The notes under the pieces are model-generated. The model was given only the letters and a program-made list of their open reading frames with translations. It was not told the origin of the DNA and made no database searches. The translations under genes were made by a program, and so were the position numbers. Shown in pieces: positions 1-64,000 of a stretch of 64,000 nucleotides of DNA (position 1 is its first letter; the number at the start of each line of letters is the position of its first letter). This stretch comes from Ashinkailepas kermadecensis (taxonomy: Eukaryota > Arthropoda > Thecostraca > Neolepadidae): contig JAOTOM010004681.1 of NCBI GenBank assembly GCA_034440615.1, positions 102,001 through 166,000 on the forward strand. The letters run 5' to 3'.

Positions 1-867
1 GCTAAAGTCCAAGTACACAACATCCATCATGTTTTGATTGTCTACTTCTTTAGTAACATACTCCATGAACTCCAAAAGGTTAGTTAAACAAGACCTTCGA
101 GATCGAAATCCACGTTGAGTATCCCTTAAAAGATTGTGCCTATCAAGATGAATCTGAACATTCTGTTTAACCAGTTTTTCTAGTACCTTGCAAACTATTG
201 AGGTCAAACTGACTGGCCTGCAGTTCCCTACACACTTCATACTTCCCTTTTTGAAAATTGGAACTACATTTGCATTTCTCCAATCTTCAGGCACTTCGGA
301 GTATTCCATAGACCGCCTGAAAAGTATACCTAGAGGAACTGCTAAAGCTTTAGCACACTCTACTAAGACCCTAGCATATATATCATCTGGTCCAGAAGCT
401 TTATTAGGCTTTATATTCTGCAACTGCTTTTCTACAGCTTCTGTAGTTATTGTAAGATACTCCAACCTATCACCTGTCATGGCATATGATTCAGTTGTTT
501 CTATTCTACCAGAATTATCCTGAGTAAAGACTGATGAGAATTGCTTGCTTAAGGATTCCACAATATCACAATCATCAACCACTAATTCCCCATCTACCTC
601 CAGTGGTCCTACACCACACTTTTTAGCCTTAAATTTGTAGAAACTAAAGAATCTCTTAGCATTACCTGCTGAACATTCCCGAGCTAATTTGATTTCAGCC
701 AGTCTTTTAGATGCCCTAACACACCTCCTAACTTTATTTCTAGCTATTTGATATGATGTGAGGTTTACCTCAGAGTTAGCATATTTTAGTTTCTTGAATG
801 CCTGCTTCTTTGACTCCAGTAAATGCTTTACTTCCCTGGTCAGCCATGAAGGGAGCTGAACCCTGGT
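1..867 (-). pseudogene. LINE ORF2, N-terminal reverse transcriptase part (truncated by window)
   Basis: The frame beginning at 867 stays open to the window edge (about 289 codons). It carries the linker rich in Lys/Arg and then RT blocks: SGPDDIYARVL, NANVVPIFKKG, RPVSLTSIVCKVLEKLV, QRGFRSRRSC, and the start of the catalytic palm motif A, VVYLDFS, at the edge. It is one frame away from the endonuclease because of the 1-base loss near 868. The rest of the RT and the 3' end lie outside the window. Confidence 0.8.
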
Positions 868-1797
868 TAATCTAATTTGCCTATTGGGAATGAACCTATC
901 CTGACCTTGAAATAGTTATATTTTATCATTCTCCACATTTCATAAGCATCTAAGCCTTTCAATAAGTCTTCCCAATCAATTTCATTCAGGAAGATCCTGA
1001 ACTCATTGTAATTCCCTTTAGCAAAATTAGGAATCAATGTCTTATTGGTTCCTACATTTCCAACATACAATGAGAAGCGTATAATGTTGTGATCACTATT
1101 ACCGAAAGTCTCTCTGATGTTCACATTTTGTACAAAATTTTCCTCATTAGTAAGCACAAGATCTAATATTTCCTTTTCCCTTGTAGGTTCATGTATCATT
1201 TGAAAAAAGAAATTCTCCTCAAAACAATCCATGAAGCTTCTTCCCGATTTGTTTAGACCTATAGTTTTGCTTCCCAATCCTGTTATGTTGAAATCCCCCA
1301 ACAAAACAGTTCTCTCCTTTACTCTCCTACTTATCTCTTCCTGCATCAACCTGTCCGTGTTTTCATTCTGGTCTGGAGGTCTATAGAATGCCCCAACCCT
1401 AAATTGTGTTCCATTTTTCAGAATGATATCTAACCACAAGGATTCTACACCTTCATCATGTACACTATCTTCTATGGAATGACATTTCATTTCTTGTCTG
1501 ACATACAACAGTATACCTCCTCCTATCCTTGCCTGCCTTTGATAAGCATGCATGTTGTAGCCTGTCAATTCGAATTCTTGCAAGTTGTCTCCAAAAATGC
1601 TTTCATTAACCCATGCCTCTGTTATGCATACCAAATCTAGCTTTTCAGACAACATATAAGCATGCTGTTCCCCAATTTTGTTCCTAACACTTCTGGCATT
1701 GACGTAAAAACATGATAAACCATTCCTTCCCTTGTTTGCAAGACTTCTCTCTCTATCAGCTACATCCCCCCATGACCTGCCTAGTTTCCCTGTTTCC
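868..1797 (-). pseudogene. LINE ORF2, endonuclease part
   Basis: AP-endonuclease-like (EEP) domain of the LINE polyprotein, which nicks target DNA to prime reverse transcription. Visible signatures are CITEAW (catalytic Glu), LLGDFN and the SDHN box near residue 190. The frame is open upstream of the first ATG (1655) to about 1797, where it overlaps the end of ORF1, so translation probably begins there. Near 867-872 one base is missing relative to the continuing frame, giving a premature stop just before the linker to the reverse transcriptase. The downstream RT frame is otherwise open. Confidence 0.8.
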
Positions 1798-2650
1798 TAT
1801 TGAGAGCCTCCTCATACCTATTGCTGAGCAATTCAACTCCTCTCTTGCTCAAATGTAACCCATCTAATGCAAACATTTCAGTCTTCCCCCAGAAATCCCC
1901 CCACAAATCCAAGAACCCCACGCCAAGTTCCTTACAAATCTTGGCCACCCTGGTATTCAGCCCAATGGCCCTCGAGTACCACTCTATGCTTGCGTTAACC
2001 ATAGGGAGGATGGATGTTACCATTCCTCGTTTCCTACTTACAGCTAGCCTACCTATCAAAGCCCTATACTCTTGTATTGTTTCCTCTGTTTTTGCTTTTC
2101 CTACATCATTTACACCAACCTGCACAATTACCGTTGTGCTCTCTCCACTACCCTTCATTACTCCTTCTATCCTATCACCAACATCCTTTACCTGGGCCCC
2201 TGGGAAGCAAACACGAATCCGTTTGTTGGGGTTCCTGCTACAAAAAGTACGGTCCATGTACCTAACTCTTGAGTCCCCTATAACTAAAACCTCCCCCTCT
2301 CTATCCTCAGCTACCTGGTCATTCCTACCTTCCTCTTTAGCAGCATTACTATCTCTCCCTTGCAGTACCTCAAACCTATTATTAGTTTCAATGCCTTTGT
2401 CCATTTTCCTTAAAGCCAGTCTCGTACTCTGGCGTCTAGCTACTTTCCACTCTCTACTATCATGGTCCATACTATCTCCACCCCTATCAGTCCTAGGCTC
2501 CTGCACCTGGCTTGCCTGGCTGACATTTCCTATGGTGGGCCCTGCCACCAAACACTTCAGGCGCTCCACCTCCCTAGCTAACATATCTACTTTCTTACTC
2601 AAGTCCCCAATTTCATCCATACACTTACACTTCCCACAGTCACCTTGCAT
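1781..2650 (-). CDS. LINE ORF1: coiled coil plus SGNH-hydrolase (esterase) domain
   Basis: An uninterrupted 289-residue frame. Residues 5-38 hold a Cys-rich start (CGKCKC) followed by a heptad-like stretch that looks like a coiled coil. Residues 120-285 form an SGNH hydrolase: block I GDS at 125-127, the GxND block as GVND at 179-182, and the catalytic DGLH at 263-266. In CR1-type LINEs such an ORF1 esterase is thought to help ribonucleoprotein or membrane association; that role is family knowledge, not visible here. The start codon follows a 12-14 base A run on the minus strand. The stop overlaps the beginning of the ORF2 frame, as expected for these elements. All catalytic blocks are present, so this ORF looks undamaged. 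Confidence 0.85.
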   Translation of the reverse strand: MQGDCGKCKCMDEIGDLSKKVDMLAREVERLKCLVAGPTIGNVSQASQVQEPRTDRGGDSMDHDSREWKVARRQSTRLALRKMDKGIETNNRFEVLQGRDSNAAKEEGRNDQVAEDREGEVLVIGDSRVRYMDRTFCSRNPNKRIRVCFPGAQVKDVGDRIEGVMKGSGESTTVIVQVGVNDVGKAKTEETIQEYRALIGRLAVSRKRGMVTSILPMVNASIEWYSRAIGLNTRVAKICKELGVGFLDLWGDFWGKTEMFALDGLHLSKRGVELLSNRYEEALNRKQGN

Positions 2651-2670
2651 TTTTTTTTTTTTAATCTAAA

Positions 2671-3175
2671 CTTAAATCTTAAACTTAAACACCAAAAAGA
2701 CTACACCACAAGACTAGAAAATAGAATAACACTCACACTGAATAAACAACAAAAAAATATCTGCTTTCGCAAGCTAAACTAAGCAAATATAATCTTAGTT
2801 ATACCAACTCCCATCAGCTACAAACTCCAACTAAATGAAACTAATACTAATATAATCCCAAAAAGCCTATATAGGTACCTCTACGATTACTCCAGTACAT
2901 GAAGATATAACTAGTGTAATCAAAGCTCACTAGTTTAGAGTCTTAAACTCTATCTTAAAATTAAACACCAAAAATATTTCAGTGTTCTACCATTTTCCCA
3001 CCTGGGCTTCATTATTGTTGATGTGTTCCAAAATAGCATGATCATGCTCTGTAATCTATTCTAGTGGGTATATGTTAGAACTAGCCGACTCCTGATAATC
3101 TTTGGCACGGATAAAAAAATAAATATACAGTTGTATTTTCGGAGAACAAAACGCACTTATGCCAACGCTTAGCGT
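2671..3175. other. AT-rich gene-free stretch
   Basis: No coding signal. It may contain the 5' UTR of the LINE and/or intron sequence upstream of the SLC17 exon. No TSD or repeat boundary could be placed. Confidence 0.4.
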
Positions 3176-3200
3176 GTGACCGGCGTGTGGTGTTGCGCAG

Positions 3201-3388
3201 GGCACGAGGACGAGGAGCACTGGCGGATCGTGTTCTGCCTGACGGCCGGCATCCAGGCGGCCGGCGCGCTGGTGTTCCTCCTCTTCTCGTCGGCCGAGGA
3301 GCAGTGGTGGAACCGGTACCCGTCGCGCGAGGCACACCAGCTGGCGCTCCGGAGTCCGCAGAGTCCGGAGAAGCCCGAGCGGTACTAG
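3201..3388 (+). CDS. Last exon of an SLC17-type transporter (sialin / phosphate cotransporter-like)
   Basis: The exon begins after an AG at 3199-3200 (gttgcgcag) in phase 1 and ends with TAG at 3386-3388, giving about 62 residues. The sequence HWRIVF, followed by a hydrophobic helix with GIQAAGALVFLLF and then SSAEEQWWN, matches the pattern of the last membrane helix and C-terminus of SLC17 major-facilitator transporters, where a W-I-VF helix is followed by a GE/EEQPW-like motif. The tail is Pro/Ser-rich. The rest of the gene should lie upstream on the + strand, beyond the LINE and outside the window. The high GC content contrasts with the AT-rich sequence just before it. The acceptor has a weak pyrimidine tract, which lowers certainty about the exact boundary. 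Confidence 0.65.
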
Positions 3389-3960
3389 CGCCCCCTCCCC
3401 ACAGGTGGCCCTGCCGTCGTCGGCGCGACTCCGACACCTCGAGAACACCAGGCGCCCGGCTCCAGCCGGGGCCCGGATGGCCGACACGTGTGGCGTTCCT
3501 GTCCACGAGCGCGGCGCCGTCGGGCCCACCTGACGACAGCCGCCAACAGCGAGGTCAAAGGACGGGCAGGCACACTCGCGCCCGGCCACCCGTGGCCGGC
3601 ACCGGGATGGGCTGCCACCACGTGGCACCATTCCCTCGTCCAGGCCGCGCGGAGCCGGTGGTGATCCGGTCATCACATAGGTCACTGCCTAGAAGCACGA
3701 CACGGGGGCACAGACCGCGGGCGGCCAGACGTGCGTACCACCCCTCCCGAAGGCGGAGGGCATGGGCTCGGCACCGACCGCCAGACCACCAACACACCTG
3801 GCACAAGGGAGCGACGCTCCCCGTGACAAGACCCCTCACCGTCACGGTCAGTACAGGCGGAGCCGCTATCTCCCCCATTGGAACCCTGCGAGCGCGGGGT
3901 GCAATGCACAATGGCTGTTCATCTACCGGGACCTAGATGTGCCTTCTGTGTGACGACGGT
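3389..3960 (+). other. GC-rich probable 3' UTR of the SLC17-like gene
   Basis: GC-rich sequence directly after the stop codon. Long overlapping frames on both strands have no recognisable domain and are composition artefacts. No canonical AATAAA was found between 3389 and 4900, so the 3' end is undefined. Confidence 0.35.
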
Positions 3961-3964
3961 GGCG

Positions 3965-4125
3965 ATGTGACGACGTACGCTGTGCTGTGATGTGTGCGTC
4001 ATGTGGCCGATATGCGTTGCGTTGTGACGATGTGCGTTGCGTTGTGAAGTGTGCGTTATGTGACGATGTGCGTTGCGTTGTGAAGTGTGCGTTATGTGAC
4101 GATGTGCGTTGTGTTATGCATGCGT
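3965..4125 (+). repeat. 36-bp tandem repeat
   Basis: A unit beginning gttgtgaagtgtgcg recurs at 4041 and 4077 (period 36) with degenerate copies on both sides. The sub-motif tgtgacgatgtgcgtt dominates. Confidence 0.8.
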
Positions 4126-4231
4126 TATCTGACGTTGTGGACAGCTTCCATGTAATACATGTCAAACAGATTTGGCACGTGTGTGTGCGAACTTGGGAGG
4201 TCTCCATCTCAGGCGGTGGAAAAACTCATGT

Positions 4232-4270
4232 AACCAGCCAACCACCACCTCCGGTGGTGGTTGGCTGGTT
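4232..4270. repeat. Perfect 18-bp inverted repeat with 3-base loop
   Basis: Arms 4232-4249 and 4253-4270 are exact reverse complements (aaccagccaaccaccacc and its complement) around the loop tcc. They would form a strong hairpin or cruciform. It lies between the 36-bp and 30-bp tandem repeats. Confidence 0.9.
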
Positions 4271-4292
4271 GAATACGTGAACTTCAGAGCGC

Positions 4293-4452
4293 ACGATCAT
4301 GGTGATCGCGTAGCGCCTGCATATCGTGATGATCGCGTTGCGCTTGCTGACCGTGATGATCGCGTTGCGCTTGCTGACCGTGGTGATCGCGTAGCGCCTG
4401 CCGATCATGGTGACCGCGTAGCGCCTGCTGATGGTGGTGATGGTGTGGCGCC
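4293..4452 (+). repeat. 30-bp GC-rich minisatellite
   Basis: About five copies of a 30-bp unit with core gatcgcgttgcgcttgctga. Because the period is a multiple of three, a + frame reads as a 10-residue repeat (DRVALADRDD type). This looks like a by-product, since the surrounding frame has no recognisable domain. Confidence 0.85.
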
Positions 4453-4570
4453 CATACCCACCTGGGTCGTCCTCAGGGACTTGTCTCCAGGGACAGCCAT
4501 TGATCAGCCTCCTGGGCACACGACTCACTCACCAGAGCACAGACATTCACCAGAGGGGGGGGATGTAGAA

Positions 4571-4652
4571 TCCGCCGCACCCATCGAGGGGTGCGGCGGA
4601 TTGTGGGGTTTATCGTCGAAATACAGGCGGGCCAGTCTGTTTTTCGACGATA
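4571..4652. repeat. Two adjacent inverted repeats
   Basis: First, 12-bp arms 4571-4582 and 4589-4600 (tccgccgcaccc and complement) with a 6-base loop. Second, tatcgtcgaaa at 4611-4621 pairs with its complement ending near 4652. Function unknown. They could be ends of a small element or transcript hairpins. Confidence 0.7.
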
Positions 4653-5440
4653 TATCATAAATCAGCAAGGGTTTTGTCATGAAATGTGACTGTTGCGAAT
4701 TGATAAACGCATCCAACGCAAAAAGATAATCCGCCCGCAAATATAATAACTGCGGGGTGCAAAGTCGACCGACCGGCCTGCCACACTGCCGCCTAACGTT
4801 CAAGGTCACAAAGGTTTCGTCGGCGCGGGGCGCCAGTTGATGTCGACCTCATGTCACATTGGAGGCCTTTGCCTAGGGTGATGAAATTTATACCGTAGAG
4901 TTCAATACAGCCGAAATTTCCCTTCACATTTTGTGCTTCTAGCTCCAAAAACTTCTGAGATCTTATGGAGGCGAATCCATCCCGCCCCTCCTGTGCGCGT
5001 TATGCGAGAGGCCCTCTGGTGCACGTGATCAGGCACATTACGACAAAGCAATGCTTATTGGAGTCCTGGTGGTGTGTCCCAGAAACAGCCTCGGAGACGC
5101 ATATGTTCGACATCGCACCCGCCCGAGGACGGGTCAGTTTGCTTGCTCACTCGGCCCAACATACATCAACACAAAACATAAAATAACGCACGCACAAAGT
5201 AATGCATATTCTAGAACCGGTGGCAACTCATTTGCAAGCATCACCATATTGAACCGCCAGTAACCACGAACTCGTGGTAGCGCATGTCGCCGGTGGAGCC
5301 TCACCCAGTATGGCCATGGCCAGGGAGGCGAGTTCCTTGGAAAGCACAGCACAGTCCAGTATTACAGAAGTGTAGCAACATCAGTGACAGTAAGTACATC
5401 ACTAGAAGTGACAGTATGTCACTAAGTGAAAGTGCAGTGC
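4653..5440. other. No recognised gene
   Basis: Unique-looking sequence with no coding signal. The last 60 bases before 5441 contain degenerate precursors of the satellite unit (agtgacagta, gtgacagtatg). Confidence 0.4.
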
Positions 5441-8400
5441 CACTGGTGACAGCACAGTACCACCAGTGACAGCACAGTACCACCGGTGACAGCACAGTAC
5501 CACCGGTGACAGCACAGTACCGCTGGTGACAGCACAGTACCACCGGTGACAGCACAGTACCACCGGTGACAACACAGTACCACTGGTGACAGCACAGTAC
5601 CACCGGTGACAGCACAGTACCACCGGTGACAGCACAGTACCACCGGTGACAGCACAGTACCACCGGTGACAGCACAGTACCACCGGTGACAGCACAGTAC
5701 CACTGGTGACAGCACAGTACCACCGGTGACAGCACAGTACCACCGGTGACAGCACAGTACCACCGGTGACAGCACAGTACCACTGGTGACAGCACAGTAC
5801 CACCGGCGACAGCACAGTACCACCGGTGACAGCACAGTACCACCGGTGACAGCACAGTACCACCGGTAACAGCATAGTACCACCGGTGACAGCACAGTAC
5901 CACCGGCGACAGCACAGTACCACCGGTGACAGCACAGTACCACTGGTGACAGCACAGTACCACTGGCGACAGTACAATACCACCGGTGACAACACAGTAC
6001 CACCGGTGACAGCACAGTACCACCGGTGACAGCACAGTACCACCGGTGACAGCACAGTACCACCGGTGACAACACAGTACCACTGGTGACAGCACAGTAC
6101 CACTGGTGACAGCACAGTACCACCGGTGACAGCAAAGTACCACCGGGACAGCACAGTACCACCGGTGACAGCACAGTACGACTGGTGACAGCACAGTACC
6201 ACCGGTGACAGCACAGTACGACCGGTGACAGCACAGTACCACCGGTGACAGCACAGTACCACCGGTGATAGCACAGTACCACCGGTGACAGCACAGTACC
6301 ACTGGTGACAGCACAGTACCACCGGCGACAGCACAGTACCACCGGGACAGCACAGTACCACCGGTGACAGCACAGTACCACCGGTGACAGCACAGTACCA
6401 CTGGTGACAGCACAGTACCTCTGGTGACAGCACAGTACCACCGGTGATAGCACAGTACCACCGGTGACAACACAGTACCACCGGTGACAGCACAGTACCA
6501 CCCGTGACAGCACAGTACCACCGATGACGGCACAGTACCACCGGTGACGGCCCAGTACCACCGGTGACAGCACAGTACCACTGGTGACAGCACAGTACTA
6601 CTGGTGACAGCACAGTACCACTGGTGACAGCACAGTACCACTGGTGACAGCACAGTACCACTGGTGACAGCACAGTACCACCGGTGACAGCACAGTACCA
6701 CCGGTGACAACACAGTACCACCGGTGACAACACAGTACCACTGGTGACAGCACAGTACCACCGGTGACAGCACAGTACCACCGGTGACAGCACAGTACCA
6801 CCGGTGACAGCACAGTACCACCGGTGACAGCACAGTTCCACCGGTGACAGCACAGTACCACCGGTGACAGCACAGTACCACCGGTGACAGCACAGTACCA
6901 CCGGTGACGGCACAGTACCACCGGTGACAGCACAGTACCACCGGTGACAGCACAGTACCACCGGTGACAGCACAGTACCACCGGTGACAGCACAGTACCA
7001 CCGGTGACAGCACAGTACCACCGGTGACAGCACAGTACCACCGGCGACAGCACAGTACCACCGGTGACAGCACAGTACCACTGGTGACAGCACAGTACCA
7101 CTGGCGACAGTACAATACCACCGGTGACAACACAGTACCACCGGTGACAGCACAGTACCACCGGTGACAGCACAGTACCACCGGTGACAGCACAGTACCA
7201 CCGGTGACAACACAGTACCACTGGTGACAGCACAGTACCACTGGTGACAGCACAGTACCACCGGTGACAGCAAAGTACCACCGGGACAGCACAGTACCAC
7301 CGGTGACAGCACAGTACGACCGGTGACAGCACAGTACCACCGGTGACAGCACAGTACGACCGGTGACAGCACAGTACCACCGGTGACAGCACAGTACCAC
7401 CGGTGATAGCACAGTACCACCGGTGACAGCACAGTACCACTGGTGACAGCACAGTACCACCGGCGACAGCACAGTACCACCGGGACAGCACAGTACCACC
7501 GGTGACAGCACAGTACCACCGGTGACAGCACAGTACCACTGGTGACAGCACAGTACCTCTGGTGACAGCACAGTACCACCGGTGATAGCACAGTACCACC
7601 GGTGACAACACAGTACCACCGGTGACAGCACAGTACCACCCGTGACAGCACAGTACCACCGATGACGGCACAGTACCACCGGTGACGGCCCAGTACCACC
7701 GGTGACAGCACAGTACCACTGGTGACAGCACAGTACTACTGGTGACAGCACAGTACCACTGGTGACAACACAGTACCACTGGTGACAGCACAGTACCACT
7801 GGTGACAGCACAGTACCACCGGTGATAGCACAGTACCACCGGTGACAACACAGTACCACCGGTGACAGCACAGTACCACCGGTGACAGCACAGTACCACC
7901 GGTGACAGCACAGTACCACCGGTGACGGCACAGTACCACCGGTGACGGCACAGTACCACCGGGACAGCACAGTACCACCGGTGACAGCACAGTACCACCG
8001 GTGACAGCACAGTACCACTGGTGACAGCACAGTACCACCGGTGACAGCACAGTACCACCGGTGACAGCACAGTACCACCGGTGACAGCACAGTACCACCG
8101 GCGACAGCACAGTACCACTGGTGACAGCACAGTACCACCGGTGACAGCACAGTACCACCGGTGACAGCACAGTACCACTGGTGACAACACAGCACCACTG
8201 GTGACAGCACAGTACCACTGGTGACAGTACAGTACCACCGGTGATAGCACAGTACCACCGGTGACAACACAGTACCACCGGTGACAGCACAGTACCACCG
8301 GTGACGGCACAGTACCACCGGTGACAGCACAGTACCACCGGTGACAGCACAGTACCACCGGTGACAGCACAGTACCACTGGTGACAGCACAGTACCACTG

Positions 8401-9813
8401 GTGACAACACAGTACCACCGGTGACAGCACAGTACCACCGGTGATGGCACAGTACCACCGGTGACAGCACAGTACCACTGGTGACAGCACAGTACCACTG
8501 GTGACAACACAGTACCACCAGTGACAACACCAGTACCACTGGTGACAGCACAGTACCACTGGTGACAGCACAGTACCACTGGTGACAGCACAGTACCACT
8601 GGTGACAGCACAGTACCACCGGTGACAGCACAGTACCACCGGTGATGGCACAGTACCACCGGTGACAGCACAGTACCACTGGTGACAGCACAGTACCACC
8701 GGTGACAGCACAGTACCACCGGTGACAGCACAGTACCACTGATGACAGCACAGTACCACCGGCGACAGGACAGTACCACCGGCGACAGCACAGTACCACC
8801 GGTGACAGCACAGTACCACCGGTGATAGCACAGTACCACCGGTGACAGCACAGTACCACTGGCGACAGTACAATACCACCGGTGACAACACAGTACCACC
8901 GGTGACAGCACAGTACGACCGGTGACAGCACAGTACGACCGGTGACAGCACAGTACCACTGGTGACAGCACAGTACCACTGGTGACAGCATAGTACGACC
9001 GGTGACAGCACAGTACCACCGGTGACAGCACAGTACCACCGGTGATGGCACAGTACCACCGGTGACAGCACGGTACCACTGGTGACAGCACAGTACCACC
9101 GGTGACAGCACAGTACCACCGGTGACAGCACAGTACCACTGATGACAGCACAGTACCACCGGCGACAGGACAGTACCACCGGCGACAGCACAGTACCACC
9201 GGTGACAGCACAGTACCACCGGTGATAGCACAGTACCACCGGTGACAGCACAGTACCACTGGCGACAGTACAATACCACCGGTGACAACACAGTACCACC
9301 GGTGACAGCACAGTACGACCGGTGACAGCACAGTACGACCGGTGACAGCACAGTACCACTGGTGACAGCACAGTACCACTGGTGACAGCATAGTACGACC
9401 GGTGATAGTACAGTACCACCGGTGACAGCACAGTACCACTGGTGACAGCACAGTACCACCGGTGACAGCACAGTACGACCGGTGACAGCACAGTACCACT
9501 GGTGACAGCACAGTACCACTGGTGACAGCATAGTACGACCGGTGACAGTACAGTACCACCGGTGACAGCACAGTAACACTGGTGACAGCACAGTACCACT
9601 GGTGACAGCACAGTACCACCGGTGACAGCACAGTACGACCGGTGACAGCACAGTACCACCGGTGACAACACAGTACCACCGGTGACAGCACAGTGCCACC
9701 GGTGACAGCACAGTACCACCGGTGACAGCACAGTACCACTGGTGACAGCACAGTACCACCGGTGACAGCACAGTACCAATGGTAATAGCACAGTACTACT
9801 GGCGACAATACAG
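5441..9813. repeat. 20-bp satellite array, about 219 units
   Basis: The unit caccggtgacagcacagtac is repeated head to tail for 4.37 kb. Common variants are CTGG for CCGG, gacaac for gacagc, and tacgac for taccac. A few units are 19 bp (ccaccgggacag, one base short). The unit has no stop codon in any minus frame, and 20 is not divisible by 3. All three minus frames therefore stay open as a 20-residue repeat, with nominal ORFs over 1,500 residues. The array has higher-order structure: the segment from 5901 to at least 6600 recurs 1,138 bp downstream, and another segment near 8740 recurs 400 bp downstream. Confidence 0.97.
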
Positions 9814-10008
9814 CGCAGGCACAAAGAATAACAGTGTAGCGTACGGCGTACATACCTGTGATCATCCCTGGGCAGCAACCCATTCCTGTTCTTTTGACCG
9901 ACGATGGTGCCATGTAGTATTCCAGGGCATCCTTCAGACACAGGTGCATGCCAGGTGCACGTACAGGACATTCCCCTCTACGCATGAGGTGTTCAGCTGG
10001 GGAAATTG
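9814..10008. other. Short unique stretch between satellite and LINE
   Basis: No recognised gene or repeat. It contains decayed satellite-like bases at its start and ends at the tail of the LINE. Confidence 0.4.
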
Positions 10009-10148
10009 ATTGATTTAATATTAGGGTTTTAGGGTGCGTCAACCCCAGTGGATTATATTGCACCCATAACAAGCTTGCTTAATCACATATCAGATTGCCA
10101 CATATGAAGAGCGCGTAACAGAGGATATCTGTGGAAGCAAATTATCAG

Positions 10149-10480
10149 CTAGGAAGGTGTGTATATTATTTCAAATCCTATATCTGCAAGAAAGCACAAA
10201 ACCGCTCTGTTGTGTATAAATCGTGAATCGTTTCCAAACAAGTCGTCCAACTTCAAAGTATGAGCATTATATCCGAAGTGGCGCCTACGTTCTTCCGTAT
10301 ATGCTGGGCACGCCACCAACACATGGTGCACAGATAGTGCGGCATTACACCTTATACATTTCGGCCTTTCTTGCCCGCACAATAAATATCCATGTGTGGC
10401 TATCGTGTGGCCAATTCTAAGTCTACAGATGACCACCTCGTCCCTTCTAGTTTGGCTGAAGGACGAGGGCCACAGCGCTA
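10149..10480 (-). pseudogene. B3 ORF2, C-terminal zinc-knuckle tail
   Basis: Encodes the conserved LINE C-terminus: RRDEVVICRLRIGHT, then CxxC-H-C spacing (CGQERPKCIRC, SVHHVLVACP), ending IIYTPS. It continues the B3 RNase H frame that was split by the B2 insertion. The reading resumes at LALWPSSF directly after the duplicated target site. Confidence 0.85.
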
Positions 10481-10489
10481 AATGTGGTT

Positions 10490-12851
10490 GGTTGGTTATT
10501 TGGGCTTAAGGGCGCATCGACTGCGTTGGTCATACAGCGCCCATAACAATTTTAGATGGACAACTTAAGAGGATTCATGCCAACAGTAGTACGCGAGCTT
10601 TCAAAATATAGGCAGATCATTCCGAGCTTATAGTGCTACATGTCAGTGAGGTGTGTAAATCGCTCTAAATTTGACATCCGAGAGAAAGCGAAACAGTTGT
10701 CCTGAAGTTACTACGCGTGAGTTGTCACCCAGGAGTTCGCGGATTGACGGAGACTGCACGACTCCGAGAAGGCGTCTTCGAGCATCGGCGAGCAGGGGAC
10801 AGGATATCAGAACGTGACGTACTGATAGTGGTGCGTGACATCCAGGGCAGTTTGGCCTGTCCTCCCCACAGAGCAGATGGTGGTGTGTTGCGTGGGTGTG
10901 CCCTAGCCTAAGGCGGCAGAGCACGACCTCGTCTTGCCTCGTCCTACGGTAGGATGAGGGCCACTCCCCAAGACATGGCTTGATTGTTCGCAGTTTATTG
11001 TCCTGCAGAGTGTCCCAACTAGACTGCCATTTTTTAAAAACAAAGGTCGCGATAGAACGGTCATACTCCCTCGCGGGGAGCGGCATAGATCGCAAATATG
11101 GTGCTTGAGCTGCTCGTTTCGCAGCAGCATCCGCTGCCTCGTTCCCCACGATGCCGACATGGCTCGGGATCCAACAGAGGACGATAGTCTTCCCAGCTTG
11201 AGCCAGTGATCCCAGACGCCGTGAAACGTCCTTGTAAAATGGTGTCAGGTGGGTTAAACTGCTTTAGCGCCCAGAGACTGCTGAGAGAGTCGGTAAAAAT
11301 CACATGCGAGGCATCCCGTCCCACTTCAATAAAACTGAGGGCCTTTGAGATCGCCACCAGCTCTGAAGTGTAAACAGTTGCATGTAGTGGTAGGGAAAAA
11401 GATCTTGACAGAGGCCCAGTAACAAATGCACTGCCCACACCATCATCCGTCTTGGATCCATCTGTGTAAGTTGGGACGTATCCCTTCGAACGAGGCTATG
11501 TGTTCCAGCGCACATGACAGTCGGTACTGTGGTGTCGCATGGTCCTTTCCAACCGAGGAAAGTGACATATCTATTATAGGAGGAGTCACCTGCCATGGCG
11601 GCGTTTCAGCCAGATTGGACTGCATAATTCCCTTCGGTCGAATACCACTGTCCTCAAAGAGTCTGCGTATGCGAACGCAAAAAGGAATGGCATGCAGAAT
11701 GCGTCCTCGACCAAATGATGCAATGAGTCGATGGGAGAACACATGCGAGTATGTGGGATGACCAGGGAATTGGCGCAGCTTACAGGCATAGCGCATCCCG
11801 AGCATTTCGCGGCGGAGCGAGAGTGGTGGCTCGTGGGTTTCAGCCAGAAGGCTGGCAGAAGGTGAGGTGCGGAAAGCGCCAGTCACAATGCGCAGCGCCG
11901 AGTGGTGCACAGTGTCCAGTGAGCGCTTGCTTGTTGCACATGCGCTGTCATATATAAAACACGCATAGTCCAGTTTTGAACGAATAAGAGAGCGATACAA
12001 CAGTAAGATGGTATTCCTGTCTCCTCCGTAAGATGTGTGTGCAACCATCTTTAGCAGGTTTAGGGATGTAAAACACTTCTCCCGAAGTGTCTTAAAATGC
12101 TCCTTGTAATTAAGACGAGTGTCAAAAATAACTCCCAAGAATCGAGCAACCCGCCGGAAGGGAACTCGCTCACCGTACAGCTGGAGATCAGGGTCCGAGC
12201 AGTTCCGGCGGCGCCGACAAAAGTGCATGCCAACTGTTTTTGCAGTCGAGAACCTAAACCCGTTCTCGGAACTCCACTTTTCCAAGTGGGATACCGCCAA
12301 CTGCAGTTGTCGTGCCATCGAAGGTGCACTGGATGTACAACACCAAATCGCTACATCGTCAACAAAGAGTGATCTGCCAATGCTACGTGGAAGGGAGTCG
12401 CAGATGTCGTTAATCACGATGGCGAACAGCGCCACGCTTAGAACACTTCCTTGCGGTACTCCATCAATTTGTGGATACCTGTCTGATAAGTAGTTCCCGA
12501 TGCGTACGCGAAAAAAGCGTCTCGACAAAAAATTATCGAGGAAGTAAGCCATGGACCCACGAATTCCATAGCTAAAGACCTTGTTCAGAATGCCGTAGTG
12601 CCAAGTTGTGTCATAGGCTCCCTGGATATCGAAAAACACTGCACCGACGTGACGATTTTGGTGGAAAGCTTCTCGTACCACAGTGTCAAGAGTTAAAAGA
12701 TGGTCGGTGGTGCTGCGGTTTTTCCTAAAACCACACTGTGCATTAGTTAAAATATCATACCGGTCCAGAAACCACGTCAGGCGCACATTAACCATTTTCT
12801 CCATCAGTTTACAAAGTGATGATGTTAGTGAGATGGGTCGGTAGCTCGCTG
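10490..12851 (-). mobile_element. I-clade LINE copy B2, 5'-truncated, nested in B3, 9-bp TSD
   Basis: Flanked by aatgtggtt at 10481-10489 and at 12852-12860. The tail is the CCAAATAACC end at 10490 and the 5' truncation falls in the RT domain. The sequence is nearly identical to the 44.2-46.55 kb part of copy C, so it is recent. Confidence 0.93.
10643..12851 (-). pseudogene. B2 ORF2: RT (partial), RNase H, C-terminal tail
   Basis: From 12850 the frame reads SYRPISLTSSLCKLMEKMV, the palm motif FFDIQGAYDTTW, GVPQGSVLSV and LFVDDVAIW (catalytic FVDD), then the thumb. It continues to RNase H (YTDGSK-like, ELVAISKALSFIEV, FTDSLSS, WIPSHVG) and the tail ending AIYTPH at 10643. Two single-base insertions relative to copy C, near 11235 (ccttgt for cctgt) and 11487 (cccttcg for ccctcg), split the frame into three pieces. 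No other damage was noticed. Confidence 0.88.
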
Positions 12852-15372
12852 AATGTGGTTTGATTTGCTTTAATTTGTTGAACTCCATTTGGTCCCATCT
12901 GCCCTGCCACTGTCTGATAATAAATGCTGATATAATTGGGTAGTGGTCACTGGCTGGAAGTGGGAGCACGCTTCGACTTGGTGCTTGTGCTGCTCGCCTT
13001 GCAGCCTGATCGGCCAGCTCGTTACCACGAATTCCGACATGTGCTGGGATCCAGCAAAGTGTAACGTGTTTTCCCATGTTATGTATCGAAGTAAGTTGCG
13101 ATAAAATGTCTCGTACAATGACATGTTGCTGGTTAAAACTGCTCAGGGCCAAAAGACTGCTCAGAGAATCAGTCAAAATAACATGGGTATCCTCGTCGTC
13201 AACTTCGATGTATGAAAGGGTTTTGCTGATGGCTATCAACTCGGCAGTAAAGACCGTGGCGTGTGGCGGCAGGGAAAAAGATCTTGTGGTCAATCCCCTA
13301 ACGAAAGCACTACCTACGCCTGTGTCTATCTTTGAACCATCTGTGTATGTAACGATGTAACCATGATATGCTGAGGAAATGTGCTCTAAGGTACGTGATA
13401 GTAGTTCCTCTTTTGTCACATCTTGTTTTCTCTCGACAGCGAGGGAAATGTCAATGAAGGGGGAGAACAGTTCCCACGGGGGGGGGTAGATATTTGCTCA
13501 TACTGCCTAATTTCCTGCATTCGAAGTCTCATTTGTCTAAGGAGCGTCCTCATTCTAACACAGTAAGGCGTTCCTCTCCTAATGTGGTCACGAAGGACCG
13601 CATGCATGTGACGGGAGAACACCGCTGAATATGTTGGGTGTGTCGGAAACTGTCGTATTTTGCAGTCGTATCGGAGACCGAGCATTTCACGCCTCATGGA
13701 CAAGGGCGGTTCGTGAGCATCCGCTAGTACGCTGACCGTTGGGGATGTACGAAATGCTCCAGTAATTATTCTCACCGCAGCGTGGTGCACGGGGTCCAAC
13801 ATTCGCTTAGTGGTGGCACACGCCCCGTCGTATATAAAACATGCATAGTCAAGCTTAGAACGAATGAGATTACGGTAGAGCAGATGCAAAGTCTTTCTGT
13901 CAGCACCGTATGACATACGGGAGACACACTTCAATATTGCTTTAAAACACTTGTCACGGAGCGCTTTTATATGATCTCTGTATGAAAGACGGTGGTCAAA
14001 CTGCACTCCAAGAAAACGAGTCATTTGCACTGACGGAACGTCTTGTCCGTACAGCTTCAGAGTCATGTCCGGACAATTACCTCGGCGTCGGCAGAAATGA
14101 ATTGCTGTCGTTTTTGCTATGGAAAACCTGAGACCATTCTGATGTCCCCATTTTTTGAGTCGAGAAATTGTAAGTTGCAGCTGTCGTTCCATGAAAGGAG
14201 CTGACGAGCTGCAGGACCAGATCGCAAAATCGTCGGCGAAGAGAGATCTTCCGATTGACGAGGGAAGCGAGTTGCCAATGTCATTTATAAGAAGCGAGAA
14301 GAGGGAAGTGCTCAGCACACTGCCTTGAGGGACTCCCTCAACCTGGTGGAGCCAATCCGACGTCTGATTGCCCACTCGCACACAAAATTGTCGGTCCGTC
14401 ATAAAGTTTCTCAAAAACACCCCCAGGGATCCACGGATTCCACACCGATGGATCTTCCGCAAGATCCCATGTCTCCAGGCGGTATCAAAAGCACTTTCAA
14501 TGTCGAAAAACACTGCTCCTAGATGTTTCTTTTTCGCAAAAGCCAAACGAATCTCAGTATCGAGCCTTAAGACATGGTCGATCGTACTGCGATTTTTTCG
14601 AAAGCCGCACTGGTCGTTGGATAAAACGTTCCGGGTTTCTAAGAACCAATTGAGGCGAAGGTTTACCATTCTTTCCATCAGCTTACACAATGATGATGTG
14701 AGCGATATCGGACGATAATGGGTTGGGTCCTCGCCACTTTTGCCAGGCTTTAATAGTGGTACGACGATTGCCTTTCGCCAAGCTGGTGGGAAATATCCCA
14801 CATCCCAAAGTCTGTTGTAGATGGCGAGTAAAGCGTGCTTTGCAGGCGCTGGTAAATGCTTCAGCATTTGGTTGTGCACACCGTCTGGTCCCTCACACAC
14901 ACATTTCAAATCACTGATCACAGAGGTAAGTTCTGCTTGTGTAAACGGCAAATTGTAAACAAGTTGTTCGGGGGTGGTAAAACTGATCTCCTCCCTCTGG
15001 CTACGGGCACGGTACTGTATAAATGTTGGATCGGTGTGTTCACTACGCTTTGCGATAACATCAGCAATACGACACGCTACTTCGCCTGGATCAGCTATGG
15101 TGTGGTCTCCAATAATGAGTACCGGGAGTGGAATTGACGAAAATTGCCCAGAAATCCTCTTGATACGAGCCCATACTTCGGACGTCGGTGTAGTTCGGCA
15201 CAGCTGCCCTATATATGTTCTCCATGACGCACGCTTCGCCGCTCGAATAGTGCGCCGAGCCAATGCCTTGGCTCTTCTAAATGCTATGAGGTTTTCCGTT
15301 GTGCTGTGACGGTCGAATGCCCTGAAGGCGCATCTTCGAGCTCGAATTGCTACGCGACACTCTGGAGTCCAC
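12852..15372 (-). pseudogene. B3 ORF2: RT and start of RNase H
   Basis: The frame from about 15370 carries a basic linker, SEGPD-type box (CEGPDGVHNQML), YRPISLTSSLCKLMERMV, QCGFRKNRST, FFDIESAFDTAW, GVPQGSVLSTSLF and LFADDFAIW (catalytic FADD). It breaks at a nine-base G tract (13478-13486 on +), after which the RNase H continues in another frame (YTDGSKIDTGVG, ELIAISKTLSYIEV, WIPAHVGIRGNELAD) until the B2 insertion at 12851. Two frame breaks therefore make this copy inactive. Confidence 0.88.
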
Positions 15373-16240
15373 CATGGACAGGAATACGGCGGAGAGTGCC
15401 GGATGTCCTTGGTATGGAAGTATTGGCTGAGTCAATTATAATTGAAGTCAATGCATCGATCGTAAATGACGGATCTTCAGGGTCTGTTGGGAGTCTGGCT
15501 TCCACTCTTGATTGGAACTCATCCCACTCAATATTGCGAAAATTCCACCGCTGTGGACGCCGACCGAGTGCCGCGCCATCGTGGTAAGACAACCAAACCG
15601 GGAAATGATCACTGCCCAGCGGGTCGTCGGACACCGACCACGTGAAATGCTGAACCAGTTGTGGGCTCACTATACTCAAGTCGAGAGCTGATGTTTGTCC
15701 AGACGGAAGCGTAAAGTGCGTCGCCGTTGCAGTGTTTAAAACACATAGCGACTCGTCAAGTAGAAAACGTTCTAACACTCGTCCTCGTGTGTTGATATCA
15801 GCACAACCCCAAAGCTTGTGGTGTGCGTTAAAATCGCCTAGTAGAATTACCGGAGGGGGTAGCTGAGTCAGCAAAGCTCTGATGCATTCGACACTAAAAC
15901 CTGCTCCAGGGGGTAGGTAAATAGAGCATATGCTGACTGGTCGTCGTCCAAAATACACACGTGCTGCTACTGCTTGAGCACTGCTACGCAACTTGATCTG
16001 CTGTACGGGTATGCTGTGATGCATTGCCAAGAGCACACCACCGTGCGCAACGGCACCAGCCGGTACGTCCTGACGGAAAGTCGTATAGCTTTTTATGGTG
16101 CATGCTGTGCTGGGCCTCAGCTTTGTTTCCTGTAGGCATACCACGCTTGGACGGTGCTGACTTAGAACTGTTTGTAGGTCGTCCATGCTCGTACGCAGCC
16201 CCCTGCAGTTCCATTGTAAAATGGTTTGTAAATTAACCAT
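15350..16240 (-). pseudogene. B3 ORF2: AP-type endonuclease
   Basis: Begins MVNLQTILQWNCRGLRTS, the typical start of the LINE endonuclease. It has CLQETKL (catalytic Glu), GGVLLAMHH, LLGDFNAHH and SDHFPVWL. One base is missing near 15378 on the proline-tryptophan segment, so the frame ends in a wrong-frame tail and the RT continues in the next frame. Confidence 0.88.
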
Positions 16241-16323
16241 TTAAAACACTAAAGCTTTTAAAAACTTGACATACGATGAACACATTTGTGTGTGCGTGTT
16301 GCGTAAAAAGAGATTATCACAGA

Positions 16324-16488
16324 TTATGTTGCACTTGGATAATCACTGAGCTCTGTGGATGCTGAGCAAGCGCGAGGCCGAGATCTCGGGCTCCCTCCAC
16401 CTGGTGGTGATGTGGACCATGGGGAGACCCGCTTGCGTCCTGCCGCAGGAGACCATTGGGCTGGTTTCCCGCCTGCACGGGGAGACAT
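16324..16488 (-). pseudogene. B3 ORF1, C-terminal end
   Basis: The short stretch with PAAGRKR, then PPGGGSPRSRPRACS, corresponds to the ORF1 C-terminus of copy C (PAAGRKRPPPW, SGGAPRSRPKS). Upstream of about 16488 the sequence changes to BEL/Pao on the other strand. Confidence 0.7.
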
Positions 16489-17164
16489 GAGAGCCGAGCT
16501 ACGAGCCATGGAGGAGATCGCAGAGAAGCTCTGCGCCTTTGAGATTGAATGACATTTCAACCCTCCCGCTGCCAGCCACATGGGCGGAGTGTCGGAGAGA
16601 ATGATTAGATCTGTGAAAAACTCCATACGTCCAAGGCGGTACGACGTACTCCATACGTCGTAGTGGGTCATCAGACACCCACAGACGAAGTGTTGCTTAC
16701 TGTGTTCGCTGAGGTCGAACATATGACTAACAGCAGACGTCTGACCCACGTCGGCTCTGAGCCAACGGACCCAGAAGCACTGACCCCAAACCACTTCCTT
16801 TTCGGCCACGCCTCTCCGCACCTTGCCCCAGGGCTTGTGAGACAAATGTCTGCAGCCGACGCCGGTGGAAACAAGCTCAGGCTGTCGCGGAACACGTCTA
16901 GAAAAGGTGGGCAAGAGAGTGCGTTCCGACTGTCATTCAGCGCAGCAAGTGGCGCCAGGAAAAGATAAACCTGCGAGCTGGGGACCTTGTGTTGATGGCC
17001 GAACCCAACCTGTCTCGGGGATCGTGGCCGCTGGTGCGCATCACTCGCGTGTTTCCGGTCGCGGACGGCAGAGTGCGTTCGGCCGAGCTGTGCACTGCTG
17101 GTGGGAAGTTGCATACGCGGCCGGCTACCAACATATGCTTTCTGGAGGAGGACTGCAACTAAGT
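16489..17164 (+). pseudogene. BEL/Pao retrotransposon integrase C-terminus and DUF5641-like tail
   Basis: Three + frames in succession spell the end of a BEL/Pao pol: GDMRAELRAMEE, a stop in place of an expected Trp, HFNPPAASHMGG, ERMIRSVKNSIR, then PTDEVLLTVFAEVEHMTNSR and PEALTPNHFLFG. The typical tail follows: NLRAGDLVLMAEPNLSRG, WPLVRITRVFP, DGRVRSAELCTAGG, PATNICFLEEDCN and TAA at about 17162. The integrase joins the LTR-retrotransposon cDNA to host DNA. Several frameshifts and stops make this a dead remnant. No LTR was seen. Confidence 0.85.
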
Positions 17165-17426
17165 CAAACGCGACTCACCAGCCTCAGAGCTGTAGACCGC
17201 AGAACCCACCTCCTTTGTCGAAGTCGGCATCAAAATACATGAATGGTCAACGGATGGTAAATGTATTGGAAGCATCGATGATGATGATGAGTATTGGGGT
17301 TTTTAGGGTGCGTCAACCCATGCGGGTTATATTGCACCCATAACAAACTTGCTTAGACACGCGCAATACAAACATATATACAGGAAAGGCATAGTGGGCG
17401 TTGGCGGGACACGGGTATCGTCACCG

Positions 17427-18404
17427 TTACCGCCGCCGCCACCACGCTTCCAGGTCCGCTGCAGCCTCGGCTGCGGCTCCCTTTATCACCGTCTGGGGAG
17501 AGGACGAAACTCTTTCTCCTATCGGTGTGCATTCAATACCAAAGGCAAGCATTATGGCACTGAGCTGAGCTATAAGATGAGAGGCACTCATGTGTGTGTC
17601 TGTAATTGCATTGGAGACTGCTGTGTGATCTTAGAGTTCAGTTTTACCTTTGCAGCGTACGATATTATCGGATGAGCTACTTCATAAATGTCACGCGCCT
17701 CACGAAATGTGATCTTTTTTGAAGCTTTTAATACCAACTATTTCCTTCTCTTTTATGAAAATGGGGCAAGAGCGATTATAGGCGGTATGGGGTATTTGGT
17801 CTGGGCCGCAGTTGGAGCAGTGTGGATACTCCGCTTCACATTTGTCTTGCGCATGCTCTACTGATCCACATCTCCCACATGTCTCTCGGTTTCGACAGTG
17901 CTGCGAAGTGTGACCAAAACGGGAGCAACGGAAACATCTCATCGGATTTTGTACAAATACACGGACCTTCAAGCGGACATATCCTACAAAGATAAATTCA
18001 GGAAGATCCGTCGTGCGAAAAGTTAAGATGATGTTGTTTGTTGGTTGCACTTCTTTGCCTTTTCTAATTGAAATTCTTCGCGCCTGTACCACTCCCCACT
18101 CTGTTAGGCCATCCACAATGTCAGCGTCCGAAACATCTCGCAGGTCGTAGCAATCGATGACTCCTTTGGAGTAATTTTTGGTATTGTGGGGTTTAATTTC
18201 GATGCGTACGGTGACTATTCTCCTGCCGGTTTCCTGTCGTACAGTGTAAGTTATTTCCGTTGCGTCAAGCGCCCTCCTTGCATCCTCAGCAGTATTAAAT
18301 TCGACTTGCAGTCCACCGTCTCTGAGCTTTTCACACCTCAATACTGACCCTAGCTTGTCACAAGCCTCCTTCCTTTGGAACGGGGTAAGAAGTGAAAGGT
18401 TCAT
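17427..18404 (-). pseudogene. LINE D ORF1: gag-like protein with three CCHC knuckles
   Basis: Residues 1-120 resemble the RRM-like part of I-type gag. Residues about 150-215 hold three zinc knuckles: CFRCSRFGHTSQHC, CGRCGSVEHAQDKC and CSNCGPDQIPHTAYNRSC. The protein binds element RNA in the ribonucleoprotein. A one-base shift in an A run near 17712 gives an early stop at 17700. In the next frame the expected REARD segment and the later LIAQLSAIMLAFG segment continue, ending at TAA 17427-17429. Confidence 0.85.
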
Positions 18405-19028
18405 GTTTTCCTGAAAGTTTCATGTTTTCCTCGATGAATTTTATGATCAGAATACGAGGTGCAGGTAGACCAGCTCGGAGGCCGGGCCCTCCATGCACCA
18501 CATTCAGAGTCCTAGGTCGGGTTGTCTGTCCCCTACTGGAGGGGGCAGGTGGGTTGTTTTTGTGTTGGAAGTTGCCATGTAAGTGCGATATGTTTCCGCT
18601 CCTCGGGCGCCCCACCACGTAGGATCCCAACTGGGGGACGCCTGGGTCCCGAGGACGGGAGGACGCCAGGCGCCCGAGGAGCTATACGGGGCAGGCGGCG
18701 CCTTCGCCCGGCCGGGAGAGAGACTCACCACCCCGACCCCGGGGGCGGGCCTAGGGGGCGCGGCTACCCCGGTAAAACTGAGCTGGTGGGCAGGACCGGG
18801 GAAGTTGTCCTACCTGCCTACCTGCTCATGATAGGGAGAGCTGGTGTTGCAGGGCCAGATGAAGGACGGATGTTCAGATGATATGGGCATTGGAATGGGA
18901 GCGTATGGATGGAAGGACGAGTGAGGCACTCTTAGTCTCACCCCTCGCCGGTAAGATGGTCGCCGGGTCATTGGGGCACGCAATCCCCCCACCACGAAAA
19001 GGTGGTGCCTCGTCGGGGGGGAGGGGGG
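18405..19028 (-). promoter_or_regulatory. LINE D 5' UTR (probable internal promoter region)
   Basis: GC-rich leader shared with the 5' UTR of copy F (about 59980-60622). It contains 14-bp inverted arms at 18598-18611 and 18669-18682 (gctcctcgggcgcc and complement), conserved with small changes in copy F. Relative to F, about 235 bases are missing in the middle. LINE 5' UTRs normally carry the promoter; that function is inferred. Confidence 0.6.
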
Positions 19029-19829
19029 TATATCGGCATCGTAATTGCCGACAAATGCAACTGTGCTCTGGGAAAACAGCCTGGTAGATTGTCTCCAAAC
19101 AAAACACTGCCGGAGTTTGCTGGTATCCTCAAGCCAAGCCACGGCTGGTGATTAGCGACAACCTGTGAGAACGAGAGCAGACTCCCACCGGGTATATATC
19201 GAAAGCAGCCGTAGTGATGGGCGAGACTACACAACGCCAAGCGTCGTCGATATTTCGACGGAGTTGTATGCCAGATCAGTAGTGACAGTGGTGACAAACA
19301 GTAGTGTACTGTTTTCAACTGATGAGAAACCGACAAAGAACACCAACTGTCATGTCAGCACACACGTTGCACACGCAGCATATCCCATAGAGTCACGACC
19401 CTGAAACGCTTCACGTGATATTCAACATGGTCAATGTCATGTATGGAAGGCAGTTGCCAAAGCACCTTGGATGAATCGGATTGTTGGCGACGCTGTGCTG
19501 GAAACGTGCGGAGTCAACATGTGTGCACACACAGCTTTCGCCTTTGATGCGGCAATTCGGAAACCATTCGCAGCACTCGAGCTTTCCTAGCTCGGGTGCA
19601 GTTCAAGGCGCCAACATGTCGCTCGGTCACTGCTACGGATGCAAATGAAGGGATTCTCCAGAAAAGTCCCACGCTTGCTGCTACTTGCCCCGGAAGGCGG
19701 CAACACAGGTGCTGTTGAGACGCGCGGTAGGACGAAGTGCGCAGGTGAATTCTTCCCGGACTGACCACATCGCCGCTAAATCATCCACACCATTTCTCCA
19801 TATACAAACGTGGCAGCATTCCACTCAAC
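19029..19829. other. No recognised gene
   Basis: Mixed-composition sequence, no domain-bearing frame, no repeat boundary seen. Confidence 0.4.
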
Positions 19830-20020
19830 GATAGCGCACCATTTAACTGAGCGAGAACACTGACCGTACACCCAGCCACGGCCACGGATAGCCACTCAGT
19901 CGAAAAACACCCACAACTTCCTGAGCAAGACCACTAACCGTACACCCAACCACGGTCACGGAGAGAGAACTCCACGATAGCGCACCACTCAGTCCAAAAA
20001 CATCCACAAGGCACACGTAA
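19830..20020. repeat. Tandem duplication, about 74-bp period
   Basis: ctgagcgagaacactgaccg at 19847 recurs as ctgagcaagaccactaaccg at 19921. The associated motifs gatagcgcacca and cactcagtc-aaaaaca also recur, so this is a degenerate two- to three-copy repeat. Confidence 0.7.
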
Positions 20021-20250
20021 CGGCACAAGAAGCTCCAGGGAAACTCGCAGAAAATGGCGAAACACTAGACACAATCATGTAGTGTAGAAACACTCGCCCG
20101 GTTCTGACTCCAATACCCGGCCTTCCACCGCTTGGTGGAAATGGATCAGAGGTGGAATCCAGCAGAAAAAGCGACGGCTGGTTCAGCGTAATGACAGACA
20201 CATTACATCACGGGTACATTGTGACCATACACAATGAGGCACAGGAACAT

Positions 20251-20360
20251 TGTGGCTGTGTAAAGCTGTAAAACAGTCTGTGGTTATGTAAAACTGAAAA
20301 CAGCATGTGGCAGTGCAAAGATGTAAAACAGTCTGTGGCCGTGTCAAGCTGTAAAAAGAG
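20251..20360. repeat. 27/28-bp tandem repeat, four copies
   Basis: Units start with tgtgg at 20251, 20279, 20306 and 20334. The core is gtgtaaagctgtaaaacagt. Confidence 0.85.
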
Positions 20361-20906
20361 TCGCATTCTAAATATCACCGGGTCGTAAAGTCGGACGGGT
20401 ATCCTCTTTCAATGGACGCGAATAAATGTTTGCAATATATGCAGGATATTAAGATCCGTCGCAAGCCACAGGAGTTCAGGGTCATTTCAGGGCTGCGAAA
20501 TACAGTGTCCATGCCCATTTTCATTGCTTGCCTGGTAAGTACGTACAGTACTGAGTCTGTCAAGTATTTTTCAAGTATTTCCAAGTATATACTTAGTGCT
20601 CTTATATGTATTGCTGGGTTGTAGTGGGCGCTTATCTGAAGATGCCTGATGACGAGGCCAGTGCAGGTGACCCGGCACGTGCCTCCAGCGACAGAGGGTT
20701 GGAGAGTGGGTCCTTCCCGATTGACATGGCTTCTCTGCTTGCCTTGCCCTATTTACCTGGTGAGGGTTCCCTGAGCCGGTACTTGGACGATTAGGAGCAT
20801 TATGTTAGGACCTTGTGGGTGGGGGGTGGGGGGGGGGGGAGAGGAAGGGTGGTCATTATTAGGGAGACAATGAAGACCCTCCCTGACACGTCCGTTATCA
20901 TCTGGA
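20361..20906. other. Unidentified stretch with short open frames
   Basis: The + strand has open frames at 20412-20624 and 20638-20794. Another open stretch before the SINE (VVIIRETMKTLPDTSVIIWSG, 20840-20919) looks coding-like but matches nothing I recognise. Confidence 0.3.
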
Positions 20907-20919
20907 GTGGAGTCCGGTT

Positions 20920-21094
20920 GGTTGGTTGGTTGGTTGGTTATTTGGTTTTACGACACGTCGACCGTTGAGTCATGTAGCGTCGCCAATCTCTCACGCCGAT
21001 TGGTCGCGGGCGAAGAGTAGCGACAGGTGAGACTCGAACCCACAACCTTTCGATTGTGAGACGAGCATCTTACCCCTAGACCACTCGTCCCCTT
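20920..21094 (-). mobile_element. Full-length tRNA-derived SINE, 13-bp TSD
   Basis: Flanked by GTGGAGTCCGGTT at 20907-20919 and 21095-21107. On the minus strand it begins with a tRNA-like head. The A box tggtctagggg lies at 21073-21083 and the B box ggttcgagtc at 21031-21040. A body (cgcccgcgaccaatcggcg) follows, and the tail ends CCAAATAACC(AACC)n. The tail resembles the 3' end of the I-type LINEs in the window. Confidence 0.93.
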
Positions 21095-21107
21095 GTGGAG
21101 TCCGGTT

Positions 21108-21245
21108 CGAGTACGTGGAGTCCGGTTCGATTACAATGACGACATGGGGGTGTCGGCCACTACTGACGGGACACAGCCGGACCCGTGCCAGCACGATCTC
21201 TTCTCGGTGCTCTATGAGGGTCCTGCTGACCTGGTTAGTAGGGGT
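21108..21245 (+). other. Short coding-like segment, unidentified
   Basis: An open + frame (GVRFDYNDDMGVSATTDG, then QHDLFSVLYEGPADL) ends at a possible splice donor (ctggttag/gt context). It has no recognised relatives and could be a piece of a decayed element or a host exon. Confidence 0.25.
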
Positions 21246-21340
21246 CATAGGCGTAGGAACAGGGGGGGCATGCCCCCCCCCACTTTTCAAAGTGGTAGGG
21301 CCAGCAATGGTAGCTGCCCCCCCCACACTTTTCCATAATT
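21246..21340. mobile_element. Possible hAT-type terminal fragment (G/C-tract repeat)
   Basis: Begins cataggcgtaggaac followed by G and C tracts and acttttcaaagtgg. A related end (C tract, actttttgaagcgttcctacgcccatg) occurs inverted at about 63246-63285. Ends of the form CATRGGCGTAGGAAC suggest a hAT-like family, but no complete element could be delimited. Confidence 0.35.
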
Positions 21341-22475
21341 GAAAATAAATTGCATGAGAAAATGATAAACTTTGAACAACCAATGACTCAAAATGTGTAT
21401 ACCTGTAACGACATTTTTCGCAAATGCACCCAGGCTGCGGATATTGACTTCTTTTGTATGATAATTACGGCTTATTTAGTGATAAATTTAACTGAATTGG
21501 TTGTCTATTCTCTCATTTCGGTTTGCATGTATTTTTCCAGGCATCTGTGCGTGTGATATGGGTTTATTGTGGTTGTTTCAGGACCAGCATTTCTCGAGGC
21601 GTGTTAGGTGGGCACGTCACGCCGCGCACGGACTTTGGTCGGTCTAAGGTGTCAACCCCTGTATCCCCCCCTCCCCTCTGTAGTCGCGCGTTCCCGAGCC
21701 GGCCGTTTGAAATTTCGTGAGGTTAATTAAGATAAAAACCGTCATCATGGGCTACTTGAGACCACTCGACGTTTCCAGTGGACATCCGCTGTGGCTCGTT
21801 TTCGGCTCACTTGGCAATCACAATGTATACTGATTACATCCCGGAGACGTTTTCATGGGTTAAGCTGCCCGCGAATAATCAGAAATCCATGCCTGCCGCG
21901 ATTTTTTTTGTAATCACTAGCGTATAGCGCCGACGCTGCCACGTCGAATCGCTCGCGGGTCGTCCCACTGATGGCGATTAGTTATTGGCACTTCTTAGTG
22001 GTGGCAGCACCTGAACTCGTGAAGCCAGAACGTCAGCAAGGCAGTGTTGCCAGATATAACTGAACCGTTTTCCTTCTGCATTGTGTCAGTTATTGTGACA
22101 GTGACCTTGGACCAGCGTTGGAAAAATGGTCATTTTTTCGACACTTGCCTGTCCAAAGAATTATACACTCCCAAAAAAATCCACTCCTTACATTGCCAAA
22201 TATCAGATGAACAACTAATGCATAACAAGCAATCCTAGCTAGTTCTGCCACCAATTAATGGTGATAATTGTGAACATTGTCTGAGTAACATGTTCTCTGT
22301 TCATATATGTTCAGCATATTCATGTGAGCAGCATGCACCATGGGCTATATGGTGACCTATGGCTATCAATGAGAATGAGATCCACTGTAGTTCTAGTAAT
22401 CATCTTGCATAACCATTTGGGCCCTTGACACAACTTGGCCACATCATTTGGAATAATGTACATTTGTTATTTCAG
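21341..22475. other. AT-rich, no recognised gene
   Basis: No domain-bearing frame. It could be an intron upstream of the candidate exon at 22476. Confidence 0.35.
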
Positions 22476-22655
22476 GTGATCATCGGAGCTGCAGAAACAT
22501 TCAGAGAGAATGCAAGGAGCAGAACAGAAGATAAGATGCCCATGAGATTTGAAGAATGCCATCCTACCAGCATACAGAATGAAAGCCAAAGTTGTGATTT
22601 CCATGCAGCCTGAACAACATTGAATATGTTTAATAAAATGGTGCAAGTTATGTGT
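22476..22655 (+). CDS. Candidate terminal exon with polyadenylation signal
   Basis: An acceptor (tttgttatttcag, ending 22475) is followed by 45 open codons starting VIIGAAETFRENARS and ending in TGA at 22611-22613. AATAAA lies at 22632-22637. The arrangement acceptor-ORF-stop-AATAAA is what a small last exon looks like. The peptide matches no family I know, and the upstream exons were not found. Confidence 0.3.
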
Positions 22656-24806
22656 GTACAATGTCATTGTCATGTCTGGTACAAGTGAATGAATAAACAT
22701 CTATGCCTTAATTTGTACATTTTTCCATTCATGAAAAATGCCCTGACCAGAAGAAAAGTGCTCAGAAGAATAAAAGGCCAGAACCAGAAAGCAAACTAGA
22801 GTAGTCCATACACAAATGTGATTAGAGGCATGAAGGGAATACATTTCTTAATACCTTGGTAGGTGCAAGTTGTGCTTGACCACTGCATACTTAAAAAAAA
22901 GTGGGAGGGAAAAACAACATGGTACCTACTCAGTGTGGGATATAGACTGAAAAGTGATCATTTTCAGAGAAACTGAGTGGTTGCATCGCCTTAATGACAT
23001 TAAAATACATCATATTCCACAAATTCACAGGATCAAATAAAAATAGAAACAATCCATGAATCAAAAATCAAAATGATGAAATAAAATCAACAAGAATAGA
23101 AAATAAAAGGTACAAGTAGTACCTACCTAGGCAGGTACCTACCTAGACCCCTGCAATATATCCGTACACCCGATATAGGTATTGCACGGCATTATCCATA
23201 GCTAAGGCATCATGCTTTGATCATGATTGATCCTTGCAAACCAACGGCAATGAGAGGCATTCAATTTCAACAACTCAATCGAGCCTAATTGCTTACGTCT
23301 GCCGACACCACACCACAGCAGTTAGTACTCTCACTTCCTTCCTCCCGGCCCATTAATTATCCAAATGCCTAATCACAACACGAAAGCACCGCACAAATTA
23401 CATTCACCACAAGATCCCATCTCTGGGCTTCCAAACTCAAAACACGAAGTAATCCCTTCTCAAATGAAGGACGCCTCCATGCGTCTCACGGCTACTAAAG
23501 GGAAACTACCACTGCCCGAGTCGTCTGATAAATTTACAAGCTCTTGGACGGGGGAGAATCAGGACTCTACAGCTGCCACTCTTTCGGGAGCTACTTAAAC
23601 CGCTGCGAAAAAAGACAATAAACACTCTAATTTGTAATGATTTCTGAAAGATTGGGATGTGCTACATTAACTGACGAAGGAGAAAAGGTTTATTTCTGAA
23701 GTTTGAAGCAATCTTATCCCATATACACAAAAGATATCAACTTCAATGTACGTATGAAAATTGGCCACAACTGTCCAAAACGTTCTCCAAACCTGCTAGG
23801 ACTTTGTGACAAAATAGGCACCCAAACAACCAGAAATTTCAGTGTCTTTTGTTTTCACGGCATTCGTTGGTTCGGAACACCACGTATTTGTGACACAAGT
23901 ACTGTTTATGCCACTCGGACACGGAGAATCTCCAAGACCGCTCCCCCAAAAAATTGACTGTGGGAACTTACTCCGATTAGCCTACATATACTTTTTTCTC
24001 AATGAGAATTCAGAATAAATATTATTTCTTTAATTTTTTCCGGGATTGGTTTTATCACATTTCAATTTTGAGCCTTTTTGTAGGTCATAGTTCCCCATTA
24101 TATTTTGTGTAGGTCATAGTGTGGTTTGCGAATTGGGCCATAATTTCCGCTGCCCTCTCTGCCCCTCATCGTGTTATTTCCGCCGTGTGCGGTCTTTTCT
24201 GTGTCTCGTGCTCGTGAGGTGAGGTCGTGTCGGATTGATCTCGCTATTGTTTTTGTCTGGTTGCGAATTGAAAGAAAAGCGGTCGCTACTGATGTGACAG
24301 TTCGGGTAGTGGCCGTATTGTGTTCCCTGTTAGCGTTCTAAATTCCAGTTATTCTCGTTAGTCTGGAGTTGCGACGAGATGGTAGTGTAGCTCTTTGTTG
24401 TCTCTCCCAGGGCAAGCTCTTTGTTGTCAATCGTGACATGGTGAACGCAATGCAAATGACCTGGACAGGTTAGTGGTGGTTTCTATTACCACATGCCTTG
24501 TCACATGGGTTGATAACTTGATACTCCAATGGCATAGACGTTTAAGACCCAATTATTTTTTTTTAATTGTAAGCCTTGCTTGATCGTCATGCAAAGAGAG
24601 CGTAATAATTTTGTAAGCCACTGTAGCACAGCAGAAGCTGTGTAGGATTGGAGGCGAATATGAAAAAATGATGGCCCCGACGAACAATTTCAGGACTTCA
24701 ATAACCAGCAAAAAAAACAAGAAATCGAATGTGTCTGGATATCCCATTTCCCCTGCCAGTAAATGTTGACCTGGGTAAAATTGGACTAAATTTTTGAATA
24801 CATTTT
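22656..24806. other. AT-rich, no recognised gene
   Basis: Contains an open + frame at 23365-23598 of unknown meaning and a less AT-rich patch at 24150-24480 (possible 5' UTR or promoter-like sequence). Nothing can be named. Confidence 0.35.
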
Positions 24807-24819
24807 AATACAGGGTTTT

Positions 24820-24879
24820 TATGGGCGCTGTATAACCAATGCAGTTGATGTGCCCTAAAACCCAAATAACTAACTAACT
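24820..24879 (+). mobile_element. 60-bp LINE-tail insertion with 13-bp TSD
   Basis: Contains only the LINE 3' hairpin tail (tatgggcgctg, gatgtgccctaaaaccc, aaataactaactaact). It is flanked by AATACAGGGTTTT at 24807-24819 and 24880-24892. This is an extremely 5'-truncated retrotransposition event. Confidence 0.9.
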
Positions 24880-24904
24880 AATACAGGGTTTTAACAAAAA
24901 TGAT

Positions 24905-25505
24905 GATTAGACAACTAATTTTCTCTGCAAATGATTACGTTTGAGTTGGCAAACAAATACCTGATCATAATCTTCACTGCAATATAGCACATGTATAATT
25001 ATCCATACCTGGTGTGTCAGACATGTTTAAAAAAATAAACATTTCATGCACTCAATTTAATACTCCGACATCAAAACCCTAATGTTTCTGCTTTAATTGG
25101 ACATTCATTTCCAAGAATGAATACTTGCAACCTGATGTGTCTGCAGCCAAGGCTGGAAGTTCCTTGTGATGCTGTATTATTTTATTTTGCATATATTATA
25201 TTAATTATTTTATGCATATATTATTTGTGTTACAGACTTGATAAAGAAGAATTCAACACTTCATGCAATCAATTTAATAATCTGCCATCTAACTTACAGA
25301 ACTTAACTTCACCTCATGTTTCTGCCTTAATTTGACATTTATTTCCGAGAACCACATGCGTCCTCGGCCAAGACCGGAAGGTCCTTGCGATGCTGTATTT
25401 TTTTTTTTAATTTGCTGATGGCCGAAAAATTGTTTTGGATGATTCTGGTTGTCCTGTTAGGTTAGATTATAATATGACATAAAATATTTTATATCATGCT
25501 ACGTT
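24905..25505 (+). repeat. AT-rich interspersed repeat, two direct copies
   Basis: Copy 1 spans about 24905-25195 and copy 2 about 25235-25505. Shared motifs are aatgattacgtttgagttggcaaac-type, the ttcatgca-tcaatttaat segment, and cttgtgatgctgtat. Related copies lie in inverse orientation at 25795 and 26320. Confidence 0.8.
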
Positions 25506-25629
25506 CTCTGCCATTCTTACACTGCATATACTGGAGAATCACCACATCCTTGGAAGTTTAGTAGACATTATTACTAAACTTGCCTATGCAGATATATACA
25601 ATGTGACCGGAAATGAGGACATGCAAGTT

Positions 25630-25680
25630 ATGGGTGCTGTATAACCAATGCAGTTGATGTGCCATAAAACCCGAATAACC
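25630..25680 (+). mobile_element. Short LINE-tail insertion
   Basis: atgggtgctgtataacc, gatgtgccataaaaccc and gaataacc repeat the LINE 3' tail. The flanks gaccggaaatga and gacaggaagtga are similar but imperfect, so the TSD is uncertain. Confidence 0.65.
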
Positions 25681-25794
25681 GACAGGAAGTGAAAGCAGAA
25701 CACGGCCTGCTTATGGTGAAGACTTCAAAAATTACATGTGAATAGATACATAATATGAAAATAACCTAACCTAGACTAAGATAACAGTGTAATA

Positions 25795-26715
25795 TATAAA
25801 GTATATTATATGGTAATATATAACCAAACCTAACTGGGAAACTAGAATTGTCCAAAGCAAATTGTTGGGCCATGACAAGCATATGAAAAATAAAATAATA
25901 CATCATTGCAAGGAACTTCCTGCATTGGCTGCGGATTGCAAGTATTCATTCTCGGAAATCAATGTTGAATTAAGGCAGAAACATAAGGTCTTCGATGTCA
26001 GTATTAAATTGAGTGTATGAAGTGTTCAACTTCTTTATCACGTCTGACACACCAGGTACAGATAATAATACACAATGTGCTATATGTGCAGCATGAAGAT
26101 AATGATCATGTATTTGTTTGCCAACTGAAAAGTAATCATTTGCGGATAAAATGAGTGTTCGCATCTTATTTTTACATTAAAATTCCATGCATTTTTTTTT
26201 TCAAATTGAAGGAAAAAACACATTTTACCTAGATCGTAATATATACCTTATTTTGCATATATAATTACATATGAATATATAAATAATTTTTTTTTACAGA
26301 ATGACCTAACCTAGACTAAGAACCTAGCATAATATATAAAATATATTATGATTCATAGTATAATTGGACCTAACCAGAATACCAGAATCATCCAAAACAA
26401 TTTTTTTGTCCATGACATCGCAGGAAAAATAAAATAATACACCATAGCAAAGAACTTCCTGCCTTGGCTGTGGACGAGTCAGGTTGCAAGTATTCATTCT
26501 CGAAAAAAAATGTTTAAGTAAGGCAGGAACGAGGTTTTCAATGTCAACGAGAATTAAATTTAGTGCATGAAGTGTTAAATTTCTTTATCATGTCTGTGAC
26601 ACCAGGTATGGCTAATTATATGAGATGTGCTATATTTGCAGAGTGAAGATTATGATTGTGCATTTGTTTGCCAACTGAAAAGTAATCATTTGTGGAGAAA
26701 ATGAGTGGACACAGT
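25795..26715 (-). repeat. AT-rich interspersed repeat, two inverse copies
   Basis: Copies at about 25795-26165 and 26320-26715 are reverse complements of the 24905-25505 copies. Shared motifs are ggaacttcctgc, aagtattcattctcg, ttctttatca, gacaccaggta and gtttgccaactgaaaagtaa. Unit length is near 400 bp. The four copies form a large imperfect palindrome. Confidence 0.8.
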
Positions 26716-28036
26716 CATTTTTACATTAAAATGCCAGTACTAAAAAAATCAAATTTTACCTAGATCGACATATATGCCCCTTACCTAGGGGAAGGGGTTA
26801 AATTCGTCTTTAACCTTTAATGTGTTTTTCTTCTTTTTTGGGAATTTTTATTCACAGTATCATGTTCATGAAGGTGAATAAGATGATGGGACCACTTATT
26901 TTCTGTGCAAACACAGAAAATGAGGATTTTCAAACCAAAAAATACTACACTAACCTAACATACTTGTTTGCTTTATGGAGGATGATGTATATAACACTTC
27001 TTGTTCCTACCTTAAAGCATGATGATGCTGACAACTGAAGTTTCCACAAAAAATTGCTTACACTTGAATTTCTTTTCTTCAACAGCAGCTTTAGTGAGAT
27101 TAGGTTTGGCTACACTGGATAGGTTGATTTTTTATTTTGGTATTTTTCAGAAATAAGTTGCTTGACATTAAAAAGTACTTATATCTTCAAAGGCAGGTTA
27201 GATTGTTTTTTTTATTCCTTTTTGATTTTTTTTCATTTATCTTTTGTTTCATCATATTTATGCTCTTTTAAATTTATTTTCATGCTGTTGCCCAACTCGA
27301 GGCAACCCAACTTTGGCATTATTTTGCTCACAATCTGAAAAGTAAGCATTTGCAACAAATAAGTGGTCTCATCTTACTTCTTAGTCACTTTCATAAGCAT
27401 GGTATTCTGAAGAAAAATACAAAAACACCTTTTAAGACATTCAGGGGCTTTCCAAACACTAGGGACCTGCAACAAGTAGCTTTACTGCTGTTCTGTATGT
27501 TGAACCAGTAATTGTATGGTGTTTACCAAATGCAAAAATGAACAAACTATCCATATTCAAACGGTTCCTTTCCTTAAAATCCTGTAACCACTCAGAAAGA
27601 GCAACTTTAGATCAATTATTTCATAGTGGTGTGCTGTATTCTGAATATGAAAATGTGGTTGTGCAGGATTAATTATCTGTAGCTGCTGTTGTACAGGTTA
27701 TTAGTAGCCTCTAAAAAATACCTGTGTAATTGCCAAAAATTGTGGGACACTTCCTCATGGTTTTCTTAAGCTTGTACACCTGATAAAGGAGTGTTTAATT
27801 TCCCTTTAATTATGTCTGAGAAATGCCAGAATCAAGCTCTAATAAACAAGCAAAGACCGAATCATGTTCATAAATGTGATCTATCACATATGATGTTGAT
27901 GGCTGGTGTGTAGCCAATGCAGTTTTGCCTCTAAACCCAAGTGGCAGATGAAATACTTTGTTAGTCAACTAACAATCCAGGAAGTTTAAGTTCTTGGCCA
28001 GTTGTCAAAACCAGTTTGAGTTGTGATGGTTGTGAT
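26716..28036. other. AT-rich, no recognised gene
   Basis: Has further partial matches to the end of the AT-rich repeat (around 26885 and 27340) and a decayed LINE tail (27903-27945). No coding signal. Confidence 0.4.
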
Positions 28037-28155
28037 TAGTTAGTTAGTTATTTTGGTTTTAGGGCGCATCGACTACCGAGGTCATTTTGCGCCCATAACT
28101 ATTGGAGTTAACAAAGTGCAGTATCAACCTTCACATCGTGGGATGAAGCCATCAT
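28037..28155 (-). mobile_element. LINE 3'-end fragment
   Basis: Tail gttagttagttattttgg with the hairpin agggcgcatcgac and tgcgcccataact, followed by 50 bases nearly identical to the fragment at 63641-63745. Same subfamily. TSD not identified. Confidence 0.75.
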
Positions 28156-28531
28156 TGGTTGCAGCATGCAAAGTCACCTGAAACTTTTGTTCTCTGTTCT
28201 GACACATCCAATAAGGCCTAGTTAGACTAGTAGTTCTAACTCTGGCACTGTCCACAGACTGATTGAAGCTCTTGGGTGTTTTGAAGTTGAGTTTGTTTTT
28301 GAGGTTTGAGGGTCGTCCAGGAGTTACTCATCCGCTGAAATGGTAAGTGCTCATATATATTATGTACATGGGTGCAAAATGACCTTTGCAGTCGACATGC
28401 CCCTGAACACCAATTCACCACACCATACCACATATATTATGTTACTGCTCATAGCTCTTCCATGCAGTTCAAAATCCACCATGTTTACTGTATTTTGTGA
28501 TAGTACCATTGAATTGATTGAACCAAGATGT

Positions 28532-28613
28532 TCAAATTACCACTCAAGTGAATCCTCAAATTATCACTCAAGTGAATGCTCAAATTACCACTCAAGTGAA
28601 TGCTCAAATTACC
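28532..28613 (+). repeat. 24-bp tandem repeat
   Basis: tcaaattaccactcaagtga units start at 28532, 28556, 28580 and 28604. In one + frame they give an 8-residue SNYHSSEC-type repeat, but no gene context was seen. Confidence 0.85.
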
Positions 28614-29339
28614 CAGTAATCAGTGTTTTGTCCATGTTACTTGACTGGTTTTGCCAGTCCATTGAATGCATAGTGATATCCAAACTGTCATCATATGCTA
28701 GTTTTCCCATTGGGACTGCAGTTGGTAAAATCAGAACCCACAATGTTGGTCTGTGAATGGTGATGATTTTCTTGAATTGTCATGAATAGAGAAGTCAATT
28801 CATTATGTCTTCAGCTTTTGGATGTGATGGGTTTTGAACAAGAAAGCTTCCATGTTCACTAAGAATGCAAGTAATTTTGCATGGATAGCAAGACATGATG
28901 GGATTATTTTCCATGATGGGATCAGTGGCATTTTATGTCCAGATATATCGAGTCATGAAAAACATCAAATCAATGTTTTTAATTATGTATTAACATATTT
29001 ATAACTTCCAAAAAACATTGCTCGGTGATATACATGACATAAATATGATCAGTTAGCTATAATGTTTTAACTGATAAAAACAGACATGGTGGGTTGTGAC
29101 ATTGCATGGCAGAGCTGATTGTGCATGTAAGCACTCTTTATCATGTTGGTGGACAGTTGCCTGTTGATCATGTTAGCAACATTGAGTTGCATTCCTCTTT
29201 CCTTTACCATTTCTGGGAAGATTTGTGATAATACTGTATAAAGCAGTATTAATCTTTCAGATGGCACCACATGTTCTGTATGTCTATCTGTGTTTATTCA
29301 ATACTTTGTTTCTCTGATGTTATTTTGTTCATGCTCAAG
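28614..29339. other. No recognised gene
   Basis: AT-rich sequence without domain-bearing frames. Confidence 0.4.
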
Positions 29340-29545
29340 AAGAACCTTGGGTTCTTTTAAGATTCATTCGACCGCTAGGTCGTATTGTTTTAAGATGCAT
29401 TCGACCGCTAGGTCGAATTACGTCACCAACCTCTCATGGCGATTGGTCGCTGGTGGACGTGGTAATGCTGCTAGTTGCGAGATTCGAACCCACATTCTTG
29501 TGATCAAGAGTCCTACACTACTTACAGGTCTGCCGCAGCCCCGTT
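29340..29545 (-). mobile_element. Second tRNA-derived SINE type
   Basis: On the minus strand a tRNA-like head with B box ggttcgaatc (29481-29490) is followed by a body (accaatcgccatgagagg) related to the SINE at 20920. A duplicated tail gttttaagatgcattcgacc lies at 29355-29405. The head differs from the 20920 SINE. Confidence 0.65.
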
Positions 29546-30554
29546 GTTGATGCTCAACATGTGTTTCTGTTTATACTCCATGTGTTTTGCTTTGTGAATT
29601 CCTTATGAGTTGGGTAATGTGAACATATTTTACTTATATTTTTTGAACCTGAAGAAGCCCAGCTCGTAATTTTTCACGGCAATCCATGCATGTCTAGTAA
29701 GACGGCCGTTAATAACATTTGGGATATTATGCCACAAGGAAAACGACGTTCAACCACCAGGTTCCGATTGGTCTGGCCAGAATACTATTGGGACCATTTG
29801 AACCAATTCCATTGGGAAGCATTTAGACCATTAGGAACCATTAAAACATCTAGGAAAATCCCAGTAGTTCCAAATGGTTTCCAATGCATTTTTTTCCAAG
29901 TATGGAGGGGGGTGGATTCAATTTGAAAATGTGTTGAAAATAAGGACCTGGACCCACTACCTTCGTGAGAGGTTTCCAGCCCTGTTGGCGACGTTGCTAT
30001 ACCGTCTGATGAATTGCTACGTTATGCTACCACTTGCCAGTTGTCCGACCATTTTTTTATGTAGGGAATGCCTTCCTTTCACACCACGACCAATTACTGA
30101 ACGGAACACCATAAACCAATAAAGAAAGGTGAGGTTTTTTAAAATCAATTGTGTCGTGAAATGCCGATTCAAACCATCCACAGTCGTTGAATTAATTTGA
30201 AAACGGCATGCACGAAATGCGTGCCCCTGACTTCAGCAGGCGCTCTGCCGGAAACCGATATAACGTGCGTACCAGATTTGTCGAAAGGGTAACAGCTGAC
30301 ACGATCGAGCACACAGCCTATTACATTTATCTATATATCACCCTTTGACTGAAGACCTATTAGTGCTTAACTGTTATATGAATTGACTCATCCAACACAA
30401 ATTGATGACCTTTTAACATTTCAAACAACTTTATAGCTCTTTCTCTCTCAATGGCATACCTGCAAGTTGGTTACTATTGTGGTATGATGAGACTAACATA
30501 TGAGTAAACACATTGGGCTGAGTATCTCCTAACATCCATTCTTTCTCTTGCAGG
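29546..30554. other. No recognised gene; imperfect inverted repeat near 29780-29890
   Basis: tattgggaccatttgaacca near 29785 is roughly complementary to the segment near 29870. An acceptor-like tctttctcttgcag ends at 30554, just before the composite gene. Confidence 0.35.
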
Positions 30555-30675
30555 CTGAGCAATCAGATTGCCATCAAAGAGTTCCTCAAAATTGTATACT
30601 CCAATTTACAGGGGTTTGTGTCAATATCTGTCCATTTTGTACATTTTCGAACTGATGCTGCCATTTGGTAGGGGT

Positions 30676-30885
30676 ATGACATCTAAAAAACGAAACAGGA
30701 CAGAGGTTAGATATTCAAGCATCAACAGGGAGCATGCAATTGTGTGCCAATTGTGTGGTCAGAATATTGCCAGGGCGAAAAATTTACCGCGCCATGTTGA
30801 AACCAAACACAAATCAGTATGCATGGCAGCAAAGCAGACAACCAGGCATACATCTGCCTTTTTATTGAAAAGGCTGCTACTGTAA
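30676..30885 (+). pseudogene. Composite element G: N-terminal zinc finger
   Basis: From MTSKKRNRTEVRYSS the frame has one C2H2/BED-like finger: CQLCGQNIARAKNLPRHVETKH, with Cys-x2-Cys, then His-x4-His. Such fingers open many hAT-type transposases and bind transposon ends. The frame breaks near 30840, and the acidic region that follows (31014-31350) is in another frame. It is the first of a series of same-strand fragments up to 35534. Confidence 0.6.
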
Positions 30886-31309
30886 TGTATAAAAAAAATA
30901 TGAGCAAAGGGTGCTAAGCACAAGTGGCCGATTTTTGGAGGCAAGTGTGCCACCGACGAATATCCATACTTCAACTGACAATCCTGCTGTGTCGATGCCA
31001 GTAGCAACCCAAATTGGGTCACATATTGACCATGACTTGGCCCTGGATAGAAGGGGATCTTAGTGTCACTGGAAATCAGGCTGATGATTCAATTGTTGAT
31101 ATCCCTGGAGAAAACGCAGAACTTGCACATGAGCTGCCCATGCCCGTGCATGATTTGGATGTAGATGAACGATTCATGGAACATTCACCGCCTAATATCA
31201 CTCAAATTGGCCAGGACCAACCAGCAGACATGTTCCCATCAGTTCCTTTGCCAAATGTGACAAACACTGTACCAGAAAATGAGCCAGACAGTGGCATGCT
31301 AGGCAATAA

Positions 31310-32010
31310 TTGCTATATGGCACGTGTTTGCCAAAAATGGATAATTTTACATGTGCTTTAAGTAAAATGCAAGAACAAATGGACTTTTTATTAAGAATGC
31401 ACGTCAGATACCTGAGCCAATGCACGCTCCGTATGGGCTTGTGCAAGGGAAGGAACTGCATGCTCGGTTGTCACATCTGGAAAGAAAGGTTGCTGAAAAT
31501 AGCAGGGGCATACTCACCAGGACTGCACGTCTGGATTTGGTGGAACAGTTTCCATGGCTCTTGGTAAAGGAAGCAGTGGAAGGCCCACTTGGCTGCTGTG
31601 CTGTGCGCATGCCTTATGTTGATCGAATGCGTTCCCGGAGAGGTGGCCATAAAGTAAGCATGTGGGTCACAGATGGTGTGCTTTTGAAACATGATGCCAG
31701 AAGGCTATGTTGCAGGCACAGCATGACACAAGAGCACAAAGATAATATAGAAACAACACATCTCCGCAAACAGTCTGATGCAGCATGGACGAACTTCAAT
31801 GACTTGAATAAGTAATTGACCCGTGATGCACTTTTGGTCATACACCAAAACCTGCGACGGGGACAGTCATACAGTGATTTTCAGTCTGATATGACTGACC
31901 TCTTCCCCAGCTTAGAACAAGGGCCTCATTATGCAATGCTACAGCGTAATGTTCACCGAAAAACAGCTGCAACTGCTATTGATGTGTTCTACCAGGTGTT
32001 TGTAGATTAA
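31310..32010 (+). pseudogene. Composite element G: coiled coil and TTF-like/N-terminal transposase region
   Basis: Includes SKMQEQMDFLLRMHVR (coiled-coil-like) and, in the next frame, LDLVEQFPWLLV, then a Cys/His-containing stretch resembling the TTF-type zinc finger segment of ZNF862/ZMYM-like hAT proteins. An in-frame TAA (31813-31815) separates it from LTRDALLVIHQNL and FYQVF. The family relation is inferred from motif order, not from a search. Confidence 0.45.
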
Positions 32011-32039
32011 TTCGCTTCTTTTATCATGTCGCCCAGCCT

Positions 32040-32980
32040 GGTCACTGAGTGACATCGGCATATACATACTAGTGCAGACAAAGGTACTGTAGCGAATATA
32101 ACCAGACAAGTGGTGAATTTACGGTACTTGGATGTAAGTAATACATATATCTGCCAGAGTTGTTGTAACTAATCTGTCTGTTGATGTAATTCGAAATCGA
32201 GCTACATCAGAGGAGCGAGAACAAAACATTTCCCATGCATCCGATGCTGTTGGATGCCTGGAACACATTGTCTGCACTGACCAGTAAAGTGCTCCGTATT
32301 CCCATGGAATATTTGCCAAAAATGTGGTCATTTAGCACTGATAAAGAGGCGGTTTATGCTGGGTCTGGGTCCGGTGTAGCTGCACGCTGGAAGAAACGCT
32401 CCAGAAGCGAAGCATTTCTACATCAGACTGACCGGGCACACAGGGTGGAAAAACACTTCGAGGCTGTGTTTAAGCAAAAACGTTGTCAATGGGCATGCAA
32501 GTTCCTGAACGATGATCTTCCTCAAATCGTCGAGGCGGTTGAAAAGTCTTCCAAAAGCTTGCGCACAGCCAGAGCAATCGACAGTAGCTTTCGCACGTTA
32601 AAACGGGCGGTTAAGACATGTTTTATAGAATACTCTGGCCTCTTTGGAATCGGTCATACATCAGTACAGGAGTGTTGTAATGACTATCGAGAACAAGTCA
32701 AAGAAGGACGATGGTTCCGTATGTGCTGGCCTACTGAGGGACCTAACGGACATGTGCTTCATTCCAAATAGTCTCATTTTGAATCATACTATGCAACTGG
32801 GTGTTGGTAGAAGCAAAGCAAGTCAGAAGGATTGGTACTCGCTTTGGGAAGATGCCAAGGCGGTACATTTAAAGAACAACTAGTAAACCTGACAAATGAC
32901 CCTTATACTAATCCACTGCTGCGTAAGCATAAAGAGGATTATCTTGACGGGAAATTCAATGGTTTTAATTTCCTTGAAAT
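32040..32980 (+). pseudogene. Composite element G: hAT-type transposase core, frame-broken
   Basis: Fragments in several + frames spell TSADKGTVANITRQVVNLRYLD, then STDKEAVYAGSGSGVAARWK and AFLHQTDRAHRVEKH. The latter matches the order of the hAT core around its second catalytic Asp (TDGA...GVAARL...HCxAHRL). Next come GLLRDLTDMCFIPNSL and an alpha-helical part. At least three frame changes (about 32640-32700, 32884, 32980) show decay, or unrecognised introns or read errors. Confidence 0.5.
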
Positions 32981-32983
32981 GCA

Positions 32984-34543
32984 ATGAGTCATATTCGCAC
33001 CACGAGGGGTCATTCAGAGAGCACTTTGGCCGATGTTTGGAAACAAGCTGAGGAAAGACAGCGTATTCTGGCTTCTGCGTTACTGGATGAGGCAAATGTC
33101 TATTTAGAGACAAGTAAAATAGAACAGCTGTTCCTGAATGTTTTCAATATTGATCAGTATCCATTTAAGAGCAGAAAGCTTCTGGAACCATTCAGAAATG
33201 CTGACTTTGAGACCCTGGTCAAGTATTACAACAGACACGGTGATTTATCACTGGACCGATGTGAAAACCCGGATGAAGGAAATCATAGCCATCAGCGGGC
33301 GGTAGACCAGTTCGTGGTGTTTAAGAATAGGATACTGAAAGGTATCGACACCAGGCAAGAATGGTTCACACGAGTGAACGGTGTTGAGACATTAGACACC
33401 TGTGCAGTGCTGTTGGATTTCCTGGTGCCCGCAAGAAATCTACACGTAGGTATCCCGGTTGTTGCTGAGTTGATAGAAATAGCGGTGGTCATGTGTCGCT
33501 CTCAGTCTGATACAGAACGTACAGGCAAAGTCATCAAAGATTTGGCAGAACAAAGATTCGGGGGAAAATTCACTGAGCTGAAACCCGAGGAAAAAGATCG
33601 CTGTGCCAAGGAGGTATTTATTAGGTCATTCGATGTTACAGTGTCGGACTTCCCTATTGACCGCGTGATAGAGCAGTGGTTTACCAGCCACTACGGCCTA
33701 TTAAAGCGAGCTGATAGCGCACGACCAAAATATATAACTGACAAAGCATCTTCAAAAGTATCATTTATTCGTTCCTTGTCCAAACAAAATGTACGATACC
33801 AAGAGTTGGGCCGCGGACGAGGTCCAGGTTTGCTGCGTCCGGTGAGAAAAGATCAGGCCCGGAAACAAGCGGGAAAGCCTGACTCACAACATACAGATAC
33901 CGTGGTACACGGCATGGATGGCGAGTTGGTTATACAACGAACTGCTCGGTCACCGGGGGTGGTAGGAAACGTCCCCAATCCGAAGGCGGCCAAGCATTCT
34001 ACACAGAGGACAATATCGACGTACTTCAGTACAGTCGCACCCCACTCAACTGAGGTGGCAGATGTCCACATGGGTTCAGTGCCTTCGTTAGATGAAGATT
34101 ATTCAGACTGTGACAATGACTTGCACATAATCCCTGAAGGTCTTGCAGTCGACAGTGGCGAACCTAATGCTCCTTGTATGGCAGCACCTGAGAGTCATGG
34201 TGTAACTACAGGGGAAGATCTGCGTGCGTGCTTCCCGTACACTAGTCAACCATGTGGTATAGAAAATATTGGTAACACCTGTTTCATGAGTGTTGTCTTG
34301 CAAGTATTACCACTCTTGTCGATTAAACACAAAGCATCGGCATGCCATTTACAGCCTGCTATTCTGCGGGAACTGAATAGTTGCTACAGTCTCAAAGACG
34401 GTGTATTCAATCCGAGAACGCTTCATCAGCTACTGGCTTCAGAGCATCCATCTCTGTTCGGGAATGCCAGGCAACATGATGCATCAGAGGCTTTGGTGCT
34501 AATTCTGGATACCTTGAGCAGGCTGGGTTGTACTCTGAAAAGG
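32984..34543 (+). pseudogene. Composite element G: hAT dimerisation region, linker with PIP-box-like motif, USP Cys box
   Basis: One open frame links two unrelated domains. Residues 150-195 (VPARNLHVGIPVVAELIEIA, then CRSQSDTERTGKVIKDL) fit the hAT C-terminal dimerisation motif, usually S-x-x-ER-x-FS-x-x-K. After a 210-residue polar linker, residues 423-512 start a ubiquitin-specific protease fold. The Cys box is GIENIGNTCFMSVVLQVL with catalytic Cys433, and ARQHDASEALVLILDTL is the QQDAxEF-type box. Within the linker, residues 341-348 read QRTISTYF, matching the PCNA-binding pattern QxxIxx(Y/F)F. USPs remove ubiquitin. A fusion to a transposase is unusual. The start at 32984 is only the first Met; the true protein continues from upstream fragments. 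Confidence 0.65.
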
Positions 34544-34574
34544 GGGAAAAAAAAATTTTTTTTTTGGGTGGGAG

Positions 34575-34614
<40 letters not shown>

Positions 34615-34715
34615 AAAAAAATTAATTAAAAATAAAATAATTTTTATAAAAATAAAAATTAAAAATTTAGTTAATAATTAAAGAAAAAATGTTTTTAACT
34701 TTTTAATTTAATTTA

Positions 34716-34758
<43 letters not shown>

Positions 34759-34870
34759 ATATATTAAAATAAAAAAATATATTAAAAAAAAATTAAATTA
34801 TTTATTTTAACTTAAAATAAAATTGAAAAATTTAAATATAAAAAATAATCATAAAAAAAAAATGTACATG
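34544..34870. repeat. Almost pure A/T low-complexity tract inside the USP domain
   Basis: From 34544 the sequence becomes runs of A and T, with nearly no G or C between about 34576 and 34862. It falls exactly between the Cys-box half and the Cys-knuckle/His-box half of the USP. It may be a real insertion or expansion, or an assembly or consensus artefact. Confidence 0.9.
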
Positions 34871-34961
34871 ATACTTATAAGCGAGATAGTGTTAGAAAGG
34901 AAACAAGAAGACTTTAAAAACAAGGAATAAGGAGAAGGATATCGATACTTCTTGGAGACGG

Positions 34962-35534
34962 ATGTCGATTGAGTGTTCAGAAAGTGGTATATTCCACCTT
35001 TTTTACCAAAAAATTTTAAAAACAACCAAAAAAAAAAAAAAAATTGGAATGTCGTCTGAAGTTTCGTGTCGAAACTGCCACACTAACAGTACCAGCCATT
35101 ATAGTACATATATACATACAGTGTATTGCGACAGTTTGGAAGGAACCATACAGGATGCAATTGGCTATTCAGAGGATGACCTTCCTGATTGGAGATGTGG
35201 CACATGCACACGAGTTGGAGGAACCAAAACCAATCGTATTACAGCTCCACCAGGTATACTGATTGTGGATCTTCAACGTCTAAATTACAATGCGAATAGG
35301 CGTGATAATATATACCCCATTGACAGTATGCAAATCGGGAGCAGTACATATAATTTGACTGCGGTTATATGTCACGATGGACCCAGCAGAGATGAAGGCC
35401 ATTATTGGTGCTACATAAAAAGGAATGATTCCCATTTCGTGTGCAATGACACTTTGGTGCATAAAACCACCCGGATATCAATGAAACGAAAGGATGCTTA
35501 CATTCTAACGTATCAGAAGAGCACTGACCACTAG
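34962..35534 (+). pseudogene. Composite element G: second half of the USP domain
   Basis: 190-residue frame. It carries the USP zinc ribbon (VSCRNC and WRCGTC), the strand GILIVDLQRLNYN, the palm segment YNLTAVICHDGPSRDEGHYW with the catalytic His in GHYW, and FVCNDTLV with the third catalytic acid. Together with the Cys box at 34250-34300 a full C19 catalytic set is present, split by the A/T tract. The first 25 residues are probably not coding (A-rich flank). TAG at 35532-35534 ends the frame. Confidence 0.75.
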
Positions 35535-35639
35535 ATTGCACATACCATTCTAACGCAAGACAATCGTTACCGACTATTGGCCGCTCGATCAATCTTTCAA
35601 AGGGATTGCTAAGAGTCGGCTGGTTGGTTTGTCAATGAC

Positions 35640-36215
35640 ATTCCACGCAACAATTCCTACGATGAATTGTCTGGGAGGTCGTGCTGTCTATGGCAGTCCA
35701 CGCAAAGATCCCTACGAGGAATTGCCTGGGAGGTGAGCCATTCGTGCTGTCTGTGGCAGTCCACGCAAATATTCCTGCGAGGAATTGTCTGGCAAGCGAG
35801 TAGTCTTGCTGTAGATGGCAGTCCACGCAAAGATCCCTACGAGGAATTGCCTGGGAGGTGAGCCATTCGTGCTGTCTGTGGCAGTCCACGCAAATATTCC
35901 TGCGAGGAATTGTCTGGCAAGCGAGTAGTCGTGCTGTAGATGGCAGTCCACGCAAAGATCCCTACGAGGAATTGCCTGGGAGGTGAGCCATTCGTGCTGT
36001 CGGTGGCAGTCTACCAAATATTCCTGCGAGGAATTGTCTGGCTAGCGAGTGGTGATGTAGATGGCAGTCCACGTAAACATCCTACGAGGAATTGCCTGGC
36101 AGGTCATCCAGTCATGCTGTAGATGGCAGTCCACGCAAAGATCCCTACGAGGAATTGCCTGGGAGGTGCGCCATACGTGCTGTCTGACAGACTGTCCACA
36201 ATTCCTGTCGGGGAT
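35640..36215. repeat. About 125-bp tandem repeat made of two 62-bp halves
   Basis: ggcagtccacgcaaagatcc and ggcagtccacgcaaatattc halves alternate, each followed by tacgaggaatt or tgcgaggaatt. gtagatggca recurs at 35811 and 35936. About four and a half units. It starts 100 bases after the USP stop and could be subterminal repeats of the composite element or an unrelated minisatellite. Confidence 0.85.
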
Positions 36216-36557
36216 TGCGGCCACCGAAATGAGCTCTTAGCTTCCTGTGTGCGTCCTATTGTCTAGACCTGAGGGCGCCTTTAGCTTCAGCGTATTAACA
36301 GTCACCTGCCAAGCATATTGTACCATTTTCGGGATGTGGCCACTGATGCAAAACCATTGTTCTCAAATTAGTTTTGAGATTAGCGTTCGATGTCAGAAGA
36401 GCAACACCCTGGATGTGGGGGGGGGGAAATGTAAAATCTAGGTACTTAGATGTATAGTTTGTGGCATGCATTGTTTAACTTCCCAACAAAAGTGCTAGAG
36501 ATGCTCCACTGAAGAAAACGAAACTTCAGCTGGAGTTGTTTTACGCGTCTTTATTTC
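36216..36557. other. No recognised gene
   Basis: Short unique stretch between the tandem repeat and the SINE. Confidence 0.4.
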
Positions 36558-36569
36558 AGTTCCACGTTT

Positions 36570-36660
36570 GGTTGGTTATTGGTTTTACGACACGTCGACC
36601 GTTGAGTCATATAGCGTCGCCAATCTCTCACGCCGATTGGTCGCGGGCGAAGAGTAGCGA
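36570..36660 (-). mobile_element. 5'-truncated SINE with 12-bp TSD
   Basis: Same tail and body as the SINE at 20920 but truncated before the B box. Flanked by AGTTCCACGTTT at 36558-36569 and 36661-36672. Confidence 0.93.
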
Positions 36661-36770
36661 AGTTCCACGTTTAATTTGCTTCAAGCAAACAATTTCATTT
36701 GTCAATAAAAAAAAACAGAAGGAAACATTTTGGCGGTGCAATATCTACAGCTAAGAAAACAAATGGATGG

Positions 36771-37018
36771 AACCCAGTAATAGCAGGGTCACATCACCTA
36801 GTTACCAAATAATTGTTGTTTCCACAGAGAAGCCAGCAAACTCAGCGGTGGCGCGGCCGCGGCAGCCGCGGAGCACGTGGTAGCCGCGGCGGAGAACCCA
36901 GTAATAGCAGGGTCACATCACCTAGTTACCAAATAATTGTTGTTTCCACAGAGAAGCCAGCAAACTCAGCGGTGGCGCGGCCGCGGCAGCCGCGGAGCAC
37001 GTGGTAGCCGCGGCGGAG
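36771..37018 (+). repeat. Tandem duplication of 124 bp spanning a splice acceptor
   Basis: 36771-36894 and 36895-37018 appear identical. Each contains ttgttgtttccacag, a good acceptor, followed by the GC-rich start of the SGNH gene's exon. The duplication therefore doubles the exon start. Confidence 0.9.
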
Positions 37019-37979
37019 GAAACGCAGGCAGGCGTGGTAGGGAGTGGCTGGGCCGAGGAAGAATTGCTAGAGGGTGGGAAGGCGGCAGGGGCGGCCAGGG
37101 TCGTCGCGGTGCCGCGGGCGAACGCCGTGGCGGACCCGGGGAAGGGGGGCGACGCGCTGTTGATGGTGGCGGCGGTGCGCTCGGCCGGCTCACTCCGGTG
37201 GGCATGGCCGTGCCGTACTTCGCACGGCATCAACATCGCGTCGCCCTCCTGGGCGACAGCCACGCGGAGTGGCTGCACCGCGGCCCACACCCGGGTCGCG
37301 TCGTGATCGGGCGTTTGGCGAACACCATCGCTTCGACCTTGACCTGTGCGCCCGCGGCGGCCTTGGGGCCGACTTGGCTGCTGATCCGGACTTGGCGGCC
37401 TGGCTGCGGGAGCAGTGTCTCTGCCTCGTGTCAGGCAACTTGTTTCCCGCCACAGCTGTCCTAAGCTTTGGCGGGAACTGCCTGACACTGGGCAGGGGGG
37501 ACCCGCGCCTGCGGCCGGACGCCTCCGCTGTCCGAGACCTTTGTGTCTCGAGCATGCGTGAGGCTGCTCAGCAGCTTAGGATGCTCCGGGGCCTGCAGGT
37601 GATCCTCCTGGGGCCCATCCCACGCATGCACCTCACCGACGTGGTGCTGCAGGAGTTCCGGGTCCTCGGGGCCCAATACCGGACCCTGAGCAGTGAGCTC
37701 GGGGTCCTGTATTTGGACGTAGAGGAGCTCCTGCAGCACCAGTTGGGGCGTGTCGACGACCGACAGGTGGAAGCACCTGCTCCGAACCTGCCAATGGAGG
37801 TAGGCGCCGTGGATCCGGCTGAAGCTGCGCCTCTCGTGCAGCCCCAGCCAGGATTGGCGGCGCCGCGCCTGCCTGAGACAGTGTTCGCCGCGGATGGCAT
37901 CCACCTGTCGGACGCGGCCCTGGCGGCGGTGTGGTATGGGCTTCAGGAGTGGGTCCTGATGCACCGCGACGGCTCGTAG
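36951..37979 (+). pseudogene. RGG-rich protein with C-terminal SGNH hydrolase domain, one frame break
   Basis: After the acceptor, the first frame has an Arg/Gly-rich region (RWRGRGSRGARGSRGGG and further GRG/RGG repeats) and then the SGNH block I, RVALLGDSHAEW. Near 37300-37340 the coding sense moves to another frame. That frame continues RFDLDLCARGG, AVLSFGGNCL (the GxN block), VILLGPIPRM and finally FAADGIHLS with the catalytic Asp-His, ending TAG at 37977-37979. All SGNH blocks are therefore present but split. RGG boxes usually bind RNA. Hydrolases of this kind occur in host proteins and in some retroelements (CR1 ORF1, some tyrosine-recombinase elements). Which it is here is open. A single base error would explain the break. 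Confidence 0.6.
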
Positions 37980-38004
37980 GTGTGTAGTGGCGGTTGGTCT
38001 GTGT

Positions 38005-38411
38005 TTTATTTTATTTATTTATTGTGGTTTTGGGGCGCATCGACTGCACAGGTCATATAGCGCCCATAACTCAGTCATTTATACATATAAGCGCGTGAAG
38101 GCCATTTCGGACGAGTTATAAGACCATGTCGAATCTGTTCATGATAAAACTGGTACTAACCATCAGTTGGATCAGTATGCTAATGGCCGGTGTAAATCAC
38201 TGAAAATCTCATTTCCAAGAGGAATTTGAAAAGTTGTCCAGAGTGAACAGCGTCAGATTCGTCTCCTAATACTTTCCGAAGCGAGACAGGGGAACGTCCA
38301 AAGTGACGTCTCCGTTCGTGGGCAAGCCGGGGACATGAAACTAAAATGTGTCGCACAGACAATGGTGCCGTGCATTTCGGACACAGCGGCGTCTCGCCAC
38401 CACCCAGAAGA
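38005..38411 (-). mobile_element. LINE 3' fragment E1, 10-bp TSD
   Basis: Encodes only the ORF2 C-terminus (CPKCTAPLSVRHILVSCP, ending VIYTGH at 38180) plus the 3' UTR and tail. Flanked by TGGTCTGTGT at 37995-38004 and 38412-38421. Confidence 0.88.
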
Positions 38412-38597
38412 TGGTCTGTGTAAATATGGTCTGTTAGTTAGTTAGTTATTTGGGCTTTAGGGCGCGTCGACTGCTGTAGTCATTTTGCGCCCATAACTAA
38501 GATATTCATATAAATACAATTAGAGAGTGTCAAGCCTCACACTTTGAGGGCCGCTTAAGTGATGCCACTGTGTTATAGGTTTTACATGCAATGCATA

Positions 38598-39997
38598 TCA
38601 GTGTGGAGTATATATTACCGAGAACGATACATCAGAAAGGAAGTCGATCAGTTGTCCTGGTTGAACATTGCTAGAGTTGTCAGACAGAATATCATTAAGT
38701 GAGTCCACCTGTGCAGATCCAAAGTGATGTCTACGCTCTTCAGCATAAAATGGGCACGAGATCAAAACATGGCTAACTGTCAGTAGTGCACAACATCTTG
38801 TGCACCGAGGTTTCTCGCCACCGCACAACAGATAACCGTGAGTGGCATAAGTATGCCCAATGCGGAGGCGGCACAATACAACCTCTTCTTGTCTATGTTT
38901 AAGGCAGGACGAGCTCCATGGTCTCAGACGTTGCGTAATGGCTCTCAGTTTGTTCGTCTGTGTCGCGTCCCACATTGCCTGCCACTTGTCTAAGAGGAAG
39001 GTGGACACCTCTCGGTAATGGTCCGTGGCAGGAAGTGGCAGCGTAGGAGTGCACGGCGCGCGCGCTGCTCGCTTCGCCGCAGCATCCGCCAACTCATTAC
39101 CGCAAATACCCACATGGCTAGGTGGTGGTGGTGGATTTGTGCTTTAGGGCGCATCGACTGCGTTGGTCATTTTGCGCCCATAACTCTACCTGTCATAACA
39201 TTGTTGTTAGGCGATGGGTCTTACGTCATATCAGAGTGCTTGTGGTGGGCGGTATACTATGTCAAAATTTACTTGTTTTAGGTATGCAAATATATCCCCA
39301 GATGCTACGATCTGAGAATCATCGGCCAGCATTTGTCGCAGCGTCATATCAATACTTTGAAGCCCAAGATAATCCAACACAAGAGCACCCGGCGTTTCTT
39401 GTTGTGAATATTCGTCAGACCGCTTAAAATATCACGCAAAAGGGGGTTAGACGGATAAAATGTGTTCAGGGCCAGAAGGCTGCTTAAAGAATCGGTGAAA
39501 ATAACATGTCGATCTCCCTCCGACACTTCGATGTAGCATAAAGCTTTCAAAATAGCGACAAGTTCCGATGAGTACACAGATGCGTGAGTTGGGAGGGAAA
39601 ACGATCGAATAACAGGGCCACAAACAAAAGCGCTGCCCACACCGTCCTCGGTTCGAGATCCATCGGTATAGGTTGTTCTCCAGCCCTGAAATGATTCAAT
39701 ATGTTCCAGAGCCAGTGCGCGAAACTCTTCTGGGGAAACATCTGTTTTCCTCGTTTTCGCAAGGTATGTATCCACTTCTGGTGCGATAAGCTCCCATGGG
39801 GGAGTCTGCATGCCCTCATCTCTCCGAATTCCTCGGAGGCTGAGCTGACTTTCCTGGAAAAGCTTACGCATCCGCACACCAAAAGGAGCAACACTCAAAT
39901 CTCGCTCCGTTGAAAAAAGGTTTGGTAGTCGTCGCGAAAAAACATGCGAATATGCCGGGTGGTCAGGGAACTGGCGAAGTTTACAAGCATAGCGCAT
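38598..39997 (-). pseudogene. E2 ORF2 remnant: RNase H and zinc-knuckle tail
   Basis: RNase H motifs are YTDGSRTEDGVG, SELVAILKAL, FTDSLSSLLAL and, after the interruption, GNELADAAAK. The C-terminal CRLRIGHT / CTRCCALLTVSHVLISCP follows. Apart from the insertion the frame is open, which suggests a fairly young copy. Confidence 0.85.
39121..39378 (-). mobile_element. LINE 3' fragment inserted within E2
   Basis: A (GGT)n-type tail and the hairpin gggcgcatcgac / tgcgcccataac, followed by about 190 bases of 3' UTR. It splits the E2 RNase H between W-I and P-S-H. No exact TSD was found at this junction. Confidence 0.7.
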
Positions 39998-40015
39998 TCC
40001 GAGTCTGTAAATATG

Positions 40016-40055
40016 TTTAGCTCAGATAGCTCAGATGGCTCAGATGGCTCAGATA
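40016..40055 (+). repeat. Short tandem repeat (gctcagat)
   Basis: Four copies of a 9/10-bp gctcagat-g unit between E2 and a SINE. Confidence 0.85.
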
Positions 40056-40072
40056 GGACTTTGTACGCGTTT

Positions 40073-40196
40073 GATTGGTTGGTTATTGGTTTTACGACAC
40101 GTCGACCGTTGAGTCATGTAGCGTCGCCAATCTCTCACGCCGATTTGTCGCGGGCGAAGAGTAGCGACAAGTGAGACGCGAACCCACAACCTTTCG
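40073..40196 (-). mobile_element. SINE copy, 5'-truncated
   Basis: Tail, body and the B-box region (gacgcgaacccacaacc) of the 20920-type SINE, lacking the A box. gattgg occurs at both ends and may be the TSD. Confidence 0.8.
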
Positions 40197-40377
40197 GATT
40201 GGAGAATGTGAATGCAGTTGTTATTCTGTGGGCCTTGGGATACGTTCGAGATATGTGCTCCAGTGATAATCATGCGTGTACCCGCAACATCATCGTAACT
40301 TCGAAGATTGTCTGTCGGATAATGGTGCACTTCAAGCTCAGATAGGGCAGGGTGGGTCGGACTATGTAGGGGAGACT

Positions 40378-40792
40378 GGGGTCAAATGTAACACGGGGCA
40401 ATTGTAACAGTAGCCATGGTTCCGAAACCCGCTGATGGATGGCGCTGGCGGCAGTACTGAATATGCACAGTCAGCTGTTTCCTTTCCTCACGGGGTTTCA
40501 CGCCGTTGCGACAAGTGAGTCGAGTGCTGTTCACAATTATGTGGTTTTGAGGGTGTGTTGTAAATTTGATGATTTTGTTTAATTATTAGCTCATTCACGT
40601 ATCTCACTAGATATGGATCTAAGAGTTTGATTGAGCGGAGTGGGGCTAATTAGCCAAAAATGTAGCGCCGTAGCTGCCGCCCACGCTGCCGTGTTTTGCA
40701 TCAGTTTCGTCTCTAAGATGGCGCGGCTTGGCGGGGTCAATTGTAACATTTTTGCTGGGGTCAATTGTAACAGTGTTACAATTGACCCCTAT
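40378..40792. promoter_or_regulatory. Left subterminal iterated motif of the Tigger-like element
   Basis: ggggtcaaatgtaaca and gggcaattgtaacag at 40378-40412, then two direct copies of ggggtcaattgtaaca at about 40734-40772 and one inverted copy ending near 40788. Matching motifs occur at the right end (43170-43220). Likely transposase-binding sites overlapping the promoter; inferred from repetition and position. Confidence 0.7.
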
Positions 40793-40868
40793 GGCCATAC
40801 TATTAAGTATGCATTTACTACAGAATGTCGTTGGGCGCTGGTCAATGAATGTTTCCGATTTTCAGACG

Positions 40869-42821
40869 ATGCCTCGCTCTCGAGAACGAACTTCTGACCG
40901 CGGGACCCGCCTGGAGACAGCCCAGGAAGCTGTTGCCGCGGTTATGGAAGGCGGGTTGACGGTGAGAAAAGCCTCAGCCCAGTATGGAATGTGTCATGTG
41001 ACGTTGTCTCGTTACGTGAAACAGAAGAAAGAAGGAATGGATATCACAGTCGGCTACAACCCGCACAACAAGGTCTTTTCACCAGGCGATGAGAAGATAC
41101 TCACTGACTATCTACTCAAATCATCGGAGGCGTTTTTTGGTCTGACGCCGATGGAGGTCAGGGTTCTCGCCTACCAGTGCGCGATGTCCCGAGATATGAA
41201 AGTTCCCAGTTCCTGGACGGATCAGAGACGAGCAGGAGTCGACTGGTTCAACTCCTTTCTGAAGCGGAACCCGCAGCTCGCCATTAGGTCACCGCAGGCC
41301 ACCAGTTTGGCACGTGCAACCAGCTTCAATCGTGAGAACGTGAAGAACTTCTTCGATAAGCTGGGGATCGTCCTCGCAAGACACGAACTTGATCCGTCAA
41401 AGATATGGAACCTTGATGAAACTGGCTGTACGACAGTGCAGAAGCCGACGGCAGTGGTGGCTGGGAAAGGCGTGAAACAGGTGGGAGGACTCACCTCGGG
41501 AGAGCGGGGACATCTCGTTACCATGTGTGCTGCTACTAGCGCAATGGGCAACACTGTGCCACCGATGTTCGTGTTTCCAAGAGTCCGATACCACGAATGG
41601 TTTGTTCGTGGTGGACCGGTGGGTTGTATTGGCACTGCAAACAAGTCTGGTTGGATGACTTCGGAGCACTTCGTGACCTTCATGAAGCACTTCATCCTAC
41701 ATGTGAAGTCGACGCCCGAGTCACCGGTGTTGCTGCTGCTCGACAACCACGTGTCCCATCTCAGTGTGGAAGTCCTAGACCTGGCCAAGGACAGCGGAGT
41801 AATTATGCTCTCCTTTCCTCCTCACTGCTCCCACCGCCTCCAGCCCCTGGACAGAAGCGTGTACGGCCCGTTTAAGAGAAGCATATCTACTCACATGGAT
41901 GCGTGGATGAGAAGCAATCCAGGAAAAACTGCCAGCATCTACGACATCCCACAGATCGCTGCGGAGGCCTGGGTATCGGCGTTTACCCCAAAGAACATCC
42001 AGAGTGGCTTCCGGACAACAGGCATCAGTCCGTACAATCCAGACATATTCACCAACGAAGACTTTGCACCAAGCAACGTTACAGACCGACCCAGAACGGA
42101 ACTGACTGCACTCTCCGCCAGCCATACATCCGAAGGCGAGACCACAGATGACATAGCACATCCTGCAGATTCTGAGCCATCGGGTATCGGACAGGCTGAT
42201 CCACCGGTGATCGGACATCCTGGTCCATCGGGAATCGAACACCCTGGTCCATCGGCGATGGAACAGCCTGGTGCATCGGAGATCGAACAGCCTGGTCCAT
42301 CGGGAATCCAACAGCCTGGTCCATCGGAGAGCCAACAGCCTGGTCCATCAGCGATCGAACAGCCTGGTCTATCAGGGATCGCTTCGACACCGCTCACCCC
42401 TGAAGACATTCGGCCTCTGCCCAAGGCAGGCCCAAGGAAAAGCATCAGTACGGGACGGAGGAAGCGAAAGGCTGCAATTCTGACAGATACGCCAGAGAAG
42501 AGAGCGATCGAGCTAGAACAGAGTCGAAAGAAACGCAAACAAGCACCGAAAAAGCTCAACCTCAGCATGGACAAGCACGAAGAGAAGAAGACGAAGAAGG
42601 CCGGTGGCAAGAGGGCTCGGAAGTCCACCCGCAGGGCAAGCAGTAGTGATGACGCTGAAGAAGTTTTCTGCCTTGTGTGCGTCGAGAGTTTTAATACCAG
42701 TCGATCTAAAGAAAGGTGGATCCGGTGCGAGATGTGCGCGATGTGGGCCCACGAGGCGTGTACCGCTGTCGAAAAGTATGAGGCGTACATATGTGAAAAC
42801 TGTGAATCGGACACCGAGTAG
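40869..42821 (+). CDS. pogo/Tigger-type transposase with C-terminal PHD finger (650 aa)
   Basis: The start is taken at MPRSRERTSD because the upstream in-frame codons read through the ggggtcaattgtaaca repeats. Residues 13-54 form a psq-type helix-turn-helix (TVRKASAQYGMCHVTLSRY). Residues about 70-140 fit a CENP-B-like DNA-binding half (TDQRRAGVDWFNSFLKRNP). The DDE domain follows, with catalytic NLDETG (Asp183), LLLDNHVSH (Asp292) and LQPLDRSVYGPFK (Asp328), so DDD. Residues 446-503 are a run of QPGPS repeats. A Lys/Arg-rich stretch (523-590) is a probable nuclear signal. Residues 601-645 form a C4HC3 PHD finger (C601, C604, C620, C623, H628, C631, C642, C645). PHD fingers read histone tails, so chromatin-guided targeting is plausible but not shown. 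No frame damage is visible. Confidence 0.93.
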   Translation: MPRSRERTSDRGTRLETAQEAVAAVMEGGLTVRKASAQYGMCHVTLSRYVKQKKEGMDITVGYNPHNKVFSPGDEKILTDYLLKSSEAFFGLTPMEVRVLAYQCAMSRDMKVPSSWTDQRRAGVDWFNSFLKRNPQLAIRSPQATSLARATSFNRENVKNFFDKLGIVLARHELDPSKIWNLDETGCTTVQKPTAVVAGKGVKQVGGLTSGERGHLVTMCAATSAMGNTVPPMFVFPRVRYHEWFVRGGPVGCIGTANKSGWMTSEHFVTFMKHFILHVKSTPESPVLLLLDNHVSHLSVEVLDLAKDSGVIMLSFPPHCSHRLQPLDRSVYGPFKRSISTHMDAWMRSNPGKTASIYDIPQIAAEAWVSAFTPKNIQSGFRTTGISPYNPDIFTNEDFAPSNVTDRPRTELTALSASHTSEGETTDDIAHPADSEPSGIGQADPPVIGHPGPSGIEHPGPSAMEQPGASEIEQPGPSGIQQPGPSESQQPGPSAIEQPGLSGIASTPLTPEDIRPLPKAGPRKSISTGRRKRKAAILTDTPEKRAIELEQSRKKRKQAPKKLNLSMDKHEEKKTKKAGGKRARKSTRRASSSDDAEEVFCLVCVESFNTSRSKERWIRCEMCAMWAHEACTAVEKYEAYICENCESDTE

Positions 42822-43167
42822 GCGACCACAGACCGGGCGTCACAGATATTGGAAATGTTTCGAGTTGTGATGTTTGATGTTTTGCCCTACTTCAGTACAA
42901 ATAGTCAAGAAGTGTTTTAGGTCTCAGAGCCCTGCTAGTTAGTTTGTTTAGCCTGAGAAGCTGTGCTTTTGAATCCAGAAAGACCTACGGGTGCAAGAGC
43001 TTTGATCCGTTACGTAATCGCATTTTTATGATGTGGTGTTGGTTTTTGTCCTGAGAAAGGTGGAGCTGTGATTTGTATTCCAGGAAGAGCTCAGAGAGTA
43101 AGATACAATTGTTTTTCAATACAAGTTGTTTTCGATAAAAGTGGCTTTCACCGCAGCATTCGTTAAC

Positions 43168-43222
43168 ATGGTACAATTGACCCCGGGTGCTGTTACAATT
43201 GCCCCGTACATGGGGTCAATTG
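43168..43222. promoter_or_regulatory. Right subterminal iterated motif of the Tigger-like element
   Basis: gtacaattgaccccgg, gttacaattgccccgtac and ggggtcaattgtaacacc lie within 55 bases, in both orientations. Same motif as at the left end. Confidence 0.7.
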
Positions 43223-43415
43223 TAACACCTGAAGTGACTTTTTTAAACCAAAAGTTCGACACCTTAGGGTATGTATTTATAAATATTTTCACATACGCAG
43301 CAAGGGCAAAACATCAAGGTTTGTGAAAATCCAACAAAGTGTTCTCCAGCGCAAAACGTTTTCGCTCCTGACTCGAAAATGTAAAAACTGTTACATTTGA
43401 CCCCGGTCTCCCCTA

Positions 43416-44178
43416 CACGTTGGATCGGAGAATGTGAATGTAGTTGTTTTGTCGGCCTTGGGATAAGTTGACCAAGGCAATATGTTCATGTTCATATGTT
43501 CACATGTTCATATTGCACTCAGTAAATATATCAAACGTAATTATGTTGTACGTTAGGTGCATGCCACTGTCGCGAACTTAAATTCTGGGCCAATCGGCAC
43601 TTTGTCATTGTCGCGCGCTCTGCATTGTATACCAGCGTTGAGGGTGTTTGAGCTGCTGTTTGGTGTGGCCCGATGATGCTGGTCCGTCTCTGAACGAACC
43701 GAGAGTGTAGTTTTGGTGTGACTGATTTGTCATGCGTTATGAGCTGTTCTGTTGCAACCGCATGCATGCATTGCGCACGCCATGCGCATCCTGCGAAGCA
43801 AGCTTGCCTACCGCACCCCGTCTCCGTGCATGCTGCTGTGGCGGAACCGGTGCTGGTCATGAGTGGCGGAATTGCACAACGTCGGACATACGGGGCAATT
43901 CCCGATCTGAATTCCGAAGATACTAAGCGGGTGCATATGCTCTGCTTGCGCCCTTTGGCCTGGTCAACCAAATGGCCCTGGTCGCGCCGGTCAGCAGGCC
44001 GGCTGGGTGATTATGCCTAAAAAGACACTATACGGCTACTTTTCTCCGGACAGTAAACCCAGTAATGCCTGGTATTGCCGACCCTGCCTACGGACTGAGG
44101 TGAGCCATTCATTGTTTAACTGCCTCTGCTCTGCTTAGATCGTAAGAGAGGAAATATGGTACGCAAATAGTTGCATGC
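43416..44178. other. No recognised gene; diverged copy of left flank
   Basis: 43424-43470 (ggagaatgtgaatgtagttg, ggccttgggata) resembles 40197-40250 left of the Tigger element. A gttcatgttcatatgttca simple repeat lies near 43475. Open frames at 43718-44020 have no recognisable domain. Confidence 0.4.
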
Positions 44179-44425
44179 TCACTCCTATGTTGGTTGGTTA
44201 TTTGGGCTTAAGGGCGCATCGACTGCGTTGGTCATACAGCGCCCATAACAATTTTAGATGGACAACTTAAGAGGATTCATGCCAACAGTAGTACGCGAGC
44301 TTTCAAAATATAGGCGATCATTCCGAGCTTATAGTGCTACGTGTCAGTGAGGTGTGTAAATCGCTCTAAATTTGACATCCGAGAGAAAGCGAAACAGTTG
44401 TCCTGAGGTTACTACGCGTGAGTGG

Positions 44426-47400
44426 TCACCTAGGAGTTCGCGGATTGACGGAGACTGCACGACTCCGAGAAGGCGTCTTCGAGCATCGGCGAGCAGGGGG
44501 ACAGGATATCAGAACGTGACGTACTGATAGTGGTGCGTGACATCCAGGGCAGTTTGGCCTGTCCTCCCCACAGAGCAGATGGTGGTGTGTTGCGTGGGTG
44601 TGCCCTAGCCTAAGGCGGCAGAGCACGACCTCGTCTTGCCTCGTCCTACGGTAGGATGAGGGCCACTCCCCAAGACATGGCTTGATTGTTCGCAGTTTAT
44701 TGTCCTGCAGAGTGTCCCAACTAGACTGCCATTTTTTAAAAACAAAGGTCGCGATAGAACGGTCATACTCCCTCGCGGGGAGCGGCATAGATCGCAAATA
44801 TGGTGCTTGAGCTGCTCGTTTCGCAGCAGCATCCGCTGCCTCATTTCCCACGATGCCGACATGGCTCGGAATCCAACAGAGGACGATAGTCTTCCCAGCT
44901 TGAGCTAGTGATCCCAGACGCCGTAAAACGTCCTGTAAAATGGTGTCAGGTGGGTTAAACTGCTTTAGCGCCCAGAGACTGCTGAAAGAGTCGGTAAAAA
45001 TCACATGCGAGGCATCCCGTCCCACTTCAATAAAACTGAGGGCCTTTGAGATCGCCACCAGCTCTGAAGTGTAAACAGTTGCATGTGGTGGTAGGGAAAA
45101 AGATCTTGACAGAGGCCCAGTAACAAATGCACTGCCCACACCATCATCCGTCTTGAATCCATCTGTGTAAGTTGGGACGTATCCCTCGAACGAGGCTATG
45201 TGTTCCAGCGCACATGACAGTCGGTACTGTGGTGTCGCATGGTCCTTTCCAACCGAGGAAAGTGACATATCTATTATAGGAGGAGTCACCTGCCATGGCG
45301 GCGTTCCAGCCAGATTGGACTGCATAATTCCCTTCGGTCGAATACCACTGTCCTCAAAGAGCCTGCGTATTCGAACGCAAAAAGGAATGGCATGCAGAAG
45401 GCGTCCTCGACCAAATGATGCAATGAGTCGATGGGAGAACACATGCGAATATGTGGGGTGACCAGGGAATTGGCGCAGCTTACAGGCATATCGCATCCCG
45501 AGCATTTCGCGGCGGAGCGAGAGTGGTGGTTCGTGAATTTCAGCCAGAAGGCTGACAGAAGGTGAAGTGCGGAAAGCGCCGGTCACAATGCGGAGCGCCG
45601 AGTGGTGTACAGTGTCCAGTGAGCGCTTGCTTGTTGCACATGCGCTGTCATATATAAAACACGCGTAGTCCAGTTTTGAACGAATGAGGGAGCGATACAA
45701 CAGTAACATGGTTTTCCTGTCTCCTCCATAAGATGTGTGTGCAACCATTTTTAGCAGGTTTAGGGATTTAAAACACTTCTCCCGAAGTGTCTTAAAATGT
45801 TCCTTGTAATTAAGACGAGTGTCAAAAATAACTCCTAAGAATCGAGTCACTTGCCGGAAGGGAATCCGCTCACCATACAGCTGGAGGGCAGGGTCCGGGC
45901 ATTTCCGGCGGCGCCGACAAAAGTGCATGCCAACTGTTTTTGCAGTCGAGAACCTAAACCCATTCTCGGAACTCCACTTTTCCAAGTGGGATACCGCCAA
46001 CTGCAGCTGTCGTGCCATCGAAGGTGCACTGGATGTACAGCACCAAATCGCTACATCGTCAACAAAGAGTGATCTGCCAATGCTGCGTGGAAGGGAGTCG
46101 CCGATGTCGTTAATCGCGATGGCGAACAGCGCCACGCTAAGTACACTTCCTTGTGGTACTCCATCAATTTGTGGATACCTGTCTGACAAGTAGTTCCCGA
46201 TGCGTACGCGAAAAAAGCGTTTGGACAGAAAGTTCTCAAGGAAGTGAGCCATGGAGCCTCGAATTCCATATCTGAAGACCTTCTTCAGAATGCCGTAGTG
46301 CCAAGTTGTGTCGTAGGCTCCTTGAATGTCGAAAAACACTGCGCCGACATGTCGGTTCTGGTGGAAAGCTGTTCGTACCACAGTGTCCAGAGTTAAAAGA
46401 TGGTCGTTGGTGCTGCGGTTTTTCCTAAAACCACACTGTGCATTACTTAAAATCTCAAAGCATTCCAAAAACCAGGTCAAACGAACATTTACCATCTTCT
46501 CCATCAGTTTACAAAGTGATGATGTTAGTGAAATGGGTCGGTAGCTCGCCGGGTCTGAGGCATCCTTGCCTGGTTTCAAAATTGGTATCATTGTAGCATC
46601 GCGCCAGGTGGATGGGAAGTCGCCTTTCTCCCAAAGTGTATTTATGGTGTCTAACATAGTTTCAAGTGCACGTGTTGGGAGATGCTTGAGCATGTCGTTG
46701 TGTACAAGGTCGGGACCCTCGGATACACTTCGAAGGCCTCCAACAGCGGAACTAAGCTCAGTCATGGTGAATGGCTCGTTATAACAGGGTTGCTCAGAGG
46801 TGGAGAAGTTCAATGGGTGTTTCTCACATTCAGCTTTCCGACGTATGAATAAGTTGTCTCCACTGTTACAGCGGCATCGGTTGGATATCGTACGGGCCAT
46901 CTCGTTTACCACCTCAACCGGGTGCGTAACGTCTCTGCCACCCACCCGTAGTGCTGGCAAAGGGGTCGAGTTGTATTGTCCTGCGATGCGCTTTATCCTC
47001 GACCAGATCTGTGACGTGGGCGTGGAACGATTTAGTTTGGCCACATAGGCCCTCCACGAGGTACGCTTTGCCTCCCGGATGGTACGCCGTGCGATGGCCC
47101 GAGCTTGTCGAAAGGCGATGAGGTTGACTGTATTACTATTTCGGTTGAAGGTTCTGAAGGCTCGTCGCCTTTCCCGGATAGCCTGGCGGCACTCCTCTGT
47201 CCACCAGGGAACAGGAGCGCGACGAGGAGTACCAGAGGTGCGGGGGATGAAGTGAGTAGCGGTCTGCACGAGTACGTTGGTAAATGTCTCAACTGACATA
47301 GGTGTCACTCCAGGCCGCGCGGAAAAGATCTCCTCTAATCGTGCCTCATATGCTGTCCAGTCCGCCTTCTTCAAATTCCATCGGCGTGGTCGTGTTCCAA

Positions 47401-48071
47401 GTACTGCGCCGTCCTGGTACTCCAGCCACACTGGAAAATGGTCACTGCCATGAGGGTCATCAGCCACGGACCAGGCAAAAAGTTGTGCTAGTTGTGGACT
47501 GCACAGGCTAAGATCCAAAGCAGATGTATGGCCGGAGGGCAGAGTAAAGTGCGTCGGCTTGCCGGTATTTAGAATACACAGGGACTCATCATGCATAAAA
47601 GACTCCAAGAGCCGACCTCGTGCATTAATGTCCTCGCATCCCCATGCTGTATGGTGTGAGTTAAAATCGCCTAGTATTAAAACCGGCGGGGGCAGCTCCG
47701 ACATCAAATGTCGTAACTCAGTGGATGGAAACCCAGCTCCAGGTGGCAGGTACAGAGAACAAATAGATATGAGGCGGTGGTTAAAATGCACTCTTACTGC
47801 AACAGCCTGCAGCTTGGAGTGGAGCACCAATCTCTGTGCCGCTAAGCTATGGTGGACGGCCAGCAGCACACCGCCATGCGCAATGGTGTCAGAGTGCGTA
47901 TCCTCACGAAAGACTGAGTAGCATTTTATGCTGAAAAAGTAGCCCGGCGTCACCTTAGTCTCCTGGAGGCAAATGACCGCAGGGCAGTGGCGGTTTAAGA
48001 GTGCCTGGAGCTCTTCGGTGCTGGTTCTCAGCCCCTACAGTTCCATTGTAAAATGGACCGCGGTCGATCCA
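44426..48071 (-). pseudogene. LINE C ORF2: endonuclease, RT, RNase H (two single-base lesions)
   Basis: Start MDRPRSILQWNCRG at 48071. One base is missing after it (near 48027), then a 1,175-residue open frame: EEP (ILGDFNSHH, GSDHFPVWL), RT (YRPISLTSSLC, FFDIQGAYDTTW, GVPQGSVLSVALF, LFVDDVAIW) and RNase H (YTDGFKTDDGVG, ELVAISKALSFIEV, WIPSHVGIVGNEAAD). The C-terminal knuckle region is cut short by one extra G near 44497 (five G where B2 has four). EN, RT and RNase H catalytic motifs are all present. It is the least damaged LINE ORF2 in the window. It could supply activity to SINEs only if the start lesion is tolerated. Confidence 0.9.
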
Positions 48072-48265
48072 TTTAAAATGGGTTAAAGTTGGGTGGAAAC
48101 ATCACATGTAGGCAGCTCTTACTATCTCCACGGTCCAGAGCAAAAGTAGGTGCATGGATGTATCGGGTAAAACTGGATGGCAATTTGAAAATCGTGTTCC
48201 GTTCCTTCCCTTCTATCAGGATCGTCCAAGGACAATCAATGCCAGTAAAACGTAACACAATCACA

Positions 48266-49112
48266 CTATGAGAGAGATGAAGACGATTTCGGACGAGATC
48301 TGGGAGCTCCCCCGCTCGGTGGAGATGGTGTCCACGGGGGTGGCCGCTTACGTCCGGCCGCAGGGGAATCCCAGTGCGCCCCCTTCTCACCACCACGTGG
48401 TGGTATTGGAGGCGGACCCATCACCCTTAGAGTCTGCTGCGTGGTCGCGGGGTTCGCGATTGAAGTTGGTGATGGTGGAGGTGTCGCTCTAGGAGGCGGG
48501 CCCATCACCTTTCCAGTTTCTGCGGTGATCGCAGGGCTGACGTGTGAAGTTGGTGATGGTGGAGGTGTCCCTCTAGGTGACGGTCCTCCTACTCGTGCGC
48601 TGGGCGAGGGGTCCCTGGACGCAGTCCGGGCTGCACGGCCAGGCGCCCCCATATCGGGAGCCCTCGGGTGAACCTTGACCGTGAGTTCCGGCCGAGCCGC
48701 AGAGGGTGCGACCACCGGAACCCGTCTGGAAGCGACGTCGGTCTCTTTCGAAATATTCGGTGGTGGCGGGGGAGTAGGGGTGGGTGTGGACTGGGCTAGC
48801 TCCGCCGCCTCTCTTGGTGTTTCGGAACGAGATCCCATTGGTTCCATCACGGTGGGGGGCGTTTCGGTCGTATTGGGTGTTGGAAGTGCAGTTTCGTCGG
48901 TGCCTTTGCTCCTTGAGGGGTCGTATGGATCGGCCGCGCGCCCCATCTCCGCAGAGGGGGATGGTAGGCCCCGCTCCGGCAGAGGGGTACAGGTGAGGCC
49001 GAAAGATGTCAATAGGTTGCGTAGTTGGGATAAGAGCTGGGCAGCATTAGTAGGCTGCTGCTGTAGAGGAACGGGTCGCGTGCTTCTCGCCTTCTCTGCG
49101 TACGAAATCTTC
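48266..49112 (-). pseudogene. LINE C ORF1, C-terminal half
   Basis: Open frame from the THPKISYAEKARS segment through LLSQLRNLLTSFG and a long Pro/Ser/Thr-rich region to PAAGRKRPPPW and SGGAPRSRPKSSSS. The zinc knuckles are missing because the copy is 5'-truncated. The stop at 48266 is about 195 bases before the ORF2 start. Confidence 0.8.
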
Positions 49113-49535
49113 GGGTGGGTTTCAGCACTACTGTGCGTGGCTTGCTGCATATTGCACACCCCAGGTATGTTTGGTTACACGCTTACACGTGCTGGCAGCC
49201 TAAAACTGCTCATTAATATGGCTTATGCTGTGTCATGACGTGCTTGCTGGTGCTTGGCGCTGAATCTGCTGTTAATTTTAAGGGTGGATGATGTTCTGCT
49301 GTTAGTGGCCTGGTGCTTGGTGACTTACCGTGGCGACGTACGACATACATGCGGTTGCATGATTCCCCATCTGCAACAGGACTGCAGTGAATACCGGGTA
49401 GTGTACGAGTACGTATCCCTTCCCTTCCACTTGGTTATCAGACCAAGCTCCTACAGGTGCTTGAGTTCCACCTACAAAACCTTAACCCAGGAGCCACCAA
49501 CACCCGGTCTGAGTGCCATGATCTGTCCACAACAG
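49113..49535. other. No recognised gene
   Basis: Unique sequence before the exon-like tandem units. Confidence 0.4.
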
Positions 49536-50240
49536 GTGCTGACGTCGGAGCTGGTTTCGCTGGTGGAGTAGCATGCAGACCTCCCTGTCCCCGGCGACTG
49601 CGCTGACTCGCATCTGAGAGCTGCTGAGCTGCGAAAGCACAAGCATTTACACTTTACAACCTCCGTGTTGCGGTGAGTGTGCAGAGTGTAGGTAACGGCC
49701 AGTTCGTTGTGCGATGGTCGAGTTACGTGCGTCTGTCGCTGCTTCCGGCGGCCGTGCCGATAGCTCGGATACCTCGTCTAATACTTGTGTCCCGCCCATA
49801 AGTACTGCCGTTGGAGCTGGAGTCGGCTAGGATCAACGTGGTTTGTGCGCAGGTTTGTGACGTCTCGTTGCTCCCTGCGGTCGTGCCGACAATTCGAATG
49901 CCTTATCTAATTCCCTGTCCACAACAGGTTCTGGCTTCGGAGCTGGGTTCGCTGGTGGAGTAGCGTGCGTCTCTCCCGGCGACTGCGCTGACTCGCATCT
50001 GAGCGCTGCCGAGCTGACAAAGCACTGGCATTTACACTACAACCTGCATCCTTCAGTGAGTGCGTATTGTTTGTTGAACGCGTATTACGATGCTGCAATT
50101 TGTTGTGCAGCTGCGGCTGACTTGTTTGAGCTGATCTTGACTTGTAAGACCTGTTCCTTACCCCCGCAGGTTCTGATGCCGGAGCTCGTCGTCTAACAGG
50201 GCGTCGTTCGCCTTGTACGTTGCGCGCTGTCGTCGCTTCC
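49536..50240 (+). repeat. About 392-bp tandem units resembling duplicated exons
   Basis: Unit 1 has ccacaacag then 49536-49672 then gtgagtgt. Unit 2 has ccacaacag then 49928-50055 then gtgagtgc. A third acceptor (cccccgcag, ending 50169) starts a partial copy. Shared body motifs are ggcgactgcgctgactcgca and catttacact. The segments have stops in all frames that I checked, so they would be noncoding exons if spliced. Confidence 0.6.
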
Positions 50241-50568
50241 CTCAGATCTTTGATTTGATTGAAGCTAGATTTGATCCCCAGATTATATCTAGCTTTAGTA
50301 CATTATGGCTTCTCCATTGTTTGATGCAATGTTTGTGGCTTGATCAGTCGAGCCAGTGTTGATCATTGCCTTCTAAAGGAAGAAAAACGTAAGTTCCTTG
50401 TGCATTCATTGGAACCTACGCCTCCATGTCACGTTGCATACGGATGCAATTCAACTAACAAGCGCTGTGATAACGACGAAATGTTCACGGACCCAAATAG
50501 TGCATACGCTTTTCTTCCTTTGGATGACAGGGGCTGTGGGGGGGGGGGACTTAGTTGGCATTTTGTGC

Positions 50569-50574
50569 AATAAA
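50569..50574 (+). terminator. Polyadenylation signal AATAAA
   Basis: tgtgcaataaagtgtga with GT-rich sequence downstream. A plausible 3' end for the transcript suggested by the exon-like units at 49.5-50.2 kb. Confidence 0.4.
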
Positions 50575-51254
50575 GTGTGATATGATTGTGGTCTTTACCA
50601 GATCTTGGAAAGGTGCAGATGACCTGACGGTGGAGCCGAGTGGTGCTGGGATTCCAAATTAAGACATTTGTGGCTTAATCAGCCAGTCCTCCAGGCGGAC
50701 ACTACATATACACTACAGGAGCGTTTGAGTGGTGTTCGTGAGTGAGTGCCTTCTTGCATATGGATAGTAGGTTGGAATTGTGCACTCCCTTTCACCTGTC
50801 ACTACGATTTGAGGAACACCGTGTACTATTTCAATGCGTGGAAAAATGAACCGTGGTATATGACTTCATGTTATTTATTCAATATCGGCAAATTTATGCA
50901 CTCTTGTTTATGGAAATTTATACACTATTATACGGCTTCTCGATGTCATACACTCCGATATTTTACCGAACCCAATAATTATACACTCTCAGTCCAAGAC
51001 CCAGAAGTGAAAATCCAACCCTGCCTTGGACTCGGCCTCGTGTGTTGTGAGAACGTGCTGTCTGCTGAAGATGGATCAAGATATCCGTTGCTTTTTCAAT
51101 AAAAAGGTAACTACAACAGTGTTTCGAAACATTTATTGCAAACCTACATGGTTTGTACACATGTTTTCACTAACATATGACTACGTTACCTATTCCAAAT
51201 ATAGACACCATAGCCCACCAAATATACAAAAGCTGCTTAAAAGCGCTGGTACTG
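50575..51254. other. No recognised gene
   Basis: AT-rich. One further ataaaa context near 51100. No domain-bearing frame. Confidence 0.4.
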
Positions 51255-51386
51255 CAGACGCGGATCCAGGATTTCAGTCGGGGGGGGGGACGCCCAATGT
51301 TGGAAATCCCGTGCGCGCCGGCTGAGAGCTCCTTCGGGCGCGCCCGGCAGGAGGGGGCGCCTTAGCACCCCCTGGATCCGCGCCTG
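51255..51386. mobile_element. 132-bp hAT-type MITE
   Basis: Ends cagacgcggatccagg and, on the other strand, caggcgcggatccagg are TIRs of the CAGRCGCGGATCCAGG form typical of nonautonomous hAT elements. tactg is present at both flanks, but an exact 8-bp TSD is not clear. Confidence 0.75.
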
Positions 51387-51479
51387 TACTGCATCATCAT
51401 TATTCCCCTGGGACATATTAAACAATGTTCAGTTGTGTGGTGTAGCCATATTCTACTAGGACAAGATATAGGATCATCC

Positions 51480-51483
<4 letters not shown>

Positions 51484-51511
<28 letters not shown>
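51484..51511. repeat. (AT)n microsatellite
   Basis: Fourteen alternating AT dinucleotides. Confidence 0.95.
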
Positions 51512-51513
<2 letters not shown>

Positions 51514-52255
51514 TTTGTTGCCAAGAGGACAACAATAGACCCGTTTCTCAGCATATGGTTCTAAAGGTACATATTTGCTTTCTGTGTGTTTCTGCAATGT
51601 GCTTGGTGCAGCAGTTATCTAATTTTTCATTAATTTGTCCGTGCATTTATAGTTAAATGAAAGTGATGTTTGCATTTGCTAGCACCTATTGCTAATAGTT
51701 TGGCAATGACTTCAGTTCTATGTCTGTTTAACCGTGGCCGTACAAGGGTGGTGGATGCCCCCATACCAGTTTTTCCGCGATAGCGGAAAAACGGCGTTGC
51801 TTCGCGCTGCCATTTTTTGCAAGACTGTAGGGTCATCCTTTGCGCAACTTTTTGTGCAAAATATTTTTGTCATGTCAGGTCACGGAACTGTGAGATCACA
51901 AGTGAAGCTTCCTCGGTGCGGATTTTGAGAAAATGTCGATTTTTCGCAGTTTAACGAGCGATAACAGGCAGAAATTGACAGTATTCAACATTTTGCTATT
52001 TTCAACCTAAACAGATGGGCTTACATTGGTGGGTGCCATTTTCAAAGTTAATCACCTCGGTTGACCTCTGGTGACTTAGGTTGACATTAGTTGCCATTAG
52101 GGGTCACATGGAGTAATTTTCGACGCAGAATTCGGATTTTACGTTCATGTTTACTCCAAGGAAGTCGAAATTGTAAATTTTAGACGTGTTTAAAAAACAA
52201 ATTATCATTGATGTCACCACTTTCACCTGTCCTGGTACCTCATCTATGAGGGCCG
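51512..52255. other. No recognised gene
   Basis: No coding signal. A short inverted repeat ccgcgatagcggaaaaacgg lies near 51775. Confidence 0.4.
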
Positions 52256-52268
52256 ACAAACGCCGTGT

Positions 52269-53360
52269 TGATGATGATTATTGGGGTTTTAGGGTGCGGC
52301 AACCACAGTAGGTTATATTGCACCAATAACAAGCTTGCTTAATCACCGTCACATAGAAGAGCGCTCAATAGAACAATATCTAGGGAAGCAAATTATCAGC
52401 TAGGAAGGTGTGTATATTACTTCAAATCCTATCTCTGCAAGGAAGCACAAAACTGCTCTGTTTTGTATAAATCGGGAATCATTTCCCAATAAGTCGTCCA
52501 ACTTCAGAGTATTAGCATCATATCCGAAGTGACGCCTACGTTCTTCCGTATATGCTGCGCACGCCGTGTGTGAGGGACCGGACGGAGTACACAACGAAAT
52601 GTTGAAACAACTACCAACGTCTGCAAAGCATGCTCTACTCGCCATTTACAACAGAATTTGGGATGTGGGATATTTTCCACCAGCCTGGCGAAAAGCAATC
52701 ATCATACCAATATTAAAGCCTGGCAAAAGTGGCGATGACCCAGCCCATTACCGTCCGATATCGCTCACATCATCATTGTGTAAATTGATGGAAAGAATGG
52801 TAAGCCTTCGACTTAATTGGTACTTAGAGACTCGGAATGTCTTAACCAACGACCAGTGTGGCTTTCGGAAAAACCGCAGTACGATTGACCATGTTTTAAG
52901 GCTTGATACTGAGATTCGACTGGCTTTTGCGAGAAAGACACATTTAGGAGCAGGGTTTTTCGACATTGAAAGTGCTTTTCACACCGCCTGGAGACATGGG
53001 TTTCTGCAGAAGGTCCATCGGTATGGAAACGGTAGATGTCTGAGCGTGTTTTCGAAGAAAAGAAACTTTATGACAGACCGGCAATTTTGTGTACGCGTGG
53101 GCAATCAGACTTCAGATTGGCTCAGCCAGGTTGAGGGAATTCCGCAGGGCAGTGTCTTGAACACTTCTCTCTTCTCGCTTATTATAAATGACGTTGGCAA
53201 CTCACTTCCCTCGTCAATCGGACGATCTCTCTTTGCTGACGATTTTGCAATCTGGTCTTGCAACTCTACAACTCCTCTCATGGAAAGACAGCTGTAGCTT
53301 ACAATTTCTCGACTCCAAAAGTGTGGATATCAGAATGGTTTCAGGTTTTCCACAGCAAAA
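52269..53360 (-). mobile_element. Twin-primed (5'-inverted) LINE copy H, 13-bp TSD
   Basis: 52269-52562 is the LINE 3' end on the minus strand (C-terminal AYTEERRRHFGYDANTLKLD, VIYTPS at 52400, then 3' UTR and ATC-type tail). 52563-53360 is RT sequence on the plus strand. The whole is flanked by ACAAACGCCGTGT at 52256-52268 and 53361-53373. The inversion with a single TSD pair is the signature of twin priming during target-primed reverse transcription. Confidence 0.95.
52563..53360 (+). pseudogene. Inverted RT fragment of LINE H
   Basis: CEGPDGVHNEMLKQLP, YRPISLTSSLC, QCGFRKNRST, FFDIESAF, GIPQGSVLNTSLF and LFADDFAIW follow the B3 type of RT closely. It has a premature stop (MERQL then TAG) and ends at FSTAKT at the TSD. 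Confidence 0.9.
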
Positions 53361-53373
53361 ACAAACGCCGTGT

Positions 53374-53771
53374 AACATGTCATTAGACTCGCAGGATACC
53401 AATGAACATTTGATGTCATTTTTGTGGCCAATCTCGTGCATATGTTGGTCAGAAACGACGAGTTCGTTTAAAAATTGGGCAATTGTTGACTTTGACCTGA
53501 CCTGGCAGGTCACTGGTCCATCTGACGAGGTTATACTACAGCTAGTTTCATAGCTCTAGAGCAATTAGGGACGAAATGGCGAGGAGGGTGCCTGCCACCC
53601 CCCCTCCCCCTCCTATAACACGCAAGTAAAAAACCGTTACGTACGGCAAGGGTTAATAAACGTCAAAATACACCTAAATTTATATCATTGCCGTCACTTT
53701 TCTGTCTGGATATGCCAATTTACAAACAAATCAGTTGTATGCAATAAATACATATATTCTCCATTGCACAG
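53374..53771. other. No recognised gene; upstream intron sequence
   Basis: Ends in tattctccattgcacag, a good acceptor. An aataaa at about 53744 is probably incidental. Confidence 0.4.
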
Positions 53772-53898
53772 TGTGATCCACAACAACATCCCGCTGACCC
53801 CGGCAATCCTGATCAGACCCCAGCTCGACCGGATGGCCCATCGACATCCGAGTATGTGGCTGAGGGTGTCGTGCCTCTTGGAACTGGCATTGAAACAG
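53772..53898 (+). CDS. Internal exon of the ZMYM1-like hAT gene
   Basis: 127 bases between acceptor ...attgcacag and donor gtaggt, open as CDPQQHPADPGNPDQ, then PDGPSTSEYVAEG and TGIET plus one base. The leftover G joins AC at 60797 to give Asp and continues DPSCSLPCCGSDEPHQP in the transposase frame. Pro-rich, low-complexity N-terminal segment. The intron contains the whole LINE F. Confidence 0.55.
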
Positions 53899-54415
53899 GT
53901 AGGTGATAACCATAAATTTGCCAAATCATACTGGTCGTTTGCCTGGCAATTTAAAATTCACCGCATACTTGTAGGTAGCATACCTGTTTGTAAAACACGA
54001 TATCGGTGTGTTATTGATCAGGTGTCTAGTTCTCAGCATATAAGGATTGAGCTCAATATCCTCTAGACAACGACACACCCTAAAGCTCAAATAACTAACT
54101 CTTCCTAGAAGGCACCCAGTTAAATCGGTTAAATTTGACTTGCAATACTTTAATGACGCGTCGCCAATAGAGGAACAGTATCACGAGATGAGTCAAACTG
54201 AACAAACGTATTCTTCGTCTTATTTCTTGCTATATCAAACAAACAGTCAAAACCATAGCTACTCAAGTCTGGCATCATTCACGTTCAGACACAAGTCACC
54301 AAGTGGTGGTGGTGGTGGATTGGGGTTTAGGGGCGCGTCGACATCCAGGGTCATTTTGCGCCCATAACTATTGTGATCAATCTACGGTGCTACTATAATA
54401 ACGTGTTTTTAATAT

Positions 54416-55588
54416 TCACGGATGGCGGTATATCACCTCAAGGCCGGCTTGTCGAAGGAAGGTAAAAATATTCCCAGACGCGACGACATCAGAGTCGTTC
54501 CCGATTAGCACATGTAAAGAAACGTCAGCATTCAGCTGTCCTAATATCTGACTTCGTAGAGGTTCTAACAGTACACAGCCTACTAAAACATGGTGCACGG
54601 TAAGCGGGTTAGAGCAGCGTGGACATGAAGGTCGATCATCACCGGTCAGCATGTAACTGTGTGTTGCGAAGGTATGACCGATTCTCAATCGGCAGAGTAT
54701 CACTTCTTCCCGTCGTTTGGTTCCATGCGAGGATCGCCACTTTCCTAATATCGGTTTTAAAACCTTGAGCTTACTACACTTTGAGTTCCAGTTTCTTTGC
54801 CATTCGGACTGTATATTTGACAATATAGTAGGGTATAGGTCCCTTGGAGGGAGCCGTAGATGGACCACACGGCCATTGCTGATGGCGTGTTTGGCGGTTA
54901 TGTCAGCAGCTTCATTTCCCGCGAGTCCGACATGGCTGGGAATCCAGCAGAACACGATATTTCTGTCGATGTCATGTAGGGATTTCACGATTTTGAGAAT
55001 CCTCCGAACAAGTCGGTTATCCTGGTTAAAGGTTTTCAATGCCATGAGACTGCTCAAAGAGTCTGTGAAAATCACGTGCTTTATGGACCGCTCTTCCTGT
55101 ATAAAATAGAGGGCTTGCAGAATGGCATACAATTCGGCAGTAAAAATCGATGTTTGTGTCGGTAAACAAAAAGATCGAACACTGTGTCGACTGACGTAAG
55201 CACATCCAACACCAGAGACTGACTTTGAGCCGTCTGTGTAAATCCGCGAAAATTCGTGATATTCATGTATTTTTTCCAATGCCAATATGCGGAGTTCCTC
55301 CGGGTTTGTATTTCCTTTCTTTGAGCAAGACAAAGTCACGTCAGTTTGTACTGGGACAACGTGCCAAGGGGGAGTACTCGGCATAATAGCACGTGCTACA
55401 CAACGTGGCCTGATATTACAGTCACGAAGGATCGAAGCCATACGAGTGGAAAACGGTAATCCACGCTGATGAGCCCTGGGACGTGCTCTTGATGTCCCTG
55501 AGAATATCCACTGATAGGCTGGATGTTTCCGGTTTTGAGCAAACATTGCATGCGTATCTCGCGCCCAATAACTTACGGCGTAGCGCAA
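54416..55588 (-). pseudogene. LINE F ORF2: RNase H and C-terminal tail
   Basis: 390-residue frame with RNase H motifs YTDGSKSVSGVG, ELYAILQALYFI, FTDSLSSLMAL and WIPSHVGLAGNEAAD, then the knuckle tail CRLRIGHTFATH and CPRCSNPLTVHHVLVGC, ending VIYRHP. It overlaps the RT frame because of a frame shift near 55560. Confidence 0.88.
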
Positions 55589-57437
55589 GAGGTGGCTCGT
55601 CTACTTCTGCCATTACACTTTCAGCCGGTGAAGTGCGAAAGGCTCCAGTAGCGATGCGAAGAGCTGCATTGTGGATGACATCAAGACAACGCTTGGTTGT
55701 GGCACACGCTCCGTCATAAATAAAGCATCCATAGTCAATTTTAGAACGCACCAGAGATCGATACATAAGAAGTAAGACATGTCTGTCTGCGCCATACGAA
55801 CATCTGGAGACAGTTCTCATCACTTGCAGTCTCTTTGCGCATTTCTGCGCAAGATCGTTGATGTGGGTTCTGTACGTCAGTCGACGGTCAATCCACACAC
55901 CTAAAAACTTTGCAGTTGGTTTGAAAGGAATGCGGTTCCCGTTCATCATAATCACCGGATCGGTGCAAGAATGTTTGCGGCAAAAGTGAAGAGCACTGGT
56001 TTTCGATGTCGACATGGCGAAGCCCGTTCTGTCACACCAATCCTGCACCTTCCGGACAGCCAGTTGAAGTTGTCTCTCTACCGAGTGTACAGTACGCGAA
56101 GAACACCAAATGGTAACATCATCTACGAATAGTGCTTTTCCTATTGAAGTTGGCAGTGAGGAGCCCAAGTCGTTGATGGCAATAGCGAACAATGCGACAC
56201 TCAGCACACTTCCCTGCGGAACTCCGTCAACTTGTTGGAATGTGCCAGAGAGGAGACCTCCTACTCTGACACGAAAAGTTCTTGCAGCTAAAAAATTTGT
56301 CAAGAAAAACCCCATGGAGCCTCTGATACCCATGAGGTGCAACTTCATGAAAATATCGTGTCGCCATGCAGTATCATATGCTCCGTCAATATCGAAAAAT
56401 ATCGCAGCTGTGTGGCACTTCTTCCTAAAACTAGAGCGCACAACAGAGTCCAGTGTTAAAACGTGGTCAAACGTGCTGCGGTGTTCTCGAAAGCCACTCT
56501 GTATCACAGTGAAGAGATTGTTGCGTTCTAGAAACCACATTAGTCGGACATTCACCATTTTTTCAAACAATTTACATAAGCAGCACGTTAACGAGATGGG
56601 GCGATAATGCAGTGGGTCCGTACCTGTTTTATTTGGCTTGCGTATAGGTACTACGATTGCCTTCCGCCACGAGGATGGAAATGTGCCCGTTGTCCACACG
56701 CTATTCAGTGTATCCAGGAGTGTTTCTAAAGCTTTTGTGGGCAAACGTTTGATAATATCATTGTGCAATGTATCTGGGCCCTCTGCCACACTCTTCAGAG
56801 AGCTGACAGCTGCAGTCAGTTCGGAAATAGTAAATGGAATGTTGTATTCAAGGAGGTCTATAGTTGAAAAATCAATGGCGCGCGCCTCGCATCAAGCCTT
56901 GTATCTTGAGAAGAGCACACTATTATTATTTTTCGATCGTGCTGATAAAGCCCGTCCGATCTCGTCGGCTACTTCTTCCGGGTCGATTATGTCTCGGCCA
57001 GCCATGTGCAAGGTGGGGAGTGGAAGTGGCGTATACCTTCCGGAGAAGCGTTTTATGCGGGACCATACAGATGACAATGATGTGGAACGATTTAAAGTGT
57101 TGACATACGCTTTCCATGAGTCTCGTTTTGCTTCTGCGATGGTACGTCTGGCGATTGCCCGAGCTTTGCGGAAAGCTATTAAGTTTGGCGTACAGCTATT
57201 TCTATTAAAGATACGAAGCGCCCTCTTCCTGGCAATCAAAGCCTCTCGGCAACTTTCCGACCACCATGGGACGGGCACTCGAACTGATGTTCCTGATGAG
57301 CGAGGAATATGCCGTTGAGCACTCCGCACAATGTCCGCCGTGAGCGTCTCCACTGAGGTCGATTCATCGGATTGGTCACGTAGTGTACATTCAAGACTTG
57401 CTTGGAAAGAGTCCCAGTCGGCTCTGTTAAATATCCA
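55422..57437 (-). pseudogene. LINE F ORF2: linker and RT
   Basis: From VETLTADIVRSAQRH through the linker the frame meets an in-frame TGA (56892-56894). It continues with AEGPDTLHNDII, YRPISLTCCLCKLFEKMV, QSGFREHRST, FFDIDGAYDTAW, GVPQGSVLSVALF and LFVDDVTIW. A one-base shift near 55560 ends it. The RT catalytic Asp residues are intact. Confidence 0.88.
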
Positions 57438-58120
57438 CTTGGGGGTCGTCGGCTTACAAAAACATGGTTAATAAAACGAGACCAAACAGGGAAATGGTCA
57501 CTGTTGCACGGGTCGTCATCGACGGTCCATTCTAAAAACGGTGCAATTTCTGGGCTGCAGAGGGTGAGATCCAGCACGGAGGTCTGTCCCGTGGGCAATG
57601 TAAAATGCGTTTTCTTTCCTGTGTTAAGGACGCAAAGTGGGAAATCTCTTATAAAATGTTCCATTGCACGTCCACGGCTCGTCGACATGCTTGAACACCA
57701 AAGAGGATGATGGGCGTTAAAATCGCCGCACAATAACACCGGTGGTGTGAGCCGCCCCATCATTTGGGACAGCTCAGAAAGTGGAAACGTCTCTCCCGGT
57801 GGTAAATATATGCTGCATATTGTAATGGCGTGGCGATGTATTTTGATACGAGCAGTAACACACTGAATATTCGAAGATATAGATATTTCGTGAAAGGGAA
57901 CAGAATTGTGCACGGCGATGAGTACTCCGCCGTGCGCCACAGTGCAAGAAGCAATATCCTTACGCAACACAGAGTAGATTTTTAGGTCGAAATGTGCAAT
58001 AGGAGAAAGTTTTGTCTCTTGGAGACAAACCGCTAGCGGTACTCGTGAGTGTAAAATAGTTTGGAGGTCGTTGAGGCTGGTTCTCAAACCTCTGCAATTC
58101 CATTGGAGAATAAAACTCAT
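57236..58120 (-). pseudogene. LINE F ORF2: AP-type endonuclease
   Basis: MSFILQWNCRGLRTS start, CLQETKL, GGVLIAVHN, LCGDFNAHH and NSDHFPVW. One base is lost in a C run near 57437, after which the frame is wrong. The correct continuation is in the linker feature. Confidence 0.88.
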
Positions 58121-58176
58121 ACGTTAAATATATAAAGGTGAGACTTGTGAGCTAAATAACAGGAGACAAGGACGAG

Positions 58177-59830
58177 CTAAATGTTCTGCGTTCCCGCCCT
58201 AACTTCCTCAGGTGCTTGGCTACGCGGACGTGACCGAGGGCTGCCAATCTCGGAAGGGGACACCGCTCCTGGGAGAGCTCGCTTCGTCGTGCGATTGGAA
58301 GCTGGGGAGCCAATCGGGAGGTGAGCAGCTCGACGCGCGGGAGGGGCGACAGGTGGCCCCATCGCGGTCGAGACTGGTGGTGATGGTGGAGGGGTTGCGG
58401 TTGGACGTGGGGTTTTGGATTCCGGACTCGAGTGAGCGGAATCACGTCGGGTTGTTCGTCCTCGTGCTCCCAGGTCAGGGGCTCCTAGGTGTACCGCGAC
58501 TCCAGGTGGTCGGGTCGTGGGTGCAGCTGCCGTGGGATGTATGGAGGTCAGGGAGAGAGAGCGGGAGGTGAACTTGGATGCTGGGGGTTGGCAAGAGGAT
58601 GTTTGGTAATGGTTGTGTTCGAGGTGCGAGATATGGATGTGGGTGGTAGGGATTTTGGCACATTCGATGGTACTGTGGAACGTGAGGATGTCGGATTGGA
58701 GGCGGATGTGAGTGTGGAGAGGTTGGATATGGGTTGGGCATCGGTGGATAGGGTTGAGGGAATGGGAGCATCAGGCAGGGAGGAGGTGGAGCGGCTGGGT
58801 TTGGAGGTAGTGGTGGGGCGTGTGGAAGGTGGGGGTAGGTTGGAGGGCGGATGGGGAATAGGAGGTGGGGATTTCGAGGTAGATGGGGAGGGGCTGGGCC
58901 TGGGCGGAAAGGACCGGGGGAGCCTCTTTGACCGTTGGACAAGGGTCCACGCCCCACCCTCGGGTGTTGGTCGGGAGGTGGCCTCTGGTGGTGGAACGGC
59001 GTCACTCGTGGACGGTGGAACCTCGGTCGCATCAGTGTCGCCTTGGCTTGGGTGGCCTTGACTAGCTTGCGACGCAGGGGGAGCTCCAAAGGAGCGAAGG
59101 AGGGCTGTTAATTGTGCGATCAGCTCAGAGGCCCTGTCGGGCTGTGCGTGTTGTGATACATACATGCTATTTTTAACTTTGGATGCGTAAGATATTTTAG
59201 GATGAGTCTGTTCGTAACGATCTCTTGCTTCCCGAAACGATACTTTTTGTGTATGTTTGATAGAAATTATTTCTTTCTCTCTGATGTAAGTCGGACAAGT
59301 TCGGTCGAAAGAAGTATGCGGATCCTGACCTGCGCCACAGTTCGCACAATAGGGGGTCTCCGAGGTGCAGTTCTCGCTGGCATGTTCGTGCGAGGCGCAG
59401 TTGGCACACGCAGGGCGATTCCGGCAGAATTTGTTGGTATGACCGAACTTTTGGCACTTGAAACATCTCATGGGATTCGGGAGAAACACACGGACTTTTA
59501 CACGGACGTAACCTATACGTATTTCAGGGGGAATGTCTGTGGTGTTAAATGTTAAAATCACGTTGTTTGTTGTGATCATTTCAGAGCCTCTCCTTGCTTT
59601 CATCTTCCTTGCCTCAGTCACTCCAAACTGCGACAAGCCATCCACAATCTCCTCCTCCGGCACTTCCCTCAAGTCAACTTTGATTTTTTCGGACGCTGTA
59701 TCTAAACTCGGACATTTTTAATGCGCTCTCTGCCTCTCCTGCCCTTGCAAATTCTACCTCCAAGGCGCCATCCTTCAATTTTTCGCAGCGTACAACTTTT
59801 CAAAACCGGTCACGCCCGTCTCGCCTCTGA
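58177..59830 (-). pseudogene. LINE F ORF1: gag-like, three CCHC knuckles, frame-broken
   Basis: The central open frame 58548-59672 holds the knuckles CFKCQKFGHTNKFC, CANCASHEHASENC and CANCGAGQDPHTSFDRTC, then THPKISYASKVK, LIAQLTALLRSFG and a long Pro/Ser region. Upstream, CEKLKDGALEVEFARAG is in another frame, with a deletion relative to copy D near 59690. Downstream, IGSPRSRPRSQAP (to 58177) is the C-terminus after a further shift. Confidence 0.82.
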
Positions 59831-60622
59831 AAGGGTGATAATGAGGCGAGACACATCGATTTTCCTCGAAAGATAAGTACACGTGGGGTAGAATAGTGTT
59901 TTGTCTGGTCTCCACGGGAGAGACCAGGGGTGTTGTTTTGTATAATGGTTGCCATGTGTTGTATGTTTTGCTTCGGCTCCTCGGGCGCCCCACCACGGAG
60001 GGGCCCAACGGGGGGGACGCCTGGGCCCCGCGGACGGGAGGACGCCAGGCGCCCGAAGAGCTATACGGGGCGGGCGGCGCCTTCGCCCGGCCGGGAGAGA
60101 GAGACTCACCACCCCGACCGGGATCCAGCGCCGCCCACCACTTGACCCCAGCCGGCCGGGTCGGCAGACACTGGGGAGAACCCCAGGCCCCCGGCCCGAG
60201 GCGACCAGCCACTTGGCCCGCGTGAGGCCCCACGGGCCCGCCCGCCCCTCCGGGATATCGGGACCAAAGAGGTGTGTTGGTCCCCCGTCACAACTAGCAC
60301 CGTGCGACGGGGGACCTCAACCTCCAGGACTCCGTCAACCCCGGGGGGCGGGCCTAGGGGGCGCGGCTACCCCGATAAAACTTAGCTGGAGGGCAGGACC
60401 GGGGAAGTTGTCCTACCTGCTCATGATAGGGAGAGTTGGTGTTGCATGGTCAGGTGAAGGAGATGGATGTTGAGATGAGATGGGCATTGGAATGGGAGCG
60501 TATGGATGGAAGGACGAGTGAGGCACTCTTAGTCTCACCCCTCGCCGGTAAGATGGTCGCCGGGTCATTGGGGCACGCAATCCCCCCCACCACGGAAAGG
60601 TGGTGCCTCGTCGGGGGGGGGG
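59831..60622 (-). promoter_or_regulatory. LINE F 5' UTR (probable internal promoter region)
   Basis: GC-rich leader beginning at a G/C run next to the TSD. It shares the gacgaggcaccacc start, the cctcgccggtaagatgg block and the gggcgcc inverted arms with copy D, and carries about 235 extra central bases. Confidence 0.65.
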
Positions 60623-60632
60623 GTCACCAAGT

Positions 60633-60676
60633 AACATTGTCTTTCGATAGGCCTAACATTGTCTTTCGATAGGCCT
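60633..60676 (+). repeat. 22-bp direct repeat
   Basis: aacattgtctttcgataggc(ct) occurs twice in a row at 60633 and 60655, next to the right TSD of LINE F. Confidence 0.9.
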
Positions 60677-60796
60677 GACCGCTTGCTGACTTAGCTCTTG
60701 TGTCGCACTTTAATCGAGGAAAGCATATTTGAACCAGGTTTGTTCCACAATATTTTCCTCTTGCCAATTTCATACCACCGTGTTTGTTCCTTACAG

Positions 60797-62941
60797 ACCC
60801 GTCGTGCTCCTTGCCCTGCTGTGGGAGTGATGAACCACACCAGCCACGGGACGCAGCCATCCTCAAACGCACTGCGCACGTACAGGCTGGCCGTTTGCGA
60901 GCCTTCAACGCCGACCGGTATGCCACATATCCGTGGCTGACGCTTTGCACGTTAGCAAGCAAGGTCTTCTGCCACATCTGCCGCCAACAGTCTCGGAAAG
61001 GGAAGCTAACACTGAGCAAGAACAGAGACCCGGCCTTCGTACATGATGGCGTCAAGAGCTGGAAAGACGCCCATTTCAAATTTCGAAAGCATCAGGAGTC
61101 ACTGGCTCATAGGGAGGCGGTGCTGAAGAATCTCGCCGAAGAGAAGAAGCCTGTCAGCACACTTGTAGCTGAGCAGTCAGAGGCGGAGTACTGCAAACGT
61201 CGGCTCTGCCTATCTAAAGAGGTGGAGTCACTCATCTTCCTTCTGCGGCAGAACCTGGCAATTCGCGGCAAGCAAGAAATCGATGGCAACCTGCAGCAGC
61301 TGCTGAAAATCCGAACTAGCGACGTCCCCCCAGCTACAAACCTGGACTGATTACATGTCGCCTGTGATCCAGAACGAGCTGATCAAAACCATCGGGCTGA
61401 CGCTTCTGCGAAAGCTTCTGGAGGACATCAGATCTGCCAGCTTCTTCTCCATCCTAGCTGATGAAACCACGGACATGTCTGGAAAGGAGCAACTCAATCT
61501 GTCGATCCGGTGGGTGGACCAAAACTTAGAAATTCACGAGGACCCCGTAGAGCTTCTGCAGGTGGAGGACACCTCTGGTGAGGCTTTGGCGGCGGCCATC
61601 AAGGATGCACTGATCAGGATGTGTCTGCCACTGGCTAAGTGTCGTGGCCACGCCTATGATGGTGCCGCCAACATGCAGGGAAAGGTGAGAGGTGTGGCCG
61701 CACGAATCAGAGAAGAGAGTCCCGCAGCGCTTCACGTGCACTGCCTGAACTTGGTTCTCCAGGACGCCACTCGGCAAAGCAAGGCTCTTAGAAGTGCACT
61801 AGATGTGACCGGCGAAATCACCAACTTCGTCCGCAACTCGCCGAAGACTGCTGGTCTGCTGCGAGCGGTGGTTCAGGCTGGCGACCCGCACAGCCGGGCA
61901 GGATCTGTACGTCCGCTCTGTCCCACGCGCTGGACCTGCCGCACGGCGTCTCTTCAGAGCGTGCTCAACAACTACGCCGCCATCATGACGACGCTGGAGC
62001 AAGTCAGCATCGCGTCAAACGATGACCACTCGAGGTGGGCCGGCGGCATTGTCGCGCTGATGGAACAGTTTTCCACTGTATTCGGGCTGCAGCTGGCCGT
62101 AAAGGTGTTTTCCATCGGAGAAGAGCTCTCGCGCAGCCTCCGGTCCAGAACAACCACAGTACAGGAGGCGTTTGTCGCCGCACAGCGTGTCCAGAGCATT
62201 TACCGGCGTATGCGGACGGATGAGGCGTGCGAAGAGCTATATGAGGCTGCAAAGGCAGCAGCCGAGACGTAACCCGAAGGACGCGTGGGAGGGCCGATCC
62301 TGCCGAGAAAATGGAAAGTCCCGAAGCGGCTAGATGGCGACGGTGAGCAGTACCATGATCCTGACCTACTCAGCTTCTACCGTCGGCAGTATTTCGAGGT
62401 GCTGGACACCTTGGAAGCGAAGATTACTGAACGATTCTGTCAGCCGGCGTTCGACAGCGTGCGGGAGATCGAAAATCTTCTGGCGGATGCAGCGGACGGT
62501 GACGTCTTCACCATCCCAGAAGTGGTGGTGGATATGTACGGAACAGACCTGAGCCTGTCGCGGCTGCAGATGCAGCTTAACATGCTCCCGGACATCTGCC
62601 AGCTGCAAGACAAGGGACGCCTGAAAATGACTGAAATCACCAGTGCGGCGAAGGACGCCACCAGCACAGGCGGTGCTGTGGTGCAGAGGATGTTGAGTGA
62701 GGTTATCATCCTGCTGCGTCTCTACCTCAGGATCCCCGTCACAACCACCACATCAGAGAGAACCTTCTCGGTGCTCAGGCGCACCAAAACGTACCTGCGA
62801 ACCACAATGTCCCAGCCAAGGCTGAACGCAGCTATGCTGTGCACCGTCCACAAGCACCGCACGGATGCCCTCGACGTATCGGCGCTCGCCACAGACTTCA
62901 GTCGCGCTAACGACCGCCGCCGATGTTATTTCGGTGTGTAG
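60797..62941 (+). pseudogene. ZMYM1-like hAT transposase gene, main exon (one frameshift, one stop)
   Basis: The exon starts after tttgttccttacag. It has the TTF-type zinc finger region (FNADRYATYPWL, KVFCHICRQQ, HFKFRKHQESLAHREA). After a shift near a six-C run (about 61327) come the DUF4371-like part (IQNELIKTIG, FSILADETTDMSGKEQL), the second Asp region CRGHAYDGAANMQGKVRGVAARI with HVHCLNLVLQD, and PTRWTCR. An in-frame TAA (62270-62272) precedes LPRKWKVPKRLDGD and the C-terminal dimerisation motif TTTTSERTFSVLRRTKTYLR. hAT transposases cut and paste their element; ZMYM1-like versions are also common as host genes. With only two lesions this is a recent loss or contains sequencing errors. 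Confidence 0.85.
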
Positions 62942-62982
62942 GCATGCCGAGATGGCCAGGTAGTAGATATATACTGTGCTTT

Positions 62983-63020
62983 GCGGTTTAGGGGCGCATC
63001 GACTGCAGAGGTCATACAGC
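62983..63020 (-). mobile_element. 38-bp LINE-tail insertion with 13-bp TSD
   Basis: Only gcggtttaggggcgcatcga and the following 18 bases of the LINE tail lie between TATACTGTGCTTT at 62970-62982 and 63021-63033. Confidence 0.9.
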
Positions 63021-63033
63021 TATACTGTGCTTT

Positions 63034-63496
63034 AACCATGTCATGTTCGCCTCATTAAACCTGACCCGACCAATAAACCGGACCAATAACATGATGGTGT
63101 GGTCGAACCTGTTGAGGTTTCAGTAGCCTTTGTTTCAGCCGTTGATTTTTTCGGGAATTATTTGACATAATACCTAGTGGTTCAAACGAATTTTTGTCGG
63201 AACGCACGCTACCCCACCCCTGGTAAGGAAAATAATTTGGCACCTGCCCCCCCCCCCCACTTTTTGAAGCGTTCCTACGCCCATGGTAGGGGTTCAGTTA
63301 CTCTACAATCCAGTAACGGCACTACCAGTGGCATACAGTTGCACACCACCCTGGGGTCACCAGCCATCATGTGCGACGCTCTGCTCAGGTCCACTTAGAT
63401 GGCGACCGTGTTCTTCGTGGAAAACAACTTCCCGGTAGCCGGCGGGCGGCCGGAGCGCGCATGCGCAAATACCCCGGAAGGCGTTGCGCGATATCA
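63034..63496. other. No recognised gene; G/C-tract repeat end at about 63246-63285
   Basis: The C tract with actttttgaagcgttcctac is an inverted relative of 21246-21290 and may be the right end of the hAT element whose transposase lies at 60797-62941. Confidence 0.35.
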
Positions 63497-63570
63497 GCGA
63501 CCGGTTAGCCCAGTGGTTAAGCTGAGTGTCTGGCACGCCAGAGGTACGGGGTTCGATTCCCCGCAATGCC
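63497..63570 (+). tRNA. tRNA-like sequence (pseudo-tRNA or SINE head)
   Basis: A box tagcccagtgg (63506-63516) and B box ggttcgattcc (63550-63560) with a good T arm (cggggttcgattccccg) and D arm. The acceptor ends do not pair, and the anticodon arm folds as a 5-bp stem with a 4-base loop. It is therefore more likely a tRNA-derived repeat than a working tRNA. Confidence 0.5.
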
Positions 63571-63589
63571 CGCCCTCCCTGCCAGGGTG

Positions 63590-63950
63590 GTTGGTTGGTT
63601 ATTGGTGTTACGACACGTCGACCGTTGAGTCATGTAGCGTCGTCGTTAGTTAGTTATTTTGGTTTTAGGGCGCATCGACTACCGAGGTCATTTTGCGCCC
63701 ATAACTATTGGAGTTAACAAAGTGCAGCATCAACCTTCACATCGTGGGTAGCCGTCCACCTGGTTCTACTGTGGTACACAATTTACATGCGGTGTGTATC
63801 AGCGAGGGGTATATATTGCGGAGAACGACACTGCAGATAAGAAGTCCATCAATCGTCCCGATTGGACAATGTTCGAGCTGTCGGATAGAATATCGCCAAG
63901 CTCACGCCAGTTGGTCGCGGGCGAAGAGTAGCGACAGGTGAGATTCGATC
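63590..63950 (-). mobile_element. SINE with 11-bp TSD, split by a LINE fragment
   Basis: SINE tail 63590-63639 and SINE body 63900-63950 are separated by LINE sequence. The pair CTGCCAGGGTG at 63579-63589 and 63951-63961 brackets the whole. The SINE is truncated at its B box. Confidence 0.88.
63640..63899 (-). mobile_element. LINE 3' fragment nested in the SINE
   Basis: Tail gttagttagttattttgg, hairpin, 3' UTR and the ORF2 end LGDILSDSSNIVQSGR, then FSAIYTPR. The 3' UTR part is nearly identical to the fragment at 28037-28155. Confidence 0.85.
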
Positions 63951-64000
63951 CTGCCAGGGTGAGAGTTGGGCGACGCCACATGACGATGTAATCACAACCA

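Follow-up and report, generated by a model that had tools for sequence, protein, structure and literature searches.

The analysed window, a 64,000-nucleotide stretch of contig JAOTOM010004681.1 from Ashinkailepas kermadecensis, contains a broken copy of a hAT-type element whose near-identical relatives are numerous in the same genome (Table 1). The TSD/TIR scan returned four candidates in the window, of which only one was kept, because homology to the copies on contigs C1540 and C1256 ends or starts there. Specifically, homology to the C1540 copy stops at both of its limits, and the first base of the diverged C1256 copy is that of its left end. The TIRs at both ends are short and read CAG(C/G)GTTGGA; CAG-type TIRs are usual for hAT elements. 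A sequence-only reading had placed the system at 30676-35534, an extent corrected here by the ends and the 8-bp duplication; its expectation of 8-bp TSDs with short TIRs was borne out. Besides the A/T-rich insertion, the element includes three stretches without a counterpart in the C1540 copy.

Table 1. Features of the hAT-USP element in the window
Feature	Position	Strand	Basis
8-bp duplication CCTTGGAC flanking the element	22105-22112 and 51024-51031		
Whole hAT element	22113-51023	+	TSD/TIR scan; sequence; limits of homology to C1540 and C1256
Element ends: left CAGCGTTGGAAAAATGG; right, reverse complement, CAGGGTTGGATTTTCAC			TSD/TIR scan; sequence
BED-type zinc finger	30727-30813 (frame 30559-30882)	+	Pfam zf-BED, E = 1.4e-4
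hAT transposase N-part, split across several frames	31366-32880	+	BLASTN to C1540 locus; fold of C1540 equivalent
Open frame: hAT C-terminal part, linker, first half of USP	32978-34543	+	99% identical to C1540
SQSDTERTG, hAT signature with probable third catalytic acid (Glu)	33500-33526	+	Putative catalytic role
PIP-box motif QRTISTYF in linker	34004-34027	+	Sequence; consensus from available part of PMC5371812
USP catalytic Cys codon	34280-34282	+	Cys in 5/5 A3 rows covering that box
A/T-rich insertion splitting the USP of the window copy	34540-35042		Missing in C1540 (BLASTN comparison)
Second half of USP: zinc ribbon, His, Asp, stop	35043-35534	+	Pfam UCH, E = 5.3e-18 (frame 34896-35531); A3 alignment
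USP His codon; Asp codon	35400-35402; 35448-35450	+	Positions checked in sequence
62/125-bp tandem array, 3' of transposase gene	35678-36184		Present in C1540 copy too
Frame-shifted second ORF: RGG-rich N-part and SGNH/GDSL hydrolase-like domain	37103-37976	+	Pfam Lipase_GDSL_2
Stretch absent from C1540, probable nested insertion	38005-40002		Comparison with C1540
Stretch absent from C1540, probable nested insertion	40369-43413		Comparison with C1540
Stretch absent from C1540, containing LINE-like ORFs	44191-49123		Comparison with C1540

The central part of the transposase gene lies in a frame of 545 codons, open from stop to stop (32978-34612), in which a sequence check found the hAT C-terminal motif and the USP Cys box with zero stops between them. 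The fusion reported by the sequence-only reading is thus confirmed: the frame matches Pfam UCH (E = 5.3e-10), as does the frame downstream, and the junction recurs in the C1540 copy. The zinc finger and hAT core reported upstream on the same strand were likewise recovered, the latter by homology to C1540, whose equivalent has a predicted Hermes-like fold; this region comprises a coiled part, a zf-C17orf113-like region, an RNase H-like core and an insertion domain. As for the USP blocks placed downstream, the zinc ribbon, His and Asp stand, but 34540-35042 is an insertion and not part of the USP. A portion of the same insertion was seen again at the break of the C3096 copy.

No Pfam hAT profile, including Dimer_Tnp_hAT, matched the window frame or the open C1540 copy at E ≤ 1, so that the hAT assignment needed fold comparison. 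The predicted fold of the C1540 transposase part matches that of Hermes, with an RNase H core and an all-helical insertion. In an alignment of 18 rows, D, D and E are conserved in 11/11, 13/13 and 12/12 covered rows, the Glu of SQSDTERTG being present in all 12 rows that cover it; these are probably the equivalents of the Hermes catalytic residues. The assignment is carried by the predicted fold and the element ends, a Pfam match not being in itself a defining feature. With that fold, the 8-bp duplications, CAG-type TIRs and the D/D/E residues all present, the transposase belongs to the hAT superfamily.

Structure prediction, the check proposed by the sequence-only reading for both parts, also gave a USP fold. 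A sequence search of solved structures, covering 31 rows at E ≤ 10, returned USP matches only, plus one chance match. The predicted USP retains its catalytic and zinc residues at 31-32% identity. In the A3 alignment, His and Asp occur in all six rows; the Cys column was read from five, because the sixth, L020, starts past the Cys box and the Cys aligned for it is artefactual. The Cys, His and Asp boxes are also retained in P0001 and P0002. dN/dS was 0.30 in the USP versus 0.77 in the linker, and below 0.45 in both the USP and hAT domains for one pair, the sole well-measurable one; dS was saturated in five of six deeper pairs. YN00 ratios were above those of NG86 (USP, 0.33; hAT C-part, 0.44; linker, 1.14). 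In the tree, a 100/100 branch sets the USP rows apart, whether they come from this genome or from elsewhere; the domain was therefore retained over a long divergence. On its sequence, the transposase carries its own predicted deubiquitinase in cis.

The second ORF is on the strand of the transposase gene. Its Lipase_GDSL_2 match (E = 1.8e-4) is below the curated Pfam cut-off; at the same place, the C1256 copy has an open counterpart of 391 codons.

The search for other copies proposed by the sequence-only reading yielded open-frame ones. On C1540, the junction lies in a 1,390-codon open frame 99% identical to the window, and it was found again in diverged copies, so that an absence from relatives is contradicted. 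In the copies read from this genome, the BED finger is in a different frame from the rest, or there is a break further on. The left end recurs in many near-identical copies, one of which, read through, is an internal deletion. The C2914 copy has an 8-bp duplication; among eight further copies with both ends, six have one, one has it with a single mismatch and one is without. No matching duplications were found on one contig for C1540 and C4045, one 8-mer being common to the two contigs. Beyond the window, the TSD/TIR scan covered eleven loci or joins and gave no candidate, the C1540 join then being without its left end. Within the sequence examined, a TIR pair was not found for the C3016-type, C1852a and C1852b loci, nor was a right end for the C1256 copy.

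Using the USP as the query against this genome (E ≤ 1e-3), 20 of 25 scored matches were near a transposase match, the other five lying on C3270, C2333, C3096 (two) and C2726, and no clearly separate host USP gene appeared outside the surroundings of these five. Clearly separate host genes, which would have spoken against a fusion, were not found within that scope. A protein search with the full C1540 frame returned one named homologue, from a barnacle, in keeping with the arthropod origin guessed earlier.

The linker motif conforms to the PIP-box consensus, Qxx[I/L/M]xx followed by two aromatic residues, given in the available part of PMC5371812. It is present in five of seven USP lineages versus neither of two USP-less lineages, the near-identical hAT-only L023, L024 and L027 being counted as one. 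At the motif position, the barnacle P0001 has a near-miss, QSSILTFI; the degraded C4197 copy aligns with a changed form, QGTIALCF; and the L015 and L026 copies have QLKSDKYF. The linker motif is a predicted binding site for the replication clamp PCNA, which lends support to the earlier suggestion that the deubiquitinase might act on PCNA. A CRL4-Cdt2 PIP degron was not adopted since, compared with the degron consensus, the motifs are without the TD pair and mostly without the basic residue.

Where it cuts freshly copied DNA, the element is likely to modulate the local ubiquitin signals. In the reading that we prefer, and to which we assign an even chance, a transposase with a BED finger, hAT core, PIP-box linker and C-terminal USP would deubiquitinate PCNA or its neighbours at freshly replicated excision sites. 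Through the PIP box, the transposase would be held on PCNA in the wake of the replication fork; a gap opened there by excision would be repaired on DNA loaded with PCNA. By trimming the ubiquitin carried by PCNA, or by the transposase next to it, the predicted USP would turn repair and re-insertion in favour of the element. Shorter copies could be mobilised in trans by intact ones. More tentatively, we suggest a clamp-and-deubiquitinate hAT lineage in which the PIP box parks on PCNA and the USP erases PCNA ubiquitin, the element dictating gap repair and the timing of re-insertion.

The USP might instead protect the element's own proteins, stripping ubiquitin from the transposase or its partners and so averting the proteasome, with the PIP box serving only for S-phase targeting. 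The predicted deubiquitinase and the transposase are joined in cis, and the available part of PMC9741609 proposes that Helitron VTD deubiquitinases prevent degradation of transposition proteins; however, self-protection alone leaves the association of PIP box and USP across lineages unexplained, and we regard it as rather unlikely. Improbable, in our estimate, is a chromatin role, with histone H2A or H2B being deubiquitinated by the USP where the element leaves or inserts (donor or target sites). USP46/USP12 and Ubp8, which act on histones, rank among the best rows for the predicted fold; the rows are too close in Z, so they give no pointer to the substrate. That the USP is a captured, functionless piece of a host gene, carried as a chance passenger, would suit the broken state of the window copy and several others, but its retained catalytic and zinc residues, its dN/dS relative to the linker and its persistence through long divergence make this very improbable. 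We give almost no credence to a domesticated host gene family spread through segmental duplication with no transposon: coding copies have long flanks in common and the Amphibalanus amphitrite protein in NCBI is isoform X3 of one locus, but the common flanks stop at TIRs, the window copy has an 8-bp duplication, and copies with an identical left end carry different duplications. A reading of the flanks as the product of segmental duplication, or of one element of very large size, was set aside on the same ends and duplications. The A. amphitrite gene itself could be domesticated.

The family shares with hAT elements of the Hermes, Ac/Ds and Tol2 type the predicted Hermes fold, D/D/E residues, BED finger, CAG-type TIRs and 8-bp duplications. 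It differs in its C-terminal USP, linker PIP box, second SGNH-like ORF and lack of a Pfam hAT match; the hAT-USP element is 18.5 kb long versus 4.4-4.7 kb for Tol1/Tol2 (PMC10175614, available part). According to the available part of PMC2836005, Trichomonas vaginalis XP_001314237.1 also combines a transposase and a USP-class (C19) domain in a single protein, but its transposase is of another family, Transposase_11 (pfam01609), and its host is a protist; ends, copies and a PIP box are not given in that part. The same source describes Ginger1, a cut-and-paste transposase bearing a C-terminal ubiquitin/SUMO protease, as having a Gypsy-integrase-like transposase and an OTU or Ulp1 protease instead of a USP. 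VTD and OTU deubiquitinases are likewise transposon-borne in Helitrons, and three zebrafish VTDs react with ubiquitin probes, but these elements use a rolling-circle RepHel and a different deubiquitinase class (PMC9741609, available part). A PCNA motif is known in the pogo transposase and putative in that of maize Ac/Ds, whose transposition is associated with DNA replication; the available part of that source mentions no deubiquitinase for either (PMC5371812). No hAT-USP fusion was among the literature matches listed, weak evidence of absence with Repbase and most subscription journals outside the scope. The suggestion that the system is undescribed may hold for the fusion; other transposons with ubiquitin proteases were already known.

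Ubiquitin proteases recur in unrelated transposons. With the protease in cis, an adjoining PCNA motif and many near-identical copies, this family makes the role of transposon proteases directly testable. It raises the question of whether a transposase controls the repair of its own excision by steering ubiquitin signalling at the fork. If so, hAT transposition would be linked to PCNA ubiquitination, and in the clamp-and-deubiquitinate reading this would be the first transposase having a built-in PCNA-directed deubiquitinase.

The frame at 32984-34543, described in the sequence-only reading as a hAT C-terminus joined to a USP Cys box, is real and lies within a slightly longer stop-to-stop frame (see table). 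Pfam likewise recognized the proposed USP (UCH) in this frame and in the next, as well as the upstream zinc finger, a BED finger. Pfam identified no hAT domain in the window frame or in the open copy on contig C1540, so the earlier hAT call required a separate test. An A/T-rich insertion with long A runs occupies window 34540-35042; its segment 34861-35015 is found again where the C3096 copy is broken.

Features of the hAT-USP element, its second ORF and a neighbouring transposase
Feature	Location	Strand or place	State or score
BED finger	window 30559-30882		Pfam, 1.4e-4
hAT C-terminus with USP Cys box, stop to stop	window 32978-34612		Pfam UCH, 5.3e-10
Next frame, USP	window 34896-35531		Pfam UCH, 5.3e-18
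RGG-rich SGNH/GDSL-like ORF	window 37103-37976	same strand as USP, 3' of USP	frame-shifted
RGG-rich SGNH/GDSL-like ORF, C1256	C1256:69094-70266 (L017/L033)	equivalent place	open, 391 codons
Ordinary hAT transposase, two frames	window 61307-62938	+	DUF4371, 3e-16; Dimer_Tnp_hAT, 2.2e-7; unlike the hAT-USP family

A scan for 8-bp duplications next to inverted ends revealed CCTTGGAC on either side of an element at 22113-51023, whose ends are CAGCGTTGGAAAAATGG and CAGGGTTGGATTTTCAC; the TIRs and 8-bp TSDs that had been proposed as a check are both present. Comparisons with the C1540, C1256 and C4045 copies support these ends. Specifically, C1540 homology stops at both ends (window 51023 corresponds to L010:6700 and window 22113 to L029:1206, two stretches of C1540), the alignment continuing only 4 bp further at the latter. 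On C1256, a diverged copy has its first base at the same position, and the copy on C4045 shares both the final base and the left-end sequence. The C1540 element copy is 18,495 bp, and the window element is interrupted by three stretches not found in it. The duplications of C1540 and C4045 are unpaired within one contig; the left 8-mer of C1540, GGTAGGAG, is the right 8-mer of C4045, a pattern that would fit if recombination or assembly had exchanged the arms. A 63-bp motif occurs in both orientations at window 24816-24882, 28035-28098, 38434-38496 and 44189-44251; some edges of the inserted stretches lie at these sites or close to them. At 5435-9807 the window also holds a minisatellite with a 20-bp unit and about 219 copies.

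The left 400 bp had at least 40 full matches at 94-100% identity, the window's own included (40 scored among 896 first-look candidates). The 5,307-bp copy on contig C2914, with CCCATGAT at both ends, joins window 22113-26478, in which a 505-bp stretch is doubled, to 50593-51023. At least one derivative is therefore devoid of the whole coding part and was probably mobilized in trans. Right ends were located for eight of 11 further left ends; for the others, two right ends lay beyond the sequence retrieved and one contig stopped short. Among these eight copies, the 8-bp duplications were perfect in six, carried one mismatch in one and did not match in one.

Searching the 907.7-Mb assembly (4,689 contigs) with the window frame yielded 68 matches. 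The best match outside the window, on C1540, shows 99% identity and lies inside a 1,390-codon open frame that starts behind the BED finger and reaches the USP end. The junction also recurs in diverged USP-bearing lineages. C1852a/C1256/C2726 reach about 70% identity and a degraded C4197 copy about 61-67%; measured over the hAT part, identity is 49% for C1852b and mostly about 38% for C3016/C3703/C3705/C494/C1370. Most remaining matches cover the hAT part alone. Examples are four stretches of two lineages, L025 and the mutually close L023, L024 and L027, with open frames of 658-1,321 codons; a USP search of the genome gave no match on their contigs. That search returned 25 scored matches on 15 contigs. 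No clearly separate host USP gene emerged among the 20 of the 25 whose surroundings were compared, all of which lie near a transposase match; the other five are on C3270, C2333, C3096 (two) and C2726.

The C3096 copy (L018/L019) is split by about 6.7 kb, containing a 687-codon ORF, at the equivalent of window 33400-33407 with an 8-bp overlap, such as insertion of a further element that duplicates 8 bp would leave. In the stretch L028, inverted 3.3-kb arms (1176-4458 and 6717-10000, 99.8% identical) enclose a USP-less hAT gene, possibly an assembly fold-back. The USP-less relatives L025 (5272) and L028 (6083) have right TIRs CAGGGTTGGA followed by GGGATAAC; no left end was found for either. A 92-bp stretch (window 36569-36660) that may be a separate small repeat is 91-98% identical 3' of several hAT-type genes (L010, L015, L020, L023, L024, L026, L027).

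Between C1540 and C1852a, dN/dS by NG86 was 0.15 for the hAT N-part, 0.22 for the hAT C-part, 0.30 for the USP (dS 0.47) and 0.77 for the linker; the YN00 values were 0.19, 0.44, 0.33 and 1.14, respectively. Five of six deeper pairs were saturated, the remaining one (USP, C1540-C3016) giving 0.34 at dS 2.55. The window-C1540 value, 0.75 at dS 0.006, comes from a pair too close to be informative.

A database search with the full C1540 frame returned P0001 (LOC122365592 isoform X3 of the barnacle A. amphitrite, 1,494 aa, UCH), P0002 (1,618 aa, UCH) and P0003 (1,007 aa), which terminates within the hAT part and is without a USP. A profile search returned P0001, P0003 and P0004 (449 aa). In a 12-row tree, a 100/100 branch splits the seven rows labelled USP, including two partial rows from one lineage, from four USP-less rows. 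Rows from other sources were placed among own-genome lineages, several of these forks being weakly supported. The unrooted tree fits a single USP gain.

The SGNH-like ORF, possibly the element's second gene, accompanies the transposase gene in two subfamilies. Its C-part had a dN/dS of 0.475 (189 codons), its Pfam scores were weak and under cut-off (1.8e-4 to 0.0073), and C1852b has a weaker match (36% over 95 columns).

Four lineages of this genome carry a predicted PCNA-binding motif (PIP box), Qxx[I/L]xx[F/Y]F, in the linker between hAT C-part and USP. It reads QRTISTYF, QRTIASYF, QAKITNYF and QLKLDKYF (p = 0.0011, 0.0007, 0.002 and 0.009, respectively, in shuffled linkers). This consensus permits Tyr at the first aromatic position and is broader than the F[F/Y] of a review (PMC5371812). 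In the C1540, C1852b and C3016 proteins, scanned past the linker, the motif occurs once per protein. Neither the ordinary hAT nor any of the four sequences without a USP, which represent two lineages, contains it. In P0002 the corresponding alignment columns hold QRQITHFF (p = 0.0006), but P0001 has only a near form, QSSILTFI; copies L015 and L026 read QLKSDKYF, and in the alignment the degraded copy on C4197 shows QGTIALCF. Overall, the motif is present in five of seven lineages. In the sister pair with the best conservation (linker 54% identical), 20-residue windows around the motif score up to 15/20 and a window just ahead 16/20, so the motif is not the single best-conserved stretch. As described in that review, pogo transposase was identified as a PCNA partner, a putative PIP box is present in maize Ac/Ds, which transposes during replication, and LINE-1 ORF2p activity requires its motif; the review calls the relevance of the motifs in pogo and Ac/Ds unclear (PMC5371812).

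What is firm is the domain layout: a single polypeptide contains the transposase, the PCNA motif and the USP, with transposase and USP conserved across deep divergence and the PCNA motif occurring in most lineages. The likeliest use is that the predicted PIP box would hold the transposase at PCNA, where the predicted USP would act on PCNA or on the transposase. That the USP serves self-protection alone is less likely. Helitron VTDs have been proposed to stop degradation of proteins required for transposition (PMC9741609), and DNA-repair action has been proposed for Ulp1 and OTU transposons in the Ginger paper (PMC2836005). Histone deubiquitination by the USP is improbable. Mutator elements with Ulp1 are already published. 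So are Ginger1 transposases carrying OTU or Ulp1 and a single Trichomonas protein that pairs Transposase_11 with Peptidase C19 (PMC2836005), and Helitrons with OTU and active VTDs (PMC9741609). Among the papers listed by searches of open-licence literature, we found no report of a hAT-USP fusion. Since protease-bearing transposases as such are known, what is new in this family is the predicted PIP box, through which the protein would be tethered to PCNA.
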